Shown here one piece after another: positions 1 to 64,000 of a stretch of DNA of 64,000 bases. The translations under genes and the position numbers were made by a program. Within the stretch, counting starts at the first letter, position 1; each line of letters starts with the position of its first letter. The stretch is from Micromonospora peucetia (GTDB lineage Bacteria > Actinomycetota > Actinomycetes > Mycobacteriales > Micromonosporaceae): NCBI RefSeq assembly GCF_900091625.1, contig NZ_FMIC01000002.1, positions 5,394,001 through 5,458,000 of the forward strand. Reading direction: 5' to 3'. The notes under the pieces were generated by a model. The model was not told the origin of the DNA, made no database searches, and saw nothing but the letters and a program-made list of their open reading frames with translations.

Positions 1-527
1 GCGATGATCATCCGGGGTTCCGGCGCGAGCGCCCGGGCGATCGCGAGCCGTTGCCGCTGGCCGCCGGAGAACTGGTGCGGATAGCGCTCCGCGGCCTCGC
101 CCGGCATCCCGACCCGGTCCAGCAGGTCGGCGACCCGCGTCCGGCGGGCAGCCCCGGTCACCGTGTCCGGCACCCCGTCGAGGAGTTGGGCGCCGATGGT
201 GCGCCGGGGGTTAAGCGACGCGTACGGGTTCTGGAAGACCATCTGGAGCCCGACCTCCGGCACCGGCCGGCGCCGCCAGCCGAGCGGGGTGATCGGGCGG
301 CCGGCGAACCGGATCGTCCCGGCGCTCGGCGCGGCCAGCCCGACCGCCACCCGGGCCAGCGACGACTTGCCGCAGCCGGACTCGCCGACCAGGCCGACGA
401 TCTGGCCCGGCGCCACCTCCAGGCTCACCCCGGCCACCGCCCGGACCGGCCCCCGGCCGCGCGGCTTGTACTCCACCTCGACGTCGCTGATCTCGAGCAG
501 GCTGCCCGATCCGACCGGCTCGTTCAT
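1..527 (-). CDS. Peptide ABC transporter ATPase, DppF/OppF type (partial, left edge)
   Basis: Second ATPase of a peptide ABC importer, powering uptake through the two permeases encoded upstream. The window cuts the gene and about 175 codons remain. They hold Walker A GESGCGKSS at residues 48-56, a Q-loop MVFQNPYASLNP typical of DppF/OppF, and the signature FSGGQRQR. Walker B and the C-terminal oligopeptide extension lie beyond base 1. Its ATG overlaps the TGA of the preceding ATPase gene (ATGA), so it is the last visible gene of a five-gene operon. The substrate cannot be read from sequence. The divergent imino-acid catabolic genes suggest peptides or hydroxyproline-like compounds (inference). 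Confidence 0.93.
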   Translation of the reverse strand, partial: MNEPVGSGSLLEISDVEVEYKPRGRGPVRAVAGVSLEVAPGQIVGLVGESGCGKSSLARVAVGLAAPSAGTIRFAGRPITPLGWRRRPVPEVGLQMVFQNPYASLNPRRTIGAQLLDGVPDTVTGAARRTRVADLLDRVGMPGEAAERYPHQFSGGQRQRLAIARALAPEPRMII

Positions 528-1501
528 GCCGCCACCTCCAGGTGCGGACGGACCACGCAGGCCACCGACCGGTCGGCGCCGGCGGGGGACAGCGGGGGAG
601 GCGCGGTGCCGCACGACGGCTCGGCGTACCCGCACCGGGGTTGGAACGGACATCCGGGCGGCGCCTGCCCCGGCGCCGGCGGCCCGCCCGGGATGGGACG
701 CAGCGTGCCGACGGCCTGGGTGCCGTGCGGGCGGGCGCCGAGCAGCGCCGCCGTGTACGGGTGGCGCGGCGCGGTGAGCAGCGCCCCGGTGGGGCCGGTC
801 TCCACCACCCGCCCGGCGTAGAAGACGTACCCGCGGGTGGTGAGCGCGCTGAGCACCCCGAGGTCGTGGGTGATGAAGGCGACGGCCAGCCCGGTCTCGG
901 CGCGCAACTGGTCCAGCAGCGCGAGGATGCCGGCCTGCACCGTCACGTCCAGCGCGGTGGTCGGCTCGTCGGCGATCAGCAGCCGGGGGCGGGCGGCGAG
1001 GGCGATCGCGATGGCCGCCCGCTGCCGCATGCCGCCGGAGAACTGGTGCGGGTACGCCCGCACCGCCCGCTGCGGGTCGGGGATGCGGACCTGGTCGAGC
1101 AGTTCCACCGCCCGCCGGTCCGCCGCGCGCCGATCCAGGCCCAGGTGGACCTGCATGTGTTCGGTCAGTTGCCGGCCCACCGTGAGCATCGGGTGCAGCG
1201 CGGCGGTGGGGTCCTGGAAGACCATCGCGATCCCGGCCCCGCGCACCTTCTGCCAGCGCTTCGTGTCCAGGTTGAGCAGTTCGGTCCCGTCGAACCGGGC
1301 CGATCCGGTGACCTTGGCGCCGGCGGGCAGCAGCCCGAGCAGGGTCTGCGCGGTGAGGCTCTTGCCGCACCCGCTCTCCCCGGCGATGCCGACCATCTCA
1401 CCCTCACCGACGGTGAACGACACGTCGTGCAGGATCGGCAGCGGCCCCGTGGGGCCGGGCAGGGTGACGGCCAGGGAGTCGACCTCGAGCAGCGGTCGCA
1501 T
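524..1501 (-). CDS. Peptide ABC transporter ATPase, DppD/OppD type
   Basis: First ATPase of the peptide importer, 325 aa, a normal length for the family. Walker A GESGCGKSL is at residues 41-49, the Q-loop reads MVFQDPTAAL, the signature is FSGGMRQR, and Walker B is LLIADEPTTALD. The C-terminus carries the oligopeptide-transporter extension with a CPFQPRC motif. The chosen ATG has a ribosome site AAGGGACG just upstream; longer readings extend into the permease gene. It starts 2 bp after the TGA of the upstream permease and overlaps the next ATPase by 4 bp, which indicates tight co-translation. Confidence 0.94.
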   Translation of the reverse strand: MRPLLEVDSLAVTLPGPTGPLPILHDVSFTVGEGEMVGIAGESGCGKSLTAQTLLGLLPAGAKVTGSARFDGTELLNLDTKRWQKVRGAGIAMVFQDPTAALHPMLTVGRQLTEHMQVHLGLDRRAADRRAVELLDQVRIPDPQRAVRAYPHQFSGGMRQRAAIAIALAARPRLLIADEPTTALDVTVQAGILALLDQLRAETGLAVAFITHDLGVLSALTTRGYVFYAGRVVETGPTGALLTAPRHPYTAALLGARPHGTQAVGTLRPIPGGPPAPGQAPPGCPFQPRCGYAEPSCGTAPPPLSPAGADRSVACVVRPHLEVAA

Positions 1502-1503
1502 TC

Positions 1504-2421
1504 TCAACGTCCCTTCGCGTAGCGGGGGTCGATCCGGTCGCGCAGCGCGTCGCCGAGCACGTTGAAGGCCATCACCACGGTGAGGATGGCCAGGCCGGGG
1601 AAGACGCTGACCCACCACATGGAGAGGTCCTGCGAGCCGAGCGCCACCATCGAGCCCCACTCGGCGGCCGGCGGGCGGGGACCGAGACCGAGGAAGGACA
1701 GCGCGGAGAGCAGCAGCACGGCGTTGCCGAGCTCCAGGGTGGCCAGCACGATCGCCGGCCCCACGCTGTTGGGCAGGACGTCGCGGCGCAGCGCGCGGAC
1801 CGGCCCGATGCCGAGCAGCCGGGCGGCGCTGAGATAGTCCTCGCCGCGCATGGTCAGCACGGCGCTGCGGATGACCCGGGCGTAGACCGGCCAGGAGACG
1901 ATGACCAGCGCGAGGACGGCGTTGCGGGTGCTGGGCCCGAACGCGGCGGTCACCGCCATCGCCAGGATGATCTGCGGGAACGCGAAGACCAGGTCCGTCA
2001 GGCGCATCAGCGCCTCGTCGACGAACCGGCCCACGTAGCCGGCGACCAGGCCGAGCAGGCCGCCGATCAGCAGGGCGAGCGAGACGATGGCGAGCGCGAG
2101 CGGGATCGACAGGCGCGAACCGTGGATCACCCGGCTGAACACGTCCCGGCCGAGGGAGTCGGTGCCGAACCAGTGCGTGCCCGACGGCGGGGCGTACGCG
2201 TCCGGGCTCTGCGCCAACGGGTCGTACGGCGCGACGAGCGGGGCGAACAGCGCCGTCAGCAGCCACCCGCCGAGGATGACCAGGGCCACCACGGCGATCG
2301 GCTGCCGCCAGATGGGCCGCCCGGTCGAGCGACCGCGCAGCCGGCCCAGCAACCGGCGCCGGGCCAGCGCGTCGGTCGCCTTCGGGTCGGGCGCCACGGG
2401 GTCGGGTGTGAGTGTGGTCAT
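1504..2421 (-). CDS. Peptide ABC transporter permease, DppC type
   Basis: Inner-membrane permease of the importer, 305 aa. An N-terminal cytoplasmic stretch leads into a first membrane helix (about residues 38-60). The OppC-type periplasmic segment PYDPLAQSP and WFGTDSLGRDVFSR follow, then a BPD-transporter core with five further helices. The EAA-type loop reads LSAARLLGIGPVRAL, followed by DVLPNSV. The ATG overlaps the TGA of the DppB-type gene (ATGA). It partners DppB to form the translocation pore. Confidence 0.94.
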   Translation of the reverse strand: MTTLTPDPVAPDPKATDALARRRLLGRLRGRSTGRPIWRQPIAVVALVILGGWLLTALFAPLVAPYDPLAQSPDAYAPPSGTHWFGTDSLGRDVFSRVIHGSRLSIPLALAIVSLALLIGGLLGLVAGYVGRFVDEALMRLTDLVFAFPQIILAMAVTAAFGPSTRNAVLALVIVSWPVYARVIRSAVLTMRGEDYLSAARLLGIGPVRALRRDVLPNSVGPAIVLATLELGNAVLLLSALSFLGLGPRPPAAEWGSMVALGSQDLSMWWVSVFPGLAILTVVMAFNVLGDALRDRIDPRYAKGR

Positions 2422-3506
2422 GACAGCCGGATCCTCGGGTCGATGAGCCCGTACAGCAGGTCGACGGTGAGGTTGACCAGCGTGTAGACCAGCGCCACGA
2501 ACAGGCTGACGCCGAGGATCGCGGGCAGGTCCAGCGCCGTCGCGCTGCGGTACGCGTACTGGCCGAGGCCCGGCCAGCCGAAGATGTTCTCCACCAGCAC
2601 CGTGCCGGAGAGCAACGAGGCGAAGGCCAGACCGGAGACGGTGATCACCGGGACCAGCCCGGCCCGCAGCAGGTGCCGGCGGAACACCACCCGGGCGGGC
2701 AGGCCCTTCGCGTACGCGGCCCGGATGTAGTCCTGCTGGAGCACCTCCAGCATGGACGAGCGGACGAACCGGACCAGCATCGCCACGGTCAGGCTGGTCA
2801 GCACGAGCACCGGCAGGATCAGGTGCTGGGCGGCGTCCCAGGCGACGTCCCACTGCCCGGCGACGGCGGCGTCGACCGTGTACATCCCGGTCACCGTCGG
2901 CGGTGGGCTGAAGTCGGTGGAGAGCCGGCCGCCGCTGGGCGCGAGGCCGAGTTGGTAGAAGAACACGTAGAGCACGACGAGCGACAGCCAGAACGGCGGG
3001 GTGGAGAGGCCGAGCAGCGCGCCGACGCGGATCAGCTGGTCGGTGATCCGGCCGTTGCGGACGGCGGCGAGCATGCCGATCCCGGTGCCGATCAGCAGCG
3101 CCAGCACCATGGTGGGGATGGCCAGTTCCATGGTCGCCGGCACGTACTGGAACAGGTCGTCCGTGACGGTCCGGCCGGTCTGCTGGGAGATCCCGAGGTC
3201 ACCCGTCAGCAAGTTGCCCAGGTACTGGAAGTACTGCACGTACAGCGGCTGGTCCAGGCCCCACTTCTCGCGGAACGCGGCCACCGTCGCCGGGTCGTTG
3301 AGCGCCTGGTCGGAGAGGTTGGCCGTGACCGGGTCGCCGGGCACCACCGTGACCAGGCCGAACGTCACGATCGTGACGCCCAGCAGCAGGCCGGCGGTGA
3401 TGGCCACCCGCTTGACCAGGAACAGCAGCAGTGAGCGGTGCGGCCGGGGCCGGGACACGGTCGTGGTGACCGTGCCCGGCTCGGCGTCGTCGACTGTCGT
3501 CGTCAT
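2418..3506 (-). CDS. Peptide ABC transporter permease, DppB type
   Basis: Permease of 362 aa. A 30-residue cytoplasmic N-terminus precedes the first membrane helix (LFLVKRVAITAGLLLGVTIV). Next come the DppB/OppB hallmark VVPGDPV, a large external loop, and the membrane core with the coupling-loop segment QDYIRAAYAKGLPARVVFRRHLLR. It ends in IDPRIRLS, typical of this family. It lies 7 bp downstream of the binding-protein gene and overlaps the next permease by 4 bp. Confidence 0.94.
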   Translation of the reverse strand: MTTTVDDAEPGTVTTTVSRPRPHRSLLLFLVKRVAITAGLLLGVTIVTFGLVTVVPGDPVTANLSDQALNDPATVAAFREKWGLDQPLYVQYFQYLGNLLTGDLGISQQTGRTVTDDLFQYVPATMELAIPTMVLALLIGTGIGMLAAVRNGRITDQLIRVGALLGLSTPPFWLSLVVLYVFFYQLGLAPSGGRLSTDFSPPPTVTGMYTVDAAVAGQWDVAWDAAQHLILPVLVLTSLTVAMLVRFVRSSMLEVLQQDYIRAAYAKGLPARVVFRRHLLRAGLVPVITVSGLAFASLLSGTVLVENIFGWPGLGQYAYRSATALDLPAILGVSLFVALVYTLVNLTVDLLYGLIDPRIRLS

Positions 3507-3513
3507 GGAGTGA

Positions 3514-5121
3514 CTACTTCCGGCCCACCGAGGCGAGGTCGACCTGCCAACCGGCGGCGGTGTAGTCCGTGCCGGTCAGGTCGCCGCTCGCCACCACGGT
3601 GGAGGAGTTGCTGGCCAGGACGAGGTACGGCGAGGCGGCGTTCATCGCCCGCTGCCAGTCCTGCATGGCGGTGGCCCGGGCGGCCAGGTCGAGGGTCTCG
3701 GTGACCTTCTTGCCGGCGGCCACGACGGCCGGGTCGGCCCGCTCCACCGTCCAGCCCGAGCGCAGCGCGGTGGCCTGGCCGGGGGACATGTTGTTGATCA
3801 GCGAGTCGGCGACCGGGTAGTTGAGGCTCTGCGGGGTGAATCCGAGGGCCATCTTGCCCGTACGCATCTCGTCGAGGAACGTGGTCAGCGGCTGCGGGGT
3901 CAGCTCCAGCTTGATGCCGGCCTCGGCGGCGTCGCCCTGCACCTTGGTTGCCACCGTGCCCAGGTCGACCCCCTTGTAGGTGATGGCCGGGTAGTTGAAC
4001 TTGACCGTGGGGTTGGTCAGGCCCGCCTCGGTGAGCAACGCCTTGGCCTTCGCCACGTCACGCTTCGACTCCTCACCGGCGGGCAGCGCGCCCGGGTAGG
4101 CGGGGGCCACCAGCCCGGCGCCGGGGGCGGCGCCCTTGCCGTACAGCCCGGCGATGCCCTGGTAGTCGATGGCGGCGCGCAGCGCCTGGTTGAACTTCGG
4201 GTTCGCGGTCACCCCGGAAACGGCCGGGTCGGCGTTGAGGAAGAGGAAGTAGACGGTGTCCTGCATGGCGGAGGTCTTCAGCGTGTCCGGCAACCCCTCC
4301 AGCAGCTTGCCGGAGATGTCCAGCGCGATCTCCGAGCCGCCGGCCCGCTGCATGGTCAGCTTCTGGGTCTGCACGTCCATGTTGCGCAGCACGACCCGGC
4401 TGAACTCGGGCTTGGTGCCCCAGTAGTTGGGGTTGGCCTCCAGCACCACCTGCGACGACGGGTCGTACGACTTCAGCACGTACGGGCCGCTGCCGATCGA
4501 GTTGGTGTCGAGGTACTGCTGCGCGGTGTCGCTCTTCGCGGCGTCGGCGGCGTCCGTCGCGCCGTGCTCCTTGGCGACCTTGGAGTTGACCACCCCGGTC
4601 GACGGCATCGAGAGCACCACCGGGATGTTCGGGTCGGCGGTCGCCGAGGTGACCACCACGGTCCGCTCGTCGGTCTTGGCGACCGTGAGGCCGCTGACCA
4701 TGACCGCCGGGCTGGCCTTGACGTTCTTCAGCCGGTTGAGGGAGAAGACCACGTCGTCGGCGGTCAGCGCGGTGCCGTCGGAGAACTTCACGCCCTCGCG
4801 CAGCTTGAAGGTGAAGGTCTTCGCGTCGGCGGAGGCCTCGTACGACTCGGCCAGTGCCGGGACCGGCTTGCTGACGTCCGAGCCCTTGAAGGTCAGCAGG
4901 GTGTCGTAGAGGGAGTGCACGGCGGTGAGGCCGGTCGCCTCGTAGATCCGGCCGGGGTCGAGGGTCTTGAGGACGAACGAGGTGTTGACGGTGAGGGTCT
5001 TTGCCGAACCACCGTTACCGTTTCCTCCGCTGCCGCCCGCGCTGCACGCGGTGCTGGAGGCTATGACCAGCGCCGCCAGAGCGATCGCTCCGACGCGGAG
5101 CCGGCGAGGGGACACCGACAT
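3514..5121 (-). CDS. Peptide-binding lipoprotein of ABC transporter (SBP family 5)
   Basis: Extracellular solute-binding lipoprotein, 535 aa, that delivers peptide-like substrates to the DppBC pore. The N-terminus is a lipoprotein signal (hydrophobic ALAALVIASSTAC, lipobox Cys near residue 24), then a Gly/Ser/Asn-rich linker and an SBP_bac_5 fold. The ATG is chosen because AAGGTAGGAAC lies at the right distance; the longer reading has no lipoprotein signal at its start. It is the first gene of the operon and diverges from the XRE regulator at 5425. The shared intergenic region contains repeated operator-like elements. Confidence 0.93.
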   Translation of the reverse strand: MSVSPRRLRVGAIALAALVIASSTACSAGGSGGNGNGGSAKTLTVNTSFVLKTLDPGRIYEATGLTAVHSLYDTLLTFKGSDVSKPVPALAESYEASADAKTFTFKLREGVKFSDGTALTADDVVFSLNRLKNVKASPAVMVSGLTVAKTDERTVVVTSATADPNIPVVLSMPSTGVVNSKVAKEHGATDAADAAKSDTAQQYLDTNSIGSGPYVLKSYDPSSQVVLEANPNYWGTKPEFSRVVLRNMDVQTQKLTMQRAGGSEIALDISGKLLEGLPDTLKTSAMQDTVYFLFLNADPAVSGVTANPKFNQALRAAIDYQGIAGLYGKGAAPGAGLVAPAYPGALPAGEESKRDVAKAKALLTEAGLTNPTVKFNYPAITYKGVDLGTVATKVQGDAAEAGIKLELTPQPLTTFLDEMRTGKMALGFTPQSLNYPVADSLINNMSPGQATALRSGWTVERADPAVVAAGKKVTETLDLAARATAMQDWQRAMNAASPYLVLASNSSTVVASGDLTGTDYTAAGWQVDLASVGRK

Positions 5122-5316
5122 GCTGTTCCTACCTTCGTATGGACCGGCCCGTGCGAGACGGGCTCTGGGGGGTTGTCGTGCCCGGCGTCGCCGGTGACGC
5201 CGCGGCCGGGCCGCTGGTGCCAACCGATGGCGGCCCGCGGGGCTTCGCCCGGACACCGTCATGAGGTTGGATGTGTCCGGACGGAACTCCTGTCCGGTTC
5301 GTGCCCCGACGTCGCT

Positions 5317-5398
5317 TGTCTAGTTGCACCAAACACGTTCGCCTTGTGTTTGACCATGCTAGACAGCAGCGTATAGTTACGTCAAACATTTCTAGCCA
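5317..5398. promoter_or_regulatory. Operator-like repeats between peptide-transporter operon and XRE regulator
   Basis: Two 20-bp elements, 5317-5336 and 5346-5365, form an imperfect inverted pair with a 9-bp spacer. Each joins TGTCTAG to a CAAACAC end. A third related element at 5381-5398 has GTCAAAC and CTAGCCA. The middle copy covers the -35 of the plus-strand promoter and the third sits just after its -10. Binding by the adjacent XRE regulator is inferred. Confidence 0.5.
5350..5377 (+). promoter_or_regulatory. Predicted sigma70-type promoter for the XRE regulator operon
   Basis: A -35 TTGACC at 5350-5355 and a -10 TATAGT at 5372-5377 are separated by 16 bp, about 47 bp before the ATG at 5425. 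A weaker minus-strand candidate for the peptide transporter has -35 TTGACG (5385-5380) and a poor -10 near 5360. Overlap with the operator repeats suggests repression of both directions. Confidence 0.5.
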
Positions 5399-5424
5399 CA
5401 CTGTTTTGGAACGAGGAAAGACGC

Positions 5425-5961
5425 ATGCTCGGTGACCAGCTCCGCGACCTGCGCCAGCAGCACTCCCTGACGCTGCGCCAGCTCGCGGCCGCGGCCGACG
5501 TGTCACCCGCCCTGCTCAGCCAGATCGAGAATGGCGCGACAGACCCCAGCTTGGCCACTCTGCGTAAGCTCGCCAGGGTCTTCGACACCTCCATCGCGGC
5601 GCTCTTCTCCGAGCCGGACGCACCGCTGGTGCACATCAGCCGGCCCGGCTCGCGGACCCGGCTCGCCGCACCCCCCGGGCAGATCGCCTACGACCGGCTC
5701 ACCCCGGGGCGGGGCGACCTGGAGGTGCTCGAAGCCGAGCTGGCACCCGGCGACGCCAGCTCCGCCGAGCCGTGGGCGCACCCCTCGACCGAGTGCGCGA
5801 TCGCCGTCATCGGCGAGGTCGTCGCCGAGATCGGTGGCGAGAAGCACGTGCTGAGTACCGGCGAGGCGATCACCTTCGACTCCCGACTGCCCCACCTCTA
5901 CCGCAACGCCAGCGACCAGCGAGCCCGGCTCATCATCGCGGTCACCCCGCCGACCCCCTGA
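5425..5961 (+). CDS. XRE-family regulator with C-terminal cupin
   Basis: DNA-binding transcription regulator of 178 aa. Residues 6-60 are a helix-turn-helix XRE domain (LRQLAAAADVSPALLSQIEN as recognition region). Residues 95-175 are a small cupin barrel that in this family binds a small effector. The ATG has GAGGAAAG upstream. It is the first gene of a rightward cluster of amino-acid catabolic genes and diverges from the peptide importer, so it probably controls both. The likely operators are the TGTCTAG/CAAACAC repeats at 5317-5398. The effector is unknown; a substrate of the pathway is the natural guess. Confidence 0.92.
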   Translation: MLGDQLRDLRQQHSLTLRQLAAAADVSPALLSQIENGATDPSLATLRKLARVFDTSIAALFSEPDAPLVHISRPGSRTRLAAPPGQIAYDRLTPGRGDLEVLEAELAPGDASSAEPWAHPSTECAIAVIGEVVAEIGGEKHVLSTGEAITFDSRLPHLYRNASDQRARLIIAVTPPTP

Positions 5962-6034
5962 CCCCACCCGGCACGTCACCCGGCCCGCGTCGCGCACGTG
6001 GGCGGTACGACGCCGCCCGTCGAAAGGACCAGAA

Positions 6035-6955
6035 GTGGACCGTGACAGCGTCGACTGGTTCGGCTATCTCCCGGCCGTCACCACCCCGTTCACCGCCACC
6101 GGCGAGCTGGACCTCGCCGCCTGGCGGGTCCAACTGGACTGGCTCGCCGCCGAGCGGCTGCACGGGCTCATCGTCGGGGGCACCACGGGCGAATGGTTCA
6201 GCCTCACCGAACAGGAGCGCGCCGTGCTGTTCCGGACGGCCGCCGAACAGGTCGGCGACCGGCTCACGGTGCTCGGCGGCTGCAACGCGTACACGCCGGC
6301 CGAGGCGATCCGGCACGCCCAGGCCGCCCAGGACGCCGGCCTGCACGGCATCCTGCTCACCCCGCCGCCGTACGTGGTGCCCACCCGGTCGGAGGTCGTG
6401 GCCTTCTACCGGGCCGTCTCCGAGGCGGTGGACCTGCCGCTCTGCGTCTACAACTGGCCGCGCGGCACGGGCGTCGACCTGGACGCCGACCTGCTGCTGG
6501 AGCTGAGCGAGCTGGACACCGTGGTGGCGGTCAAGAACTCCACCCCGGACTTCGGCGGATTCGTCCGCGGCCTCGTCGCCCTGCGGCACCGGGTGCGCTA
6601 CTTCGGCATCCCCACCAACGAGGTGGGCATCGAGCTGATGACCACGATCGGCGGCGACGGGCTGATGGGAGCCGGCGCCGTCCTCGGCGCCGACCACCCC
6701 GACTTCTTCCGTGCCCTGCGCGCCGGGGACCTCGACCGGGCCCGGGTGCTCGGCGCCCGCGACCGGGTGATCATGGAGGACTGGTTCGGGCCGGACTACG
6801 GCGCCCGGTTCGGCAACGCCCAGGCGATCATGAAGTACGCGCTCACCCTGCGCGGCGTACCGGCCGGTCATGTCCGCGCTCCACTGCTCCCGCTGACCCC
6901 CGCCGAACAGGACCGCGTCCGGGCCACCATGACCCAGCTCGACCTGCTCCCATGA
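6035..6955 (+). CDS. Dihydrodipicolinate synthase/NAL-family lyase, probable pyrroline-hydroxy-carboxylate deaminase
   Basis: Class I aldolase-fold enzyme of 306 aa. It shows GTTGE (residues 49-53), the conserved Tyr139 in VYNWP, and the Schiff-base Lys167 in VAVKNST. The family includes DapA, NanA and the deaminase of the hydroxyproline pathway. The three downstream genes encode a heteromeric dehydrogenase of the D-hydroxyproline/sarcosine type, which makes 1-pyrroline-4-hydroxy-2-carboxylate deaminase the best guess. A lysine-biosynthesis role is less likely in this setting. The GTG start has AAAGGA 6 bp upstream. The stop overlaps the next start (ATGA). No epimerase or semialdehyde dehydrogenase lies in the window. 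Confidence 0.85.
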   Translation: MDRDSVDWFGYLPAVTTPFTATGELDLAAWRVQLDWLAAERLHGLIVGGTTGEWFSLTEQERAVLFRTAAEQVGDRLTVLGGCNAYTPAEAIRHAQAAQDAGLHGILLTPPPYVVPTRSEVVAFYRAVSEAVDLPLCVYNWPRGTGVDLDADLLLELSELDTVVAVKNSTPDFGGFVRGLVALRHRVRYFGIPTNEVGIELMTTIGGDGLMGAGAVLGADHPDFFRALRAGDLDRARVLGARDRVIMEDWFGPDYGARFGNAQAIMKYALTLRGVPAGHVRAPLLPLTPAEQDRVRATMTQLDLLP

Positions 6956-8139
6956 CTACGTACGACACGGCGGTCATCGGCGGCGGCCTGCTCGGCTGCG
7001 CGACCGCCTGGCACCTGGCCCGTGCCGGCAACCGGGTCCTGCTCGTCGAGAAGGACCAGGTCAACCGGCACGCCTCCGGGCAGAACGCGGGCAGCCTGCA
7101 CTTCCAGCTCGAGTTCCGGATGGTCGAGCACGGCGACGACGCGGCCCGTGCGGCGGCCCGCGCGCTCCCGCTGCACCTGGACGCCATGCGGGCCTGGGCC
7201 ACCGTCGAGGACGAGCTCGGTGAGCGGTGCGGGGTGTCCCGCACCGGCGGGTTGATGCTCGCCGAGACCCCGGGGGAGATCGCCGTGCTGGATCGGAAGG
7301 CGGCCCTGGAACGCGAGTACGGCCTCGACGTCGCCGTGCTCTCCGGCCCGGAGCTGCGCCGGTTCGCGCCGTATCTGGCGGACACCGTGCTCGCCGCCGG
7401 TCACGTGCCGGGCGAGGGCAAGGCCAACCCCCGGCTGGTCACCCCGGCACTGGCCCGGGCCGCCGGCCGGTACGGCGCCGTGCTGCGCACCGGCTGCCGG
7501 GTCACCGGGCTGCACCGGCGCGGCCGGCGCTGGGAACTGCGCACCGGGATCGGGCCCGGGGACACCGCCGGCGAGACCCATCTGGCTGACACGGTGGTGC
7601 TCGCCGGCGGGGTCTGGACCGCCGAGTTGGCCGCGATGGCCGACGTCCGGCTGCCGGTCTTCCCGGTCGGGCTGACGATGAGCGCCACCGCCCGCAGCCA
7701 GCCGTTCCTGCCGCACCTGATCCAGCACGTCGGCCGCCGGCTGTCGATGAAGCAGACCGAGGACGGCAACGTGCTGATCGGTGGCGGATGGCCGGCCAAG
7801 CTGGTCAGCCGGGCCGGACGGGTCGACCTGGAGACCAACCCGGAGCTGCGGTACGAGTCGCTGGTCGGCAACGCCGACGCCGCCCGGGTGGTCCCGGCGG
7901 TGTTCGACCTGCCGGTGATCCGGACCTGGACGGGCATGACCACGCTCACCCCGGACCACCTGCCGCTGATCGGTGCGGTCCCGCGCCGGCCCGGACTGTT
8001 CGTCGCCACCGGCGGCTCGGCCTTCACCCTCGGCCTCACCTACGCCCGGCTGCTCGCCGGCATGGTCGTGACCGGCCAGCCCGACCGGTCGATCGAGGAC
8101 TACTCACCCGCCCGTTTCGGAGCGCTGAACTTTGTCTGA
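6952..8139 (+). CDS. FAD-dependent amino-acid dehydrogenase, DAO family (beta-type subunit)
   Basis: Flavoprotein of 395 aa with an N-terminal dinucleotide fold, GGGLLG at residues 10-15, an acidic VEKD end of the second strand, and a C-terminal DAO closing motif (TPDHLPLIGAVP then GLTYARLLAG). It resembles the catalytic FAD subunit of D-hydroxyproline dehydrogenase, sarcosine oxidase beta and DadA. It oxidises a secondary or D-amino acid to an imine. Electrons probably pass to the small 2Fe-2S protein and the large flavoprotein encoded next. Start overlaps the previous stop by 4 bp. Confidence 0.88.
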   Translation: MTTYDTAVIGGGLLGCATAWHLARAGNRVLLVEKDQVNRHASGQNAGSLHFQLEFRMVEHGDDAARAAARALPLHLDAMRAWATVEDELGERCGVSRTGGLMLAETPGEIAVLDRKAALEREYGLDVAVLSGPELRRFAPYLADTVLAAGHVPGEGKANPRLVTPALARAAGRYGAVLRTGCRVTGLHRRGRRWELRTGIGPGDTAGETHLADTVVLAGGVWTAELAAMADVRLPVFPVGLTMSATARSQPFLPHLIQHVGRRLSMKQTEDGNVLIGGGWPAKLVSRAGRVDLETNPELRYESLVGNADAARVVPAVFDLPVIRTWTGMTTLTPDHLPLIGAVPRRPGLFVATGGSAFTLGLTYARLLAGMVVTGQPDRSIEDYSPARFGALNFV

Positions 8140-8443
8140 ACACCGCCCGTCGCACCCTGCGGACGCGCCGAGGCGCACCCCGATGGGCCGACCCGCGCCG
8201 GTCACCATCGAGGTCGACGGGCGGCCGGTTGCCGCCCACCCGGGCGAGTCGCTGGCCACCGCGCTGCTCGCCGCCGGTGAACGGGCCGTCGGCACCACGC
8301 GCGGCGGCGCGCGGCGGGCGCCCTACTGCAACATGGGGATCTGCTTCGAGTGCGTCGTCACCGTGGACGACCTGCCCTGCCAGCGGTCCTGTCTGGTCCG
8401 GGTACGGGCCGACATGCGGGTCCGCACGGCGGCGCCCCGATGA
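8132..8443 (+). CDS. Small 2Fe-2S ferredoxin-like dehydrogenase subunit (HcnA/SoxA N-terminal type)
   Basis: Electron-transfer subunit of 103 aa with a plant-ferredoxin-type cysteine cluster: Cys66, Cys71, Cys74 and probably Cys87. Single-cluster proteins of this size form the gamma subunit of hydroxyproline dehydrogenases and correspond to HcnA of cyanide synthase. The start is taken as TTG at 8132, with GGAG 9 bp upstream and an 8-bp overlap with the DAO gene. An in-frame ATG at 8183 would remove 17 residues and has a poor ribosome site. Confidence 0.85.
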   Translation: MSEHRPSHPADAPRRTPMGRPAPVTIEVDGRPVAAHPGESLATALLAAGERAVGTTRGGARRAPYCNMGICFECVVTVDDLPCQRSCLVRVRADMRVRTAAPR

Positions 8444-9906
8444 GCGCGCCCGACGTGGTGGTGGTCGGCGCCGGCCCGGCCGGGCTGGCCGCCGCCGCCA
8501 TCCTGGGCCGGCACGGCGCCGCCGTCACCGTCGTCGACGAGCAGGAACAGCCGGGCGGGCAGATCTACCGCCAACCACCCGCCGGGTTCACGCCGCCGGC
8601 CGGATCGTCCTCCGCAGGTCGGGCGCTGCTGGCCGAGGCCACCGCCGCTGCCGGCGTCCGGTGGCTCGCCGACACCACGGTGTGGGGCGTCCTCGGCACC
8701 CGGGCCGGCCTCGACGGGTACGCCGGCGACCAGCCCGCGCCGGGCCGCTACCGGGTCGCCACGCACGGGCCGGCCGGGGTCCGCCTGCTCGAACCCCGGG
8801 CGGTGCTGCTCACCGCCGGCGCGTACGACCTGCCGGTGCCGTTCCCGGGCTGGACCCTGCCGGGAGTGCTCACGGCGGGCGGGGTGCAGACCTTCGTCAA
8901 GGCGCAGGGCCTGCTGCCGGGCGGCCGGTTCGTGCTGGCCGGGGGGCACCCGCTGCTGCTGGTCGTGGCCGCCCAACTGGTCCGGGCCGGTGCCCGGGTG
9001 GTCGAGGTCGCGCTGGTACAACGCCGCCGCGACCTGCTGCCCGGACCGGCCGGGCTGGCTGCCGTGGCGGGCGCGGGAGGCAAGATCGCCGAGGGCGTCG
9101 GCGCGTTGCGGGTCCTGCGGCGGGCGGGGGTACCGGTCCGGTTCGGCACGGTGGTCCGTCGCGCCACCGGCGACCCGGACCTGACCTCGGTGACCCTCGC
9201 CGAGGTGGGCCCCACCGGGCAGCCGGCGCCCGGGACCGACCGGGAGGTGCCCTGCGACGTGCTGGCGCTGGGGTACGGCTTCGTCCCCTCCGTCGAGCTG
9301 GCCCGGCAGGCGGGCTGCGCCGTGGACTGGGATTCCCCGGCGGGCGGCTGGGTGGTCCGGCACGACGAGTGGCTGCGTACCTCGGTGCCGCGGATCGCGG
9401 TGGCCGGCGAGCTGACCGGCGTCGCGGGCGCCGAGCAGGCGGCGGTCGAGGGCCGGCTCGCCGCCCTCGGCCTGCTGCGCGACCTGGGGCTGCTCGACGA
9501 GCACCGGGCCGCCGGGTTGGCCGGCCCGGTCCGCCGGGAGCTGCGCCACCGGCGACGTTTCGTCACGCGGGTGCTCGACCGGTTCGCGCCGGACCGCGCG
9601 GCGCTGGGCAGCCTGGTCACCGACGACACCGTGCTCTGCCGGTGTGAGGAGGTGCGGGCCGGCGACGTGCGTCGGGCGCTGCGGGCCAACCCGCACCTCG
9701 GCACCGCGAACGCGGTGAAGCTGGTGACCCGTGCCGGGATGGGCCTGTGCCAGGGTCGGTCCTGCCAGCCCGGTGTCTGCCAGTTGATCTCCGACGTGAC
9801 CGGCCGGGGGCCGGAACAGGTCGGGGCGTTCACCGCGCAGGCGCCGGTCAAGCCCGTCCCGCTGCGCGCCCTCGCGGTCGGCGACGAACCGCCCGCCACG
9901 GACTGA
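8440..9906 (+). CDS. FAD/NAD(P)-binding dehydrogenase subunit with BFD-like 2Fe-2S domain (alpha-type)
   Basis: Large flavoprotein subunit, 488 aa. GAGPAG at residues 10-15 opens the FAD fold, and a second dinucleotide fold (GGHPLLLVVAAQL) lies mid-protein. The C-terminal ~70 residues are a BFD-like domain with CRCEE and CQGRSCQPGVC cysteines. This order matches HcnB, sarcosine oxidase alpha and the NADH-dehydrogenase-like subunit of D-hydroxyproline dehydrogenase. ATGA overlap with the 2Fe-2S gene implies fixed stoichiometry. It ends the catabolic operon; a converging gene follows within 30 bp. Confidence 0.9.
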   Translation: MSAPDVVVVGAGPAGLAAAAILGRHGAAVTVVDEQEQPGGQIYRQPPAGFTPPAGSSSAGRALLAEATAAAGVRWLADTTVWGVLGTRAGLDGYAGDQPAPGRYRVATHGPAGVRLLEPRAVLLTAGAYDLPVPFPGWTLPGVLTAGGVQTFVKAQGLLPGGRFVLAGGHPLLLVVAAQLVRAGARVVEVALVQRRRDLLPGPAGLAAVAGAGGKIAEGVGALRVLRRAGVPVRFGTVVRRATGDPDLTSVTLAEVGPTGQPAPGTDREVPCDVLALGYGFVPSVELARQAGCAVDWDSPAGGWVVRHDEWLRTSVPRIAVAGELTGVAGAEQAAVEGRLAALGLLRDLGLLDEHRAAGLAGPVRRELRHRRRFVTRVLDRFAPDRAALGSLVTDDTVLCRCEEVRAGDVRRALRANPHLGTANAVKLVTRAGMGLCQGRSCQPGVCQLISDVTGRGPEQVGAFTAQAPVKPVPLRALAVGDEPPATD

Positions 9907-9927
9907 CCGAGGACGCCCGGGCGAGGC

Positions 9928-9944
9928 GCTTCCGTCAGGGAAGC
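9928..9944. terminator. Possible bidirectional hairpin between converging genes
   Basis: GCTTCC (9928-9933) pairs with GGAAGC (9939-9944) around a 5-base loop. The stop codon of the converging SGNH gene lies in the loop. There is no T-tract, so this is only a candidate terminator. Confidence 0.35.
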
Positions 9945-10705
9945 TCGACCGGCAGCGGCACGGGGCGCTTGGCCACCCGGTCGTCGCCGGAGGAACGCCC
10001 GTGGGCGTGCCGGGCCAGCCAGGGCAGCAGGTGCCGGCGTACCCAGGCCAGCTCGGCGTTGAGCACCGCATGGCCGCGCCGCTGCGGCGCCGCCTCCAGC
10101 GGGCGGGTCCAGCTGTCGTCCGTGCCGGGCAGGCCGACGGTGTGCGCCAGCGCGGCGGCGATCCGCTCGTGACCGGCACTGTTGGCGTGCAGCCGGTCGT
10201 CGCTCCACAGTCGTGGATCCGAGGCGACCGGGTGGGCGCCGAGGTCCAGCAGGGTGGCGCCGGTCTGCGCGGTGACCGCGCGCAGGGCGGCGTTCAGCGC
10301 CAGCATCCGACCGCGCAGCGGTCGGGCCAGCGGCATCACCGGCACCGGGTCCGGCAGGGTGAAGGTCAGCACTGTGGCGCCCTGTGCGACCAGCGCCCGT
10401 TGCATCGTCCCGACGTCCTCGGCGACCCGGTCCGCGTCGAAGGACGGGCGCAGCACATCGTTCATCCCGGCCACCACGGTGGCGAGGTCCGGCGCGAGAT
10501 CGAGGGCGGGTCGCAGTTGCTCGGCGCGGACGCGGGCGGTCGTGCGACCCCGGATCGCCAGGTTGGCGTACTCCAGCCCGCCCTGGGAGCGGGCCACCGC
10601 CAGGGCGAACCGGTCGGCCCAGCCCCGGTAGCCGCCGGCGTCGTCGGGGTCGTCGAGCCCTTCCGTGGTGCTGTCGCCGATCGCCACGTACCGCCGCCAC
10701 ATCAT
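9935..10705 (-). CDS. SGNH/GDSL-type esterase or lipase
   Basis: Serine hydrolase of 256 aa in the SGNH fold. The nucleophile is Ser12 in IGDSTTEG, block II Gly is in IRGRTT, block III is GMND (80-83), and the catalytic Asp170/His173 pair is in DDRLHANSAGH. There is no signal peptide, so it is probably cytoplasmic. Substrate is unknown (acyl ester, acetylated sugar or lipid). Two ATG codons stand in tandem at the start with no clear ribosome site. The basic C-terminal tail beyond the catalytic His (about 80 residues) is typical of actinobacterial relatives. Confidence 0.88.
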   Translation of the reverse strand: MMWRRYVAIGDSTTEGLDDPDDAGGYRGWADRFALAVARSQGGLEYANLAIRGRTTARVRAEQLRPALDLAPDLATVVAGMNDVLRPSFDADRVAEDVGTMQRALVAQGATVLTFTLPDPVPVMPLARPLRGRMLALNAALRAVTAQTGATLLDLGAHPVASDPRLWSDDRLHANSAGHERIAAALAHTVGLPGTDDSWTRPLEAAPQRRGHAVLNAELAWVRRHLLPWLARHAHGRSSGDDRVAKRPVPLPVELP

Positions 10706-10721
10706 GTGGGGGAGGGTAGTG

Positions 10722-10747
10722 GCCGGCGCCGACGGTCGGGCGCCGGC
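10722..10747 (-). terminator. Strong GC hairpin after the corA gene
   Basis: Nine-bp perfect arms, GCCGGCGCC (10722-10730) and GGCGCCGGC (10739-10747), enclose an 8-base loop. It lies 4 bp past the corA stop. There is no U-tract, as is usual in high-GC actinobacteria. Confidence 0.5.
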
Positions 10748-10751
10748 GCGG

Positions 10752-11852
10752 TCAGAGCCAGCCCGAGCGGCGGAAGAGGCGGTGCAGGGTGATCGCGGTC
10801 AGCGCCATCAGGCAGAGCACGGCGGGGTAGCCGTAGCGCCAGCCCAACTCGGGCATGGTGGCGAAGTTCATGCCGTAGATTCCGGCGATGCCGGTCTGGG
10901 TGGCGGCGATGGCGGCCCACGCGGCGATCTTGCGCATGTCGTTGTTCTGGTCCACCGCGAGTTGCGCCAACCGGGACTGCAGGATCGAGTTGAGCAGGTC
11001 GTCGTACGCGGCGACCCGGTCCACCGCCCGGGTCAGGCGGGAGTCCACGTCGGCGAACCACCGCCGCAGGCCCCGGGGTGGGTTGCCGAGCCGCTGGTCG
11101 AGCAGCGAGCGCAGCGGCGCCTGCAACGGCAGCACCGCCCGCTTGAACTCCACCACCTCCCGCTTGAGTTGGTAGATGTGCTGGATGTCGGCGGAACGGT
11201 CCCGGGCGAAGACGGTCTCCTCGACCCGTTCCAGGTCCCGCTCGACGTGCCCGGAGACCTCCAGGTAGAGGTCGACCATCCGGGAGCAGACCGCGTACGC
11301 CACGGCCCAGGGGCCCTCCGCGAGCACGGCCGGGCGGTGCTCGATGTCGGCGCGGACCGAGGTGAGCGCGCCGGCGGCGCCGTGCCGCACGGTGATGACG
11401 AAGCGGTCGCCGAGCAGGACCATCACGTCCCCGGTGTCGATCACCTCGGAGGTGTCGGTCAGTTCGGCGTGCTCCACGTAACCGGCGGTGCGCAGCACCA
11501 GCAGGGTCACGTCCCCGTCGCGCCGCACCGTGGGACGGTGGCCGTCGGCGAGGGTCTGCTCGACGGTCAGGTCGTCGAGCCCGAAGGTGCGGCCGACCGC
11601 CGCCATCACCGCCGGGTCCGGTTCGTGCAGACCCAGCCAGACGAAGGCGTCCCGGGTGCGGCGGCTGCGGGCGTACGCGTCGGCGTAGTGCGGGCGGCCC
11701 GGCTCGCGCCGCCCGGCGAGGTAGACGGCGCAGTCGACCACCGCGTCGGGATTGGACCGTCGAGGCTCCGGCCCGCGCTGCCCGGGCACCGGCCGGCCGA
11801 GCAGCCGGTCGAACACGGCAGACAGACCCACACGTTCCGCCCGCTGACCCAC
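10752..11852 (-). CDS. corA: CorA-family magnesium/cobalt channel
   Basis: Divalent cation channel of 366 aa. A large cytoplasmic funnel domain, with a long coiled helix around VERDLERVEETVFARD, precedes two C-terminal membrane helices. The selectivity motif GMN is at residues 327-329 (YGMNF), followed by a short loop and the last helix (AVLCLMALTAITL) ending in a basic tail. The GTG start is supported by GGAGGT. The gene stands alone, with a strong hairpin after it. Mg versus Co preference cannot be told from sequence. Confidence 0.94.
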   Translation of the reverse strand: MGQRAERVGLSAVFDRLLGRPVPGQRGPEPRRSNPDAVVDCAVYLAGRREPGRPHYADAYARSRRTRDAFVWLGLHEPDPAVMAAVGRTFGLDDLTVEQTLADGHRPTVRRDGDVTLLVLRTAGYVEHAELTDTSEVIDTGDVMVLLGDRFVITVRHGAAGALTSVRADIEHRPAVLAEGPWAVAYAVCSRMVDLYLEVSGHVERDLERVEETVFARDRSADIQHIYQLKREVVEFKRAVLPLQAPLRSLLDQRLGNPPRGLRRWFADVDSRLTRAVDRVAAYDDLLNSILQSRLAQLAVDQNNDMRKIAAWAAIAATQTGIAGIYGMNFATMPELGWRYGYPAVLCLMALTAITLHRLFRRSGWL

Positions 11853-11916
11853 CCGTGCACCTCCGCCTCGTCGGCATTCGCGCGGACACCGTACTCGTCT
11901 CCGACGGATCCGGGGG

Positions 11917-12537
11917 TCACGGCACCCGGGTGGCGAAGACGACGACGTTGTCGACGTAGCCGCCGGTGTCCCGGTCGAACCGGCCGCCGCAGGTGATCAG
12001 GCGCAGGCCGGTCGCCTCGCTGGGCCCGTAGACCAGGTCGGTGGGGAAGCGGTCCTTCGGGTACGACCCGACGCCGTCGACGGCGAACGTGGCGACACTG
12101 GCGTCGGCGCGGGTGACCCGTACGGTGTCGCCGGCCCGCAGCCGGCCGAGGTCGAAGAAGACGGCGGGGCCGGCGGCGGAGTCGACGTGCCCGACGAGCA
12201 CCGCGTTGCCGGTTTCACCGGGGCTGACGCCGTGCCGGTACCAGCCGGCCAGGGTGGGCCGGTCCAGTGGCGGCACCTCCAGCCGTCCCTCGGCGTCGGC
12301 GCCCACCGGGATGACCCGCGCCCGTAGGTCGATGGCCGGGATCCGCACGTCGACCGGCTCGGCCCGGTGCAGCGGCGGCACCGAGGGCGCGGAGCGGGCC
12401 TGCGCGGGGGCGTCGGCGGCCTCCGGCCGGGGCGGGCGGGGCGGGGTCGCCGACACCCCGACGGCGACCAGGCCGAGCCCGGTCGTGCCGAGCAGGACGA
12501 TGGCCGTGACCGCCCAGCCGGGCCTGCGCCAGGACAC
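11917..12537 (-). CDS. Class E/F-type sortase
   Basis: Membrane-anchored transpeptidase of 206 aa. Residues 9-30 are a signal-anchor helix, then a Pro/Ala-rich linker. The sortase barrel starts near residue 60 (VRIPAIDLRA). Catalytic His117 (VLVGHVDS), Cys183 (LITCGG) and a nearby Arg186 are present. Class F enzymes are single, stand-alone sortases common in actinobacteria. The next gene upstream on the same strand encodes a secreted protein with a C-terminal membrane tail, although no canonical LPXTG-type motif is visible in it. Assignment to class F over E rests on length and the GGYVDNVVVFA ending. Confidence 0.88.
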   Translation of the reverse strand: MSWRRPGWAVTAIVLLGTTGLGLVAVGVSATPPRPPRPEAADAPAQARSAPSVPPLHRAEPVDVRIPAIDLRARVIPVGADAEGRLEVPPLDRPTLAGWYRHGVSPGETGNAVLVGHVDSAAGPAVFFDLGRLRAGDTVRVTRADASVATFAVDGVGSYPKDRFPTDLVYGPSEATGLRLITCGGRFDRDTGGYVDNVVVFATRVP

Positions 12538-12648
12538 GATCCCACCTCCGTGCGCGTTCGCCCGGGTGCCCGCTCCGGTGGTTCACCGGTGCGGGCACCC
12601 GTTCCAGGGATGGACGGCTTGCAGGGATGGACGGCACGGGGCCGTCGG

Positions 12649-13137
12649 TCAGAGCGTGGCCGCTGCCATGTGGCGTCGGCGGCGGGCCAGGATCAGGGCG
12701 CCGCCCGCGGCGGAGCCGAGCAGGGCGCCGCCGGCCGCCAGGGCCCCGGTCCCGTCGGCGGCTTCGCGACCGCCGGCCTGGGCCCCGCCGATCGGGGTGA
12801 CGGTGAACGTGGCGCTGCCGGCCGCGCTGCCGTCGCCGCAGGTCGCGGCCACCGTGTAGGTGCCCAGCGTGAAGCCGGCGGTGAAGAGTTCGGCGCTCAG
12901 TCCGCCGCCGGCCGCCGCGGTGGTGGACCGGACGTTCTGGTCGCGGTCGGGACCGGTGACGCGGAAGATCGCGTCGCCGGACTTCGGGTTGCAGGTCGTC
13001 GCGGTGAGTACGACCGTCCCGCCGACCGGTGTGGTGGCCGGTGACACGACGGTGTCGGCCAGCGCCGCGCCGGGGAGCAGGAGCGTGCCGAGACCCACGC
13101 CGACCGCCGCCGATACGAGAACTGTCTTTGCCTTCAT
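12649..13137 (-). CDS. Secreted protein with C-terminal membrane helix
   Basis: Unrecognised exported protein of 162 aa. A signal peptide (residues 1-27, cut after ALA) precedes an Ig-like beta domain of about 85 residues with two cysteines (TCNPKS and ATCGDG). A Gly/Ala linker, a hydrophobic tail (ALAAGGALLGSAAGGALIL) and ARRRRH follow, the usual layout of a cell-wall-sorted or membrane-retained protein. No LPXTG/LAXTG pentapeptide is seen. GAGGGAAGA supports the start. It lies 111 bp upstream of the sortase gene on the same strand, so a functional link is plausible. Confidence 0.85.
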   Translation of the reverse strand: MKAKTVLVSAAVGVGLGTLLLPGAALADTVVSPATTPVGGTVVLTATTCNPKSGDAIFRVTGPDRDQNVRSTTAAAGGGLSAELFTAGFTLGTYTVAATCGDGSAAGSATFTVTPIGGAQAGGREAADGTGALAAGGALLGSAAGGALILARRRRHMAAATL

Positions 13138-13568
13138 ACGCGTCTTCCCTCACTTTTCGTCCGCTGACTGCGTGGGACGTCGTTCGGGTGGCCAACTCCG
13201 TGACTGGCACCGGTGTGACCAACCCTAGGAGGGTTGGCCCCCCGATCCGGTGAAAATGAGAAATCTTCGTTGCCGTCACGTGTCCGCCCTCGGGCGGAGG
13301 GAGCAGCGGAAATGCCGGCACGGCCCGCCCGCGAGGGTTGGCCGCGCCGATGTCGTTGGGGTCGGGCTGTCGGGGCTGGGCCGGTTTGCTCCGCGGCGAC
13401 CGACGGCGACACCGGCTGTCCGGTATCGGGGACGATCGCCGCCGTCGGCCGAGGGCGGTCAGGCCGGGTGGATCCCGCCGGGCAGTGGTCGGCGGCGAGT
13501 AGCGCTCCGGTCAGTGCCCGCCCCATCGCGCCGAGCCGAGCACGGAGACGGGCGGTGCCGGGGGGCGT
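13138..13568. other. 431-bp gap between secreted-protein gene and imine-reductase-like gene
   Basis: No convincing gene. It holds a 19-bp inverted repeat at 13219-13237 (CCAACCCT, AGG, AGGGTTGG), 82 bp upstream of the secreted-protein start, which may be an operator. The rest is GC-rich; short open frames on both strands have no recognisable content. Confidence 0.6.
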
Positions 13569-14453
13569 TCACGCGCTCGCCTCCGCGTACACCCGAACCA
13601 GCCGGGAGAAGTCGTCGTCACCGTGCCCGGCGTGGACCGCCCGGGCGACGACGGCGTTGGCCGCCCGGAGCGTGCCGGTGTCGATGCCGTGCCCCTCGGC
13701 CGCCTCGACGATGTGCGTCATGGTGGCGGCGGCGGAGGCGATGGTGGAGACGTCGGCGGTATGGTTCCCGACGTCGATCCGCCCGGCCAGGTCGTCGACG
13801 AGGTCGGGCAGCAGGCCCGAGATCCCCTTGACGTACGGCGCGATCTCGGTCGCCGTGATCCCCTCCGCCCGGGCCAGGGCGAAGGCGTGCGCGATGCCGC
13901 TCATCGCGGTCCAGAAGACGTCGAGCAGCGCCACGTCGTGGGCGGCGGCGCGAGCCGGGTCCGCCCCCAGCCAGTCGGCCGAGCCGCCCAGGCTCAGCAG
14001 GATGTCCCGGTGGGTGTGCCAGACCTGTTCGGGTCCGCTGTAGAGCACCAGCGCCTCCGATCCACCGATGGTGGGGGCCGGGGTCATGATCGCGCCGTCG
14101 AGGTAGTCGACGCCCTGTCCGGAGGCCCAGGCCGCCATCTCCCGGGCCCGCTGCGGGGTGTCGGCGGTCAGGTTCACCAGGGCACGCCCGGCGAGGGCGC
14201 CGGCCGCCGGCTCGACGATGGCGCGGACGGCGGCGTAGTCGAGGACGCAGGCGAGCACCAGTGGACTCGCCCGGACCGCCTCCGCAACCGTCGACGCCCG
14301 CCGCGCGCCACGTGCCACGAGGGGATCGGCCCGGGCGGCGGTGCGGTTCCAGACGGTGGTGGGGTGGCCGGCGGTCAGCAGCGCGCCGGCGAGGGCCTGG
14401 CCCATCGGCCCGAGGCCCAACACGGTTACCGGGTGCAGGTCACGGTCGGTCAC
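13569..14453 (-). CDS. NADPH-dependent imine-reductase-like / beta-hydroxyacid dehydrogenase family enzyme
   Basis: Oxidoreductase of 294 aa. The N-terminal Rossmann fold has GLGPMG (13-18) and a WNRT segment favouring NADPH. A long helix leads to an all-alpha C-terminal domain resembling that of imine reductases. Asp178 in ALLDVFW falls at the position where imine reductases have Asp or Tyr. True hydroxyacid dehydrogenases have a catalytic Lys here, which I do not see. GTG start with AAGGAG 8 bp upstream. It diverges from an HxlR regulator across two palindromes, so it is probably induced by a reactive small molecule. Confidence 0.82.
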   Translation of the reverse strand: MTDRDLHPVTVLGLGPMGQALAGALLTAGHPTTVWNRTAARADPLVARGARRASTVAEAVRASPLVLACVLDYAAVRAIVEPAAGALAGRALVNLTADTPQRAREMAAWASGQGVDYLDGAIMTPAPTIGGSEALVLYSGPEQVWHTHRDILLSLGGSADWLGADPARAAAHDVALLDVFWTAMSGIAHAFALARAEGITATEIAPYVKGISGLLPDLVDDLAGRIDVGNHTADVSTIASAAATMTHIVEAAEGHGIDTGTLRAANAVVARAVHAGHGDDDFSRLVRVYAEASA

Positions 14454-14540
14454 GGAAGTGCTCCTTCGTGGAGGGGGTGGCTCGGCCCTTGCGCGTGCCG
14501 CCGGGCTGGTCCCATCCTGTTTCCGTACGCGCGCAGCATC

Positions 14541-14567
14541 AAGTACCGACTATTTTGTCAGGTACTT
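14541..14567. promoter_or_regulatory. Inverted repeat 1, probable HxlR operator
   Basis: AAGTACC (14541-14547) and GGTACTT (14561-14567) are perfect arms. The inner GAC/GTC bases extend the symmetry around a TATTTT centre that may also be a -10 element. It lies between the divergent HxlR and imine-reductase-like genes. Confidence 0.55.
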
Positions 14568-14581
14568 ACCTTTCGGTAAGT
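14564..14581. promoter_or_regulatory. Inverted repeat 2, probable HxlR operator
   Basis: A perfect 18-bp element: ACTTACC, TTTC, GGTAAGT. It shares its left arm with the right arm of the first repeat and ends 13 bp before the regulator start, suiting autorepression. Confidence 0.6.
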
Positions 14582-14594
14582 GTGGGAGGGTGAC

Positions 14595-14930
14595 GTGAAG
14601 AAACGGACCTACACGTGCGGGCTCGACGCCGCGATCGACGTCGTGGGCGGCAAGTGGAAGGCGCTGATCCTGTGGGAGCTGGACCAGGGCCCCCGCCGCT
14701 TCGCCGAGGTACGCCGGGGGATCAGCGGGATCAGCGAGAAGATGCTGATCCAGCAACTGCGCGAGATGGAGGCGTACGGGCTCGTGCACCGGGAGGTCTA
14801 CCGGCAGGTCCCGCCCAAGGTGGAATACTCGCTCACCGACTTCGGCCGGTCCCTCAACGAGGCGCTGATGCCGCTCGGCGAGTGGGGCGAGCGGAACATG
14901 GCGACCATCGAGGCCATCCCCCGGGACTGA
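14595..14930 (+). CDS. HxlR-family transcriptional regulator
   Basis: Winged-helix regulator of 111 aa. The family signature CGLDAAIDVVGGKWKALIL is at residues 8-26, followed by RFAEVRRGISGISEKMLIQQL (recognition helix) and the wing VPPKVEYSLT. Cys8 sits where redox- or aldehyde-sensing HxlR proteins carry their sensor cysteine. The start is GTG 14595 with GGGAGGG 5 bp upstream; a GTG at 14580 would add five residues and run into the operator. It probably represses itself and the divergent oxidoreductase. Confidence 0.9.
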   Translation: MKKRTYTCGLDAAIDVVGGKWKALILWELDQGPRRFAEVRRGISGISEKMLIQQLREMEAYGLVHREVYRQVPPKVEYSLTDFGRSLNEALMPLGEWGERNMATIEAIPRD

Positions 14931-14986
14931 GGAGCCGCCGCGAAATCGGCGTGCCCCGGCACCGGGACGGCGGCTAGGGTCGCGCG

Positions 14987-15523
14987 GTGATGGAGATCAG
15001 GACCGAGCGGCTGCTGCTGCGCGACTGGCGGGAGTCCGACCTCGGGCCCTGGGCCGCGATGAACGCCGACCCCGAGGTGCGCGAGCATCTCGGCCCGCTG
15101 CTCACCGCCGAGCAGGCCGCCGCCTCGGCGCACTCGTTCCAGGCCGACCTCGACCGGCTCGGCTACGGCTTCTGGGCCGTCGAGGTCCGCGACGGCGGGG
15201 CGTTCGTCGGCTTCGCCGGGCTGGACCGGGTCGACGACGGTGTGCCGGTCACCGGCGTGGAGGCCGGCTGGCGGCTCGCCCGCTCCGCCTGGGGCCACGG
15301 CTACGCCACCGAGGCGGCCCGGGCCGTCCTGCGGTACGGCTTCGACACCGTCGGACTGCCGGAGATCCTGGCCATCACCACCGCGACCAACGCGCGCTCC
15401 CAGGCGGTGATGCGCCGCCTGGGCATGACCACCGACCCGGCCGAGGACTTCGACGACCCGGAGGTCGACTCCGGTCCGCTGCGCCGCCAGGTCGTCTACC
15501 GCCGTCGGGCCGGCGACTCCTGA
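14987..15523 (+). CDS. GNAT-family N-acetyltransferase (RimJ/RimL type)
   Basis: Acetyl-CoA-dependent transferase of 178 aa, Acetyltransf_3 type. It opens with the typical ERLLLRDW, has the acetyl-CoA loop region WRLARSAWGHGYATEA, and ends with the NARSQAVMRRLGM helix. Substrate (ribosomal protein, small amine or antibiotic) cannot be told. Adjacent GTG (14987) and ATG (14990) starts differ by one residue. It stands alone and converges on the serpin gene. Confidence 0.88.
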   Translation: MMEIRTERLLLRDWRESDLGPWAAMNADPEVREHLGPLLTAEQAAASAHSFQADLDRLGYGFWAVEVRDGGAFVGFAGLDRVDDGVPVTGVEAGWRLARSAWGHGYATEAARAVLRYGFDTVGLPEILAITTATNARSQAVMRRLGMTTDPAEDFDDPEVDSGPLRRQVVYRRRAGDS

Positions 15524-15614
15524 GCGTCGCGGCGCCGCTCAGGATCGGGCCGCCATCCTGGAACGCGAGCGGGCCCTAGCACGGCGTCGTCGGGTCACGC
15601 GCCGCGCCCGCCGC

Positions 15615-16724
15615 TCAGGCGCGCCCGTCGGGGTCGCTGACCCAGCCGGCGAGCAGCACCAGCCCCGTGGGTCGGTGCACGGCGAGGAAGCCGAAGGGGC
15701 GGTCGACGTCGAGGCGTACCCGCCGCTTCCGGGCGGTGAGCTTCGGCGGCGCCGAGCCCGCCCGCGTGGAGATGGCGGTGACCGTGGCCGCGCGGAAACC
15801 CGTCGCGCTGAACGTCGCCGTCGCGCTCTGCCGCGCCTGCGAGACGGCCAGGAGTCGGGCGATGCCGGGGAAGTGGTCGCCGTCGCCGACAGCGGTGGCG
15901 AGGCCGAACACGGCCGGCCGCTCCAGCAGGTCGTGGTCGGCGGAGGCGGTGAAGCGCACCGTGGAGACGAGCAGTTCGGGCCGGTCGTCGTAGGCGTCCA
16001 CGACCTGCTCGTCGACGCCAGGGCCGGCGGTGACCGGCAACGCGGACGGTACGCCGAGCGCGCCGATCGCGGCCGGCAGCACCTCGGCCGCCGCGCGCTC
16101 CGGCGTGCCCAGGGCGAGCACCACGTCGACGTCCTCGGCACCGCGTACGGTCAGCAGGCTCAGCGGGCCGGCGGCGGTGTCGGCGGCCCGCAGCGCGTCG
16201 AGGTCGTGGCCGAGCCGGCTCAGCCCGGCCAGCCGGCGGTCGCGCCACGGCCCGGCGGTCGGCTGGCACCAGGCGTCGCGGAACGGCTCGGCCCAGTCGG
16301 TCCGCAGCGACAGCGCGCTGGCCAGGACCATCGCCGTCGCCGGGGTGACCTGCACCGGCATCCGGGCAATCAGGCCGTCGGTGTGCGTGCCGGCCCACTC
16401 GTCGAGGGCCGCCCGGTCGTGCGCCGGATCACCGGTCAGTTCGCCGCGCATCGCCGCCGGCACCTCCTGCCGCCACCGGTCGGTCAGGGGCAGGTCCCGC
16501 CGCGCCCAGGCGGCGAGCGCGAGCCGGGTGGTGGGGGAGCGGTCCAGGTCGAACCGGGCCGGGTCCGGGGCGACCGCGAGCAGTTCGTCGCGGGCGGGAC
16601 CGGCGGCGTAGCGGGCGAGCAGCGCCAGCAGCGGATAGACGCCGGCGCCGGAGAGGACCGTCTGGCCTCCGTCCAGGGTGGACGTCCAGCGGGCGGTGAG
16701 CGTATTGGTGGCGGTGGTGCTCAT
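15615..16724 (-). CDS. Serpin-family protein
   Basis: Serine-protease-inhibitor fold of 369 aa with no signal peptide, hence predicted cytoplasmic. Serpin marks are ALSLRTDWAEPF in the middle and the C-terminal signature VDRPFGFLAVHRPTGLVLLAGWV. The stretch before it (SATGFRAATVTAIS) corresponds to the hinge and reactive loop. It lacks the run of small residues after the hinge Glu that inhibitory serpins use for loop insertion, so inhibition is uncertain. Neighbours give no protease partner. The ATG is at 16724, diverging from the lycopene-cyclase-like gene. Confidence 0.85.
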   Translation of the reverse strand: MSTTATNTLTARWTSTLDGGQTVLSGAGVYPLLALLARYAAGPARDELLAVAPDPARFDLDRSPTTRLALAAWARRDLPLTDRWRQEVPAAMRGELTGDPAHDRAALDEWAGTHTDGLIARMPVQVTPATAMVLASALSLRTDWAEPFRDAWCQPTAGPWRDRRLAGLSRLGHDLDALRAADTAAGPLSLLTVRGAEDVDVVLALGTPERAAAEVLPAAIGALGVPSALPVTAGPGVDEQVVDAYDDRPELLVSTVRFTASADHDLLERPAVFGLATAVGDGDHFPGIARLLAVSQARQSATATFSATGFRAATVTAISTRAGSAPPKLTARKRRVRLDVDRPFGFLAVHRPTGLVLLAGWVSDPDGRA

Positions 16725-16872
16725 GGGACGGGCGTCCTCCAGCGGGCGACGTGACCGTCGCCCGGAGGGCGACCGCTGGCACCCTACCGCCGGCGGTCGA
16801 CCGGCGGACGCCCCGCGACCCCGGGGCCGGTCGCTGCCCGGGAGCCCAGGCCGGTGTGGCAGCGTGGATGGC

Positions 16873-18123
16873 GTGAACACCCGCGCACCGCTGGACGTCG
16901 ACCTGGCGTTGGTCGGCGGTGGCGGCGCGGCGTCGCTGGTCCTCGCCGCCCTGGACCGGCACGGGGTGCGCGACCTGCGGATCGCCGTCATCGACCCGGT
17001 CCACCGGCGCGGCCAGGACCGGACCTGGGCATTCTGGGACCGTCCCGGCGGCGACCTGGACCCGCTGCTGGCCGCGAGTTGGCCCCAGGCCGAGGTGGTC
17101 ACGCCCGCCGGCCACCGCGTCCTCGACCTGGCCCCCCTGCGGTACGCCATGCTGCGCTCGGGCCCGGTCTACGACCGGGCTGCCGAGGCCGAGCGGCGGC
17201 TCGGGGTGCGGCGGATCACCGCGCCCGTCGACGCCCTGCACGACGACGGCGGGCACGTCACCGTTCACGCCGGCGACGGCGGGCCCGCCGTCCGCGCGTC
17301 CTGGGTGCTGGACTCCCGGCCCCGGCCACCCCGGCGCCCCGGACGCACCAACTGGCTCCAGCACTTTCGGGGCTGGTGGCTGGAGTCCGACACGCCGGTC
17401 TTCGACCCGGCGCGGGCCGTCCTGATGGACTTCCGCACCCCGCAGCCCGCCCGGGGAGTGTCGTTCGGCTACGTCCTGCCGGTCAGCGACCGGTACGCCC
17501 TGGTGGAGTACACGGAGTTCGGCCCCGCCCTGCTCACCGACGCCGGGTACGACACGGCGCTGGCCGGCTACCGGGAACTGCTCGGCCTCGACCCGACCCG
17601 GCTGAGGGTACGGGAGGTGGAGAACGGGGTGATCCCGATGACCGACGGCCCGTTCGAGGCCAGACCCTCGCCCCGGGTGGTCCGTCTCGGCACGGCCGGC
17701 GGCGCCACCCGACCCTCCACCGGCTTCACCTTCTCCGCCATGCACCGCCAGGCCGAGCAGGTCGCCCGTGCCCTGATCGCCGGCCGCCCGCCGGTGCCCG
17801 ATCCCGCGTACCCCCGTCGGCACCGCTGGATGGACGCGGTCGCGCTCCGGGCGTTGGACGCCGGCGGTGTCGGCGGGCCGGACTTCTTCGGCCGGCTCTT
17901 CGACCGCAACCCCGCCGAGCGGGTGCTGCGGTTCCTCGACGGCGCCACCACCCCGGCGGAGGAGGTGGCGCTGATGAGTTCCACCCGGCTGCTGCCGATG
18001 GTCGCCGCCACCGCCGGCGACGCCGCGGCCCGGCTGCGCGACCGCCTCGACCCGGCCCGGCGGTCGGCGACGTGGACGGTCCCGCGGCCGGTGGTCGGCG
18101 ACCGGGCCGACGCGGACGGCTGA
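16873..18123 (+). CDS. crtY: Lycopene cyclase (CrtY-like)
   Basis: FAD-dependent carotenoid cyclase of 416 aa. The N-terminal dinucleotide-binding GGGGAAS is at residues 15-21. The family segments DRTWAFWD, YAMLRS, FRGWWLE, MDFRTPQ and FGYVLPVSDRYALVEYTEF are clear, and GGATRPSTGFTFSAMHRQA closes the fold. It makes beta-ionone rings from lycopene. No other carotenoid gene lies nearby, so the pathway must be encoded elsewhere. GTG is the only reasonable start; the upstream ribosome site is weak. Confidence 0.88.
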   Translation: MNTRAPLDVDLALVGGGGAASLVLAALDRHGVRDLRIAVIDPVHRRGQDRTWAFWDRPGGDLDPLLAASWPQAEVVTPAGHRVLDLAPLRYAMLRSGPVYDRAAEAERRLGVRRITAPVDALHDDGGHVTVHAGDGGPAVRASWVLDSRPRPPRRPGRTNWLQHFRGWWLESDTPVFDPARAVLMDFRTPQPARGVSFGYVLPVSDRYALVEYTEFGPALLTDAGYDTALAGYRELLGLDPTRLRVREVENGVIPMTDGPFEARPSPRVVRLGTAGGATRPSTGFTFSAMHRQAEQVARALIAGRPPVPDPAYPRRHRWMDAVALRALDAGGVGGPDFFGRLFDRNPAERVLRFLDGATTPAEEVALMSSTRLLPMVAATAGDAAARLRDRLDPARRSATWTVPRPVVGDRADADG

Positions 18124-18137
18124 GGTAGGTTGCCGAC

Positions 18138-18617
18138 ATGGTGGACGAGACGACCGGCAGGGTCGTGCAGATCTGGACCGACGGCGCGTGCAGCGGCAAC
18201 CCCGGCCCCGGCGGGTGGGGTGTGCTGCTGCGCTACGGCGCGCACGAGCGGGAACTGTGCGGCGGCGAGGCGACCCCGACCACCAACAACCGGATGGAGC
18301 TGATGGCGGCCATCCAGGCCCTGGAGGGCCTGACCCGGGCGGCCACCGTCGAGCTGCACACCGACAGCACGTACGTGCGCAACGGCATCACGAGCTGGCT
18401 GGCCTCGTGGAAACGCAACGGATGGCGGACGGCCGCGAAGCAGCCGGTCAAGAACGCCGACCTGTGGCAGCGGCTGGAGGCCGCGTGCACCCGGCACCAG
18501 GTCACCTGGCTGTGGGTGAAGGGGCACAACGGCCACCCGGAGAACGAGCGCGCCGACGCGCTGGCCAACCGGGGCATGACCGAGGCCCGTACGTCGGCGG
18601 TGCCCGCCGGCCGCTGA
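18138..18617 (+). CDS. rnhA: Ribonuclease HI
   Basis: Cleaves the RNA strand of RNA-DNA hybrids. At 159 aa it has the usual bacterial length. The catalytic acids are all visible: Asp15 ([10 protein letters not shown]), Glu54 (NNRMELMA), Asp76 (HTDSTY) and Asp140 (ERADALA). The [10 protein letters not shown] flap with its conserved His is intact, and [13 protein letters not shown] forms the basic substrate-binding helix. It starts 15 bp after the cyclase gene and may be co-transcribed, though the functions are unrelated. Confidence 0.96.
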
Positions 18618-18636
18618 CCTGATTGCCGGCTCGCCC

Positions 18637-18698
18637 GCCGGTCTGTTCAGCGGCCGGTAGGCGGGTCGCCGGTCTGTTCAGCGGCCGGTAGGCGGGTC
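18637..18698. repeat. Perfect 31-bp tandem duplication
   Basis: Two identical, directly abutting 31-bp copies (18637-18667, 18668-18698) lie between rnhA and the next, converging gene. It looks like a recent slippage duplication in non-coding DNA. Confidence 0.9.
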
Positions 18699-18708
18699 GC
18701 TGGTCAGG

Positions 18709-18939
18709 TCACTCGGTGCGGCTCGGGTCGGTGGTGCCGGAGACGGCGTCCACGTCGTAGCCGGCGCGGCTGACCTCCCGGGCCGAACGCCGCTCCTCCG
18801 CCGGCAGATCGGCGAAGTCGTCGCCGGTGTCGTCGGTGCTGTGCAGGGACTCGCCCGGCGGTCGCAGCGACGCCTGCATGGCGGTGGCGCCGTCCGGCTC
18901 GTCGGTGGCGGCCCGGTCGAAACGGTTCTGATCGCTCAT
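18709..18939 (-). CDS. Small acidic protein of unknown function
   Basis: A 76-aa, acidic, hydrophilic and probably disordered protein with no membrane segment or cysteine. I do not recognise a domain. The ATG has GGCAGGAG at the correct distance, and codon use matches the neighbours, which argues for a real gene. It lies downstream of another small acidic gene on the same strand; the two may be co-transcribed. Confidence 0.6.
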   Translation of the reverse strand: MSDQNRFDRAATDEPDGATAMQASLRPPGESLHSTDDTGDDFADLPAEERRSAREVSRAGYDVDAVSGTTDPSRTE

Positions 18940-18982
18940 GTCGCACTCCTGCCCCCGGAACGTGCCCGCAAACGTGTGGTGC

Positions 18983-19219
18983 TCAGCGCGCCGCGTCCGG
19001 ATGGCCCGGCATGCCGGACCCGCCGCTGGAACTGCCCGACGCGCCGCCCGTCATGCCGGACCCGTCATCCTCGGTGACCAGGTCGGGCTTCGCCGTCGTG
19101 TCGTCCGGCGCGGGGACGTCGGTGTCCGCCTCCACCTGGACCAGCCGAACCTGCCCGGCCTCGTCCTCGGCGTGCGCCGGGTCGACCGGCAGCTCACCGT
19201 CGCGCGCCCGATACCCCAC
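18983..19219 (-). CDS. Small acidic Gly/Ser-rich protein of unknown function
   Basis: A 78-aa protein with an acidic N-terminal part (EDEAGQVRLVQVEADTD) and a Gly/Ser-rich tail, predicted disordered. No recognised domain, signal peptide or membrane segment. The GTG start has GGGGGAGG upstream. It lies 43 bp upstream of the 76-aa gene on the same strand. Both encoded proteins are small and acidic, and their roles are unknown. Confidence 0.5.
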   Translation of the reverse strand: MGYRARDGELPVDPAHAEDEAGQVRLVQVEADTDVPAPDDTTAKPDLVTEDDGSGMTGGASGSSSGGSGMPGHPDAAR

Positions 19220-19561
19220 CGCTGCCTCCCCCTACCCTCCGTCGACCGTCCGCCGACGCCGTATCCGCCCCCGCCTACCCCCGGCCACCCCCACGAAACC
19301 CCGCCCGCCCCCGCCCTTCCTGACCTGGGCCCGGCCGCGGCCCGGCCCGGCGTGGCGCGCCGCGTGCGGCGATCATGCACTTTGTGCCCCCGCATACCGT
19401 CGCAATCCGGTCATTGCGGGGGCCGTAACTGCATGATCGCGAACAGCGAGGCGGAAGGGAAGGGAGCGGGAAGGGAGGGGAGGGGGCGGAAGGGAGGGGA
19501 GCGGGGAAGGGAGGGCGGGAGGGGTGGTGCGGAGGGAGGGGGTGGGTCGGGGACGGGTGGG
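19220..19561. other. Gap with C-rich arm, palindromic repeat and G-rich arm
   Basis: No gene. From left to right it holds a C-rich, plus-strand-pyrimidine stretch (about 19228-19322), a 72-bp palindromic element (19369-19440), and a strongly G-rich purine stretch (19453 onward) that runs into the 3' end of the next gene. Confidence 0.7.
19369..19440. repeat. 72-bp interrupted palindrome, REP-like element
   Basis: Outer arms GCGATCATGCA (19369-19379) and TGCATGATCGC (19430-19440) and inner arms GCCCCCGCA (19386-19394) and TGCGGGGGC (19415-19423) are perfect. A six-base mismatched bulge lies on each side and a 20-base loop in the centre. The layout resembles dispersed palindromic repeats of actinomycete genomes; copy number cannot be judged here. 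Confidence 0.75.
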
Positions 19562-19608
19562 TCAGCGGTGGTGTGGTGGGTGGGTGGGGCGGGTGGGGGA
19601 GCGTGGGG
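19453..19608 (+). repeat. G-run tract with G-quadruplex potential
   Basis: More than twenty runs of three or more G, mostly separated by one to five bases, lie on the plus strand. The last ~45 bases overlap the 3' end of the minus-strand pentapeptide gene. Such spacing is compatible with several intramolecular quadruplexes. Confidence 0.7.
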
Positions 19609-20461
19609 CGCGACGTCGTGGGGTGAGCGACAGCGGTGACCAGTGCCCGGGGCGCGTCCGGCCGGGCGGCAGAGCGGTGTGCCGGTCGCCCCGGGCCGCG
19701 TCGAGCTGCGACTGGTGCAGGAACAGGCTGGCGGAGAGGTCCGCGCCGCGCAGGTCGGCCCCGCGCAGGTCGGCGCCGGTCAGGTCGGCCAGGCCGAGGT
19801 CGACGCCGCGCAGGTCGGCGCCGATCAGCAGCGCCCCGCGCAGGTTCGCCCGGCGCAGATCGGCCCGGCGCAGGTCGACGCCGAAAAGTTGGGCGCCCCG
19901 CCGGTCCGCGCCGGGCCGGCCGCCCCGGGCCCGGGCCGCGTCCCCGGCGCGGGACAGCAACGGGTTGACCCGTCCCCGGTACGCGTCCACGTCGAGCGCC
20001 AGCAGCGTCTGCGCGGGCTCGCGGGTCAGCCGTCCGGTCTCGTGGAGCGCGCCGGACAACTCGTCGCGCAGCGGCTGCGGCGGGCGGGATGCGAGCGCCT
20101 CGGTCAGGTACCAGAGCAGTTCGTGCAGCGGTCGCATCACCGCGAACGTGTCGAACATGTTCGTCGCCGTCTCCGGTGCGTCGCGCCAGTCCCGCCCGCC
20201 GAAGGTGAGCTGGGCCACCCGCTGCCCGGCGCCGAAGCAGTCGAAGACGGTGCAGCCGGGAAAACCCCGGTCGCGCAGGTCGGCGTGGATGCCGCAGCGC
20301 GAGTCGGCCCGCAGGTTCGGGCAGGGCTGGCCGGCGGGCTTGTCGATGGCGAAGTCAGCCGACGCGGAGAAGGCGGGGGCGACGCAGCAGAGCCCGAAGC
20401 ACCGGGCGCAGTCGGCACGCAGTCCGTCCGCTGACGAGGTCGCCTCGGGGGTTTCCGACAC
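19562..20461 (-). CDS. YkgJ-like cysteine-cluster protein with pentapeptide repeats
   Basis: A 299-aa protein of unknown function. The N-terminal part has a CARCFGLCC cluster and further cysteines through CTVFDCF, matching the YkgJ-type zinc/iron-chelating region. Residues 190-250 are A(D/N)LR-type pentapeptide repeats ([20 protein letters not shown] and neighbours), which form a right-handed beta helix. The last ~30 residues are Arg/Pro/His-rich because they are encoded by the G-rich tract, and may be poorly conserved. GTG start with AGGAG upstream. No signal peptide. Confidence 0.82.
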
Positions 20462-20697
20462 GCTGACCGTTCTCCTGCCGATGGGGGTCCCGCCGGCGGC
20501 GTCGCGGGCGGAGGCTCACATTGTCCCGCCGCCGTACCGGTCAGCGGGCAGCGGGAGTCATCCAGCGATCCCGATCCATGCGGGGGATTGTCGGCGTCGA
20601 TGCGTTCTGTCATTCTCCAGCGTGGATGCCGCCAGTGACGGTCGCCGATCCAGAGGGCCGTGCCGTGGTGGCGCCTTCATCTGCCGGAGGGACGCTC

Positions 20698-23490
20698 GTG
20701 AAGCGTAGACGCCGCCATCTGCTCGCAGGACTGGCGGTCGGTGCCCTGGTGGTATCGACCGGTCTCGTCGGAATCCACTTCGCCGGCGCCGAGGTGCCGG
20801 TCCCCGCCGCCGCGGCCGGCGACGGGGAGATGCCGGGGGCGCTCGGCGCCCACATGGAGCGGCTGCGCCAGGCCGTGCCGGGCAGCGACGGCATGTCGCC
20901 GGACGGGCCCGGCAACGCCGCGCAGCAGGAGTTCCTGGAGCGTGCCTACCCGGCCAACACGATCAGCATCGCCCAGATCGACCGGTCCAAGTCGGCGTAC
21001 TCGGCTGCCGAGCGGCGCGCCGGCGGTAGCCGTGGCTGGACCAACATCGGCCCCAGCGAGGCGCTCTACCCGTTCACCGAGTTCCGCAACGCCTCGAACT
21101 ACGTGCCGAACGCGTACGTGGCGGGTGGCCGGGTGACCTCCATCGACATCGCGCCGGACTGCAACGCCCTGCTCTGCCGGGCGTACGTCACGCCGGCCGG
21201 CGGCGGCGTCTGGGGCACCCTGAACGTCCTCGCCGCCGAGCCGAAGTGGTTCTACCTGGGCGGGCCGCTGGGCATCAACGCGGCCGGCTCGGTCAAGATC
21301 GACCGTAACGACAAGACCGGCCTGACCATCTACGTCGGCACCGGCGAGGCGAACACCTGCGCCTCCGGCTGCGTCGCCGGCGTCGGCCTGTACAAGTCGA
21401 CCAACGGCGGCGTCACCTGGAAGGGCCCGCTCGGCAAGGACGCCCTCGCCGGCAAGGGCATCGGCGAGATCACCATCAAGCCCGGCGACCCGAGGACGCT
21501 CTACGTCGCCACCACCACCGCCCTGCGCGGCATGTCCGGCGCCTGCTGCACCGGCGTCACCCGGCCGGTGCCCGACGCCGAGAAGTGGGGCCTCTACAAG
21601 TCCACCGACGGCGGCGCGAACTGGCGGTTCATCCACAACGGCTCGGCCGACGCGACCCAGTGCACCGGCAGCGCCGCCGAATACGGCAACACCACCACCT
21701 GCTCGCCGCGCGGCGTGCGCTACGTCAAGCTCGACCCGCGTGACGCGAACACCGTCTACGCCTCCTCGTACGCCCGAGGGGTCTGGCGCTCCGCGGACGG
21801 CGGCGCCACCTGGACGCAGATCAAGCCCTCACTGAACCCGGCCGTCTTCCAGACCCGGGCCGCGATCGACGTGACCGCCCTGCCCAACGGCAAGACCCGG
21901 ATGTACGTCTACGAGGGCAACCTCGGCAACCCGTACTCGCGGCTGTTGCGCAGCGACGACGTGGCCGGCGGCGTCCCCGCGTTCACCGACCTGAGCAGCG
22001 CCAACCCGGCCGACCCGGGGTACGCCACCTACAACCAGTGCACCGGCCAGTGCTGGTACGACGTGTTCGTGCACACCCCGGCCGGGCACCCGGACATCGT
22101 CTACACCGGCGGCTCGTACGTCTACGGCGAGACCGTCGCCCACAAGCGGGCGGTGGTCCTGTCCACCGACGCCGGCGTCAGCGGCACCGACATGACCTTC
22201 GACGGCACCGACGAGGTGCACCCCAACGGCCTGCACCCCGACCAGCACGCCCTGGTCACCAACCCGCGCAACCCGTACCAGTTCTTCGAGGCCAACGACG
22301 GCGGCGTGATGCGCTCCAGCGGCCAGTTCGTGGACCGGTCGGCCTGGTGCGACAACCCGGACCGCAACCTCGCCACCGACGCCCAGAAGAACCGCTGCCG
22401 GCAGATGCTGTCGAGGATCCCGTCGAAGCTGGACGGCATCAACAACGGCATGAACACGTTGCAGTTCATCAGCCTGTCGGCCAGCCCGCACGACCACCGC
22501 CTGCTCCAGGGCGGCACCCAGGACAACGGCACCTGGGAGAACAAGGGCGAGCGTCGGCGCTGGGTCAACACGATGATCGGTGACGGCGGCGCGTCCGGCT
22601 TCGACGTCGGCAGGCCGGAGTTCCGCTTCCACACCTTCTACGACGCCTCGCCCGAGGTGAACTTCAACAACGGTGACGTCGGCAGTTGGATCTCGATCTC
22701 CGACCCGGTCTTCGGACAGCCGGGCACCCTGTTCTACGCCCCGGTGATGAGTGACCCGAAGGTGAGCGGCACGATCTTCGCCGGCACCGCGCGCACCGTC
22801 TACCGGACGAAGACCTTCGGCCTGGGCGACCGGAGCCTGGCCGAGGCCGACCGGATCTGCAACACCTGGACCGGCACCTTCGAGGCGCAGTGCGGCGACT
22901 TCGCCCCGCTGGGCACGGTCAACCTGACCGACGCCGGGTGGGGCGACCGGGCCGGCGGCGCCGTCTCGGTCATCGAGCGGGTCGGCACCGACTCGGCCAC
23001 GGCGTACGCGGCCACCAGCACCGGCCGGGTGTTCGTGTCCCGCAACGTCGACGCCGAGCCGGCGTCGGCGGTCACCTGGACGCGGATCGACACCGCCGCC
23101 ACGCCGAACCGCTTCGTCACCGGCATCCACGTCGACCCGGCCGACCCGGCCCGGGCGTGGGTCTCCTACAGCGGGTTCAACTCGAACACCCCCGCCACCC
23201 TCGGGCACGCGTTCGAGGTGAAGCTGGCCGGCGCCGGCACGACCTGGACCGACCGGTCGTACGACTTCGGCGACCAGCCGATCACCGACCTGGTCCGCGA
23301 CGACGTCACCGGCGACCTGTACGCGGCCACCGACTTCGGCGTGCTGCGGCTGGCCAGGGGCGCCACCAGTTGGGTCAAGGCGGCCCGTGGCATGCCGAAC
23401 GTGGAGGTCGCCGGCCTGACCATCGTGCCGGGCGAGCGGGTGCTCTACGCCGCCTCGCACGGACTCGGCGCCTGGCAGCTCACCCTCTGA
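20698..23490 (+). CDS. Secreted beta-propeller protein with BNR/Asp-box repeats (sortilin/VPS10-like)
   Basis: Exported protein of 930 aa. An Arg-rich n-region (KRRRRH) and hydrophobic core (LAGLAVGALVVSTGLVGIHFAGA) make the signal peptide. The mature part is built of propeller blades with Asp-box motifs: KSTNGGVTWKG, KSTDGGANWRF, RSADGGATWTQ and later relatives. The overall layout recalls VPS10-like or exo-glycosidase propellers, but I see no clear catalytic set. GTG 20698 is chosen because GGAGG is 7 bp upstream and a signal peptide follows directly. It ends only 26 bp before a sugar ABC permease, so it is probably part of that operon. Confidence 0.88.
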   Translation: MKRRRRHLLAGLAVGALVVSTGLVGIHFAGAEVPVPAAAAGDGEMPGALGAHMERLRQAVPGSDGMSPDGPGNAAQQEFLERAYPANTISIAQIDRSKSAYSAAERRAGGSRGWTNIGPSEALYPFTEFRNASNYVPNAYVAGGRVTSIDIAPDCNALLCRAYVTPAGGGVWGTLNVLAAEPKWFYLGGPLGINAAGSVKIDRNDKTGLTIYVGTGEANTCASGCVAGVGLYKSTNGGVTWKGPLGKDALAGKGIGEITIKPGDPRTLYVATTTALRGMSGACCTGVTRPVPDAEKWGLYKSTDGGANWRFIHNGSADATQCTGSAAEYGNTTTCSPRGVRYVKLDPRDANTVYASSYARGVWRSADGGATWTQIKPSLNPAVFQTRAAIDVTALPNGKTRMYVYEGNLGNPYSRLLRSDDVAGGVPAFTDLSSANPADPGYATYNQCTGQCWYDVFVHTPAGHPDIVYTGGSYVYGETVAHKRAVVLSTDAGVSGTDMTFDGTDEVHPNGLHPDQHALVTNPRNPYQFFEANDGGVMRSSGQFVDRSAWCDNPDRNLATDAQKNRCRQMLSRIPSKLDGINNGMNTLQFISLSASPHDHRLLQGGTQDNGTWENKGERRRWVNTMIGDGGASGFDVGRPEFRFHTFYDASPEVNFNNGDVGSWISISDPVFGQPGTLFYAPVMSDPKVSGTIFAGTARTVYRTKTFGLGDRSLAEADRICNTWTGTFEAQCGDFAPLGTVNLTDAGWGDRAGGAVSVIERVGTDSATAYAATSTGRVFVSRNVDAEPASAVTWTRIDTAATPNRFVTGIHVDPADPARAWVSYSGFNSNTPATLGHAFEVKLAGAGTTWTDRSYDFGDQPITDLVRDDVTGDLYAATDFGVLRLARGATSWVKAARGMPNVEVAGLTIVPGERVLYAASHGLGAWQLTL

Positions 23491-23516
23491 GGCAGGCGAC
23501 CATCGGCGACAACCGG

Positions 23517-24371
23517 GTGCGGGGCCGTGTGCGCGGCCCCGCACCGCTGCCCGAGGCGGCCGGCCGGGTCTGGCGTACCCTCGGCGCGGCCTTCGTCCTG
23601 CTCGTCTTCGTCCCGCCGTTGCTGCTGCTGGTCTCCGGTTCGTTCACCGAGCCGGGACTGCCGCCACCGCCCACCCCGCAGCTCGTGCCGGAGCCGGTGT
23701 CCACCACCGGCTACGAGCAGGCCGTCGAGCTGGGCGGGCTGCTGCGCGCCTCGCTCAACTCGGTCCTGGTCGCCCTGGTCGCGGTGCCGTTGAGCGTGCT
23801 CGTCGCCTCCCTGGCCGGTTTCGCGCTGGCCCGGGTGGCCCCGCGCGTCACCGGCGTCGTCGCGGCGGCCTCCCTGGTCGCGCTGATGGTGCCGGCCACG
23901 GCGCTGCTGGTGCCCCGCTTCGCGATCTTCCGGATGCTCGGCCTGACCGACACCCTGGTGCCACTGGTCGCCCCGGCGCTGCTGGGCACTTCGCCGCTCT
24001 ACGTCCTGGTCTACTACCTGGCGTTCCGGGCGCTGCCGGCGGAGCTCTACGACGCCTGCCTGGTGGAGGACCTCTCACCGGCGCGCACCTGGTGGCGGGT
24101 GGCCCTCCCGCTGGTCCGCCCGGTCACCGCCGGCCTCACCGCGCTGACTTTCGTGCTCACCTGGTCGAACTTCCTCGACCCGCTGGTCTACGTGTACGAC
24201 CGCGACCTGTTCACCCTGCCGCTGGCGCTGCGCTCCCTGTCGGTGCTGGACCCGACGAACTTCCCGGTGTTCCTGGCCGGCGCGGTGCTGGCCACGGTGC
24301 CGGCGCTGGCCGTCTTCGTGCTCGCCCAGCGGCGCTTCCTCCACCACGACGACCCGACGGGACGAGACTGA
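23517..24371 (+). CDS. Sugar ABC transporter permease, MalG type
   Basis: Inner-membrane permease of the CUT1 carbohydrate family, about 284 aa. Six membrane helices are expected; the first is AAFVLLVFVPPLLLLVSGSF. The EAA loop reads ELYDACLVEDLSPARTWWRVALPLVRP, with the conserved Gly replaced by Leu. GTG at 23517 is taken as start; another GTG at 23529 is equally possible. It lies between the secreted propeller gene and the binding-protein gene. Confidence 0.88.
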   Translation: MRGRVRGPAPLPEAAGRVWRTLGAAFVLLVFVPPLLLLVSGSFTEPGLPPPPTPQLVPEPVSTTGYEQAVELGGLLRASLNSVLVALVAVPLSVLVASLAGFALARVAPRVTGVVAAASLVALMVPATALLVPRFAIFRMLGLTDTLVPLVAPALLGTSPLYVLVYYLAFRALPAELYDACLVEDLSPARTWWRVALPLVRPVTAGLTALTFVLTWSNFLDPLVYVYDRDLFTLPLALRSLSVLDPTNFPVFLAGAVLATVPALAVFVLAQRRFLHHDDPTGRD

Positions 24372-24397
24372 CGATGCGACCGGGGACGGAACCGACG

Positions 24398-25720
24398 ATG
24401 CGACCGAAGGCGTTGCTCGCGCTGCTGCTCACCGCCGTGCTGGCCGTTGCCGGCTGCGGCTCCGGCTCCGGGTCGTCCGGCGACGGGCCGGTGCGGCTGC
24501 TGGTCTTCGGCGCCCCCGAGGAACTCGCCGCCTACCGCACCCTCGTCGAGGCGTACGAGAAGGCGCGCCCCGGCTCCGACGTGCAGCTCGTCGAGGCCAG
24601 TGACCGCAAGGACCTGTTGGCCCGGCTGGCCACCTCGGTGGCCGGCGGCGCCCCGCCGGACCTGTTCCTGATGAACTACCGCTTCTACGGCCAGTTCGCC
24701 GCCAAGGACGTCATCGAGCCGCTGGACGACCGCCTGGCCGCCTCCCAGGCCGTCGACCCGGCCGACTACTACCCGGTGGCGTGGGACGCCTTCCGGTGGA
24801 AGGACCGGCAGCTCTGCCTGCCGCAGAACGTCTCCAGCCTGGCCGTCTACTACAACCGCACCCTGTTCGCGAAGTACGGCGTGCCCGAGCCGAGGGCCGG
24901 CTGGACCTGGAACGACCTGCTCACCACCGCGACCGCGATGACCCGCGACTCCCGCGGCGTGGTCGTCAAGGCCACCGAGAGCGAGGGCGCGGCCCTGCGT
25001 CCGGCCGTGCACGGACTCGGCGTCGAGCCGTCGATCATCCGGCTCGCCCCGTTCGTCTGGTCGGCCGGCGGCGAGATCGTCGACGACCCGGCGAAGCCGA
25101 CCCGGCTGACCCTGGACACCCCGGCCGCCCGGGAGGCGCTGAAGAACCTCGTCGACCTGCGGCTGGCGTACGGGGTGGTGCCCACTGACGAGGAGGTGGA
25201 GGCCGAGGACGACGAGTCGCGCTTCGCCAACGGGCGGCTGGCGATGCTGATGAGTTCCCGCCGGTCCACCACCACGTTCCGCTCGATCACCGGCTTCGAG
25301 TGGGACGTCGCGCCGCTGCCCGTCTACCGGGAGCAGGTCGGGGTGTTGCACTCCGACGCGTACTGCATGACCCGGGGCGCGAAGCGCAAGGACGCCGCGT
25401 GGCGGTTCCTGGAGTTCGCCATCGCCGAGGAGGGCCAGCGGATCATCGCGGCCACCGGCCGCACCGTCCCGTCCCACATCGGGGTCTCGCAGTCGCCGGC
25501 CTTCCTCGGGCCCGCCCAGCCGCCGCGCAGCGCGAAGGTCTTCCTCGACGCCATCCCCACCGTCCGGACGCTGCCCACCGTCTCCACCTGGCCGGAGATC
25601 GAGGACGTCACCTACGGCATCCTGGAGAACGCCATGCACCGGGGCGACCGGCTCGACGACGTCATCCGCGACCTCGACCGGCAGACCCGTCCGATCTTCG
25701 CCCGCGGTGAGCACGGGTGA
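24398..25720 (+). CDS. Sugar-binding lipoprotein of ABC transporter (SBP family 1)
   Basis: Extracellular solute-binding lipoprotein of 440 aa. A classic lipoprotein signal (MRPKALLALLLTAVLAVAGC) places the lipid-modified Cys at residue 20. The mature protein has the family-1 layout, with PPDLFLMNYRFYGQFAAKD early and a C-terminal WPEIEDVTYGILE segment. It captures a carbohydrate for the flanking permeases. An in-frame ATG at 24374, 2 bp after the permease stop, is an alternative start and would lengthen the signal by eight residues. Confidence 0.9.
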   Translation: MRPKALLALLLTAVLAVAGCGSGSGSSGDGPVRLLVFGAPEELAAYRTLVEAYEKARPGSDVQLVEASDRKDLLARLATSVAGGAPPDLFLMNYRFYGQFAAKDVIEPLDDRLAASQAVDPADYYPVAWDAFRWKDRQLCLPQNVSSLAVYYNRTLFAKYGVPEPRAGWTWNDLLTTATAMTRDSRGVVVKATESEGAALRPAVHGLGVEPSIIRLAPFVWSAGGEIVDDPAKPTRLTLDTPAAREALKNLVDLRLAYGVVPTDEEVEAEDDESRFANGRLAMLMSSRRSTTTFRSITGFEWDVAPLPVYREQVGVLHSDAYCMTRGAKRKDAAWRFLEFAIAEEGQRIIAATGRTVPSHIGVSQSPAFLGPAQPPRSAKVFLDAIPTVRTLPTVSTWPEIEDVTYGILENAMHRGDRLDDVIRDLDRQTRPIFARGEHG

Positions 25721-26766
25721 GCGGGTCCGGCCTCGCCCTGGCCGGCGTCTCGGCCGCGTACCGCGGGTCGACGGTGCTGCACGAGGTGGATCTGACCGTC
25801 GCCCGGGGCGAGTTGCTGGTGGTGCTCGGCCCGTCGGGGGCCGGCAAGTCGACCGTGCTGCGGGTCGTCGCCGGCCTGGAGCCGGTCACCGCCGGCCGGA
25901 TCCGCATCGCCGGCCGGGACGTCACCGCCGAACGTCCCGGCCGGCGCAACGTGTCAATGGTCTTCCAGTCGTACGCGCTCTTCCCACACCTGACCGTCGT
26001 GGAGAACATCGCCTTCGGCCTGGAGGTGCGCGACACCCCCCGCCCGGTGGCCCGGGAGCGGGCCCGGGCGGCGGCGGAGACCGTCGGCTGCGACACCCTG
26101 CTGGACCGGCGGCCCGGGCAGCTCTCCGGCGGCGAACGGCAGCGGGTGGCGCTGGCCCGGGCGTTGGTCCGCGAGCCGGACGTGTTCCTGCTCGACGAGC
26201 CGCTCTCCAACCTGGACCTGGCGCTGCGGGTGCAGATGCGCGCCGAACTGCGGGCCCTGCACGACCGGCTGGGCGCGACGATGGTGCACGTCACCCACGA
26301 CCAGACCGAGGCGCTGGTGCTCGCCGACCGGATCGCCGTGCTGCGCGACGGGCGCATCGAGCAGGTCGGCACCCCCGACGAGATCTGGCGCACCCCGGCC
26401 ACCACCTTCGTCGCCCGCTTCGTCGGCTCCCCGGCGATGAACCTGCTCCCCGCGCACGGACCGGTGCGGCCCACGGGCACGGCACCGCCCGGGGCGACCG
26501 TCACGGAATCCGGCCGGCTGGAGATCGGCTTCCGGCCCGAGGCGGTCACCCTGGGCCCGGCCGACGGCGCGGAGGCCAGCGTCGACCGGGTCGAGGTGGT
26601 CGGCGAGGACGCGTACGCGTACCTGACCGTCGCCGGTGGGCACTCCGTCGTCGCCCGGGTGCCCGCCGTCCGCCGACCCGAGCGTGGCGCGGCGCTACGC
26701 GTCGGCGTGCGCTGGCGCGACGTGCACGTCTTCCACTCCGGATCCGGCCGCCGGTACGCCCCGTGA
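25717..26766 (+). CDS. Sugar ABC transporter ATPase, MalK/UgpC type
   Basis: ATPase of a CUT1 importer, 349 aa. Walker A GPSGAGKST, Q-loop MVFQSYALFPHLTV, signature LSGGERQR, Walker B VFLLDEPLSNLD and the switch His (HVTHDQ) are all intact. The C-terminal third (from about residue 250) is the TOBE/MDR regulatory domain with FVGSPAMNLLP and GFRPEAV. The GTG start overlaps the binding-protein TGA, and the stop overlaps the next GTG. An operon-specific ATPase is notable because many actinobacterial CUT1 systems share one ATPase encoded elsewhere. Confidence 0.94.
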   Translation: MSGSGLALAGVSAAYRGSTVLHEVDLTVARGELLVVLGPSGAGKSTVLRVVAGLEPVTAGRIRIAGRDVTAERPGRRNVSMVFQSYALFPHLTVVENIAFGLEVRDTPRPVARERARAAAETVGCDTLLDRRPGQLSGGERQRVALARALVREPDVFLLDEPLSNLDLALRVQMRAELRALHDRLGATMVHVTHDQTEALVLADRIAVLRDGRIEQVGTPDEIWRTPATTFVARFVGSPAMNLLPAHGPVRPTGTAPPGATVTESGRLEIGFRPEAVTLGPADGAEASVDRVEVVGEDAYAYLTVAGGHSVVARVPAVRRPERGAALRVGVRWRDVHVFHSGSGRRYAP

Positions 26767-27674
26767 CGGCCACGGACCGCCGTTCGCGCCGGCAGTTGGC
26801 GCTGATGCTGGCGCCGTACCTGGTCGGTCTCGTCGGGCTGGTGCTGCTGCCCGCCGCTGTGACACTGGCGCTGGCCTTCACCGAGTACGACCTGCTGCGC
26901 CCGCCACGCTGGGTGGGGCTGGACAACTTCGCGGCGCTCCTGGCCGACCCGGTGTTCCGGGTGTCGCTGACCAACTCACTGGTCTTCGCGCTGGTGGCCG
27001 TACCGCTGCGGGTGCTCTTCGCCCTCGGCCTGGCGCTGCTGCTGCACCGGCGTGCGGTCGGCGTCGGCAGCGCCCGCACCGCGGCGGTGCTGCCGACCGC
27101 GGTGCCGGAGATCGCCTACGGGCTGCTCTGGCTGTGGCTGCTCAACCCGCTGTACGGCCCGGTCAACCAGCTGCTTCGCACCGGTGGCGAGAACGGCCTG
27201 ACCGCGCTGGGACGCACCCCGCCGCAGTGGCTCACCGATCCGACCGACGCCCGCGCGGCGATCATTCTGATGAGCCTCTTCACCATCGGGGAGACCTTCG
27301 TGGTGCTGCTGGCCGCCCGCCGCGCGCTGCCCCGCGACGTCTACGAGATGGCGGCGATCGAGGACGCCACCGGCTGGGACGTGTTCCGACGGGTCACGCT
27401 GCCGCTGATGGCGCCGGTGCTCGGGCTGCTGGCGGTGCGCGACGCCATTCAGAGCCTGCACTTCTCCTTCGTGCCGGCCTTCGTGGTCACCGACGGCGGC
27501 CCGCCCCCGTACGCCACCACCTACCTGTCGCTGTTCGTCTACCGCACCGGCTTCGAGTATCTGCGCTACGGCTACGCCGCCGCCGCGACCCTGGTGATGA
27601 TCCTGCTGACCGTGGCGGCGGTGCTGGTGCAGTGGCGGCTGATCCGCCGCTACCGGGCCTTCTACCGGCTGTGA
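26763..27674 (+). CDS. Sugar ABC transporter permease, MalF type
   Basis: Permease of 303 aa that pairs with the MalG-type protein. The first helix is LALMLAPYLVGLVGLVLLPAAV. The family segment FTEYDLLRPPRWVGLDNF follows. The EAA loop is DVYEMAAIEDATGWDVFRRVTLPLM. GTG start overlaps the ATPase stop by 4 bp. The gene order propeller-G-SBP-K-F encodes a complete importer. The substrate could be a glycan released by the secreted propeller protein (inference). Confidence 0.92.
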   Translation: MTATDRRSRRQLALMLAPYLVGLVGLVLLPAAVTLALAFTEYDLLRPPRWVGLDNFAALLADPVFRVSLTNSLVFALVAVPLRVLFALGLALLLHRRAVGVGSARTAAVLPTAVPEIAYGLLWLWLLNPLYGPVNQLLRTGGENGLTALGRTPPQWLTDPTDARAAIILMSLFTIGETFVVLLAARRALPRDVYEMAAIEDATGWDVFRRVTLPLMAPVLGLLAVRDAIQSLHFSFVPAFVVTDGGPPPYATTYLSLFVYRTGFEYLRYGYAAAATLVMILLTVAAVLVQWRLIRRYRAFYRL

Positions 27675-27774
27675 GAACCCCGGTCCGGCCCCGATATTCG
27701 CGGGCACCGGTCCCGGGCGCCGTGACATGATCACGCACTGCGCCGACCGGGTGGCGGTGCGCGAGGAGGTCGGC

Positions 27775-28392
27775 ATGGAGTTCGAGGTACGCCGGATCGG
27801 GCCGGAGTCGACCGCCGAGGCGGCTGCCGTGCTCGCCGACGCTTTCGACGGGTACCCGTGGATGGCCTGGACGGTGGCGGCCGACCGGCACCGGGAGCGG
27901 CTGGAGGCGATGTTCACCGGCACCGTCGACGCCGTCGGCCTGCCCTACGGGGACGTCTGGGCGGCGGTGGACCCCGACGGCCGCCCGGCTGCGGTGGCGG
28001 TCTGGCTGCGTCCGGACCGGCCGGTGCCGGACGAGCTCTGGGCCGGGGTCGAGGCGCGCAACGCGGAGCTGGCCGGCGACCGCTACCCGGCGATGCGGGC
28101 CGCCGAGGCGGCCTGCGCCTCGCTGCGCTCGGCCGAGCCGGCGTTCCTGCTCGCCACCGTCGGCGTGCGCCGCGCCGACCAGGGGCGAGGGCTGGGCGCC
28201 CGGGTGCTGGGGCCCGGCCTGGTCGAGGCGGACCGCGCCGGCCTGCCGGCGGTGCTGGAGACGACGTCGGAGCCGAACGTGCGGTTCTACCGGCGGCTTG
28301 GTTTCGCGGTGACCGGCCAGGTCCAGGTGCCCAACGGGGGTCCCCTGGTGTGGGCGATGCGCCGTCCGACCGCCGCCGGCGAGCGGGTGTAA
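27775..28392 (+). CDS. GNAT-family N-acetyltransferase
   Basis: Acetyl-CoA-dependent transferase of 205 aa. The core motif is LATVGVRRADQGRGLGARVLGPGL, with the Q/R-x-x-G-x-G/A pyrophosphate loop, followed by the substrate-side segment TSEPNVRFYRRLGF. ATG 27775 is preferred because GAGGAGGT stands just before it; an ATG at 27727 would add 16 residues without a ribosome site. The substrate is unknown. It stands between the sugar importer and rtcB and shows no clear link to either. Confidence 0.88.
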   Translation: MEFEVRRIGPESTAEAAAVLADAFDGYPWMAWTVAADRHRERLEAMFTGTVDAVGLPYGDVWAAVDPDGRPAAVAVWLRPDRPVPDELWAGVEARNAELAGDRYPAMRAAEAACASLRSAEPAFLLATVGVRRADQGRGLGARVLGPGLVEADRAGLPAVLETTSEPNVRFYRRLGFAVTGQVQVPNGGPLVWAMRRPTAAGERV

Positions 28393-28420
28393 GGGCCGCC
28401 GGCCCGGGTAGCCGCCGGGG

Positions 28421-29839
28421 ATGGAGCTGGTCGAGGAGTCGCCGTACCGCTTCCGGATCGACCGGCACGACCCGATGCGGGTGCCGGGGGTGGTCTTCGC
28501 GTCCCGGTCCCTGCTGCCCGACGCCGGGGAGGACAAGGCGCTGGAGCAGGTCGCGAACGTCGCCACGCTGCCCGGCATCGTCGACGCCTCGTACGCCATG
28601 CCGGACGTGCACTGGGGCTACGGGTTCCCGATCGGCGGCGTGGCCGCCACCGACGTCGCGCACGGCGGCGTGGTCTCGCCCGGCGGGGTGGGCTTCGACA
28701 TCTCCTGCGGCGTCCGGCTGCTCGCCGCCGACCTGGACCGCGACGGGCTGCGGCCCCGGCTGGACGCGCTGATGGACGGCCTGGGCGAGGCCACCCCGAG
28801 AGGGATGGGCAAGGGCGCGGTGTGGCACCTGTCGACCCGTGCGGAACTCGACGCGGTGCTGCGCGGCGGTTCCCGGTACGCCGTCGAGCGCGGCTTCGGC
28901 GTCGAACGGGACCTGCACCGCTGCGAGGACACCGGCGCCGTCGACGACGCCGATCCGGCGCAGGTCAGCGAGCGGGCGATCGAGCGCGGCGCCCGGCAGG
29001 TCGGCAGCCTCGGCTCCGGCAACCACTTCCTGGAGGTGCAGGCCGTCGAGGAGGTCTACGACGACACCGCGGCGACCGCCTTCGGGCTGCGCCCCGGCCA
29101 GGTCTGCGTGATGGTCCACTGCGGGTCCCGGGGGCTGGGCCACCAGATCTGCACCGACCATGTGCGCACGATGGAGAAGGTGATGGACCGGTACGGCATC
29201 CACGTGCCGGACCGCCAGCTCGCCTGCGCCCCGGTCGCTTCCCACGAGGGCCGCGCCTACCTGGGCGCGATGGCCGCTGCCGCCAACTACGCCCGGGCGA
29301 ACCGGCAGCTGCTGGCCGACGCCGCCCGGAAGGTCTTCGCCCGGGTCACCGGCAGCCGGCTGGACCTGGTCTACGACATCTCGCACAACCTCGCGAAGAT
29401 CGAGACGCACGACGTCGACGGCGAGCGGCGCGCGCTGTGCGTGCACCGCAAGGGCGCCACCCGCGCGTTGCCGCCCGGACACGACGACCTGCCCGACGAC
29501 CTGCGGGACGTGGGCCAGCCGGTGCTGATCCCCGGCTCCATGGGCACCGGCTCGTACGTGCTCACCGGCGTGCCGGGGGCACCCGCGTTCGCCTCCACCT
29601 GTCACGGGGCCGGGCGGGTGCAGAGCCGCAAGCAGGCCGTGCGCTCGGAGCACGGGCTGGACCCGCGCGCCCAGTTGAAGGCGCGGGACATCGCGGTGCG
29701 GGGCGCGTCCCGGCGCGGCCTGGCCGAGGAGATGCCGGCGGCGTACAAGGACGTCTCGGCGGTGGTGGCCGCCGCCGAGAGGGCCGGGCTGTGCCGGCGG
29801 GTGGCCCGGCTGGTGCCGCTCGGCGTGGTGAAGGGCTGA
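28421..29839 (+). CDS. rtcB: RtcB RNA-splicing ligase
   Basis: GTP-dependent ligase that joins 2',3'-cyclic phosphate (or 3'-phosphate) and 5'-OH RNA ends, used in RNA repair. At 472 aa it has normal length. Manganese ligands are visible: Asp62 and Cys96 ([15 protein letters not shown]), the His202 region (GSGNHFLEV), His233 region and SHN at 321-323. The guanylylated His395 lies in CHGAGR. It converges tail to tail with the archease gene 8 bp away. Archease is the known activator of RtcB, so the pairing supports a complete repair module. Confidence 0.96.
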
Positions 29840-29847
29840 GCGGCGGC

Positions 29848-30279
29848 TCACACGTCCAGCGTCACCGCGCAGGACCAGCCCTCGCCGTCGCCAGAGCCGA
29901 AGCGCAGCTCGTGCAGGGAGACGGCCTTCGGCACCGCGCCGACCAGCTCGACGGCGTCGGTGTCCGCCGTGCGCCAGCGCACCACAAGCCCGCCCGCGCC
30001 GTCGTCGGCCACGTCGGTGTGCAGCGGCAGTTCGCCCGCCGTCTCCATCCGGAAGATCACCTCGTCGAGTACGCCCACCAGCAGGTCCGCGTCGTCGCCG
30101 GCCGGCGCGCGGAACTCCCGCTGCGGGCCCGGGGACGCCCCGGCCGGGTCGACGAACGTGCCGACCAGCGCGGCGACCGCCTCGGCGACGCACTCCTCCC
30201 GGGTGGGCGCCCACGCCTCGAAGCGGACGTCGGCGGTGTGCGGCAGGCGGCGGTGCCCCCGCCCGGGTCGTCGCTGCAT
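29848..30279 (-). CDS. Archease
   Basis: Activator and multiple-turnover factor of RtcB, 143 aa. Family marks are HTADVRFEAWAPTREECVAEA at the N-terminus, DLLVGVLDEVIF mid-protein, and the C-terminal KAVSLHEL segment. The start is ATG 30279 with GGAGG 7 bp upstream; a GTG at 30297 would add six residues. It faces rtcB across 8 bp and follows the LLM-hemerythrin gene by 40 bp on the same strand. Confidence 0.92.
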   Translation of the reverse strand: MQRRPGRGHRRLPHTADVRFEAWAPTREECVAEAVAALVGTFVDPAGASPGPQREFRAPAGDDADLLVGVLDEVIFRMETAGELPLHTDVADDGAGGLVVRWRTADTDAVELVGAVPKAVSLHELRFGSGDGEGWSCAVTLDV

Positions 30280-30319
30280 GCCCCGATCCTCCGGCACCCG
30301 GCGCCGCGCGACGGCGGGT

Positions 30320-31939
30320 TCAGTTCAGGCCGAGCCGGGCGATGGGCTCGACGAGCTCGCGTTCCTCGTAGGCGAGGTGGGACAGCAGCGTGTCGCTGAG
30401 CAGGTCGACCGCCGCACGGAGCTCGGCCATCCCGTCGGAGACGGAGACGAACGCGACGAGGGCGCGGTCGACCCGTTCCAGGACGTCGTGGATCGCGTGG
30501 TGCTCCTGTTCCAGCCGGTCCAGCACCGGGGCGAGGCGGGCATCACCGTGCCGCAGGTGCGGGAAGATCCCCCGATCCTCCAGGGTGTGGTGGGTGGTGA
30601 CCGCCCGGCAGTACGACTCGCAGTACGTGCCCAGGGTCCACTTGTTCTGCCGAATGGTCATGGTGTTGATGTGTGAGCGGGCCGTCCCCGCGTCGACCAG
30701 CCCGGCACCCACCTGCTCGACCAGGTCGTACAGCCGGGTCAGTTCGGCGCGCAGGCCGTCGTGCACGTCGACGAGGTGCTGGGCGCCGGCCTGGTCGTGC
30801 GGGGTGTAGGTGCGCGCGGGGTCCGGCGCGGGGCCGGTGGGCCGGGTGGTTTCGTCCCAGACCCGGATCGCGCTGCGGCGAACGCCGTCGTCGGGTGTCG
30901 GAACGACGGCGAAGGCCCCCGCCCCGGCGAGCCGGCCGGAGCCGCCCGGTGACCCCGCAGTGGCGCTCGTCGGCACGCCGGCGCGGGTCCCGCCGGGCGT
31001 GCCGCCGGTGGCCGTGCGGGCGCCACCGGTCCCGCCGGGCACGGTGTCGGCGGCGCGTTCGCCCGCCACGAGTTCGCGTACGGCGGGGGCCACCTCGGCG
31101 GCGAAGCGCCGCAGGTCCTCGGGGTCGTCGCTGCCCAGGACGAAGGTGCTGATCCCGTCGCTGAGCGCGAGGTCGGCCAGTTCCTCCGCCCACTGCTCGG
31201 CGGGCCCGTCCAGCGGTCCCCGGCCGACGGCGGCGAAGCGGCCGGTGATGTTGAGCAGGCGACGCACGTCGGCCGGGTCCCGACCGGCCTGCCGCGCGGC
31301 GTCGTCGATGATCGTGTTGCCCCGGTCGAGGTCGCCGGGTTGCAGGTAGCTCAGCGAGGGCAGCCACCCGTCGGCCCGTTGCCCGGTCAGCGCCAGCATC
31401 CGCGGCTTGTACGCGCCGAGCCAGATGCCCACGTCGTGGGCGGGCGCGGGGCCCCGCTTCGCGCCGACCACCCGGTGGAACTCGCCGTCGACCCGGACGC
31501 CGCCGCGCGCGTCGACGTCCCAGACCTGGCGGATGACGTCGATCGCCTCGGCGAGGGCCCGTACGCCCTGCCCGGGGGAGAGTCGGCGCCCGCCCATCGC
31601 CTCGATGGCCTCCCAGAACGCGCCCGCGCCCAGGCCGAGTTCCACCCGGCCGCCGCTGAGCAGGTCGAGGCTCGCCACGCTGCGGGCGAGGACGGCCGGC
31701 GGACGCAGCGGCAGGTTCGTCACGTTGGCGGCCAGCCGCACCGAGCCGGTCCGCGCCGCCACGAAGCTCATCAGCGTCCACGTGTCGAGGAACGCGGGCT
31801 GGTAGGGGTGGTCCTGGAAGGTGACCAGGTCGAACCCGACCTGCTCGGCCAGCATGGCGAGGCCCACCACCCGCCCGGGTTCGGCGTTGCCGGGCGTCAG
31901 GAACGCCCCGAAGGTCAGCGGGTGGCCGTAGTCGCTCAT
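30320..31939 (-). CDS. LLM-class flavin/F420-dependent oxidoreductase fused to a hemerythrin domain
   Basis: Two-domain protein of 539 aa. Residues 1-315 are a bacterial-luciferase-like TIM barrel (FGAFLTPGNAEPGRVVGLAMLAE, GRVELGLGAGAF, ADGWLPS), normally using F420 or FMN. A Gly/Thr/Ala/Pro linker of about 80 residues follows. The last ~145 residues are a hemerythrin-like four-helix bundle with di-iron ligands in QHLVDVHDGL, TTHHTLEDRGIFPHL, EQEHHAIHD and LSHLAYEERE. The continuous frame with no internal stop or ribosome site argues for a real fusion. Start ATG has AAAGGAG. Possible roles include oxygen- or NO-coupled redox chemistry. Confidence 0.9.
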   Translation of the reverse strand: MSDYGHPLTFGAFLTPGNAEPGRVVGLAMLAEQVGFDLVTFQDHPYQPAFLDTWTLMSFVAARTGSVRLAANVTNLPLRPPAVLARSVASLDLLSGGRVELGLGAGAFWEAIEAMGGRRLSPGQGVRALAEAIDVIRQVWDVDARGGVRVDGEFHRVVGAKRGPAPAHDVGIWLGAYKPRMLALTGQRADGWLPSLSYLQPGDLDRGNTIIDDAARQAGRDPADVRRLLNITGRFAAVGRGPLDGPAEQWAEELADLALSDGISTFVLGSDDPEDLRRFAAEVAPAVRELVAGERAADTVPGGTGGARTATGGTPGGTRAGVPTSATAGSPGGSGRLAGAGAFAVVPTPDDGVRRSAIRVWDETTRPTGPAPDPARTYTPHDQAGAQHLVDVHDGLRAELTRLYDLVEQVGAGLVDAGTARSHINTMTIRQNKWTLGTYCESYCRAVTTHHTLEDRGIFPHLRHGDARLAPVLDRLEQEHHAIHDVLERVDRALVAFVSVSDGMAELRAAVDLLSDTLLSHLAYEERELVEPIARLGLN

Positions 31940-32067
31940 GTCAGCACTCCTTTCCGCTCCGCAGCCTCTCACGCGGGTCAGGGCGGTCCCTGAGCCGTCC
32001 CCGAAAACCGGCCCGGACGCCACCCGCGGGCGCGACCGGAGAGGGTGCCTGGCCGTACGGTCGGCGG

Positions 32068-32670
32068 GTGCGGATCACGAAGTTCACCCACTCCTGTGTC
32101 CGGCTGGAACACGACGGCGGTGTGTTGGTCATCGACCCGGGCACCTGGAGCGAGCCGCGGGCCCTGGCCGGCGCGGACGCCGTGCTGGTCACCCACGAGC
32201 ACACCGACCACGTGGACGTGCTCCGGTTGGCGGGTCTCGGCGTGCCGGTCTTCGCGCCGGAGGGCGCCGTGCTGCCCGACCTGGCGCCGCTGCCCGTGAC
32301 CAGGGTCGACGCCGGTCGACGGTTCACCGCTGCCGGCCTCACCGTGACCGCGCTCGGCGGCCGGCACGCCACCATCCACGGCGGCCAGCCCGACTGCGCC
32401 AACCTGGGCTACCTGGTCGGCGACGCCGTCTACCACCCGGGCGACTCCCTGCACCGACCGGACCGGCCAGTCGAGACGCTGCTGGTTCCGGCGCAGGCGT
32501 CCTGGCTGAAGCTCACCGAGGCGATCGACTTCGCCAACGCCGTCGGGGCCGAGCGGGTGTTCCCGATTCACGACGCCCAGCTCAACAATCGGGGCCTGAC
32601 CAGCGTGAACGGCTGGTTCGCCGAGACGGTGCCCGGCTACCGCCACCTGACGCCGGGGGAGTCCGCCTGA
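32068..32670 (+). CDS. Metallo-beta-lactamase-fold hydrolase (UlaG-like)
   Basis: Metal-dependent hydrolase of 200 aa. The metal-binding HEHTDH is at residues 43-48, with further ligands at His91 region (GGRHATIH), Asp in YHPGDSL and His in FPIHDAQ. It opens with the MRITKFTHSCVRLE common to UlaG/UPF0173 proteins, which act on cyclic or phosphodiester substrates. The substrate is unknown. GTG start; no strong ribosome site. It diverges from the LLM-hemerythrin gene. Confidence 0.88.
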   Translation: MRITKFTHSCVRLEHDGGVLVIDPGTWSEPRALAGADAVLVTHEHTDHVDVLRLAGLGVPVFAPEGAVLPDLAPLPVTRVDAGRRFTAAGLTVTALGGRHATIHGGQPDCANLGYLVGDAVYHPGDSLHRPDRPVETLLVPAQASWLKLTEAIDFANAVGAERVFPIHDAQLNNRGLTSVNGWFAETVPGYRHLTPGESA

Positions 32671-32745
32671 CCGTGCGGCGGCCCGCGGGGGCCTGCACCG
32701 CCACCGGGCGTGTCGTCCGCGGACCGACTGCTATACGGTCGATGG

Positions 32746-32964
32746 GTGAGGGTCGAAGAACACTGGTGGAACGGCGACACGTCCCGGCGTGGGCGTCGGG
32801 ACGTTTACATCCGCACTGACGGGCAGCGTTGGGACGTGCAGGTACGGATCGGCGGTGAGTCCGGCCGCACCCGGGTGCAGGAATGCCCCGGTCGCACTTC
32901 GGCGGTCATCCTCGCCGGCGCCTGGCGTGGCAACCACCCCGCCTGGCGCGAGGTTTCCGGCTGA
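32746..32964 (+). CDS. Small conserved-type hypothetical protein, probably leaderless
   Basis: A 72-aa basic, Trp-rich protein (HWWNGDTSRRGRRDVYI, QRWDVQVRIGG) of unknown function with no membrane segment. GTG 32746 is chosen because a -10-like TATACG (32732-32737) ends 8 bp before it, as expected for a leaderless mRNA; there is no ribosome site. A longer reading from 32710 would run through this promoter. A strong hairpin follows the stop. The protein could be DNA- or RNA-binding, but nothing proves that. Confidence 0.6.
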   Translation: MRVEEHWWNGDTSRRGRRDVYIRTDGQRWDVQVRIGGESGRTRVQECPGRTSAVILAGAWRGNHPAWREVSG

Positions 32965-32990
32965 CGGCCGCAGCCGACGCGCCAGCGGCA

Positions 32991-33026
32991 GCCGGCCACG
33001 AACGGTGACAGCCGGTCGTGGCCGGC
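32991..33026 (+). terminator. Strong hairpin after the small hypothetical gene
   Basis: Perfect 11-bp arms, GCCGGCCACGA (32991-33001) and TCGTGGCCGGC (33016-33026), enclose a 14-base loop 27 bp past the stop. No U-tract. Confidence 0.55.
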
Positions 33027-33091
33027 GTTGACCCGGCCACTTGCATCACTGTTCGTTACGCTCGGGTCACCGTCCGTTGGGGGGTAGCAGT

Positions 33092-33961
33092 ATGGGCAGC
33101 GAGATCGTCCCCGCGGTGATGCCGGCCGCGTTCATCGGCCACGGCAGCCCGATGAACGCGCTGGAGCTGAACCGCTACACGCAGGCATGGCGTGCCTTCG
33201 GGCGGGCGGTGCCGCGGCCCCGGGCGATCCTGGTGGTGTCGGCCCACTGGTACATCGGCGCCACCGCGGTCACCGCGATGCCCCGGCCGAGGACGATCCA
33301 CGACTTCTACGGCTTCCCGCAGGAACTGTTCGACGTTCGTTACCCGGCCCCCGGCCTGCCGGAGTTGGCCGAGGAGATCAGCGACGTCGTCCATCCCACC
33401 TGGGTCGGCGCGGACGTCGACTCGTGGGGCATCGACCACGGCACCTGGTCGGTGCTCACCCACGCGTTCCCCGACGCGGACATCCCGGTAGTCCAGTTGA
33501 GCATCAACGCGCTCAAGGGCCTCGACTACCACCTGGACCTGGGCGCGCGGCTCGCCCCGTTGCGCGAGCGCGGCGTGCTCGTCGTGACCAGCGGCAACGT
33601 GGTGCACAACCTGCGCGGGGTGAATCCACGCCTGGTCGACGAGGGCTTCGACTGGGCGCGGCGGTTCGACGAGGCGGCGAAGGACGTCATGCTCGGCGAG
33701 CCGACCGAGGCGGCCACGTTGGACGCCCACCGCGACTTCGGCCTGGCCGTGCCGACGCCGGACCACTTCATCCCGCTGCTCTACCTGGCCGGCCTCGCCG
33801 GTGCCGCCGGCAACGGGTCGGAGGTGCTGGTGGACGGGTACGCCTACGGGTCGCTGTCGATGACCGCCTACACGGTGGGGTTGTCCTGCCGGACCGAGGC
33901 CCCGCTGGCTGGCGCGCCCGCCCTGCCGACCGAGGTACCGCTCGACTCCTCCAACATCTGA
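33092..33961 (+). CDS. Extradiol ring-cleavage dioxygenase, LigB/4,5-DOPA type
   Basis: Non-heme metal enzyme of 289 aa resembling YgiD/plant 4,5-DOPA dioxygenase. Putative metal ligands lie in FIGHGSPMNAL (His17), VVSAHWY, the HGTWSVL segment, and the later VVHNLRGV His. ATG 33092 has GGGGGGT upstream; the frame extends 51 bp further without a ribosome site. It opens aromatic diols, but the natural substrate is unknown. It stands alone. Confidence 0.9.
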   Translation: MGSEIVPAVMPAAFIGHGSPMNALELNRYTQAWRAFGRAVPRPRAILVVSAHWYIGATAVTAMPRPRTIHDFYGFPQELFDVRYPAPGLPELAEEISDVVHPTWVGADVDSWGIDHGTWSVLTHAFPDADIPVVQLSINALKGLDYHLDLGARLAPLRERGVLVVTSGNVVHNLRGVNPRLVDEGFDWARRFDEAAKDVMLGEPTEAATLDAHRDFGLAVPTPDHFIPLLYLAGLAGAAGNGSEVLVDGYAYGSLSMTAYTVGLSCRTEAPLAGAPALPTEVPLDSSNI

Positions 33962-34022
33962 CGGCCGCCGCCGGGATCGGCGATCGGCCGCTGTGGCCGG
34001 CGGTGTCGATTTGCGGTTCCGG

Positions 34023-34844
34023 TCAGCCTGGGGCCTTGCGGCTGAGCTCTTCCCATGCCTGGTAGAGCTCGGCTCTGGCCCGGTCCAGTTCCTGGACCTG
34101 GTCGTAGGACCGGCCGCCGACGATGAGCCGCCGGGGCGGTTCCGGCAGCGCGGCCAGTTCCATGATGACGGGGGCGGCCGTGCTCGGGGCCGGCCCGGTT
34201 TCCTCGCCCCACATCTCGGCCAGTTCGGCGCGCAGGGGACCGTAGTGCGGGAGGGCCTCGGTCTCCGTGGTTCCCTTGGTGAACAGGCCGGTGTCGTAGC
34301 CGCCCATCTGCACGATGGTGACCTTGATGCCGAACCGCTCGACCTCCATCGCCAGCGCCTCGCTGACCGAATCGAGCGCCACCTTGCCGGCACCGTAGAA
34401 GCCGACGGACGCCATGCCGCCGGCGGTGCCCATCGACGTGACCTGCAGGATGCGGCCGGAGCCCTGCGCGCGCAGGTGGGGCAGGACGGCCTGGGCCACC
34501 CAGACCGCGCCGAAGAAGTTGACGTCCAGATGCGTCCGGATCTGCTCTTCCGTGGCCTCCTCCACCATCCCGTAGAGCAGCCCGCCAGCGTTGTTGACCA
34601 CGACGTCGAGCCGGCCGAAGGCGGCGACCGCGCGGTCCACGCCGTCGAACACGGCCTGGCGGTCGGAGACGTCCAGCGGGAGCCGGACGAGAGCGTCCGG
34701 GTACGCGCCGGCCAGGTCCACGAGCGGCTCGACGTTGCGGGCCGCGGCCACGACGCAGTCCCCGGCGGTCAAGGCCGCCTCGGCGAACGCCCTGCCCAGG
34801 CCTCGTGAAGCGCCGGTGATGAACCAGACTTTGGCAGTTGTCAT
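34023..34844 (-). CDS. Short-chain dehydrogenase/reductase
   Basis: NAD(P)-dependent oxidoreductase of 273 aa, classical SDR. Cofactor motif TGASRGLG is at residues 10-17, NNAG is in VVVNNAGG, and the catalytic Ser-Tyr-Lys are in VTSMGTAGGMASVGFYGAGK. GAGGAGGTGG precedes the ATG at the ideal distance. It diverges from a TetR regulator across a 17-bp perfect palindrome, so its expression is probably induced by the TetR ligand. Substrate unknown. Confidence 0.92.
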   Translation of the reverse strand: MTTAKVWFITGASRGLGRAFAEAALTAGDCVVAAARNVEPLVDLAGAYPDALVRLPLDVSDRQAVFDGVDRAVAAFGRLDVVVNNAGGLLYGMVEEATEEQIRTHLDVNFFGAVWVAQAVLPHLRAQGSGRILQVTSMGTAGGMASVGFYGAGKVALDSVSEALAMEVERFGIKVTIVQMGGYDTGLFTKGTTETEALPHYGPLRAELAEMWGEETGPAPSTAAPVIMELAALPEPPRRLIVGGRSYDQVQELDRARAELYQAWEELSRKAPG

Positions 34845-34863
34845 GGAATTCCACCTCCTCAAG

Positions 34864-34880
34864 CGAGACGATACGTCTCG
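34864..34880. promoter_or_regulatory. Perfect 17-bp TetR operator candidate
   Basis: CGAGACG, ATA, CGTCTCG, lying 20 bp upstream of the SDR start in the SDR/TetR intergenic region. Confidence 0.7.
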
Positions 34881-34920
34881 GTGCGTTTCAGTCTGCAAGG
34901 CGGTGGCGGCCTTGTCAAAA

Positions 34921-34937
34921 CGAACCGGCCCGTCTCG
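34921..34937. promoter_or_regulatory. Second, imperfect 17-bp TetR operator candidate
   Basis: CGAACCG, GCC, CGTCTCG: the same arm pattern as the 34864-34880 palindrome with two changes in the left arm. It lies 22 bp before the regulator start and suits autorepression. Confidence 0.5.
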
Positions 34938-34958
34938 TTGAGCTGCTAGCCTGAGCCC

Positions 34959-35558
34959 ATGTCCCAGGGCAGGAATCCGGACCGCACCCGGCGCAGCGAA
35001 CGTTCGCGGCAGGCGATCCTCGAGGCGACCCGCGCGCTGGTCTCCGAGGTCGGGTACGGCAAGGTGGCGATCGAGACCATCGCCGCCCGGGCCGGCGTCG
35101 GCAAGCAGACGATCTACCGTTGGTGGCCGTCCAAGGGCGCTGTGATCTTTGACGCCTTCCTGGCGCTCAGCGAGGGCGCCGAGGGGCAGGGCGCGGCGCT
35201 GCCGGACACCGGCGACATCGAGGTCGACCTCAAGACGGTCATGCGCGCGACGGTCGCCGAGTTCGCCGACCCGGAGTTCGAGAAGCCGATCCGGGCGCTC
35301 AACAACGAGATCGCCAACGATCCCGACCTTGCCGCACAGTACCGCGAGAAGCTGGCCCGGCCCTTGGACGCTGTCAAGAAGGAGCGACTGCGCAGCGCGC
35401 AGCGGGCCGGCCAGTTGGCCGCAGGCGCCGACCTCGACCTGGTCCTGGCGGTGCTCTACGCGCCCCTGTTTCAGCGCTGGCTGCACCGCTCGGGCCCGCT
35501 GACCGCCGAGTATGCCGACTCTCTCGTCGATGTCACGCTCAGGGCCTTTCGGCCCTGA
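34959..35558 (+). CDS. TetR-family transcriptional regulator
   Basis: Repressor-type regulator of 199 aa. The N-terminal HTH covers residues 15-60 (RQAILEATRAL then VAIETIAARAGVGKQTIYRWW with K-A-V). The C-terminal helical domain is of the TetR_C type with a conserved RALNNEIANDPDLA segment. It controls the divergent SDR and itself through the CGAGACG-type palindromes. Ligand unknown. Confidence 0.92.
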   Translation: MSQGRNPDRTRRSERSRQAILEATRALVSEVGYGKVAIETIAARAGVGKQTIYRWWPSKGAVIFDAFLALSEGAEGQGAALPDTGDIEVDLKTVMRATVAEFADPEFEKPIRALNNEIANDPDLAAQYREKLARPLDAVKKERLRSAQRAGQLAAGADLDLVLAVLYAPLFQRWLHRSGPLTAEYADSLVDVTLRAFRP

Positions 35559-35642
35559 TCCCCGGCGGTGCGTAACGCCCCACAGTGTGCTTGCGTCCTC
35601 AGCAGTTGCCACCCGCCAAGTGGCCACTGCGCGTATCGGAAT

Positions 35643-35699
35643 CTGACGGACCGGCACAACGGCCGGCCGGCGGGGCATGGCCGGCCGACCGGCCGTCAG
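35643..35699. terminator. Long hairpin between converging tetR and AHSA1 genes
   Basis: Nested arms CTGACGG/CCGTCAG (35643-35649, 35693-35699), CCGG/CCGG (35651-35654, 35689-35692) and GGCCGGCC/GGCCGGCC (35661-35668, 35679-35686) form one extended structure, able to stop transcription from both sides. The rest of the 231-bp gap shows nothing. Confidence 0.55.
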
Positions 35700-35789
35700 G
35701 TGACTGGACGAGGAGCCAGCCGTTCGTGCGTTTGGGCCGGCGATCGGTCCGTGCGGCTGGTCCCTCGTTCGTCGCTTCCGCCGCGTCCG

Positions 35790-36275
35790 TCAGAGGCCCT
35801 TCACGACCTCGACCAGCTGGTCCAGCGCGGCGCTCCAGCCCTCGGCGAATCCCATCTCCTCGTGCGACTTCTTCGCCGAGGCGTCGGCGTGGATCGCCGT
35901 GGCGGTGTACCTCGTGCCGTTGCCGGCGGGTTCGATCCTGATGACCGCGGTGAACGGGAAGTCGCCGGTGACGACCTGGGGGCGGAAACCGGGGCCCAGT
36001 CCCGAGGTGAAGACCAGCGTCGAGCCCTCCTCGACGACCAGGATGCAGCCGGTGCTCGGGTAGTCCTCGCCCTCGGGCGAGCGCATCACGGTGTTGAACC
36101 GGCCGCCGGGCTGGAGGTCGATCTCGCAGGACGACGTCGACCAGGGCCGCGGGGCGAACCACCGGACGATCAACTCGGGCGTGGTCCAGGCTTTCCAGAC
36201 CAGCTCGGGCGCGACATCGACGGTGCGTTCCAGGACGAGGTCGAGATCCGGGTTCACGCTGGGGTAGGTGGTCAT
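35790..36275 (-). CDS. SRPBCC/AHSA1-domain protein
   Basis: START-like hydrophobic-ligand-binding protein of 161 aa with the AHSA1 layout (LERTVDVAPELVWKAWT, WFAPRPW, SCEIDLQPGGRF, GFAEGWSAALDQLVEVV). ATG 36275 has AAGGAG and overlaps the ArsR stop by 4 bp. ArsR-AHSA1 pairs are common; the regulator senses something the START domain binds or detoxifies. Function beyond ligand binding is unknown. Confidence 0.92.
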   Translation of the reverse strand: MTTYPSVNPDLDLVLERTVDVAPELVWKAWTTPELIVRWFAPRPWSTSSCEIDLQPGGRFNTVMRSPEGEDYPSTGCILVVEEGSTLVFTSGLGPGFRPQVVTGDFPFTAVIRIEPAGNGTRYTATAIHADASAKKSHEEMGFAEGWSAALDQLVEVVKGL

Positions 36276-36634
36276 GTCTGCTGCTCCTTCAGGTCGTGGA
36301 GAAACGAGTCGAGTTGGTCGAGGCGTCGGGTCCACACCGCACGTTGACCGGCGAGCCAGTCGTCGACGTGCGCGAGCGGCTCGGGCGTGAGCCGGTAGGT
36401 CCGCACCCGCCCCTTCTTCTCCGACGTCACCAGGCCGGAGCGCTCGAGGACGCCCAGGTGCTGGGTGAACGACGGCAGTGCCATGTCGAACGGGCGAGCG
36501 AGCTCGCTGGTCGTCGCGGGCCCTCGCCCGAGGAGTTCAACGACCCGGCGGCGGGTCGGGTCGGACAATGCCTGGAACACGTCGTCCAGGGCTCCGACGA
36601 CGCCCCCGTCTTCGCCGCCCGATTGCTTAGGCAT
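36272..36634 (-). CDS. ArsR-family transcriptional regulator
   Basis: Winged-helix repressor of 120 aa. It has VFQALSDPTRRRVVELL, then TTSELARPFDMALPSFTQHL as the recognition helix, and the wing VTSEKKGRVRTYRL. No metal-binding Cys cluster is seen, as in the non-metal ArsR group paired with AHSA1 proteins. ATG 36634 is chosen: the -10 TATAGT ends 7 bp before it, so the mRNA is probably leaderless. Two TTAGG-N6-CCTAA palindromes overlap the promoter, implying autorepression. Confidence 0.92.
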   Translation of the reverse strand: MPKQSGGEDGGVVGALDDVFQALSDPTRRRVVELLGRGPATTSELARPFDMALPSFTQHLGVLERSGLVTSEKKGRVRTYRLTPEPLAHVDDWLAGQRAVWTRRLDQLDSFLHDLKEQQT

Positions 36635-36642
36635 ACACCTAA
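36627..36642. promoter_or_regulatory. ArsR operator 1
   Basis: TTAGG, six bases, CCTAA, overlapping the edge of the -10 box and the ArsR start codon. Confidence 0.75.
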
Positions 36643-36670
36643 CTATAGCCGTGGCCCACACTTAGGTCAA
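36642..36670 (-). promoter_or_regulatory. Promoter of the ArsR-AHSA1 operon
   Basis: -35 TTGACC (36670-36665) and -10 TATAGT (36647-36642) are spaced by 17 bp, close to consensus. The start codon lies about where transcription should begin. Confidence 0.7.
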
Positions 36671-36679
36671 GCCCTAAGT
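36660..36679. promoter_or_regulatory. ArsR operator 2
   Basis: ACTTAGG, six bases, CCTAAGT: the same TTAGG-N6-CCTAA core as operator 1, centred 35 bp away and covering the -35 box. Confidence 0.75.
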
Positions 36680-36705
36680 GAATTCGCAGCCGCACTGGCC
36701 GGTCG

Positions 36706-37383
36706 TCAGGATGGGTCACCGTCGGGGGTCTCGGGCGGCGCTGCGGCGAACAGCGTCGGCACGGTGAGGTCGGCCAGGCACGTCGCCCGGCCGGACGGGG
36801 ACGGCGATCCGTGGTCGCCGACCACGACCACCGGGCAACCGGCGGCCATCGCGCTGGAGAGTCCCGTTGGTGAATCTTCCACGACAACGCATTGCGACGG
36901 TGGCAATCGCAATCTGCGTGCCCCGAGCAAATAGGGATCGGGTGCGGGTTTCGCCCGAGCCACGTCGTCGCCGCAGACGACGACGTCGAATCGGGGAACG
37001 TCATTGTGAGTCAGCAGCGCGTTCACGATCTCCCGGCTGCTCGACGTGACGAGCCCGACCGGCACGCCGTGCTGTCGCAGGTCCGCGACGAGGCGGAGCC
37101 CGAACCCGTCCCATCGCGCCCCGCCGTCGAGATGACGCCGTCGTACGAACCGTTCCACCCAGGTCACGTCGGCGATGGGATCCGCGTCCGACCAGCCCAG
37201 GCGGCGATGCACGGTGATGACCGCCTCCAGCGCGGTGAGGCCGCGCAGCCCGTCGACCACCCCCGCCGGCACTGCCTGCCGCCGACCGATCAGCGCGGTG
37301 AGCGCGGCCCGCCACAGCGGTGCCGTGTCGACCAGAGTGCCGTCGAGATCGAAAAGCACGGCCCACTTCTTCACCACCGTCAT
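36706..37383 (-). CDS. HAD-family phosphatase (phosphoglucomutase/sugar-phosphatase-like)
   Basis: Haloacid-dehalogenase-fold hydrolase of 225 aa. Motif I FDLDGTLVDT gives the nucleophile Asp12 and Asp14; motif II is VTSSSRE; motif III is AKPAPDPYLLGARRL; motif IV is VVVEDSPTGLSSAMAAG. The alpha-helical cap is inserted after motif I, as in subfamily IA (YcjU/GPP-like sugar phosphatases). ATG has GAGGAA upstream. It diverges from the protease-deformylase gene and shows no obvious link to it. Confidence 0.9.
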   Translation of the reverse strand: MTVVKKWAVLFDLDGTLVDTAPLWRAALTALIGRRQAVPAGVVDGLRGLTALEAVITVHRRLGWSDADPIADVTWVERFVRRRHLDGGARWDGFGLRLVADLRQHGVPVGLVTSSSREIVNALLTHNDVPRFDVVVCGDDVARAKPAPDPYLLGARRLRLPPSQCVVVEDSPTGLSSAMAAGCPVVVVGDHGSPSPSGRATCLADLTVPTLFAAAPPETPDGDPS

Positions 37384-37480
37384 GTTCCATTCCTCGACGT
37401 TTCGGGTCAACGTTCGGACATGGCAGTGCCGGTGATTCCCGATAGGATGAGTATTCCGCAGCGGAACGGAGGTCCCGGTG

Positions 37481-39445
37481 ATGTACCGGGTCGAGCGCGC
37501 CATCGCTTTCGTGCTCGGTCGACGCGACGCCGACCGCGTGGGGCTGGCCTTCCTGGTCGGGGAGCGCCTGATGATCACCTGCGCCCATGTGGTCAATGTT
37601 GCGCTCGGCCGACCGGCGCGGCACGCGGAGCCGGTTCCGAGGAACACCCGCGTCTCCCTGCATTTTGCGCTGCTCGGGCCGGCGAACAGTTGGATCGAAC
37701 GCAGCGCCGAGGTGATGGCGTGGTTGCCCACCGGCGAGAACTTCGACGTGGAGGACGTGGCGGTGCTCCGGCTCGGTGAGGGCCTGAGCGGCAGCGGCGC
37801 GGAACCGCTGCGCATCAAGGCGGACCTGAAGGACCGCTACAACGCCGCGGTGCAGATGTGGGGGCCGGGGCACGGGCGTGACCTCGGGCGGCACGTACAG
37901 GGCAGTCTGCTCGGCGCGGTCGGCAAGCATCGGTTGCAGGTCGACGAGGTGGTGCACCAGGTCTTCCGGGTGCGGTCCGGGTTCAGCGGAGGGCCGGTCT
38001 GGGATCCGTCGACCTCCCTCGTGTTCGGCATGCTCCAGGCGATCACCACGGACGAGTCCGCCGAGGTGCTGGTGCTCGACGGCGCCCTGTTGGAGCGGGC
38101 ACTGGCGGCGGTCGCGACTGCACGTCCCGGCCTGGCGCTGCTGCACGACCACGGCGAGGTGCACTACGACGGCAGCCACTACACATTGCGACAGCGCCGG
38201 CTGCTGCGCCACGGCGGAGGCAGTCCCCGCGCAAAGTACGAGATGAAGGTGTCGGTGGGTCGTTTCCTCAACGATGAGGCATCCCGCAACCTACGACACC
38301 ACGCACGGCATCCGCTCAGTGTCGGCAATCCCGTCCGAGACATCGACCTCCAGGCTTGGTGCACCGTCGACGATCTGCGAAGGTCGATGGACGTCAAGGC
38401 GACCAAGGTACGCCATGAGGAGATCAACTTTGATCTGTGCTTCCCCGGGTCGGGGTTACTGACCCCTGGCCAGCAGGCGATCATCGAGTATCAGTACCGG
38501 GTGAGCGACGAGATCTGGGGGCAGTGGTACAAACGCAACGTCAGGCCCAACACCGACCGGCTCTCCATCGAGGCGCACCTGCCGGCCGAACTGGAACCGG
38601 AGTGCTGGGGCATGACCTCGCTGCCGTCGGAGACGGACCTGGAGCCGCTTTCCGACGTCGAGACGCGGGTGGAGGGCGACCGGATCGTCTACTCCTGGGA
38701 CCGCACCGCCGAGGAGGAGAGCCTCGCCGAGGAACGTCGCATCCGACTGGACTGGTTCTTCTGGCGCCGCGTCCCGGACAGCAGTGAGTGCGACGACGCG
38801 GCCAGCGTGTTGCGGCAGTTCGGCATCCGGCAGCTGCGCGAGCCGGCACGCGGGCGTGAGTCGTCGAACCTGCCGGCGAGGACACGGCTCATCGACTTCG
38901 AGTCGCCGAACGACCGGCGGCTGACCGTCCGGGTGCTCGCCCACCTGCGGCGGGTGGCCGGCTGGGTGAACCGGTACCACGCGTTCAAGCCGGAGGTGAG
39001 CATGGGGATAGCGGCGCCGCAGCTCGGCATGGCGTACGCCATCGCCATCGTCCGGCAGCCGGGCTCGCCCGACTACCTTGAGCTGGTCAATCCGAGCGTC
39101 GTCGAGCGGACCGACGAGGAGGTCCTGGATTTCGAGGGCTGCCTCAGCTTTTTCGACGTGCGGGGCCGGGTCCTGCGGCCCTACGGTTTGCGCGTCCGCC
39201 ACCGGACGGCGCAGGGGGGTGACCGGGACGTGGTCCTGACCGGGGCACTGGCCCGCAGCGTGGCCCACGAGATCGACCATATTGGCGGCAAGGTCTACAC
39301 CGACACCGACCGGATGCCGAGCGACGAGGCTCCGGTCGGCGTGCGGCAGTACCGTCAGCTCCGCGAACGCGACCGGTTCACGCCGCCGGCGCCTCCGGAA
39401 CGGCTGACCTGGCGGGCGGAGGAGCCTCGGCACGCCGCCAGGTGA
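37481..39445 (+). CDS. Trypsin-like serine protease fused to a peptide deformylase
   Basis: A 654-aa multidomain protein with no signal peptide, so probably cytoplasmic. Residues 1-215 are a trypsin-like protease with the triad His36 (TCAHVV), Asp92 (VEDVAVLRL) and Ser169 (SGFSGGPV). Residues ~250-430 are a beta-rich domain I cannot name. Residues ~470-625 are a peptide deformylase: GIAAPQ at 509-514, EGCLS at 552-556 (metal Cys554) and HEIDH at 596-600, with normal spacing. All catalytic residues of both enzymes are present. ATG 37481 has GGAGGT 7 bp upstream (a GTG lies 3 bp earlier). Housekeeping deformylases are about 170-200 aa and unfused. It converges on and overlaps the Trypco1 gene. 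Confidence 0.9.
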   Translation: MYRVERAIAFVLGRRDADRVGLAFLVGERLMITCAHVVNVALGRPARHAEPVPRNTRVSLHFALLGPANSWIERSAEVMAWLPTGENFDVEDVAVLRLGEGLSGSGAEPLRIKADLKDRYNAAVQMWGPGHGRDLGRHVQGSLLGAVGKHRLQVDEVVHQVFRVRSGFSGGPVWDPSTSLVFGMLQAITTDESAEVLVLDGALLERALAAVATARPGLALLHDHGEVHYDGSHYTLRQRRLLRHGGGSPRAKYEMKVSVGRFLNDEASRNLRHHARHPLSVGNPVRDIDLQAWCTVDDLRRSMDVKATKVRHEEINFDLCFPGSGLLTPGQQAIIEYQYRVSDEIWGQWYKRNVRPNTDRLSIEAHLPAELEPECWGMTSLPSETDLEPLSDVETRVEGDRIVYSWDRTAEEESLAEERRIRLDWFFWRRVPDSSECDDAASVLRQFGIRQLREPARGRESSNLPARTRLIDFESPNDRRLTVRVLAHLRRVAGWVNRYHAFKPEVSMGIAAPQLGMAYAIAIVRQPGSPDYLELVNPSVVERTDEEVLDFEGCLSFFDVRGRVLRPYGLRVRHRTAQGGDRDVVLTGALARSVAHEIDHIGGKVYTDTDRMPSDEAPVGVRQYRQLRERDRFTPPAPPERLTWRAEEPRHAAR

Positions 39446-39755
39446 GGTTCACCTTGAACGTCGCTTCGGCGGTGCCCTTCGTGAAGATCAGACCCGTCTC
39501 CCCGCCCACCGTCAGCCCCAGCTCGACGGAGATCTCGTCGGGGGCGGACGCTGCCGCCCGCAGCCCGGCGACCACCGTACGCACGGCGGGCAGCACCTTC
39601 TCCAGGGAACTGGTCAGCGTGACCGCGGCCAACGGGGCGCGCCCGTCGCCCGCCGCCACCAACTCGATGTCCCCGAGATCCCGGCGCTCGGCCTCGACCT
39701 CGACGTACTCGTCGCTGCCGTCAGCGACCGGAACCTTGAGAATCAGCGTGGCCAT
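39378..39755 (-). CDS. Trypco1-type (trypsin-co-occurring, CU044_2847 family) protein
   Basis: A 125-aa single-domain protein: ATLILKVPVADGSDEYVEVE at the start, SSLEKVLPAVRTVVAGL helix, DEISVELGLTVGGETGLIF, and a final FKVNLTW strand, followed by a Pro/Ala tail. Proteins of this type are found beside trypsin-like proteases in actinobacterial conflict loci and are thought to be adaptors. Here the adjacent gene indeed encodes a trypsin-like protease. Its last 68 bp overlap the 3' end of that gene on the other strand. GGAGGT lies 3 bp before the ATG. The next 246 bp upstream hold no gene. Confidence 0.85.
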   Translation of the reverse strand: MATLILKVPVADGSDEYVEVEAERRDLGDIELVAAGDGRAPLAAVTLTSSLEKVLPAVRTVVAGLRAAASAPDEISVELGLTVGGETGLIFTKGTAEATFKVNLTWRRAEAPPPARSAVPEAPAA

Positions 39756-40001
39756 TCGACCTCCGTGCGTCGGCGGTGCCAGGGGGTGCCGAGGGCAGTC
39801 AGCAAGGTGTAACAGGTCAGGGCCGCGAGCGGTAGCCATCCGACGGCTTCCTTGCAGCGGCGCGTCCCGTTGCCGGCGGTGACCTGTCGCCGGCTGCGCG
39901 TTGGGCGGCACCCAGCTGGAGACGTTCATGAACCTGGAGCGCCGGCTGGACGGCTGAGCCGCGCCGTCGCCGACGGGCGGGGTACTCGGCAGAAGCCCCG
40001 C

Positions 40002-42368
40002 TCAGGCCGGCGCGTCGCTGCCCACCAGGCGGGCGTCCGCCGCTGCCTGAGCGTCGGCGTCCCCCGCCTCCTCGCACACGCCCGCCGCGTCCGCCCAGTG
40101 CCGTCGGGCCTCGTCGGCGTCGCCGAGGGCCGCTGCCGCGTCGCCCAGGTGCAGCAGCGTCCGCCCCAGGCCGGACGTCGGTCGCCCGTCGCGCAACCGC
40201 AGGCTCTCCGCCAGCATCTCGTACGCCTGCCGGGCCTGCGCCGGCGCTGAGGTCAACAGTGCGGCACCCGCGTTGAGTAGCGCGGCGGCCCGGTTCGTCG
40301 GGTCGGCCACCGAGTCGTACTCGCGCAGCGCCGCCCGCCACGACTGCGCCGCGTCGAGGTGCTCGCCGAGCCCGGCGTGCACCAGCACCAGGTTGGTCAG
40401 CGCCGCCGCGTAGCCCCGGGCGTCGCCGAGCGTCCGGAAGGCGTTCGCCGCCCGGACCAGGTGGTGGTGCGCGACGGCCAGCTCGCCCCGGGCCAGCCGG
40501 GCGGCGCCCAGCCCGAGGTCGGTCAGCGCGTGCCCCGCCCGGTCCGCCCCGGAACGGTGCCGCCGCGACAGCTCCAGATGCTCCACCGCGTCGTCGAGCT
40601 GCCCCAGGTCCAGCAGCACCAGGCCGAGGTTCATCCGCGCCTGCGCGGTGCCGCGCCGGCCCCGCTCCGCCACCGCGAGGCTGAGCGCCGTCGCCGCCCC
40701 CTGCGGGTCGTGCCGGCGGCGGCGCAGCACCCCCAGCTCGTTGTGCGCCCAGCCGGCGATCTCCGGCCGGTCGTCGGCCGTGGGGGTGGCGAGCACGGTC
40801 CGGCACACCTCCGCCCACTCGTCGAGCCGTTCGGCGTGGGCGAGCCACCCGCACAGCGCCACCGCCAGCCGGAACCACCAACGGCGCACCCGGCGCGGCA
40901 GGGTCTCCGCCGCGCCCGCCGGCACCCGCACCACGGCCAGCAGCAGCTCCTGGTGCAGGTCGAACCAGCCGTACGGGTCGTGGTCCAGCGCCAGGGTCGG
41001 CTCCCGGTCCGGCGAGCCGGACACCGCGAGGCTCGCGGCGTGCCGCTCCGCCCGCCGGGCCAGGTGCCGGGTGAGCCGGGCCTGCGCCGCGACCCGCCGC
41101 CGCGCCGGCTCCGCGTCGCGCAGGTGCATCCGGGCGTACGGGGCCAGCAACGGGCGCACCTCGTAGCGGTCACCGGGCGCGCCGGTGACGAACCCGCCGG
41201 TGGCCAGCTCGTGCAGCAGGGTGGCCACCCGGTCCGGGCGACGCCCGGCGAGCGCCGCGATCGTCGGCCGGTCCAGTGGCACCGGACTGAGCGACATCAG
41301 CCGCCACAACCGCCGCGCCTCGCTGCCCAGCGCGTGGTACGCGGTGTCCCGGGCGGTCACCAGCAGGGTCGCCGGGGACGCGGCGACGTGCTGGTGCGGG
41401 GGCGTGTCGACGGCGCGGCGCAGCGCGTCGCGCACGTCGGCGTGCCGCCACCCGTGCTGGGCCGTACGCCGACCGAGCTCCGCGACGGTGCGGGGCTGCC
41501 GCCCGCAGAGTTCGACGAGGGCGCGTACGGCCGGGTCGGTGCGCGGGTCCGGGCGGTGCGGCCGGGCGACGGGCGCGGTGGTGCCCGCGGCGGCGAACAG
41601 CTCGACGGCGTCGTCGGCGCCCGGCTCGGCGATCCCGTGCGCCACCACCCCGTCCAGCGCGGCCAGTGCTTCCGTGCCGGCCAGCAGCAGGCGGCACGTC
41701 CGCGCGGTCGGGGGCAGCAGCGCTCGGACCTGAGCCGGGTCGTCCACGTTGTCCAGCACCACCAGGACCGCCCGGCCGTCGAGCTTGCCGCTCAGCTCGT
41801 CGGCGGCGTCGGCGAGGTCGTCGGCGCGACCCGACGCCGGCGGCCGGGTGCCGAGGATCCGGGCCAGCGCGGTCAGCACCTGCCGGGCGTCCTGCCGCCG
41901 GCCGCCCCGGCGCAGGTCCAGATAGTACTGGCCGTCGGGGAAGTCCTGGCGGCACAGGTTGGCGGCCTGGACGGCGCAGGACGAGGTGCCCACGGCCCGC
42001 CGGCCGACCACCGCGACCGCGTGCTCCTTCTCCAGCAGGTCGATGATCGCGTCGACGTGCCCGGCCCGCCCGGTGAATCCGGCCGGCCACGGCAGGGTGG
42101 GCGCACCGACGGCGGGGGTGGCCCCGGGGTCGTCCGGCGTCGGAGCCTGCTGCCGCTGGCGGCGCCATTCCACGAGGACGGCGGCGGCGAGGCCGAGCAC
42201 TATCACCCCGGCGCTGGCCGAGCCGAGCTGGGCGACGGAGAGCTCGGAGAGCAGGTTGCCGGTCACGTTGCCGAGCACCGCGCTGACCGTCCCGCCGACC
42301 ACACCGCCGATCGCCAGCAGCAGGCTCAACCGGCGGGGAGCCCGGGGGCGGCGGGCCGGCCCGGTCAC
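40002..42368 (-). CDS. Membrane-anchored NB-ARC/STAND-like TPR protein with degenerate P-loop
   Basis: A 788-aa protein. Two N-terminal membrane helices (about 14-36 and 50-67) are followed by an NB-ARC-like module: FTGRAGHVDAIIDLL (98-112), P-loop position GRRAVGTSS (122-130) and Walker B VLVVLDNVDD (201-210). The invariant P-loop Lys is Thr, and the usual TSR-type sensor is LLLAGTE, so ATP hydrolysis is doubtful. A winged-helix-like segment and TPR-type helical repeats fill about residues 470-788. GTG start overlaps the permease stop (GTGA), coupling it to the degenerate ABC operon. Probably a signal-transducing scaffold at the membrane. Confidence 0.88.
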   Translation of the reverse strand: MTGPARRPRAPRRLSLLLAIGGVVGGTVSAVLGNVTGNLLSELSVAQLGSASAGVIVLGLAAAVLVEWRRQRQQAPTPDDPGATPAVGAPTLPWPAGFTGRAGHVDAIIDLLEKEHAVAVVGRRAVGTSSCAVQAANLCRQDFPDGQYYLDLRRGGRRQDARQVLTALARILGTRPPASGRADDLADAADELSGKLDGRAVLVVLDNVDDPAQVRALLPPTARTCRLLLAGTEALAALDGVVAHGIAEPGADDAVELFAAAGTTAPVARPHRPDPRTDPAVRALVELCGRQPRTVAELGRRTAQHGWRHADVRDALRRAVDTPPHQHVAASPATLLVTARDTAYHALGSEARRLWRLMSLSPVPLDRPTIAALAGRRPDRVATLLHELATGGFVTGAPGDRYEVRPLLAPYARMHLRDAEPARRRVAAQARLTRHLARRAERHAASLAVSGSPDREPTLALDHDPYGWFDLHQELLLAVVRVPAGAAETLPRRVRRWWFRLAVALCGWLAHAERLDEWAEVCRTVLATPTADDRPEIAGWAHNELGVLRRRRHDPQGAATALSLAVAERGRRGTAQARMNLGLVLLDLGQLDDAVEHLELSRRHRSGADRAGHALTDLGLGAARLARGELAVAHHHLVRAANAFRTLGDARGYAAALTNLVLVHAGLGEHLDAAQSWRAALREYDSVADPTNRAAALLNAGAALLTSAPAQARQAYEMLAESLRLRDGRPTSGLGRTLLHLGDAAAALGDADEARRHWADAAGVCEEAGDADAQAAADARLVGSDAPA

Positions 42369-44128
42369 CGGACGCCCCCGGCGACCAGGCCGGCGACGAG
42401 CTGGCGGCGGGCCAGCACCACCAGCAGCACCGGCAGGATCGAGGCGATGACCGAGCCGGCGGCGAGCGCCCCGCTGTTGGCCGCGAAGCCCCGGGTCTGG
42501 CCGGCGAGGAACAGCCCCAGCGGCAGCGCACCCGGCCCGCTGAACAGCAGACCCACCACCAGGTCGTTCCACACCTGCACGAACTCGAGCACCGCGACGG
42601 CGACCACGGCCGGGCGGTTGTGCCGGGCGAGCAGCCGCAGGGTGCCCCACCAGTGTCGCCCGCCCACCCGGGCCGCCCGCACCTGCTCGGCGGGCAGGTC
42701 CGCGAACGCGTTGCGCAGCACCAGCACGGCGAACGGCACGCCCAGCGCGACGTGCACCAGCGCCAGTCCACGCGCCGTGCCCGAGGACAGCACGACGCCG
42801 AGCACCTCGTTGACCGGCCCGGCGATCACCTGCACCGGCACGATGGCGGCGGCCATCAGCAGCAGCCCGGCGGCCTGGGCGCGTGGCCCGGTCAGCCAGG
42901 CCAGCGGGTACGCGGCGAGCAGCGCGACGCCCAGCACCACGGCGGTGACCGTGGTCGCCAGCACCAGCGTGAAGCCGAGCGTGCGCCACAGCTCGGCGCC
43001 GGTCAGCAGGTCACGGTAGGAGTCGAGGCTGGGCGGGCTCCACCACCAGCCCCGGGCTGCCGCGTCCACCGTGCCGTGCAGCGAGGTGGCGAGCAGCACC
43101 CCGAGCGGCACCAGCCAGGCGACCGCCGCGCCCGCGACCAGCAGCCGGGTCACCCGCCGTGGCGCCGGCGTCGCCGGATCAGGCTCGGCGGGCACCTGGT
43201 CCCGGGGCGGCGGCCACGCCTGCCGTACGAACAGGGCCGTGACCAGCATGCCGGCGGCCACCGCCACCAGCCACACCACGCCGAGCGCGGCGCCCTCGCC
43301 GGTGGTGGCGCCGTTGGAGGTCTGCCAGACCCGCAGCGCGAGCACCGAGGCCTCGTCGCGCACCGAGCCGGGCGTCATCACCAGGATCAGGTCGAACGTC
43401 CGGGCGGTGCCGAGCGCCGCCAGGGTGAAGACCACCGCCACGGTACGCAGCAGCAGTGGCCGCCACTGCGCGTCCCAGAGCACGTCGCGGCGGTTGCCGC
43501 CGTAGGCGCGGACCGCGTCGGCGAGGCTGGGCGGTACGGCGTCGAGGGCGGCCCGGAACACCAGCACGGCCAGCCCGACCCAGGCCCACACGAACGCGGA
43601 CATCAGCGCCACCGTGACCAGGCCGGGGCCGAGCAGTTGCGGGGCGTCGGCCGCAGACCGGCCGGTCAGCGTCGCGGCGACCAGGGTGGCCAGCCCACGC
43701 CCCGGATCCGGGTCGTACATCAGCCGGAAGGTGACCCCGGTCACCACCAGCGGCAGCGCGGCCGGCACCACCAGGATGAGGCGGACCAGCCCACCCTCCT
43801 GTGAGCGGCGCGAGGCGGCGGCGAGCAGGTAGCCCAGCACGGTGACCACCGCCGGCACCACCAGCGCCCAGAGCAGCGTGCGTCCCACCACGGCCCAGGT
43901 GCCGGGCGCGGCCAGCGCGGTGCGGAAGTGTTCCGCGCCCACCCACCGGCCGTCGGTGGTGACGCTGGCGTGCACGGTACGCACCACCGGCCACGCCACC
44001 AGCCCGCCGAGCAGCAACAGGGCGGGCAGCAGCAGCGCCCAGGTGGCCCCCGCCGCCGGGTAGGCCCGCCCGCGCCGGGGCGGCCCGACGTCGTCGAGGA
44101 CGGCCAACTCGCCCAGGACGCGGCTCAT
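42365..44128 (-). CDS. Fused two-permease protein of a sugar-type ABC transporter (MalF-MalG fusion)
   Basis: A 587-aa protein joining two BPD-transporter permeases. The first half starts with LLLPALLLLGGLVAWPVVRTV and has an EAA-like loop SLADAVRAYGGNRRDVLWDA. A Pro-rich cytoplasmic linker lies at about residues 310-330. The second half starts with LLVAGAAVAWLVPLGVLLATSL and has the loop PAEQVRAARVGGRHWWGTL. Both loops keep a Gly but drift from consensus, and the usual Leu-Pro after the loop is lost. ATGA overlap with the binding-protein gene. The matching ATPase in the operon is degenerate, so active transport is uncertain. Confidence 0.88.
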   Translation of the reverse strand: MSRVLGELAVLDDVGPPRRGRAYPAAGATWALLLPALLLLGGLVAWPVVRTVHASVTTDGRWVGAEHFRTALAAPGTWAVVGRTLLWALVVPAVVTVLGYLLAAASRRSQEGGLVRLILVVPAALPLVVTGVTFRLMYDPDPGRGLATLVAATLTGRSAADAPQLLGPGLVTVALMSAFVWAWVGLAVLVFRAALDAVPPSLADAVRAYGGNRRDVLWDAQWRPLLLRTVAVVFTLAALGTARTFDLILVMTPGSVRDEASVLALRVWQTSNGATTGEGAALGVVWLVAVAAGMLVTALFVRQAWPPPRDQVPAEPDPATPAPRRVTRLLVAGAAVAWLVPLGVLLATSLHGTVDAAARGWWWSPPSLDSYRDLLTGAELWRTLGFTLVLATTVTAVVLGVALLAAYPLAWLTGPRAQAAGLLLMAAAIVPVQVIAGPVNEVLGVVLSSGTARGLALVHVALGVPFAVLVLRNAFADLPAEQVRAARVGGRHWWGTLRLLARHNRPAVVAVAVLEFVQVWNDLVVGLLFSGPGALPLGLFLAGQTRGFAANSGALAAGSVIASILPVLLVVLARRQLVAGLVAGGVR

Positions 44129-45459
44129 CGGCCGCCCCCCGTCGACCGGGCCGCCGCCGCCAGTTGCCCGACGGCCCGGCGGGTGGCCTCACCGGCGGCG
44201 ACTCCGTTCGTGACGTCGGCGAAGAAGTCCTGCATGATCCGCCAGATGCCCACCCCGTCGGAGCCGGTGAACGGGCCCGGCAGGCCGTCGGAGAGGTCGA
44301 AGTGCACCGCCCCGGGTGTGCGCAGCTCGGCGGCGAGGCGTCGACGGACGGGGTCGCGGTAGTCGTCCAGCGGCACGGACACGTTGGGGGAGAGATAGCC
44401 GCCGGCACTCAGCCACGGCTGGAACGTCGAGCCGTCGCTGAGCCAGCGCACCAGTTCCGCCCCGCGGGTCGAGCCGGCGAACGCCACCGCCGCGTCGCCG
44501 CCGATGATCAGCGGGTGGTCGGCGACCCGGGAGCCGGGGAAGCGGAAGGTTTTCAGCTGCTCCGAACCCCGGCGGAACCGGCCGCTGACGTCGTCGACGA
44601 AGTCGGCCTCGAAGAGCATCGTGGCCCGCTGGTGGTACACCACCTGGATCACCGACTCCTCGTACTGGGTGAGCAGGGCCCGGCGCCCGCCGCCCGGGAA
44701 CGCGCCGTCGATGCTCCACAGCTCGGCGAGCCGGTCCAGCGCCGTGTGCGTCGACGGGCTCCGCCAGTCGGCCTCGCCGCGGGCCAGTGCCTCGTAGTAG
44801 CCGGCCGGGGCCACGTCGGCGAGCACGTTCTCGAACCAGTCGGTGAGCACCCAGCCGTCGGCCGCGCCAACGGCCAGCGGCGCCGGGCCGTCGCCCGCCC
44901 GGGCCCGCGCGCCGAGCCGCCGGGTCAGCGTCACGAGCTGGTCCCAGGTGCGCGGTGGCGTGTGGAGCATCGACGGGAAATACCAGAACAGCGACTTGTG
45001 GGCCGCCTTCACCCAGACGCCGTAACGCCGCCCGTCGGCGGAGAGCAGGTCGGCCAGGCCGGGCGGGAGGGCGTAGCTGGCGGCGGGGGTCAGCTCGCGC
45101 AGCCAGCCGCGCCGGGCGTACTCGACAACCAGCCCCGACCTGGGCAGGATCGCCACGTCGGGGCTGGTGCCGGCCAGTTGGCGGGCGCGCAGGAACGCGT
45201 CGATGTCGTTGCCGGCGCTGATCACCTGCACCCCGGCGTCGTAGCCGGCCACGACCTCGCGGAAACGGGCCAGCTCGCCGCCGCTCCACACGACCGCGAC
45301 CTGGACCGCCGGCGGTGCGCCGGAGCAGCCCGCCGCGGCGGTCACGGTAGCCGCGGCGGTGGCCCGCAGCAGGGTACGACGGCTCGGCCGCGCCGCCGTC
45401 GTCACCCAACCTCCCGGCGTCACCCGTCGCGCCGACATCGCCCAGCCCGCCGACGTCAC
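44125..45459 (-). CDS. Sugar-type ABC binding lipoprotein with Tat-like signal
   Basis: Extracellular solute-binding protein, 444 aa from GTG 45459. The export signal has a twin-arginine motif (PSRRTLLRAT), an Ala/Thr-rich core and a lipobox ending AAAGC, so a Tat-exported lipoprotein. The mature domain has the family-1 fold (PDVAILPRSGLVVEYARRGWL, HKSLFWYFPSMLH, DHPLIIGGDAAVAF). GTG 45459 overlaps the ATPase-like gene stop and has GAGGTGG upstream; GTG 45405 would give a shorter, more usual signal length. It is the likely ligand-sensing part of the locus. Confidence 0.87.
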   Translation of the reverse strand: MTSAGWAMSARRVTPGGWVTTAARPSRRTLLRATAAATVTAAAGCSGAPPAVQVAVVWSGGELARFREVVAGYDAGVQVISAGNDIDAFLRARQLAGTSPDVAILPRSGLVVEYARRGWLRELTPAASYALPPGLADLLSADGRRYGVWVKAAHKSLFWYFPSMLHTPPRTWDQLVTLTRRLGARARAGDGPAPLAVGAADGWVLTDWFENVLADVAPAGYYEALARGEADWRSPSTHTALDRLAELWSIDGAFPGGGRRALLTQYEESVIQVVYHQRATMLFEADFVDDVSGRFRRGSEQLKTFRFPGSRVADHPLIIGGDAAVAFAGSTRGAELVRWLSDGSTFQPWLSAGGYLSPNVSVPLDDYRDPVRRRLAAELRTPGAVHFDLSDGLPGPFTGSDGVGIWRIMQDFFADVTNGVAAGEATRRAVGQLAAAARSTGGGR

Positions 45460-46064
45460 TCGTCCACCTCGGCGGCGACCGGCACGTCGGCCAGGGCGGT
45501 CGGGTCGGCCGTGCACACCAGCACGGCCACCCCCGGCGTGTCCGGTGGGGAGAGCCGTTCGAACAGGTCGGTCAGCCGCCCGCCGACGACCGGCCCGGTC
45601 GGCAGGTCGATCACGAGCACCTCGGGCAGGCAGACCACCGCCCGGGCCAGCGCCACCCGGAACCGCTGCGCCTCCGACAGCAGATGCGGGTGCAGCCCCA
45701 ACGTCGGTGCCAGCTCCAGCTGGTCGACCACCGTCGCCGTCCAGGCGTCGGCCACCTCCCGCACCCGCTCCCGCCGGCGCTGGCCGTAGGCGATGTTGCG
45801 GCGCACGGTGAGGTGGGGCAGCAGCGCGCCGCCGGCCGGCACGTAGGCGATGTGGCGCTGTGGCGGCGGCAGGGTGGTCACCTCCCGGTCGCCGACCAGG
45901 ACCCGGCCGGCGACCGGCGCGGCCAGTCCGCTCACCACCCGGGCGACGGCGGTGCCGAGGGGCGGGGCGGCGACCAGGCCGGCGCAGGCGCCAGCGGGGA
46001 CGTCGAGGGTCACCGCGGCGGTGCCGGGCATGGCGACGAGTGCGCACAGTCGTAACGTGGCCAT
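45456..46064 (-). CDS. Degenerate ABC ATPase-like protein (pseudo-ATPase)
   Basis: A 202-aa protein whose frame and spacing match a CUT1 ATPase (GRVLVGDREVTTLPPPQR, IAYVPAGGALLPHLTVRRNI), but every catalytic motif is altered. Walker A is AAPPLGTA with no Lys-Ser/Thr, the Q-loop Gln is Pro, the signature is LSEAQRFR, Walker B is VLVIDLPTG with Leu for the catalytic Glu, and the switch His is absent. No stop or frameshift is present and codon bias is normal, so the gene is maintained. The TOBE domain is missing. ATG 46064 is the best start; a TTG 39 bp upstream is possible. First gene of the coupled operon. Confidence 0.85.
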   Translation of the reverse strand: MATLRLCALVAMPGTAAVTLDVPAGACAGLVAAPPLGTAVARVVSGLAAPVAGRVLVGDREVTTLPPPQRHIAYVPAGGALLPHLTVRRNIAYGQRRRERVREVADAWTATVVDQLELAPTLGLHPHLLSEAQRFRVALARAVVCLPEVLVIDLPTGPVVGGRLTDLFERLSPPDTPGVAVLVCTADPTALADVPVAAEVDE

Positions 46065-46156
46065 CACCTCCGGTGACCGGGCAGCGCCCCCAGGGTCGCA
46101 CAATCCGCCGACAACCGGCGCCCCGCCACCGTCCCCTCTGGAGCGGGGAGCGGGGT

Positions 46157-47170
46157 TCAGGTCGGTGCCCGTCCACCGCTGCCGATCACGGCCGGATGCG
46201 GGGCATAGAGGGCGGCGAGAGCGGTGGCGGTGGCGGCGAGCCGGTCCCGCAGCGCGGCCGGGGCCAGCACCTCCACGTCCGCGCCGAGCCGCAGCAGGTC
46301 GCCGTGGGCGTGGGTGAGCGACTCGATCGGGACGACGGCGGTCACCCAGCCGACGTCGTCGGGCGGCCCGGCGGTGTCGTCCACGGCCGCCACCACCAGC
46401 TCGCTGGCGATCTCCCGGAGCCGGTCCCGACCCCGGGAAGAGAGCCGGATCGTGGCGACGTCACGGTGCAGGCCGGCCCTGAAGCGCACCACGTGCGCCC
46501 GCCACCAGGCGGGCAGGTCGAATCCCGCCGGGCGCGGGAACTCTTCGTCGAGGGTGGTCAGCGACAGGACCTGGTTGACCCGGTAGGTGGCGGGCCCGTC
46601 CCGCCCGGGCCGGCCGGCGACCGTGTACCACCGGCCTCCCTTCAGGACCAGTCCGTAGGGCTCCAGCACCCGGTCGACCTCCCCGGCCCAGCTGCGGTAG
46701 CGCACGGCGATCCGGCGCTGCCGCCAGACCGCCTCGGCCACCTCGGCGAGGTGCGGTGAGGCGTCGCCGTCGGCGTACCAGTTGGGGGTGTCCAGGTGGA
46801 AGCGCTCCTGGATCCGGGCCGCCCGGTCGGCCAGCGCGGGCGGCAGCGCGGCGTGCAGCTTGAGCTGGAGCGCGGCGACCGCCGCCCCGTAGCCCAGCTC
46901 GGCGGCGGGCCCGGGCAGCCCGGCGAGGAAGAGCCGCTCCGCCTCATGGGCGGTCAGCCCGGTCAGCCTCGTCCGCCAGCCGTCGACGAGCTGGTAGCCA
47001 CCCGCGTGCCCGGACTCGCCGTAGAGCGGGATGCCGGCCGCGTGCAGCGACTCGACATCGCGGTAGACGGTGCGGGTGGACACCTCCAGCCGCTCGGCGA
47101 GCTGCGCGGCGGTCATCCGCCCGTGGGCCTGGAGCAGCATCAGGAGGGAGAGCAGTCGACTGGCACGCAT
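46157..47170 (-). CDS. HTH/WYL-domain transcriptional regulator (YafY type)
   Basis: A 337-aa regulator. Residues 1-60 are a DeoR-like HTH (RLLSLLMLLQAHGRMTAAQL, EVSTRTVYRDVESL). Residues ~140-215 are the WYL domain (RQRRIAVRYRSW, VLEPYGLVLKGGRWYTVA, TYRVNQV) and the C-terminal WCX extension follows. WYL domains bind nucleotides or nucleic-acid ligands. It diverges from two small genes across CTGACA-GTAGT-TGTCAG, its likely operator. It lies 92 bp upstream of the pseudo-ATPase operon on the same strand, so read-through or co-regulation is possible. Confidence 0.92.
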   Translation of the reverse strand: MRASRLLSLLMLLQAHGRMTAAQLAERLEVSTRTVYRDVESLHAAGIPLYGESGHAGGYQLVDGWRTRLTGLTAHEAERLFLAGLPGPAAELGYGAAVAALQLKLHAALPPALADRAARIQERFHLDTPNWYADGDASPHLAEVAEAVWRQRRIAVRYRSWAGEVDRVLEPYGLVLKGGRWYTVAGRPGRDGPATYRVNQVLSLTTLDEEFPRPAGFDLPAWWRAHVVRFRAGLHRDVATIRLSSRGRDRLREIASELVVAAVDDTAGPPDDVGWVTAVVPIESLTHAHGDLLRLGADVEVLAPAALRDRLAATATALAALYAPHPAVIGSGGRAPT

Positions 47171-47174
47171 TCCG

Positions 47175-47191
47175 CTGACAGTAGTTGTCAG
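47175..47191. promoter_or_regulatory. Palindromic operator candidate for the WYL regulator
   Basis: CTGACA, GTAGT, TGTCAG: a perfect 17-bp interrupted palindrome placed 5 bp from the WYL start codon and 23 bp from the divergent ATG. Confidence 0.6.
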
Positions 47192-47214
47192 TGAAGTGTC
47201 CCTACCGTCCCGGC

Positions 47215-47694
47215 ATGGCTTTTCGCGACAAGGAACTTCGGGTGCCGGGACCTCTCACGGTCGCCGGCCGCAAGCTCAAGCGCTACCACGTGGACCAGCC
47301 GGAGCACCGGATCGAACCGGAGGTGGAGCGGGCCGCGTACGCCGTGCTGCCCCGCCTGCTGCCCACCCGCGACGGCGACGGCATGCCGGCGGCCGGCTGG
47401 GTGGTGCTGCACCGGGGCGCCGACACGGGGGCGTACCTGCTGGCGTACAGCTGGGTCTGGGACAACGTGGTGGAGGTGCGGATCGCGGCGGCCGGTCAGC
47501 CCGCCGTCGGCTGCCCGGACGACGACCCGGCCCGCTTCGTGGACCTGGACCGCTCCTGGGCGGGCTGTGTCTGGGAGTTGGGGGTGCTGGAGCACGAGCG
47601 GGCCGCCTGGGCCCGGCACGTGCTGGCACCGGAGCGCCCGGACCTGACCGGCTGGATCGCCGACAGCCGCGCCGAGGGGCCGGTGGGGCGCTGA
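47215..47694 (+). CDS. Hypothetical protein divergent from WYL regulator
   Basis: A 159-aa soluble protein I do not recognise. It begins AFRDKELRVPGPLTVAGRKLKRYHV and has a central beta-rich part (GWVVLHRGADTGAYLLAYSWVWD) and a cysteine-containing WAGCVWELGVLEHERAAW helix. No signal peptide or membrane helix. ATG 47215 is chosen; longer readings lack support and would include the operator. The start lies 7 bp after a TACCGT box and has no ribosome site, so the mRNA may be leaderless. Overlap with the next ATG (TGATG) shows co-translation. Likely target of the WYL regulator. Confidence 0.78.
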   Translation: MAFRDKELRVPGPLTVAGRKLKRYHVDQPEHRIEPEVERAAYAVLPRLLPTRDGDGMPAAGWVVLHRGADTGAYLLAYSWVWDNVVEVRIAAAGQPAVGCPDDDPARFVDLDRSWAGCVWELGVLEHERAAWARHVLAPERPDLTGWIADSRAEGPVGR

Positions 47695-48155
47695 TGGGCG
47701 ACTTCGACTTCCTTGTCGGCACCTGGAACGTGGCCAACCGGCGTCTGCGCGAGCGGCACGTCGGCGGCGACGACTGGGACGAGTTCCCCGGGGTCTCCGT
47801 GGCCCGGAGCTTCTTCGGCGGTGCCGGCAGCTTCGACGAGATCACCTTCCCCACCCGCGGTTTCTCCGGCGCGACCATGCGGATCTTCGACCCGGCGGCG
47901 GGCACCTGGTCCATCTACTGGATGAACAGCCGGCGCGGGATGTTGGAGCTGCCGCCGGTGGTCGGCCGGTTCGCCGCAGGAGTGGGAACGTTTCTCGCCG
48001 ACGACGTCGACGAGGGGCGCCCGGTGCGGTGCCGGTTCGTCTGGTCCGCGGTCACCCCGACCTCCTGCCGCTGGGAGCAGGCGTTCTCCACCGACGGCGA
48101 GCGCACCTGGGAGACCAACTGGGTCATGGAGTTCACCCGGGCGCCGACCGGCTGA
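47694..48155 (+). CDS. Calycin/DUF1579-like small protein
   Basis: A 153-aa protein opening with DFDFLVGTWNVANRRLRER, the start typical of DUF1579-like and other calycin-type beta barrels that bind small ligands. Further barrel strands are visible in MRIFDPAAGTWSIYWMNSRR and RFVWSAVTPTSCRWEQAFS. Start overlaps the previous stop. No signal peptide. A strong hairpin follows the stop, ending this two-gene transcript. Confidence 0.75.
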   Translation: MGDFDFLVGTWNVANRRLRERHVGGDDWDEFPGVSVARSFFGGAGSFDEITFPTRGFSGATMRIFDPAAGTWSIYWMNSRRGMLELPPVVGRFAAGVGTFLADDVDEGRPVRCRFVWSAVTPTSCRWEQAFSTDGERTWETNWVMEFTRAPTG

Positions 48156-48171
48156 CCGGCTCGCGGCCCTA

Positions 48172-48201
48172 CCGGCTCGACTCAGCGGGACGCCGAGCCG
48201 G
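48172..48201 (+). terminator. Hairpin after the calycin-like gene
   Basis: CCGGCTCG (48172-48179) and CGAGCCGG (48194-48201) are perfect 8-bp arms around a 14-base loop, 17 bp past the stop. No U-tract. Confidence 0.5.
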
Positions 48202-48305
48202 GCCGGTGGGGGCATCTCCCAGCCCTGAGCGAGCCGGTTGCGCGAGCTGACCAACACCATCGGCGGACGTCGCGTTCCACCAGGCCATCGCCGCCCGCCG
48301 GTCGG

Positions 48306-48611
48306 TCAGCCGGCCGGGCGCGGTGGGAGCCCGAGTTGCTGGCAGGCCTCCCGGTACATCCGCACCACCTCCTGCCGGATCTGGACGCGCTCGGTCAGCC
48401 GGTGGGCGAACGGCACCCGCACCGGGACCTCGATGTCGTGCGCGGTGACGGCGAACTCCATCCCCTCGGCGTCCAGGCCGGTGGCCCGGGCGCGGGTCGC
48501 GGCCGGTTGCCCGCCGAGCGTGCGGCAGATGAGCAGCGAGTCCTCGGGGTGGTCGTCGTTCATGTGCCGGCAGACGGCGCCGACCACCTCGGGGGTGAAC
48601 GGGGCGGTCAC
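48306..48611 (-). CDS. DUF2470-domain heme-utilisation protein
   Basis: A 101-aa protein matching the DUF2470/HugZ C-terminal heme-binding type: VVGAVCRHMNDDHPEDSLLI, DAEGMEFAVT, VRVPFAHRLTERVQIRQEVVRMY. In this family the HMNDDH segment contributes to heme or iron handling. GTG start overlaps the heme-oxygenase stop (GTGA), placing it at the 3' end of the heme operon. Confidence 0.87.
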   Translation of the reverse strand: MTAPFTPEVVGAVCRHMNDDHPEDSLLICRTLGGQPAATRARATGLDAEGMEFAVTAHDIEVPVRVPFAHRLTERVQIRQEVVRMYREACQQLGLPPRPAG

Positions 48612-49279
48612 GCCGCCACCTCCGCGTCTCCGGCCGGAACGAACCGGGCCAGGTCGGCGAAGACCTCGGTGTTGTGCCGGTACGCCACGAGCACCTCGGC
48701 CCGCAGCGCGGCCCGTCCCTCCTCGTCGAGCGGGAGGTCGTCCAGCCTGGCCCGGTAGGCGTCCTTGTACGCCTTCGGGCTGGTGATCCGGTCGAACCGG
48801 TAGAACGCCGCGCCGGCGTCCCCGGCCAGCCCGTAGTGCCGGGCGACGGACCGGCCGATGTGCAGGCCGCCGGAGAGGTCGCCGAGGTAGCGGGTGTAGT
48901 GGTGGGCGATGAACTGTTCCGGCGAGCTGGCGCAGACCGCGCCGAGGCGCCCGGCGTAGGAGACCGTCGCCGGGCTCGGCTCGATCCGTCCGTGCCAGTC
49001 GGCCCCGAGCAGGAACTCCAGGTCCGCGGCGAGGGCCGGCAGTCGGGTCAGCGCGTCGTCGACGAACGGGCCGGCGACTGGGTCGTGGCGCATCGCCTCG
49101 GCGGCACCCTCCAGTGCCTCGTAGATCACGTGGTGCTGCATCACCAGCGCGGTGTAGCCCGCGCGGTCCAGGTCGCCGGCTACCAGGGCGGAAATGTAAC
49201 GCTGGGACTCGGCGCCCTGGTGGGCCTCCTTGCTGGCGGCCCGCAGTTCGGCCGAGAACGGGGTGCTGGTCGGACTCAT
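48608..49279 (-). CDS. Heme oxygenase (biliverdin-producing, HmuO type)
   Basis: Opens heme to biliverdin, CO and iron in the cytoplasm. At 223 aa it has normal length. The proximal ligand is His20 (SKEAHQGAES) and the distal helix is HHYTRYLGDLSGGLHIG with the flexible Gly-rich kink. The C-terminal AFYRFDRITSPKAYKDAYR is a family block. It lies directly after the heme ATPase gene (4-bp overlap) and so releases iron from heme brought in by HmuTUV. Confidence 0.94.
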   Translation of the reverse strand: MSPTSTPFSAELRAASKEAHQGAESQRYISALVAGDLDRAGYTALVMQHHVIYEALEGAAEAMRHDPVAGPFVDDALTRLPALAADLEFLLGADWHGRIEPSPATVSYAGRLGAVCASSPEQFIAHHYTRYLGDLSGGLHIGRSVARHYGLAGDAGAAFYRFDRITSPKAYKDAYRARLDDLPLDEEGRAALRAEVLVAYRHNTEVFADLARFVPAGDAEVAA

Positions 49280-50163
49280 GTCTCCTCCAGGGTGACGGGG
49301 GGCCGGGCCGGTCGCCGCCGTCGCGGAACGACCAACGGTAGCCGGGTACGTGGGTGTGGCACGACCTCGACGTCGTGCCGGTAGACCTCGCTGAGCAGTG
49401 CTGCGGTGAAGACCTCCGCCGGCGGTCCGGCGGCACGCACCCGGCCGTCGGCGAGCAGGGTGACGGTGTCCGCGTACGCGCCGGCGAGGGTCAGGTCGTG
49501 CAGCACCGCCACCACGGCGTCCCCGGCGCGCGCCCGATCACGGGCGATGCGCATGACCAGTTCCTGGTGGCCGAGGTCGAGGGCCGCGGTCGGTTCGTCG
49601 AGCAACAGCACGGCGGCGCGCTGCGCCAGTGCCCGGGCCAGCGTGACGCGCGCCTGTTCGCCGCCCGAGAGCGACGGGTACCGCCGGTCGGCGAACCGGG
49701 TCACGTCGCAGCGCTCAAGGACGTCGGCGACGGTCGCGTCGTCGCGCTGCTGTTCCGGCCGCCCCGCCCACGGCGCCCGTCCCATCCGCACCACCTCGTC
49801 GACGGTGAACGGGAAGCTCAGCGTGCTGCGCTGGGGTAGCACGGCCCGGCGCATCGCCAGTTCCACCGGCGACCATCCGGCCGGGGGCGACCCGTCGATC
49901 TCGACGGTGCCGGCCACCGCCGGCAGGTCGCCGCTGACGGCCGCGAGCAGGGTGGACTTGCCCGCGCCGTTCGGTCCGACGAGCGCGTGCACCTCGCCGG
50001 CCCGGATCCGCAGGTCGACCCCGTCCAGCACCGGCTGTCCGGTGCGGTCGACGCGCAGGCCGGCGACCCGGACGCGGGTCGTCCCCGGAGGCACCGGCAC
50101 CGGCACGCGGGGCGCAGCCCAGCGACGCGGGCCGCGCGTCAGCCCGCCTTTGAACGGGCTCAT
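49276..50163 (-). CDS. hmuV: Heme ABC transporter ATPase
   Basis: ATPase of a heme importer, 295 aa. Walker A GPNGAGKST at 63-71, Q-loop VLPQRSTLSFPFTVDEVVRMG, signature LSGGEQAR, Walker B VLLLDEPTAALD and switch His (VLHDLTLA) are all intact. An extra Pro/Arg-rich N-terminus of about 30 residues precedes the domain; a shorter start is possible. ATGA overlaps on both sides. Confidence 0.92.
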   Translation of the reverse strand: MSPFKGGLTRGPRRWAAPRVPVPVPPGTTRVRVAGLRVDRTGQPVLDGVDLRIRAGEVHALVGPNGAGKSTLLAAVSGDLPAVAGTVEIDGSPPAGWSPVELAMRRAVLPQRSTLSFPFTVDEVVRMGRAPWAGRPEQQRDDATVADVLERCDVTRFADRRYPSLSGGEQARVTLARALAQRAAVLLLDEPTAALDLGHQELVMRIARDRARAGDAVVAVLHDLTLAGAYADTVTLLADGRVRAAGPPAEVFTAALLSEVYRHDVEVVPHPRTRLPLVVPRRRRPARPPVTLEET

Positions 50164-51248
50164 CCCCAGCCTCCGGCCCGGTTCCGGGTGCGGCGCAGCA
50201 ACCAGAAGAAGGCCGGCCCGCCGACGACCGCGGTGAGCACGCCGAGTGGGAGCTCCTGGTGGGCGACCAGGGTTCGGGCGGCGAGGTCGGCCGCGATCAC
50301 CACGACCGCCCCGCCGAGCGCGCTGGCCGGCAACAGCACGCGGTGCCCCGGACCGGCGACCATGCGGACCAGGTGCGGCACCACCAGACCGATGAAGCTG
50401 ATGATGCCGGTGAAGGCCACGGCCGCCGCACCGAGCAGCGCGGTGACCACGATCATGCGGATCCGTAGCCGTTCGACGTCGACCCCGAGGTGCCGGGCGG
50501 CGGGCTCGCCGAGGGCGAGCAGGTCGAGTCGACGGGCGTCGGCGTACGCGACGGCGAGACCGACCGCCAGGCAGGGCGTGGCCAGCGTGACCGCCGACCA
50601 GTTCGCCGACGCCAGGCTGCCCAGGTTCCAGAAGGCGATGGCCTGCACGCCGGACTCGTCGGCGACGAACATGAGCAGTCCGATCACCGCCCCGGCGACC
50701 GCGTTGACCGCGACGCCGGTCAGGACCAGGGTCACCACCTCGGTCCGGCCACCGGAGCGGGACAGCAGGTAGACGGCGTACGTGGTGGCCAGCCCGCCGG
50801 CGAAGGCAGCGGCGGGCACGGTCCAGCCGCCCAGGACGGTGACCCCGGTGACGATGGCGAGTGCCGCGCCGACCGCCGCTCCGGCGGAGACACCGATGAC
50901 GCCGGGTTCGGCCAGGGGATTGCCGAAGACGCCCTGCATGACGGCGCCGGCGCAGCCGAGCGCGGCGCCCACCACGGCGGCCAGCACCACCCGGGGGAAC
51001 CGGACGATCCAGAGGGCGTTCTCGCCCTGGGGGTTCGCTGGCAGGGTGCCGACGTCCAGGCCGACCCGGTGCAGGACCGAGCCGAGCACCTCGGCGGGGG
51101 AGATCTGGACCTGCCCCCGGCCCGCCGCGACAAGGGCGACCAGCACCAGGGCGGCGCCGAGGCCGGCGAGCAGCGCCGTTCCGCGCCGGGCCGAGCGACC
51201 GGCCGGGGGCCGTACCGTCCGCCGGACGCCGGTGTCGACGCCGGTCAC
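50160..51248 (-). CDS. hmuU: Heme ABC transporter permease
   Basis: FecCD-family permease of 362 aa with about ten membrane helices. Family blocks are VRFPRVVLAAVVGAALGCAGAVMQGVFGNPLAEPGVIGVSAGA, partly listed here as RFPR, GNPLAEP and GVSAGA, and the late GIISFIGLVVPHLVR. GTG start overlaps the HmuT stop (GTGA). It forms the heme or siderophore pore with HmuV. Confidence 0.92.
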   Translation of the reverse strand: MTGVDTGVRRTVRPPAGRSARRGTALLAGLGAALVLVALVAAGRGQVQISPAEVLGSVLHRVGLDVGTLPANPQGENALWIVRFPRVVLAAVVGAALGCAGAVMQGVFGNPLAEPGVIGVSAGAAVGAALAIVTGVTVLGGWTVPAAAFAGGLATTYAVYLLSRSGGRTEVVTLVLTGVAVNAVAGAVIGLLMFVADESGVQAIAFWNLGSLASANWSAVTLATPCLAVGLAVAYADARRLDLLALGEPAARHLGVDVERLRIRMIVVTALLGAAAVAFTGIISFIGLVVPHLVRMVAGPGHRVLLPASALGGAVVVIAADLAARTLVAHQELPLGVLTAVVGGPAFFWLLRRTRNRAGGWG

Positions 51249-52345
51249 GACCGTGCGCCGCAGGAGTGGACGGCCGTGGCGAGGGCCTGCACGGTCCGGC
51301 CGGACCGGGTGCCGAAGGTGAGCAGGGTGCCGTCTTCCATGTCGACGATCCGGCGGGCCGCGCCGGCCGGGGTCTGCGCTACCCCGGGAAGCTTCAGCAG
51401 GCCGTCGACGCCGCCGACGGAGGCGAGCCCGGCGCTCATCACCAGGATCACGTCCGGTGCGGCGTTGATCAGACCTTCGCTGGTCAGCGGGCGGAACTTG
51501 GCCAGTCCGATGGCGCTGCCGGCGTCCACCCCGCCGATTGCCTCGATCATCGCGTCCGAGCCGGCTCCCTCGCCGCCGACCAGGTAGACACCGGCGGTGC
51601 CGCGCAGGTAGAGGAAGGCGATCCGGGGCGCCCTGCCCTCCGGCGCGCTGCGGCGGGCGGCGGCGATCTCGCCCTCGACCCGGGCCACGAGCTGTTCGCC
51701 GGCCGCGGTGACGCCGAGGGCCGCCGCCACCGCGCGGACGTGCCCCGGTACGGCGTCGAGGGTCTGCTCGGCCTCGACGAGGACGACGGGGATACCGGAG
51801 GCGCGTAACTGCCGCAGCACCTCCGGCGGCCCGATGCTGTCGTCGGCGAGCACGACGGTCGGGTTCAGGGCCAGTACCGCCTCGGCGGAGAGGTCGTGCC
51901 CGGCCGGGGTCACGACGGGAAGGTGCGCTGCCGCCGGGAACGTGGTCGAGGTGTCCCGGCCGATGACGTTGTCGCCGAGGCCTAGGCCGAACACGGTCTC
52001 GGCGATCGACCCGTAGAGGTTCACCGGCAGGATGCGGCTGGCGTCGGTGACGGTGACGGTGGTGCCGTCGGCGGAGGTGACGGTGGCCGGAAGGGCCGGT
52101 GTCGGTGCCGGGCGCAACGCGATGACGTCGGTGCTGTCCAGGGTGGCTGTGACCGGCCCGCAGGAGGCGGGGTCCGCCGGCGCGGCTCCGGAGGTGGGCG
52201 CGGAGCAGCCGACGACGGCCCCGCAGAGCAGCGCCAGCAGGGCGGCGGCCGGCGGTGCCGTCGGCGACTTCCTGCGCCATGCCCCGGACCGGGGGAGCGG
52301 GGCATGGCGGGCGGCTGCGCGGGTGGGCCGGATGGTCCCCGTCAC
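51245..52345 (-). CDS. hmuT: Heme-binding lipoprotein of ABC transporter
   Basis: Substrate-binding protein of 366 aa (class III, PBP with rigid helix). A basic n-region (AWRRK) and hydrophobic core end in lipobox AVVGC, giving a membrane-anchored lipoprotein. The mature part shows RILPVNLYGSIAETVFGLG, NPTVVLADDSIGPPEVL and EGAGSDAMIEAIGGVDAG, typical HmuT/BtuF-like blocks. The GTG start overlaps the stop of the secreted-protein gene. It hands heme to HmuU. Confidence 0.9.
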   Translation of the reverse strand: MTGTIRPTRAAARHAPLPRSGAWRRKSPTAPPAAALLALLCGAVVGCSAPTSGAAPADPASCGPVTATLDSTDVIALRPAPTPALPATVTSADGTTVTVTDASRILPVNLYGSIAETVFGLGLGDNVIGRDTSTTFPAAAHLPVVTPAGHDLSAEAVLALNPTVVLADDSIGPPEVLRQLRASGIPVVLVEAEQTLDAVPGHVRAVAAALGVTAAGEQLVARVEGEIAAARRSAPEGRAPRIAFLYLRGTAGVYLVGGEGAGSDAMIEAIGGVDAGSAIGLAKFRPLTSEGLINAAPDVILVMSAGLASVGGVDGLLKLPGVAQTPAGAARRIVDMEDGTLLTFGTRSGRTVQALATAVHSCGARS

Positions 52346-53184
52346 CGGGCCGTCCCTCGGCGGCGCCACCGGCGCAGGCCCAGCAGGGCCGTGACCGCCA
52401 GCGCGAGGGACAGCAGTGCGATGGTCCACCCGCGACCGGTCCCGGTGGCGGCGCTGACCCGGCTGATCGCCGGCTCGGCGGGAGCGGCGCCGGCTACGGC
52501 GGCACCGTCCCCGGCGGTGGTGGCGATCCCCGGCGAGCCGGCGGGGGCGGGGGGAGCGGTCCGGGCCGTGCTGGGGCCTGGCGCGGCGGTGTTGCCCGGG
52601 GCTCCGGTGGAACCCGCCGGGGTGCGACCGGGGGCGACGGTGCCGGCCTGCGTCGGGCGGGAACCGGTCGACGCAGGGGCGGCGGAGCGGGCGAAGGTCA
52701 CCGCGACCCGGACGTCCTGGGAGCGGTCGGCGGCGCGGGTGTGGTCGGCGCGGGTGGCCACCACGCACCGGCGGGTGGTGCAGTCGACGGCGCCGATGGC
52801 CGGGGTGACCCGGAGGGTGACCCGGAACGATCCGCCGGACCCGTACGCAACGGCCAGCCCCTCGCCGTACGAGGGCGGGTTCGACGAGATCCAGTGCGAG
52901 GCCCCGAGCGAGCCGGTCGTGTCGGCGCCGCCGCCGCACGGGCCCGGGGCCTTGCCGGCTCCGTTGTCCACACAGAACGCCACGTAGATGCCCTTGGTGA
53001 CGTCGTACCCGCTGCCGGAGACGGTGACGGTCGCGCCGGAGCTGCCGAGGCCGGTGCTGGGGGTGACGCTGAGCGTCTGACCGCCGGGGCCGCGTCCGGT
53101 GCCCGCGTAGGCGGGGGGTGGAGCGGCGACGACACCCACGGTGATCAGGGTGGCGGCCAGGAAGGCGTGACGCCGTGTTCGCAT
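52342..53184 (-). CDS. Secreted neocarzinostatin-like domain protein with C-terminal membrane anchor
   Basis: Exported protein of 280 aa, first gene of the heme operon. A signal peptide (to about residue 28, APPPAYA) is followed by an Ig-like neocarzinostatin-type domain (LSVTPSTGLGSSGATVTVSG, CVDNGAGKAPGPCGG, DCTTRRCVVATRADHTRAADRSQD). A long Thr/Ala/Pro/Gly linker and a C-terminal helix (IALLSLALAVTALLGL) with RRWRRR follow. ATG 53184 has GAGGAGC. It is probably a surface component of heme capture. An IdeR box lies 42 bp upstream. Confidence 0.87.
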   Translation of the reverse strand: MRTRRHAFLAATLITVGVVAAPPPAYAGTGRGPGGQTLSVTPSTGLGSSGATVTVSGSGYDVTKGIYVAFCVDNGAGKAPGPCGGGADTTGSLGASHWISSNPPSYGEGLAVAYGSGGSFRVTLRVTPAIGAVDCTTRRCVVATRADHTRAADRSQDVRVAVTFARSAAPASTGSRPTQAGTVAPGRTPAGSTGAPGNTAAPGPSTARTAPPAPAGSPGIATTAGDGAAVAGAAPAEPAISRVSAATGTGRGWTIALLSLALAVTALLGLRRWRRRGTAR

Positions 53185-53225
53185 CGGGCTCCTCACGAGA
53201 GCGACGGCCGCGCGGCCGAGCAGAC

Positions 53226-53244
53226 TTAGGTTTGGCTAACCTAA
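53226..53244. promoter_or_regulatory. IdeR/DtxR iron box 1
   Basis: TTAGGTTTGGCTAACCTAA differs from the DtxR consensus (TTAGGTTAGGCTAACCTAA) at one position. It sits next to a minus-strand -10-like TATAAC (53250-53245) upstream of the heme-import operon. Iron-replete repression is expected. Confidence 0.88.
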
Positions 53245-53315
53245 GTTATAAGGCGGCTGCTCACAAGGGGTTGTTCGGTCCAGGTGATCAAACCGAACGC
53301 CGCTGGACCGGATGG

Positions 53316-53334
53316 TTAGGTTTGCCTAACCTTA
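53316..53334. promoter_or_regulatory. IdeR/DtxR iron box 2
   Basis: TTAGGTTTGCCTAACCTTA matches the DtxR consensus at 16 of 19 positions. It lies 37 bp before the HtaA-protein ATG and probably represses it when iron is sufficient. Confidence 0.82.
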
Positions 53335-53370
53335 CTGACCGTCCGTAACGGATCAAGAGAGGGAGTCAGC

Positions 53371-54876
53371 ATGGTCCGATCCAGAGCCGGTAACGCCTGG
53401 CGGCAGTCGATGCGCTGGGCGGCGGTCGCCGTCCTCGGTTTGTCGGCCGCACTCGTGGGCGCCGGCCCCGCCTCGGCAGCCGAGGCCGACATCACCGGCG
53501 GCACCCTGACCTGGGGCTTCAAGGAGTCCTTCCGCAACTACGTCGCCGGCGGAAACGGCAACCCGCCGATCGCGGCGAGCAACGGGGCCACCGTCAACGC
53601 CGACGGCACGTTCACCTTCCCGTCGACGGGGGGCACCCACGACGCCGCCACCGGTGCCACCAGTGCCGGCTACGGCGGCAAGGTGGTCTTCTCGTACCCC
53701 GGACACTTCTTCAGCATCGCCCTGGCCAACCCGACGATCGCCATCTCCGGCGGCACCGCCGCCCTGAAGGCGGACGTCGACCTGACCACGACAGCGGCCG
53801 AACCGGTCTCGGTGCGGCAGGCGACCATCGCCACCCTCGCCGTCGGCGGCGGAAACCCGGCTGGCAACGCGGGCACGGTGACCGGTACCGACCTCGCCGC
53901 GACGCTGACCACCGCGGGCGCCTCGGCGTTCAACGGTTTCTACGCCGCGGGTGACGCGCTCGACCCGGTGTCGTTCACCTTCACCACCGGCGACGCCGGG
54001 CCGGCGCGACCGGCGGTGGTCGTCACCCCGTCCGGCGGGCTCGACCCGTCGGGCGCGACGATCACCGTCGAGGGATCCGGCTTCGACCCCGCCGCCAACG
54101 GGGCGGCCGGCGTCTACGTCTCCTTCGGGCCCAGGGTCGACGAGCACTGGGTCAACGCCGGCGTGCTCCAGGTGACCAAGTGGGTGAATGCGGCGAACGA
54201 GCCGACGGAGGCGCGGGACAAGCTCAACGCCGACGGCACGTTCCGGACCACGCTGCCGATCAGCGCGGTCTACACCGACGGCACCGGCAAGCGGGTCGAC
54301 TGCACCGCCGTGCAGTGCTACGTCATCACGTTCGCGGCCCGCGGCTCGGCGGACCGCAGCCAGGACACCTTCACGCCGGTCACCTTCGCCGGGACCGGCG
54401 CCGGTGCGGGCGACGCCGAGCAGCGGATCACCGCCACCGTGAAGGGTGGCCCGCTGACGCTGGGCGTGGCCGGTTCCGCCGTCGCCCTGCCGGCCGTGAC
54501 CAACGGCCAGGTCGCCAGCGGAGCCCTGCACGATGCCACCGTGGCGGACCTGCGGGGCACCGACGCCGGTTGGAGCCTCGTCGGACAGGTGTCCGACTTC
54601 GCCTCCGGCACCGGCGGGGTCATCGCCGCGGACAACCTCGGCTGGACGCCGAGCGCGGTCGCGGTCGACGATCCGCTCGGCGGGAACCCCGGCACGGTCG
54701 TCCCGGGCGCGGTGGCCGCGCCCGGCGCCGGCCTCGGCGGGGCCCGGGCGCTCTGCACCTCGGCTGCCGGGGCCAGCGGTGGCACCTTCACCTGCGGTGC
54801 CCAGCTGAACCTCGGTGTGCCGGCGTCCGCCGCGGCGGGCGACTACACGGCGACCCTCACCCTGACCCTCTCCTAG
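53371..54876 (+). CDS. HtaA-domain heme-binding surface protein with WxL-like C-terminus
   Basis: Exported protein of 501 aa. The signal peptide (1-37, PASA) is followed by an HtaA heme-binding domain at about 43-207 (GTLTWGFKESFRNYV start, conserved Tyr/His region FSYPGHFF). An Ig/neocarzinostatin-like domain covers 216-340 and ends TFAARGSADRSQDTFTPVTF. A WxL-like domain fills 351-501, with paired motifs GWSL (401) and LGWTP (424-428). There is no C-terminal membrane helix, which fits WxL-mediated wall attachment. GAGAGGGAG precedes the ATG. An IdeR box lies upstream and a DUF916 partner gene downstream. Confidence 0.9.
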   Translation: MVRSRAGNAWRQSMRWAAVAVLGLSAALVGAGPASAAEADITGGTLTWGFKESFRNYVAGGNGNPPIAASNGATVNADGTFTFPSTGGTHDAATGATSAGYGGKVVFSYPGHFFSIALANPTIAISGGTAALKADVDLTTTAAEPVSVRQATIATLAVGGGNPAGNAGTVTGTDLAATLTTAGASAFNGFYAAGDALDPVSFTFTTGDAGPARPAVVVTPSGGLDPSGATITVEGSGFDPAANGAAGVYVSFGPRVDEHWVNAGVLQVTKWVNAANEPTEARDKLNADGTFRTTLPISAVYTDGTGKRVDCTAVQCYVITFAARGSADRSQDTFTPVTFAGTGAGAGDAEQRITATVKGGPLTLGVAGSAVALPAVTNGQVASGALHDATVADLRGTDAGWSLVGQVSDFASGTGGVIAADNLGWTPSAVAVDDPLGGNPGTVVPGAVAAPGAGLGGARALCTSAAGASGGTFTCGAQLNLGVPASAAAGDYTATLTLTLS

Positions 54877-54891
54877 GTCGGCGTCGGGTCA

Positions 54892-54926
54892 CCGGTGGGG
54901 CGGGACGTCACGTCCCGCCCCACCGG
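54892..54926 (+). terminator. Sixteen-bp perfect hairpin after the HtaA gene
   Basis: Arms at 54892-54907 and 54911-54926 are perfectly complementary over 16 bp with a 3-base loop (TCA), 16 bp past the stop. It is the strongest hairpin noticed in the window. As the next gene is functionally related and only 90 bp away, it may act as an attenuator setting the HtaA to DUF916 ratio. Confidence 0.8.
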
Positions 54927-54965
54927 CCGCCCCGCCCACCGTCTCCACCCCCTCCGGAGCCCGGC

Positions 54966-56108
54966 ATGTCCCTCGTCACCCTCCTGTCCCGGACCGGGGC
55001 CACCCTCGCCGCCGTGCTGCTCACGGCGGCACTGGCCCCGCCGGCCGCCGCCGCCCCCACGCCGTCGCCGGCCGGCACCCCGGCCAAGCCGACGCCCGGC
55101 GCCGCCGCGACCCGGTGGGCGGTGCAGCCGTCCGGCCCGGACGGACCGACCGGACGCAACTACTTCATCTACGACCTGGCTCCCGGCAGCACCCTCACCG
55201 ACCACGTCGGCGTCAGCAACCTCAGCGACCGGCCGTTGACCTTCCAGGTGTACGGCACCGACGCCTACACCACCACCGACGGCGCCTTCGCGCTGCTGCC
55301 GGCGGACCAGGCGGCCACCGACGTCGGCTCCTGGATCCGTTTCGACCGGCGCAGCTGGACGGTTCCACCCGGACGCCGCGCCGACATCCCGTTCCGGCTG
55401 AGCGTGCCCGCCAACGCCACGCCGGGCGACCACGCGGGCGGGGTGATCGCCGCCATCGCCCAGGCCCGCACCACCGCCGACGGGCAGCAGGTCCGGGTGG
55501 ACCAGCGGCTGGCCGCGCGGGTCTACCTCAGGGTGAACGGTGACATCCGTCCCGCCGTCACGATCGAATCCGTACGCGTCAGCTACGACAATCCCGTCAA
55601 CCCGGCCGCCGGCGGGGACGCCGTGGTCACCTATCGCCTGCGCAACACCGGTAACGTGCGCGTCGGCGGAACCGGCACGGTGGCCGTCAACGGGCCGTTC
55701 GGATGGGAACTGGCCCGTACCGCCCCGGTCGACCTGCCCGAGCTGCTGCCCGGCGCGGTCTTCACCGTCACCGAGCGGATCACCGGCGTACCGCCGGCGC
55801 TCCGGCTGACCGCCGAGGTGGACCTGGCACCGACCACCGTGGACGCCGCGCTGCCGCCGGTGCTCCGCTCCGTGGCCACCTGGGCACCGCCGTGGCTGCT
55901 GCTCGCTCTGCTGGCCGTACTGGCCGGCTGGTCGGCCGTCCGGTGGCGCCGCCGCTCCACCGCCGCGAGGGCGGCCGGCACCAAGGCTCCTGGCACGGAT
56001 GCGGACCCCGGCACGGATGCGGACCCCGGCCGGACGACCGACGGCAGGTCGCCGGCCGCCCGGCGGGCCGCCGACTCGCCCACAGACTCGCCCGCCGGCA
56101 CACCGTGA
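54966..56108 (+). CDS. DUF916-type WxL-protein peptidoglycan-binding/host partner, membrane-anchored
   Basis: Exported protein of 380 aa. A signal peptide (to about residue 29) precedes a DUF916/WxLIP-like region (RWAVQPSGPDGPTGRNYFIY, VGVSNLSDRPLTFQVYG, VPPGRRADIPFRLSVPANAT, GDHAGGVIA). A second Ig-like segment follows, then a C-terminal helix (WLLLALLAVLAGWSAV), a basic stop and a 50-residue acidic/Ala tail. The tail contains a short tandem repeat, TDADPG. In Firmicutes, DUF916 proteins partner WxL proteins on the wall. Here it follows an HtaA-WxL protein. Confidence 0.88.
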   Translation: MSLVTLLSRTGATLAAVLLTAALAPPAAAAPTPSPAGTPAKPTPGAAATRWAVQPSGPDGPTGRNYFIYDLAPGSTLTDHVGVSNLSDRPLTFQVYGTDAYTTTDGAFALLPADQAATDVGSWIRFDRRSWTVPPGRRADIPFRLSVPANATPGDHAGGVIAAIAQARTTADGQQVRVDQRLAARVYLRVNGDIRPAVTIESVRVSYDNPVNPAAGGDAVVTYRLRNTGNVRVGGTGTVAVNGPFGWELARTAPVDLPELLPGAVFTVTERITGVPPALRLTAEVDLAPTTVDAALPPVLRSVATWAPPWLLLALLAVLAGWSAVRWRRRSTAARAAGTKAPGTDADPGTDADPGRTTDGRSPAARRAADSPTDSPAGTP

Positions 56109-56977
56109 GCCGGCTCCTACCGGCCGGCGTCGCGCTGCTGGCGCTGGTCGCCGCCTCACCCGTCGCGGCGCCTCCGTCCGCCGAACCGGCGACGGTGCCA
56201 CAGATCGCCGTACCAGCCGGCACGTTCCGGATCGGTGAACAGGTCCCGGTGGTTCTCGCGGGCTGGCCGGCGGGCACCGTGCAACTGGATGTCTGCGGCA
56301 ACGGGGGCAGGCGCGGCGCACTCGACTGCGCCACCAGCCGGGCCGCGCACGGGCAGGTGCCGCCATCGGGCACGGTGAGCCTGCCGGTGGTGCTCGCCGC
56401 CCCGCCGGTCGCCTGTCCCTGCCTGCTGCGGGCCCGCACACCCACCGGCACCACCCGCGCCACCACCGACCTGCGTCTGGCCGGCGTGACGGCGCCTCCC
56501 GCCCCGGTCCCTGCCGGCACCCCGGAACTGGTCATCGCCGGCCTGCGCGCCACCGACCTGGCCGGAGCGTACGGCTGGTTCGGTCTGCCGGGGGACCTGA
56601 GCGTGGACCTCACCCTGCACAACGCCGGTTCCACCGACATCGTCGACCCCCCGTTCTCGCTGCTGTTCGGCCGCCCGGGGCGGGTGCGTGGGATCGTCGA
56701 GGCGCCGGCGCTCGGCACGATCGGGGCCGGGCAGACCCGGGAGTACCGGATCCTGGTGCCGATGGACGACGCCATCGTGGGCCGGCACGAACTGCACGGC
56801 CGGATCGACCTGCCCGGCCACCCCGTCGCCTTCGCCGTCGAGGCGACCCGCCACCCCTGGGGCCTGCTGGGCCTGGTGGCCGTGCCGCTGATGTGGCTTC
56901 TGGCCCGGTTGCGCCGCCGTCCCCGGCCGACCCGCCGCGAGGCGGTCGGGTCGGGTCGTGCCGGCCGGCGGGCATGA
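56105..56977 (+). CDS. Secreted Ig-like domain protein with C-terminal membrane helix
   Basis: Exported protein of 290 aa. The signal peptide is LLPAGVALLALVAASPVAAPPSA. Residues ~35-125 form a neocarzinostatin-like domain (IGEQVPVVLAGWPAGTVQLDVCGNGG, paired cysteines, CPCLLRARTPTGTTRATTDL). A second beta domain follows (LVIAGLRATDLAGAYGWFGL). The C-terminus is a membrane helix (LLGLVAVPLMWLLARL) and a basic tail. GTG start overlaps the DUF916 stop, so the two are co-translated. Its domain resembles those in the two other surface proteins of the iron-regulated island. Confidence 0.82.
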   Translation: MSRLLPAGVALLALVAASPVAAPPSAEPATVPQIAVPAGTFRIGEQVPVVLAGWPAGTVQLDVCGNGGRRGALDCATSRAAHGQVPPSGTVSLPVVLAAPPVACPCLLRARTPTGTTRATTDLRLAGVTAPPAPVPAGTPELVIAGLRATDLAGAYGWFGLPGDLSVDLTLHNAGSTDIVDPPFSLLFGRPGRVRGIVEAPALGTIGAGQTREYRILVPMDDAIVGRHELHGRIDLPGHPVAFAVEATRHPWGLLGLVAVPLMWLLARLRRRPRPTRREAVGSGRAGRRA

Positions 56978-56984
56978 CGCCGGC

Positions 56985-57190
56985 GCTCGGTACCGCATCC
57001 CGCTCGGCCACCGCCGGCCCGTCGCCAGCGAAGGTGGCGTACCAGACGCGCTCGTTCATCGAGTTGAGCGCGATGGCGAGGTCGCGGGCGGACACGCCGT
57101 CGGGGGCCGCTCCGCGCCGCCGTTCGGCCCCGATCGCCGTCTCGATGACGTGCACCCAGCGCTCCAGCACGGCGCCCACAGTTGGCGCAC
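56985..57190 (-). pseudogene. TetR-family regulator remnant (C-terminal fragment)
   Basis: Only part of the C-terminal domain of a TetR regulator is recognisable: VGAVLERWVHVIETAIGAERRRGAAPDG, given here as VLERWVHVIETAIGAER, then ARDLAIALNSMNERVWYATF. The HTH domain is missing upstream, where the intact monooxygenase gene begins, and the last helix is lost downstream. In related clusters such a regulator stands divergent from the flavin monooxygenase, so this is probably a decayed local repressor. Confidence 0.6.
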
Positions 57191-57241
57191 CTCGGCGGCT
57201 CTGGATAGTGTCCGGTGTCACCCCCGCGGACGGGAGACGAG

Positions 57242-58726
57242 ATGGCCACCGACCACGTCGACGTGCTCATCGTCGGTGCCGGCCTGTCCGGTGTCGGCGC
57301 CGCCTGCCGTCTGAGCCGTGACTGTCCGGAGAAGACGTACGCGGTGCTGGAGTCCCGCGACGCGATCGGCGGCACCTGGGACCTGTTCCGCTATCCCGGC
57401 GTCCGGTCCGACTCCGACATGTTCACCCTCGGCTACTCCTTCGAGCCGTGGACCGACCCGAAGGCCATCGCCGACGGCGACTCCATCCGCGACTACGTAC
57501 GCCGGACCGCCGACGAGTACGGCGTCACCGGGCACATCCGCTTCCGGCACCGGGTGCTCCGCGCCGACTGGGACGGTGAACGTGCCCGCTGGACGGTGCA
57601 CGCCCATCGTGACGACACCGGCGAGACCGTGACGCTGACCTGCTCCTTCCTGTTCACCTGCACCGGCTACTACCGCTACGACGCCGGCTACGCCCCGCAG
57701 TTCCCGGGCACCGACCGGTTCGCCGGGCGGATCGTGCACCCGCAGCACTGGCCGGCGGACCTCGACCACACCGGCAGGCGGGTGGTGGTGATCGGCAGCG
57801 GCGCCACCGCCGTGACCCTGGTGCCGGCCCTGGCCGAGCGCGCCGCCCACGTCACCATGCTCCAGCGCTCACCCACGTACGTCCTGGCGTTGCCCTCGCG
57901 CGACGTGCTCGCCGACGCGCTGCGGCGCTGGCTGCCGGCGAAGGCCGCGTATCCGGTGGTGCGGTGGAAGAACGTCCTGCTCGCCACCGCCAACTTCCAG
58001 CTCAGCCGGCGCGCGCCCGCCCTGGTCAGGAAGCTGCTGCTGCGCGCTGTCCGGGGCCGGTTGCCGGCCGGCTACGACGTGGACCGGCACTTCTCACCCC
58101 GCTACGACCCGTGGGACCAGCGGCTGTGCGTGGTGCCCGACGGCGACCTGTTCACCGCGCTGGCACGGGGGAGGGCGTCGGTGGTCACCGACACCATCGA
58201 CACCTTCACCGAGCGTGGCGTCCGGCTCTCCTCCGGCGAGGAGTTGGCGGCCGACGTCGTGGTCACCGCCACCGGGCTCAACCTGCTCGCCCTCGGCGGC
58301 ATGACGCTGAGCGTGGACGGCGCCGAGGTGGAGTTGCCCCGCACCGTCGCCTACAAGGGCATGATGCTCTCCGGGGTGCCGAACTTCGCGATGACCATCG
58401 GCTACACCAACGCCTCGTGGACGTTGAAATCCGACCTGGTCGCCACCTACGTCTGCCGGCTGCTGCACCATCTGGACCGCACCGGCCATCAGGTCGTCAC
58501 CCCGCTGCCGCCGCCCGACGGCGAGCTGGTTCCCATCATCGACCTGGCGGCCGGCTACGTGCTGCGCAGCGTCGACGTCCTGCCCAGGCAGGGCGCCCGG
58601 GCGCCGTGGCGGCTGCACCAGAACTATCCCCGGGACGCCCTGCTGATGCGGCACGGCCGGCTCACCGACCCCGGTGTGCGGTTCTCCCGTGCCGGCACAC
58701 CGGAAAGGAGGACCGTCCGTGCGTAG
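57242..58726 (+). CDS. Flavin-containing monooxygenase, EthA/Baeyer-Villiger type
   Basis: FAD/NADPH monooxygenase of 494 aa. FAD motif GAGLSG is at residues 12-17. The BVMO blocks FRYPGVRSDSDMFTLGYSF and FAGRIVHPQHWP (the FxGxxxHxxxWP fingerprint) are intact, and the NADPH motif is GSGATA. It oxidises ketones or sulfur compounds; EthA and MymA are the mycobacterial relatives. ATG 57242 has GGGAG upstream; the frame extends 27 bp further. It heads a three-gene operon with an SDR and a hydrolase, like the mymA cluster. Confidence 0.92.
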   Translation: MATDHVDVLIVGAGLSGVGAACRLSRDCPEKTYAVLESRDAIGGTWDLFRYPGVRSDSDMFTLGYSFEPWTDPKAIADGDSIRDYVRRTADEYGVTGHIRFRHRVLRADWDGERARWTVHAHRDDTGETVTLTCSFLFTCTGYYRYDAGYAPQFPGTDRFAGRIVHPQHWPADLDHTGRRVVVIGSGATAVTLVPALAERAAHVTMLQRSPTYVLALPSRDVLADALRRWLPAKAAYPVVRWKNVLLATANFQLSRRAPALVRKLLLRAVRGRLPAGYDVDRHFSPRYDPWDQRLCVVPDGDLFTALARGRASVVTDTIDTFTERGVRLSSGEELAADVVVTATGLNLLALGGMTLSVDGAEVELPRTVAYKGMMLSGVPNFAMTIGYTNASWTLKSDLVATYVCRLLHHLDRTGHQVVTPLPPPDGELVPIIDLAAGYVLRSVDVLPRQGARAPWRLHQNYPRDALLMRHGRLTDPGVRFSRAGTPERRTVRA

Positions 58727-59645
58727 GTTCGTCTTCACCGGCGGTACGGCCGTGGTCACCGGCGCCGCCAGCGGGATCGGGGAGGCCCTCGCCCACGGGC
58801 TTGCCCGCCGGGGCAGCGACCTGGTGCTGGTCGACCGGGACGCCGGGCGGCTCGACGCCGTCGTCGCGGCGTTGCGCGTCGCGTATCCCGACCGGCAGCT
58901 CGCCACCTACCTGGTCGACCTGGCCGACGCCGCCGCCACCGCGAGGGTGGCCGAGGAGATCCGGCAGCGGCACCCGGTGGTCCGGCTGCTGGTCAACAAC
59001 GCCGGCGTGGCGCTGGGTGGCCGGTTCGACCAGGTGAGCCTGGACGAGTTCAGCTGGGTCGTCGACGTCAACTTCCGGGCCGTGGTGCAGCTGACCCACG
59101 TGCTGCTGCCCACCCTGCGGGTCGAACCGGGCGCGCACCTGGTCAACGTCTCCAGTCTCTTCGGGATCCTCGCCCCGGCCGGGCAGGCCGCCTACGCGGC
59201 CAGCAAGTTCGCCGTGCGCGGCTTCACCGAGGCGCTGCGCCACGAGCTGGCCGACGACGGGATCGGGGTGACCGTGGTGCATCCGGGCGGGATCCGGACC
59301 CGGATCGCGCAGAACGCCCGGGTGGGCGGCGGTGTTCCCGCCGAGGAGTTCGAGACCGGCCGCCGGCAGTTCGAGAAGCTGCTCACCATCGACCCCGCCA
59401 GGGCCGCCGAGGTGATCCTGCGCGGCGTGCGGCGCCGCCGGGGCCGGGTGCTGATCGGCTGGTCGGCGAAGCTGCCCGACCTGCTGGCCCGGGTGGCACC
59501 CGCGTCGTACGGCCGGGTGCTGGCCTTCGGGATGAACCGCGTCGCGGGTGCCCCTGCCCGCCGCGCCGGCACCGCGCCGCCCGGCCCGCCGCAGCGGCAG
59601 CCCGAGCCGGCCGCCGGGGCCGATCCGGCCGGGGAGCCGGCGTGA
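58719..59645 (+). CDS. Short-chain dehydrogenase/reductase (SadH-like)
   Basis: NAD(P)-dependent oxidoreductase of 308 aa. TGAASGIG is at 14-21, NNAG is in LLVNNAGVAL, and the catalytic residues are in VSSLFGILAPAGQAAYAASK. A Pro/Ala-rich tail follows the fold. The GTG start overlaps the monooxygenase stop by 8 bp and has AAAGGAGG 7 bp upstream. It probably supplies or removes the ketone used by the monooxygenase. Confidence 0.92.
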   Translation: MRRFVFTGGTAVVTGAASGIGEALAHGLARRGSDLVLVDRDAGRLDAVVAALRVAYPDRQLATYLVDLADAAATARVAEEIRQRHPVVRLLVNNAGVALGGRFDQVSLDEFSWVVDVNFRAVVQLTHVLLPTLRVEPGAHLVNVSSLFGILAPAGQAAYAASKFAVRGFTEALRHELADDGIGVTVVHPGGIRTRIAQNARVGGGVPAEEFETGRRQFEKLLTIDPARAAEVILRGVRRRRGRVLIGWSAKLPDLLARVAPASYGRVLAFGMNRVAGAPARRAGTAPPGPPQRQPEPAAGADPAGEPA

Positions 59646-60592
59646 GCGCCCCGGCCGGGCGTCGACCCCGGCACGTCACCGTGGACGGCCGGCGGGTGTG
59701 CCACCGCGTCGACGGCGACGGGCCCCCGGTGCTGCTGCTGCACGGCATCGGCCGAACCCTGCGCGACTTCACCGAGCTGCACGAGCTGCTCGCCGAGCGG
59801 TTCCGGGTGCACAGCGTCGACCTGCCCGGCTACGGCGGTTCGCTGCCGATGGCCCGGCCCTGCACTCTGCCGGCGCTGGCCGACTTCGCCGCCCACTACC
59901 TCGACGCCGTCGGCGTCGACCGGCCTGCGCACGTGGTCGGCAACTCCCTCGGCGGCGCGGTCGCCATGCGCCTCGCGGCGTCCGAGCCGGCCCGGGTGGC
60001 CAGCCTGACGCTGGCAAACAGCGCCGGCTTCGGCCGGGAGGTGACCGTCGCGCTGCGGCTGTTGGCGTTGCGCCCGCTGGCTCGGCTGCTGCTGCGGCCC
60101 ACCAGATGGGCCGCCCGCCGCGCCGAGCTGTCCCTTTTCCACGACCCGGCCTTCGCCACCGCCGAACGCGTCGCCCACGCCCTGGCGGTCGCCCGACAGC
60201 CGTACGCCGCCCGGGTGATGCTGGAGACCGCGCGCAGCCTCGGCACCTTCCGCGGCGTGAGCCCGCAGTGGCGGGAGGAACTGCTGGCCGAGGTGGAGCG
60301 GCTCGACGTACCCACCCTGGTCGTCTGGGGCGACCGGGACCTGATCCTGCCGGCGGTGCACCTCGACGCCGCCCGGGCGCGGCTGCCCAGGGCCCGTACC
60401 CACCTGTTCGAAGACTGCGGGCACATGCCGCAGATCGAGTGCGCCGGGGAGTTCCACCGTCTGCTCGTCGACTTCTGGGCCGAGGCCGGTACGGACGCCG
60501 CCGTGCCCGGCAACGGCGTCGAGGAGCCCGGCGGCGGTGTCCCGCCCCGCGATGCCGCCGGCGACCGGCCGGCGGTCGCCGGGACCGGCTGA
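59642..60592 (+). CDS. Alpha/beta-hydrolase
   Basis: Alpha/beta-fold hydrolase of 316 aa. The nucleophile elbow GNSLGG gives Ser102; Asp231 or Asp233 (VWGDRDLILP) and His261 (DCGHMPQIE) complete the triad; the oxyanion HG is in LLLHGIG. It resembles ring-cleavage and ester hydrolases and would hydrolyse the ester or lactone made by the Baeyer-Villiger enzyme (inference from the cluster). GTGA overlap with the SDR gene. A Gly/Pro-rich C-terminal tail is probably disordered. Confidence 0.92.
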   Translation: MSAPAGRRPRHVTVDGRRVCHRVDGDGPPVLLLHGIGRTLRDFTELHELLAERFRVHSVDLPGYGGSLPMARPCTLPALADFAAHYLDAVGVDRPAHVVGNSLGGAVAMRLAASEPARVASLTLANSAGFGREVTVALRLLALRPLARLLLRPTRWAARRAELSLFHDPAFATAERVAHALAVARQPYAARVMLETARSLGTFRGVSPQWREELLAEVERLDVPTLVVWGDRDLILPAVHLDAARARLPRARTHLFEDCGHMPQIECAGEFHRLLVDFWAEAGTDAAVPGNGVEEPGGGVPPRDAAGDRPAVAGTG

Positions 60593-60629
60593 CCGGTCGC
60601 GCCGCTTCGCCCGGTCGTCGCCGCGCCTG

Positions 60630-60671
60630 GCGACGGCGCCCGGTCGGCGACGCGACGGCGCCCGGTCGGCG
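60630..60671. repeat. Pair of 20-bp direct repeats
   Basis: The same 20 bases occur at 60630-60649 and 60652-60671, offset by 22 bp, in the gap between the hydrolase and CapA-like genes. No function is evident. Confidence 0.8.
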
Positions 60672-60708
60672 GGAGGTGAACGGGCGGCCCGGCGGGGAAA
60701 GCGGTCGG

Positions 60709-61815
60709 ATGCCCGACGTGACCCTCTTGCTCGGCGGCGACGTGATGACCGGCCGGGGCGTGGATGCGATCCTGCCCGCGCCGGGCCCGCCCGAGCTGCG
60801 CGAACCGGCGGTACGCGACGCCCGCGACTACGTCGACCTCGCCCGGGCCGCCAGTGGGCCGGTCCCGAGCCCGGTGCCCCCGGCCTGGCCGTGGGGCGAG
60901 GCGCTCGACCTGCTCGGTGCGCTCCGGCCCGACGTGCGCCTCGTCAACCTGGAGACCGCGGTGACCGGCCGGGGTGAGCCCGCCCCGGCCAAGGCGATCC
61001 ACTACCGGATGCAGCCGGGCAACCTGGCCTGCCTCACCGAGGCCCGGCTCGACGTCTGCGCGCTGGCGAACAACCACAGCCTCGACTTCGGCCCGGTCGG
61101 GCTCACCGACACCCTCGACGCCCTCGTCGGCGCCGGCATCGCCACCGCCGGGGCCGGCCGGGACGCGGCGGCGGCTTGGGCGCCCGCCCGGGTGCCGCTC
61201 GGCCCGGGCCGCCAACTGCTGGTCTGGTCGGTGGCCACGCCGTCCAGCGGGGTGCCCCCGTCCTGGGCGGCCACCGCCGGCGGGCCCGGGCTGGCGTACC
61301 TGCCGGAGGCCTCGGCCGCCTCAGCCGACGCGCTGGCCGGGCGGATCGCCGCCGTGGCCGGGCCGGGGGACCGGGTGCTGGTCTCCGTGCACTGGGGCAC
61401 CAACTGGGGGTACGAGGTGCCGCCCGGGCACGTCGAGTTCGCCCACCGGCTGGTCGACGCCGGCGTGGACGTGGTGCATGGCCACTCGTCGCACCATCCG
61501 CGCCCCGTCGAGGTGTACCGGGATCGGCTGATCCTCTACGGCTGCGGCGACCTGGTCGACGACTACGAGGGGATCAGCGGACAGGAGGCGTACCGGCCGG
61601 AGCTTCGGCTGCTCTGGCTGCCGACCGTCGACGCGGCTACCGGGGCACTGCGGCGACTGCGCGCGGCTCCGATGCGGATGCGCCGGATGCGGCTGGAGCG
61701 GGCCGCGCCTGGCGACGCCCGCTGGCTGGGCGAATTGCTCGACGGCTTCGGCCCGCAGTTCGCGTCCGGGTTCGCCGCCGACGGCGACGGATTGTTGACT
61801 CTGCGTCCGCACTGA
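60709..61815 (+). CDS. CapA-family poly-gamma-glutamate-synthesis-like protein
   Basis: Metallophosphoesterase-like protein of 368 aa, PGA_cap domain. Motifs are GDVMTGRGVD (Asp11), NLETAVT, LANNHSLDFG, SVHWGTNW and GHSSHHPRPVE. No signal peptide or membrane helix is visible, so it is probably cytoplasmic rather than part of a capsule machine, and no other capsule gene is nearby. ATG 60709 is preferred; a GTG at 60676 would add 11 residues but lacks spacing for its ribosome site. The substrate is unknown. Confidence 0.88.
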   Translation: MPDVTLLLGGDVMTGRGVDAILPAPGPPELREPAVRDARDYVDLARAASGPVPSPVPPAWPWGEALDLLGALRPDVRLVNLETAVTGRGEPAPAKAIHYRMQPGNLACLTEARLDVCALANNHSLDFGPVGLTDTLDALVGAGIATAGAGRDAAAAWAPARVPLGPGRQLLVWSVATPSSGVPPSWAATAGGPGLAYLPEASAASADALAGRIAAVAGPGDRVLVSVHWGTNWGYEVPPGHVEFAHRLVDAGVDVVHGHSSHHPRPVEVYRDRLILYGCGDLVDDYEGISGQEAYRPELRLLWLPTVDAATGALRRLRAAPMRMRRMRLERAAPGDARWLGELLDGFGPQFASGFAADGDGLLTLRPH

Positions 61816-61913
61816 CCGTGCCGCCTCTCCGGTCGTGCCGGCCGCGCGTGGCGCGCGCCACCCCGGGCGGGGGCGCGGCGGGGCGATGAGGTGGGGAAAC
61901 GCACCATAGATAC

Positions 61914-62576
61914 ATGACGCATCCCTCCCCGCCGGGCCGGACGGCCACCCTTTCGGCCGCCGAACGCGCCTACCGGCACCTCAAGCGCGAGATCCTGGAG
62001 CAGATCCATCCGGGCGGGTCGCTGGTCAGCGAGGGGGAGATCGCCGAAGCCACCGGGGTCTCCCGTACCCCGGTGCGGGAGGCGCTGCTGCGCCTGGAGG
62101 CGGAGGGGCTGGTTCGGCTCTATCCCAAACGGGGCGCGTTGATCCGCCCGGTCTCCGCCCGCGAGATCACCGACGTCATCGAGGCACGGCGGCTGGTCGA
62201 GCTGCACGCCGCCGAGCAGGTCTGGCCTCGGCGCGCGGCGCTGCGGGGCGACCTCGCCGCCCGGCTGGCCGAGATGCGCGACGCGCACGCCGCCGGCGAC
62301 CTGACCGCGCTGATGCAGGCCGACCGGGCGTTCCACGCCACCGTGGTGGACGCGGCCGGCAACGAGATCCTCGCCGAGCTGTACCAGCGACTGCGCGACC
62401 GGCAGCTGCGAATGGGGGAGGCCAGCTTCCGGCTCTCGCCCGGCTGGGCCGAGATGGCGCTCACCGAGCACGCCGACCAGCTCGCTGCGCTCGACTCCGA
62501 CGACCCCGGGCGCTGGCTCGCCGCCGTCGCCGCGCACATCGACAATGCCGCGGCCGTGCTGCGGGCCCTACGGTGA
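61914..62576 (+). CDS. GntR/FadR-type transcriptional regulator
   Basis: A 220-aa regulator. The winged helix (AYRHLKREIL, SEGEIAEATGVSRTPVREALLRL, YPKRGALI) occupies residues 15-80 and an FCD helical ligand domain fills 90-215, with metal-binding-type residues in DRAFHATVVDAAGN and HIDNA. It overlaps the MFS gene by 4 bp and most likely regulates it. A 14-bp self-complementary GTGGCGCGCGCCAC lies 52 bp upstream. The ribosome site is weak. Confidence 0.92.
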   Translation: MTHPSPPGRTATLSAAERAYRHLKREILEQIHPGGSLVSEGEIAEATGVSRTPVREALLRLEAEGLVRLYPKRGALIRPVSAREITDVIEARRLVELHAAEQVWPRRAALRGDLAARLAEMRDAHAAGDLTALMQADRAFHATVVDAAGNEILAELYQRLRDRQLRMGEASFRLSPGWAEMALTEHADQLAALDSDDPGRWLAAVAAHIDNAAAVLRALR

Positions 62577-63871
62577 CGGTGCTGACCGCGCCGGTCGCCT
62601 CGCGCCGGTCGGCAGGCGGGCTCGTCTGGGGCGTGGCCGTGGCCGCGTACGTGGCCGCCATCTTCCACCGCAGCTCGCTCGGTGTCACCGGCGTCGACGC
62701 GGCGCACCGTTTCGACGTCAACGCCTCGGCGCTGGCCACCTTCTCCGTCGCCCAGCTCGCCGTGTACGCGGCGATGCAGGTCCCGGTCGGCGTGCTGCTC
62801 GACCGGTTCGGATCCCGCCGGCTGCTCATCCTTGGCGGCGTGTTGATGGTCGCCGGTCAGCTCTGCTTCGCCCTCGCCACCGACGTGCCCCTCGCCATCG
62901 CCGCCCGGGTGCTGATCGGGCTCGGCGACGCGATGACCTTCATCAGCGTGCTGCGGCTCGTGGCGGTGTGGTTCCCGGGCCGGCGCTACCCGATGATGAC
63001 CCAGCTCACCGGCACGCTCGGCCAGTTCGGGGCGCTCCTCGGCGCCGTGCCGCTGGTGGCGTTGCTGCACTGGGCGGGCTGGACCCCCGCCTTCCTCACC
63101 GCTGCGGCGGTGGGTGCGACCACGCTGCTGATGGTCGTCGTCGCCGTCCGGGACACCCCGGGCGGGCAGGTCCCCACCGGCGCGGCGCCCACTCTCGCCG
63201 ACGTCCGCCGGGAACTCGCCGCCGCGTGGGCCCAGCCGGGCACCCGGCTGGGGCTCTGGACGCATTTCGTCACCCAGTTCTCCGGCGCGGTGTTCGCCCT
63301 GCTCTGGGGGTACCCGTTCCTGGTGCAGGGGCAGGGGCTCAGCCCGACCACAGCGGCGTCACTGCTCACCCTGATGACCGCCGCCATGCTGCTGACCGGG
63401 CCGATGATCGCGCACTTCTGTGCCCGGCACCCGTTCCACCGCTCGGTGCTGGTCTTCGCGATCACCGGCGCCACCGCCGTCGTCTGGGCGGTCGTGCTCG
63501 CCTGGCCGGGACGCGCGCCGGGCTGGCTGCTGGTCACGCTGGTGCTGGTGCTGGCGGTCAACGGCCCGGCCTCCCTCATCGGGTTCGACTACGCGCGTAG
63601 CTTCAACCCGGTCAACCGGATCGGCAGCGCCACCGGCGTCGTCAACGTCGGCGGCTTCGTCGCCTCGATCGTGCTGGTGCTGGCCGTCGGTGTGGTGCTC
63701 GATCTGGCCACTCCCGCAGGTCAGGCCGCCCCGGACCTGACCGCCTTCCGGTGGGCCTTCGCCGTGCAGTACGTCCTGTGGGCACTCGGCGCGGTCCAGG
63801 TGCTGCGCTACCGCAACGCGGCCCGCCGCGAGATCGCCGCGCGTACGCCCGTCGCCGCGACGCCCGCCTGA
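62573..63871 (+). CDS. MFS transporter
   Basis: Major-facilitator permease of 432 aa with twelve predicted helices. The loop 2-3 signature is VLLDRFGSRRLLILGG and the second half starts near residue 215 after a cytoplasmic loop (TLADVRRELAAAW). The family resembles nitrate/sugar-acid type MFS carriers; the substrate is unknown. GTGA overlap with the GntR gene makes a regulator-transporter pair whose ligand is probably the transported compound. Confidence 0.92.
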   Translation: MTVLTAPVASRRSAGGLVWGVAVAAYVAAIFHRSSLGVTGVDAAHRFDVNASALATFSVAQLAVYAAMQVPVGVLLDRFGSRRLLILGGVLMVAGQLCFALATDVPLAIAARVLIGLGDAMTFISVLRLVAVWFPGRRYPMMTQLTGTLGQFGALLGAVPLVALLHWAGWTPAFLTAAAVGATTLLMVVVAVRDTPGGQVPTGAAPTLADVRRELAAAWAQPGTRLGLWTHFVTQFSGAVFALLWGYPFLVQGQGLSPTTAASLLTLMTAAMLLTGPMIAHFCARHPFHRSVLVFAITGATAVVWAVVLAWPGRAPGWLLVTLVLVLAVNGPASLIGFDYARSFNPVNRIGSATGVVNVGGFVASIVLVLAVGVVLDLATPAGQAAPDLTAFRWAFAVQYVLWALGAVQVLRYRNAARREIAARTPVAATPA

Positions 63872-63975
63872 CCCTGCCGCCACGCCCGCCTGACCACCCG
63901 CGACGCCCGCCCGAACCCGCCGACGGCGGTCCCCGACCCGGCCGCGGTGGAACCCGGCCCGGCCGGCCCGGGAAC

Positions 63976-64000
63976 TCAGCGGCGGTGGCGGCCGTGGGTG
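63976..64000 (-). CDS. Possible 3' end of a converging gene (right edge)
   Basis: Reading from the right edge on the minus strand gives THGRHRR and a TGA at 63978-63976. A basic His/Arg tail is common at C-termini here, and a converging gene would explain the short gap after the MFS gene. Only seven codons are visible, so this is weak. Confidence 0.3.

Follow-up and report, generated by a model that had tools for sequence, protein, structure and literature searches.

A widespread actinobacterial operon of ABC importer parts and an NB-ARC/TPR protein as a candidate ATP-independent membrane receptor

What might ABC importer genes do when the ATPase encoded with them lacks its catalytic residues and an NB-ARC/TPR protein is encoded in the same set? 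The question is raised by a locus of Micromonospora peucetia (contig NZ_FMIC01000002.1), which we analyzed within a window of 64,000 nucleotides, the term used here for the whole stretch of DNA under analysis (positions 5,394,001 to 5,458,000). A preliminary description had placed six genes at this locus: four minus-strand genes joined by three 4-bp overlaps, a Trypco1 gene on the same strand, and a protease-deformylase gene converging on it. All six genes were confirmed at these positions, including the orientation of the last two, and the three overlaps were read in the sequence and recurred at other loci (Table 1).

Table 1. Features of the locus, with positions in the window.
Feature	Position	Strand	Evidence or remark
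Pseudo-ATPase (ABC NBD-like, CUT1/MalK type, 202 aa)	45456..46064	-	Pfam ABC_tran, 51.9 bits
Former Walker A, AAPPLGT, no lysine	45951..45971	-	Alignment with five canonical same-genome ATPases
GTGA overlap, ATPase stop/binding-protein start	45456..45459	-	Sequence; kept at 43/43 other loci
Binding lipoprotein, Tat-type RR and lipobox Cys	44125..45459	-	Pfam SBP_bac_1
ATGA overlap, binding-protein stop/permease start	44125..44128	-	Sequence; kept at 41/43 other loci
Fused permease, two BPD_transp_1-type halves, one chain	42365..44128	-	Pfam BPD_transp_1
GTGA overlap, permease stop/NB-ARC start	42365..42368	-	Sequence; kept at 39/41 other loci tested
Membrane-anchored NB-ARC/TPR protein (pseudo-STAND)	40002..42368	-	Pfam TPR_12; AfsR, E 2.5e-39
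Hydrophobic segment 1 of NB-ARC protein, residues 14-32	42273..42329	-	Hydropathy
Hydrophobic segment 2 of NB-ARC protein, residues 48-66	42171..42227	-	Hydropathy
Former P-loop of NB-ARC, GRRAVGTS, lysine replaced	41982..42005	-	Alignment
Trypco1 protein	39378..39755	-	Pfam Trypco1, 74.5 bits; separate module
Trypsin-like protease/peptide deformylase fusion	37478..39445	+	Pfam Trypsin_2 and Pep_deformylase; separate module
WYL-domain regulator upstream	46157..47170	-	Pfam; non-core neighbor

A neighborhood survey found the four-gene core at 43 further Micromonosporaceae loci (sets of 27 and 16), with the NB-ARC gene following the core at every locus whose contig allows. The permease/NB-ARC overlap count leaves out L090, whose NB-ARC copy was recovered using a nearer query, and L092, whose contig ends within the permease. 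Among named genomes, a second scan found all four genes at 50 of 57 non-Nocardia loci, with the remaining 7 cut by contig ends; some of its loci were already in the first set. The same operon was present in Lentzea and Umezawaea. The flanking genes were mostly unlike between genera; the core was constant. Dozens of loci repeat the gene order with its overlaps, so the arrangement is not a product of chance, and the genes for the pseudo-ATPase, binding lipoprotein, fused permease and NB-ARC/TPR protein are, as judged from the sequence, a real operon. Within the genus, occurrence was patchy, the operon being found in 29 of the 121 genomes searched and missing from the majority. The locus position is largely common to the Micromonospora carriers, and a deletion relic (L047 in G061) was the sole deletion loss seen; the history of the locus within Micromonospora looks like inheritance with loss. 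No account of the four-gene operon was found in the literature searched, which left most subscription papers outside its reach.

Both NTPase-type proteins had been described as lacking the catalytic lysine, and the alignments confirmed this and revealed further lost catalytic residues. In the pseudo-ATPase, whose best solved-structure matches include MalK/AlgS-type ATPases, the Walker A lysine, Q-loop glutamine, first signature glycine, Walker B glutamate and H-loop histidine were absent in 43 of 43 sequences (the window and 42 relatives; L082, with a broken frame, was left out). The same five residues were kept in 5/5 canonical ATPase paralogues of the same genome. The catalytically competent ATPase expected of a CUT1 importer is not encoded alongside the other components. 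Conservation of the pseudo-ATPase peaks at residues 71-95, downstream of the Q-loop, and the post-Q-loop segment is the permease-docking part in MalK-type ATPases. The window protein has no C-terminal regulatory domain; the pseudo-ATPases of L090, L091 and L093 are longer (372-383 aa) and carry an extension.

The best solved relative of the NB-ARC/TPR protein was AfsR (E 2.5e-39, residues 75-487), and its best NCBIfam match was HaaT, far under the cut-off. The window protein gave no match to the NB-ARC Pfam model; its NB-ARC assignment rests on AfsR, plant NB-ARC matches and a Lentzea homologue, which itself scored slightly below the cut-off (23.4 vs 23.5 bits). The AfsR and TPR matches together give the order expected of STAND proteins, an NB-ARC/NOD core followed by sensor repeats, and the Walker A lysine, sensor-1 arginine and MHD motif of such proteins are missing. 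The lysine was gone in 42/42 proteins, replaced by threonine in 41 and by serine in 1, and the sensor-1 arginine and the MHD histidine and aspartate were absent in all 41 aligned. Both counts are without L047 and L048, and L051, whose P-loop did not fit the trimming pattern, stands outside the second, its lysine position having been checked by eye. Among five NB-ARC paralogues, all kept the lysine and the sensor-1 arginine, and four kept the MHD His-Asp pair. Profile scans recognized neither a DNA-binding domain at cut-off nor an effector domain in the NB-ARC/TPR protein.

Both nucleotide-binding domains thus lack catalytic residues and yet are under purifying selection. All 47 comparisons (12 chosen pairs) gave omega values under 1, from 0.036 to 0.525, and the replacement letters at the lost sites, like the overlaps, recur across genera. 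Pairwise distances of the four proteins were correlated, with r of 0.946-0.98, a value that common ancestry alone could yield (L042, L046-L048, L082, L088, L090 and L092 were left out).

The remaining two components resemble those of a carbohydrate importer. R27, R28 and C45 of the binding lipoprotein were invariant in the 20 aligned sequences, 18 of which matched the RR...lipobox pattern. Its core is strongly conserved in the alignment, and its solved relatives are for the most part oligosaccharide binders, with LpqY among the matches. The two halves of the fused permease matched the SugA and SugB chains of the trehalose importer. The binding protein and the two MalF/MalG-type permease domains of a CUT1 importer are therefore present, the domains being fused.

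A smaller set was found in Nocardia. All 16 loci there combine the binding protein and permease with a TPR protein, and none gave an ABC ATPase match on the adjacent coding strand in the DNA examined around it. The overlap motif alone matched 16/16 at both junctions; a reading-frame check lowered the counts to 15/16 for binding protein/permease and 10/16 for permease/TPR, the other six opening a frame of just 12-44 aa. No P-loop pattern was found in the 10/16 TPR proteins that could be read from the overlap. The three-gene set may reflect loss there or gain elsewhere.

Several known systems share parts of this layout. SugABC-LpqY of mycobacteria provides the closest solved relatives of the permease and one of the binding-protein matches, although SugA and SugB are separate chains. 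SugC is an active ATPase, and this trehalose importer is not known to have a STAND partner. The NB-ARC/TPR layout is common to AfsR/HaaT-type proteins, from which the operon's protein differs by its membrane segments and dead P-loop; AfsR also contains a DNA-binding part, and its P-loop is intact.

The nearest precedent is MalFGK2-MalT of E. coli, a CUT1 importer with a STAND/TPR partner. As described in two reports (PMC10427625, PMC6468293), the CUT1 ATPase MalK keeps the STAND/TPR protein MalT at the membrane according to the transport state, the contact being made via the C-terminal domain of MalK; both are active NTPases, and MalT has a DNA-binding domain. Gene linkage and overlapping genes were observed in the operon of the pseudo-ATPase and the NB-ARC/TPR protein, which might belong to one regulatory unit of the MalK-MalT type. 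Unlike in E. coli, both nucleotide domains are dead here, and the STAND-like protein has membrane segments of its own and no DNA-binding domain at cut-off. The 202-aa pseudo-ATPase also lacks the domain corresponding to the MalT-contacting part of MalK. The iSTAND ternary systems (eLife 2020, e52696; PMC7159879) likewise have an inactive STAND domain, with a subset at the membrane, but that report defines them by MoxR and vWA partners, vs ABC parts here, and records almost none in actinobacteria. A Pfam scan of 17 frames of the window found neither the MoxR ATPase nor the vWA protein expected near iSTAND/VMAP systems.

Taken together, these data suggest that the four genes probably encode one membrane signaling unit that arose from a carbohydrate importer of the CUT1 type and acts as an ATP-independent ligand sensor. 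The lipoprotein would bind a sugar-like ligand outside the cell, and the permease would shift shape as an importer does, in an ATP-driven cycle that it could not complete. The pseudo-ATPase, docked at the inner face of the permease, may relay or hold this state, and the pseudo-STAND protein anchored alongside might then be released or rearranged, its TPR array recruiting a partner. Such a unit would resemble the idle maltose transporter, at which MalK retains MalT, minus ATP and minus the DNA-binding output; in Nocardia, the signal could pass straight from the permease to the TM-TPR protein. The coupling of a transport-dead receptor to the NB-ARC/TPR protein, already put forward in the preliminary description, is strengthened because it is conserved across families. 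Several observations count against the signaling unit: the missing C-terminal domain through which MalK is described, in the reports cited above, as contacting MalT; the broken or lost copies and the majority of searched genomes in the genus without the operon; and the six Nocardia junctions with only a short frame. We propose more tentatively that the operon may represent a new bacterial receptor class, in which an ABC importer turned ATP-independent sensor passes its signal to a membrane pseudo-STAND/TPR adaptor. In Micromonosporaceae and Pseudonocardiaceae the NBDs would then serve only as scaffolds, and Nocardia would do without them. Known ABC-importer sensing mixes transport and signaling, as in MalFGK2-MalT, and here evolution seems to have split them, the ligand-binding and moving parts seemingly being kept and the ATP chemistry dropped from the ATPase and from the NLR-like protein alike. 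The operon would in that case be a natural test of the purpose of the STAND nucleotide switch.

The host's canonical CUT1-type ATPases could also energize the permease in trans, as MsiK does in Streptomyces, where shared MsiK ATPases serve CUT1 importers according to published abstracts. An MsiK-like shared ATPase would then drive the permease and lipoprotein, with the pseudo-ATPase and the pseudo-STAND protein regulating transport, and the strong conservation of the binding-protein core is consistent with this. However, the operon's own pseudo-ATPase, conserved after the Q-loop, would be expected to fill the docking site, and the Nocardia permease of L204, the sole one scanned, is too diverged for a Pfam match. 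We regard this trans-energized import as unlikely.

The preliminary description had also offered defense as an option. The NB-ARC/TPR architecture and the patchy occurrence in the genus would suit an anti-phage STAND-type system with a surface trigger, but the NB-ARC protein has no recognized effector domain, Micromonospora carriers mostly have the locus at a common position, and deletion loss was seen once. PADLOC returned nothing for the four core proteins beyond one weak generic TPR match. With no support in its curated models and an apparent pattern of inheritance with loss, we regard this reading as very improbable.

The Trypco1 and protease-deformylase genes are a separate convergent pair and not members of the operon. 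If its start is the ATG at 39755, Trypco1 opens 246 bp beyond the NB-ARC stop and is therefore not translationally coupled to it; it overlaps the protease-deformylase gene tail-to-tail by 68 bp. The two adjoined in 6/6 loci, and the searched catalytic motifs of the protease-deformylase were present in all six. This pair stood beside the operon at 2 of 44 loci, the window and its closest relative L049, and the full-length fusion occurred in 6 of the 121 genomes: in 2 it lies next to the operon, in 3 at another place, and 1 gave no operon match. A six-gene system, in which the ABC-NB-ARC receptor releases a Trypco1 and protease-deformylase response, had been the original proposal; its adjacency in these two loci fits, as does the prediction in PMC7159879 of joint action by trypsin-like proteases and STAND-type proteins in conflict systems. 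The survey nevertheless found the four-gene operon widespread without the pair, which adjoined 1 of 43 other operons. The preliminary description had itself named this outcome as separating the two halves, and the proposed output is largely refuted; we reject the six-gene system as exceedingly improbable. VMAP modules, as described in PMC7159879, also combine Trypco1 with a trypsin-like protease, but the protease of the neighboring pair is fused to a peptide deformylase, and the word "deformylase" is absent from the main texts of PMC7159879 and PMC10907252.

If the operon were a functionless importer in decay, this would explain the lost catalytic motifs, the relic L047 and the broken frames (NB-ARC fragmented in L174, binding protein in L042, ATPase in L082). 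We rejected this reading as exceedingly improbable, given the dN/dS values and the replacement letters and overlaps that recur across genera; isolated copies have nonetheless decayed.

The WYL regulator was found at 19 of 43 other loci, all from the same genus, and at 0/15 loci from other genera, which ruled it out as a core gene.

The permease family occurs also in Kribbella, Actinopolymorpha and other actinobacteria. A search of 295 genomes (class-level draw, E 1e-60) with the window permease returned only the window's own match, and two more draws, one of 296 and one of 396 genomes with some in common, returned only G000, G360 and G478. The locus in G360 (L221) is of the Nocardia type; in G478 (L222), the profiles matched neither an ATPase nor an NB-ARC protein alongside the binding protein and the two separate permease frames. 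In source annotations the permease is often labeled as a transporter of alpha-glucosides or sugars, which may mislead for this family.

GTGA, ATGA, and GTGA overlaps, in gene order, were read in the window sequence between the successive core genes, confirming the earlier account of four linked minus-strand genes; Trypco1 lay on the operon's strand with the protease-deformylase converging on it, as had also been proposed. Pfam agreed on the families of the window genes, with the exception of NB-ARC, which was recognized through relatives. Among named records, the closest matches by protein and by locus came from Micromonospora, which marks the window genome as Micromonospora-type.

Positions of the operon, the adjoining pair, and other ABC-related features in the window
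Feature	Position	Strand	Remark
Pseudo-ATPase	46064-45456	minus	
Binding lipoprotein	45459-44125	minus	
Fused permease	44128-42365	minus	
NB-ARC/TPR protein	42368-40002	minus	
Trypco1	39755-39378	minus	starts 246 bp after NB-ARC/TPR gene
Protease-deformylase	37478-39445	convergent with Trypco1	68-bp overlap with Trypco1
DUF2470/FecCD/HtaA cluster	48306-54876		
ABC importer permease match	25707-27674		ordinary-looking

A search of the window genome together with 120 relatives found the NB-ARC protein at E 1e-40 or better in 29 of these 121 genomes, all of the same genus, and the four-gene order was intact in the 27 fetched loci with context. Two further fetched pieces were L048, at a contig end, and L047, from genome G061, in which the flanking genes on both sides were present and the core was reduced to an NB-ARC relic, the pattern that a deletion leaves. 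Permease matches occurred in 18 of 150 family genomes, spread over 13 of 44 genera; the 16 regions fetched for these genomes (G000 and G069 had already been sampled) held the same operon, with permease identity as low as 41%, the contig of L092 stopping inside the permease. A scan of named genomes, covering the best 80 of 181 relatives and yielding 73 loci, many from genomes that repeat the earlier sets, revealed all four genes in 50 of the 57 non-Nocardia loci, Lentzea and Umezawaea among them; the remaining seven were truncated by contig ends, and the NB-ARC frame of locus L174 was in fragments. Class and phylum draws outside the family with single-protein queries gave few matches; the permease family also has relatives in Kribbella. 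The ATPase/binding-protein overlap was conserved in 43/43 loci, the binding-protein/permease overlap in 41/43, and the permease/NB-ARC overlap in 39/41. Flanking gene clusters common to many Micromonospora loci were mostly absent from other genera, where the core persists, and protein distances of the four members correlated at 0.946-0.98 (38 sequences), a correlation for which shared descent may account. We concluded that the four core genes form one genetic unit. A more distant second ABC ATPase-like gene and another conserved gene were present downstream of NB-ARC in part of Micromonospora (L040 and related loci).

The absence of the catalytic lysine from both NTPase-type proteins, noted in the preliminary description, extended to all 43 pseudo-ATPases and all 42 NB-ARC proteins, and further motifs were lost too. 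Relative to five canonical ATPases from the window genome, the 43 pseudo-ATPases (the window's and 42 others) uniformly lacked the Walker A Lys, Q-loop Gln, first signature Gly, Walker B Glu, and H-loop His. Their conservation (mean 0.63) was highest, 0.81-0.87, in windows over residues 71-95, following the Q-loop, which we take to be the stretch docking MalK-type ATPases on the permease. The NB-ARC P-loop read GxxxxGTS in 41 of 42 proteins, that of L051 ending in GSS, and five canonical paralogues carried GK[ST] at this position. The 41 aligned NB-ARC proteins all lacked the Arg of sensor 1 as well as both the His and the Asp of the MHD motif; the paralogues kept the Arg in 5/5 and the His-Asp in 4/5. 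All 47 dN/dS comparisons, from 12 chosen pairs, fell below 1 (0.036-0.525). Judged by these sequences, both NTPases are dead and conserved in that state. The pseudo-ATPases of L090, L091, and L093, loci whose permease is ~42% identical, were 372-383 aa long and bore a C-terminal extension.

Two hydrophobic segments preceded the NB-ARC domain of the window protein, and at least one was detected in 38 of 41 homologues at a laxer cut-off. The homologues without a segment were those of L091, L093, and L042; L042 is disrupted, and the segments of L091 and L093 are probably missing through a mis-picked start, as a hydrophobic stretch was seen just upstream.

Solved-structure relatives of the binding protein and permease included the carbohydrate importers NagB2, xylo-oligosaccharide binders, and SugAB-LpqY. 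Extracts of two reports describe the E. coli importer ATPase MalK as keeping the STAND/TPR protein MalT membrane-held in the absence of sugar transport (PMC10427625, PMC6468293). By analogy, the operon is most likely a MalK-MalT-like arrangement that has become a dedicated sensor. In this model, a ligand bound on the outer side would move the permease to another state, the pseudo-ATPase docked there would pass that state on or lock it, and the pseudo-STAND protein anchored in the membrane would make its TPR array accessible to a partner. We infer every one of these relay steps from sequence features that are themselves observed. In the main rival explanation, a housekeeping ATPase would power the proteins as an importer in trans; ATPases of suitable type are encoded in the window genome, and Streptomyces MsiK, in excerpted accounts, fills such a role. 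A sensor of the kind proposed would work like MalK-MalT, but the operon is no member of that system, because it lacks both the catalytic residues and the C-terminal domain found in MalK, and no DNA-binding domain reached the cut-off in its proteins. The operon also differs from the iSTAND systems, which an extract of their description defines by MoxR and vWA and places almost entirely outside actinobacteria (PMC7159879). The literature searched yielded no description of the operon, and there is a sizeable chance that it represents a new class of receptor.

A reduced form was observed in the 16 Nocardia loci (L202-L217), where a TPR protein followed the binding protein and permease in every case by tblastn. 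The binding-protein/permease overlap opened the permease frame in 15/16 loci, and the permease/TPR overlap opened a frame of 559-605 aa in 10/16. None of these 10 readable TPR proteins contained the pattern GxxxxG[KT][ST], and all of them but L208 (nine proteins) had hydrophobic segments close to the N-terminus. In the ~4 kb preceding the binding-protein gene (<2 kb in L205), none of the 16 loci had an ABC ATPase match on the coding strand; L210 had such a match on the opposite strand. Pfam gave no match at 0.1 for either the permease or the binding protein in L204, yet AADGWVLTD, the binding-protein core, could still be read. On sequence grounds, these loci appear to form a natural reduction series, to which we assign no direction (loss there versus gain elsewhere). 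An SPFH/Band_7 protein gene occupied the place of the pseudo-ATPase gene upstream in 9 of the 16 loci.

Trypco1 and the protease-deformylase had been counted as part of the receptor system. In the neighborhood survey of the six genes, the four-gene core recurred, but the pair adjoined the operon, besides the window, in only one of 43 further loci (L049). The full-length fusion was found in 6 of 121 genomes: beside the operon in two, away from the genome's own operon in three (G024, G028, and G030), and in one (G036) with no operon match. The fetched regions around the fusion in the latter four genomes gave no ATPase, binding-protein, or permease match, the sole core-type match being an NB-ARC paralogue, 29% identical, near the fusion of G036. 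Since the pair is rarely beside the operon and occurs away from or without it, Trypco1 and the protease-deformylase are a separate module. Trypco1 converged on the fusion in all six genomes, the match in L097 being partial (44 aa). The motifs searched for in the trypsin-like protease and in the peptide deformylase were found in all six fusions, the deformylase appearing intact, and almost all of the searched genomes of the genus encoded a paralogue of fusion residues ~218-640.

Elsewhere in the window, DUF2470, an ABC ATPase, an FecCD permease, a neocarzinostatin-family domain match, and an HtaA protein were clustered, which suggests haem uptake. An ABC ATPase match (L129), in the same window as the ordinary-looking importer permease, was ~40% identical to the pseudo-ATPase.
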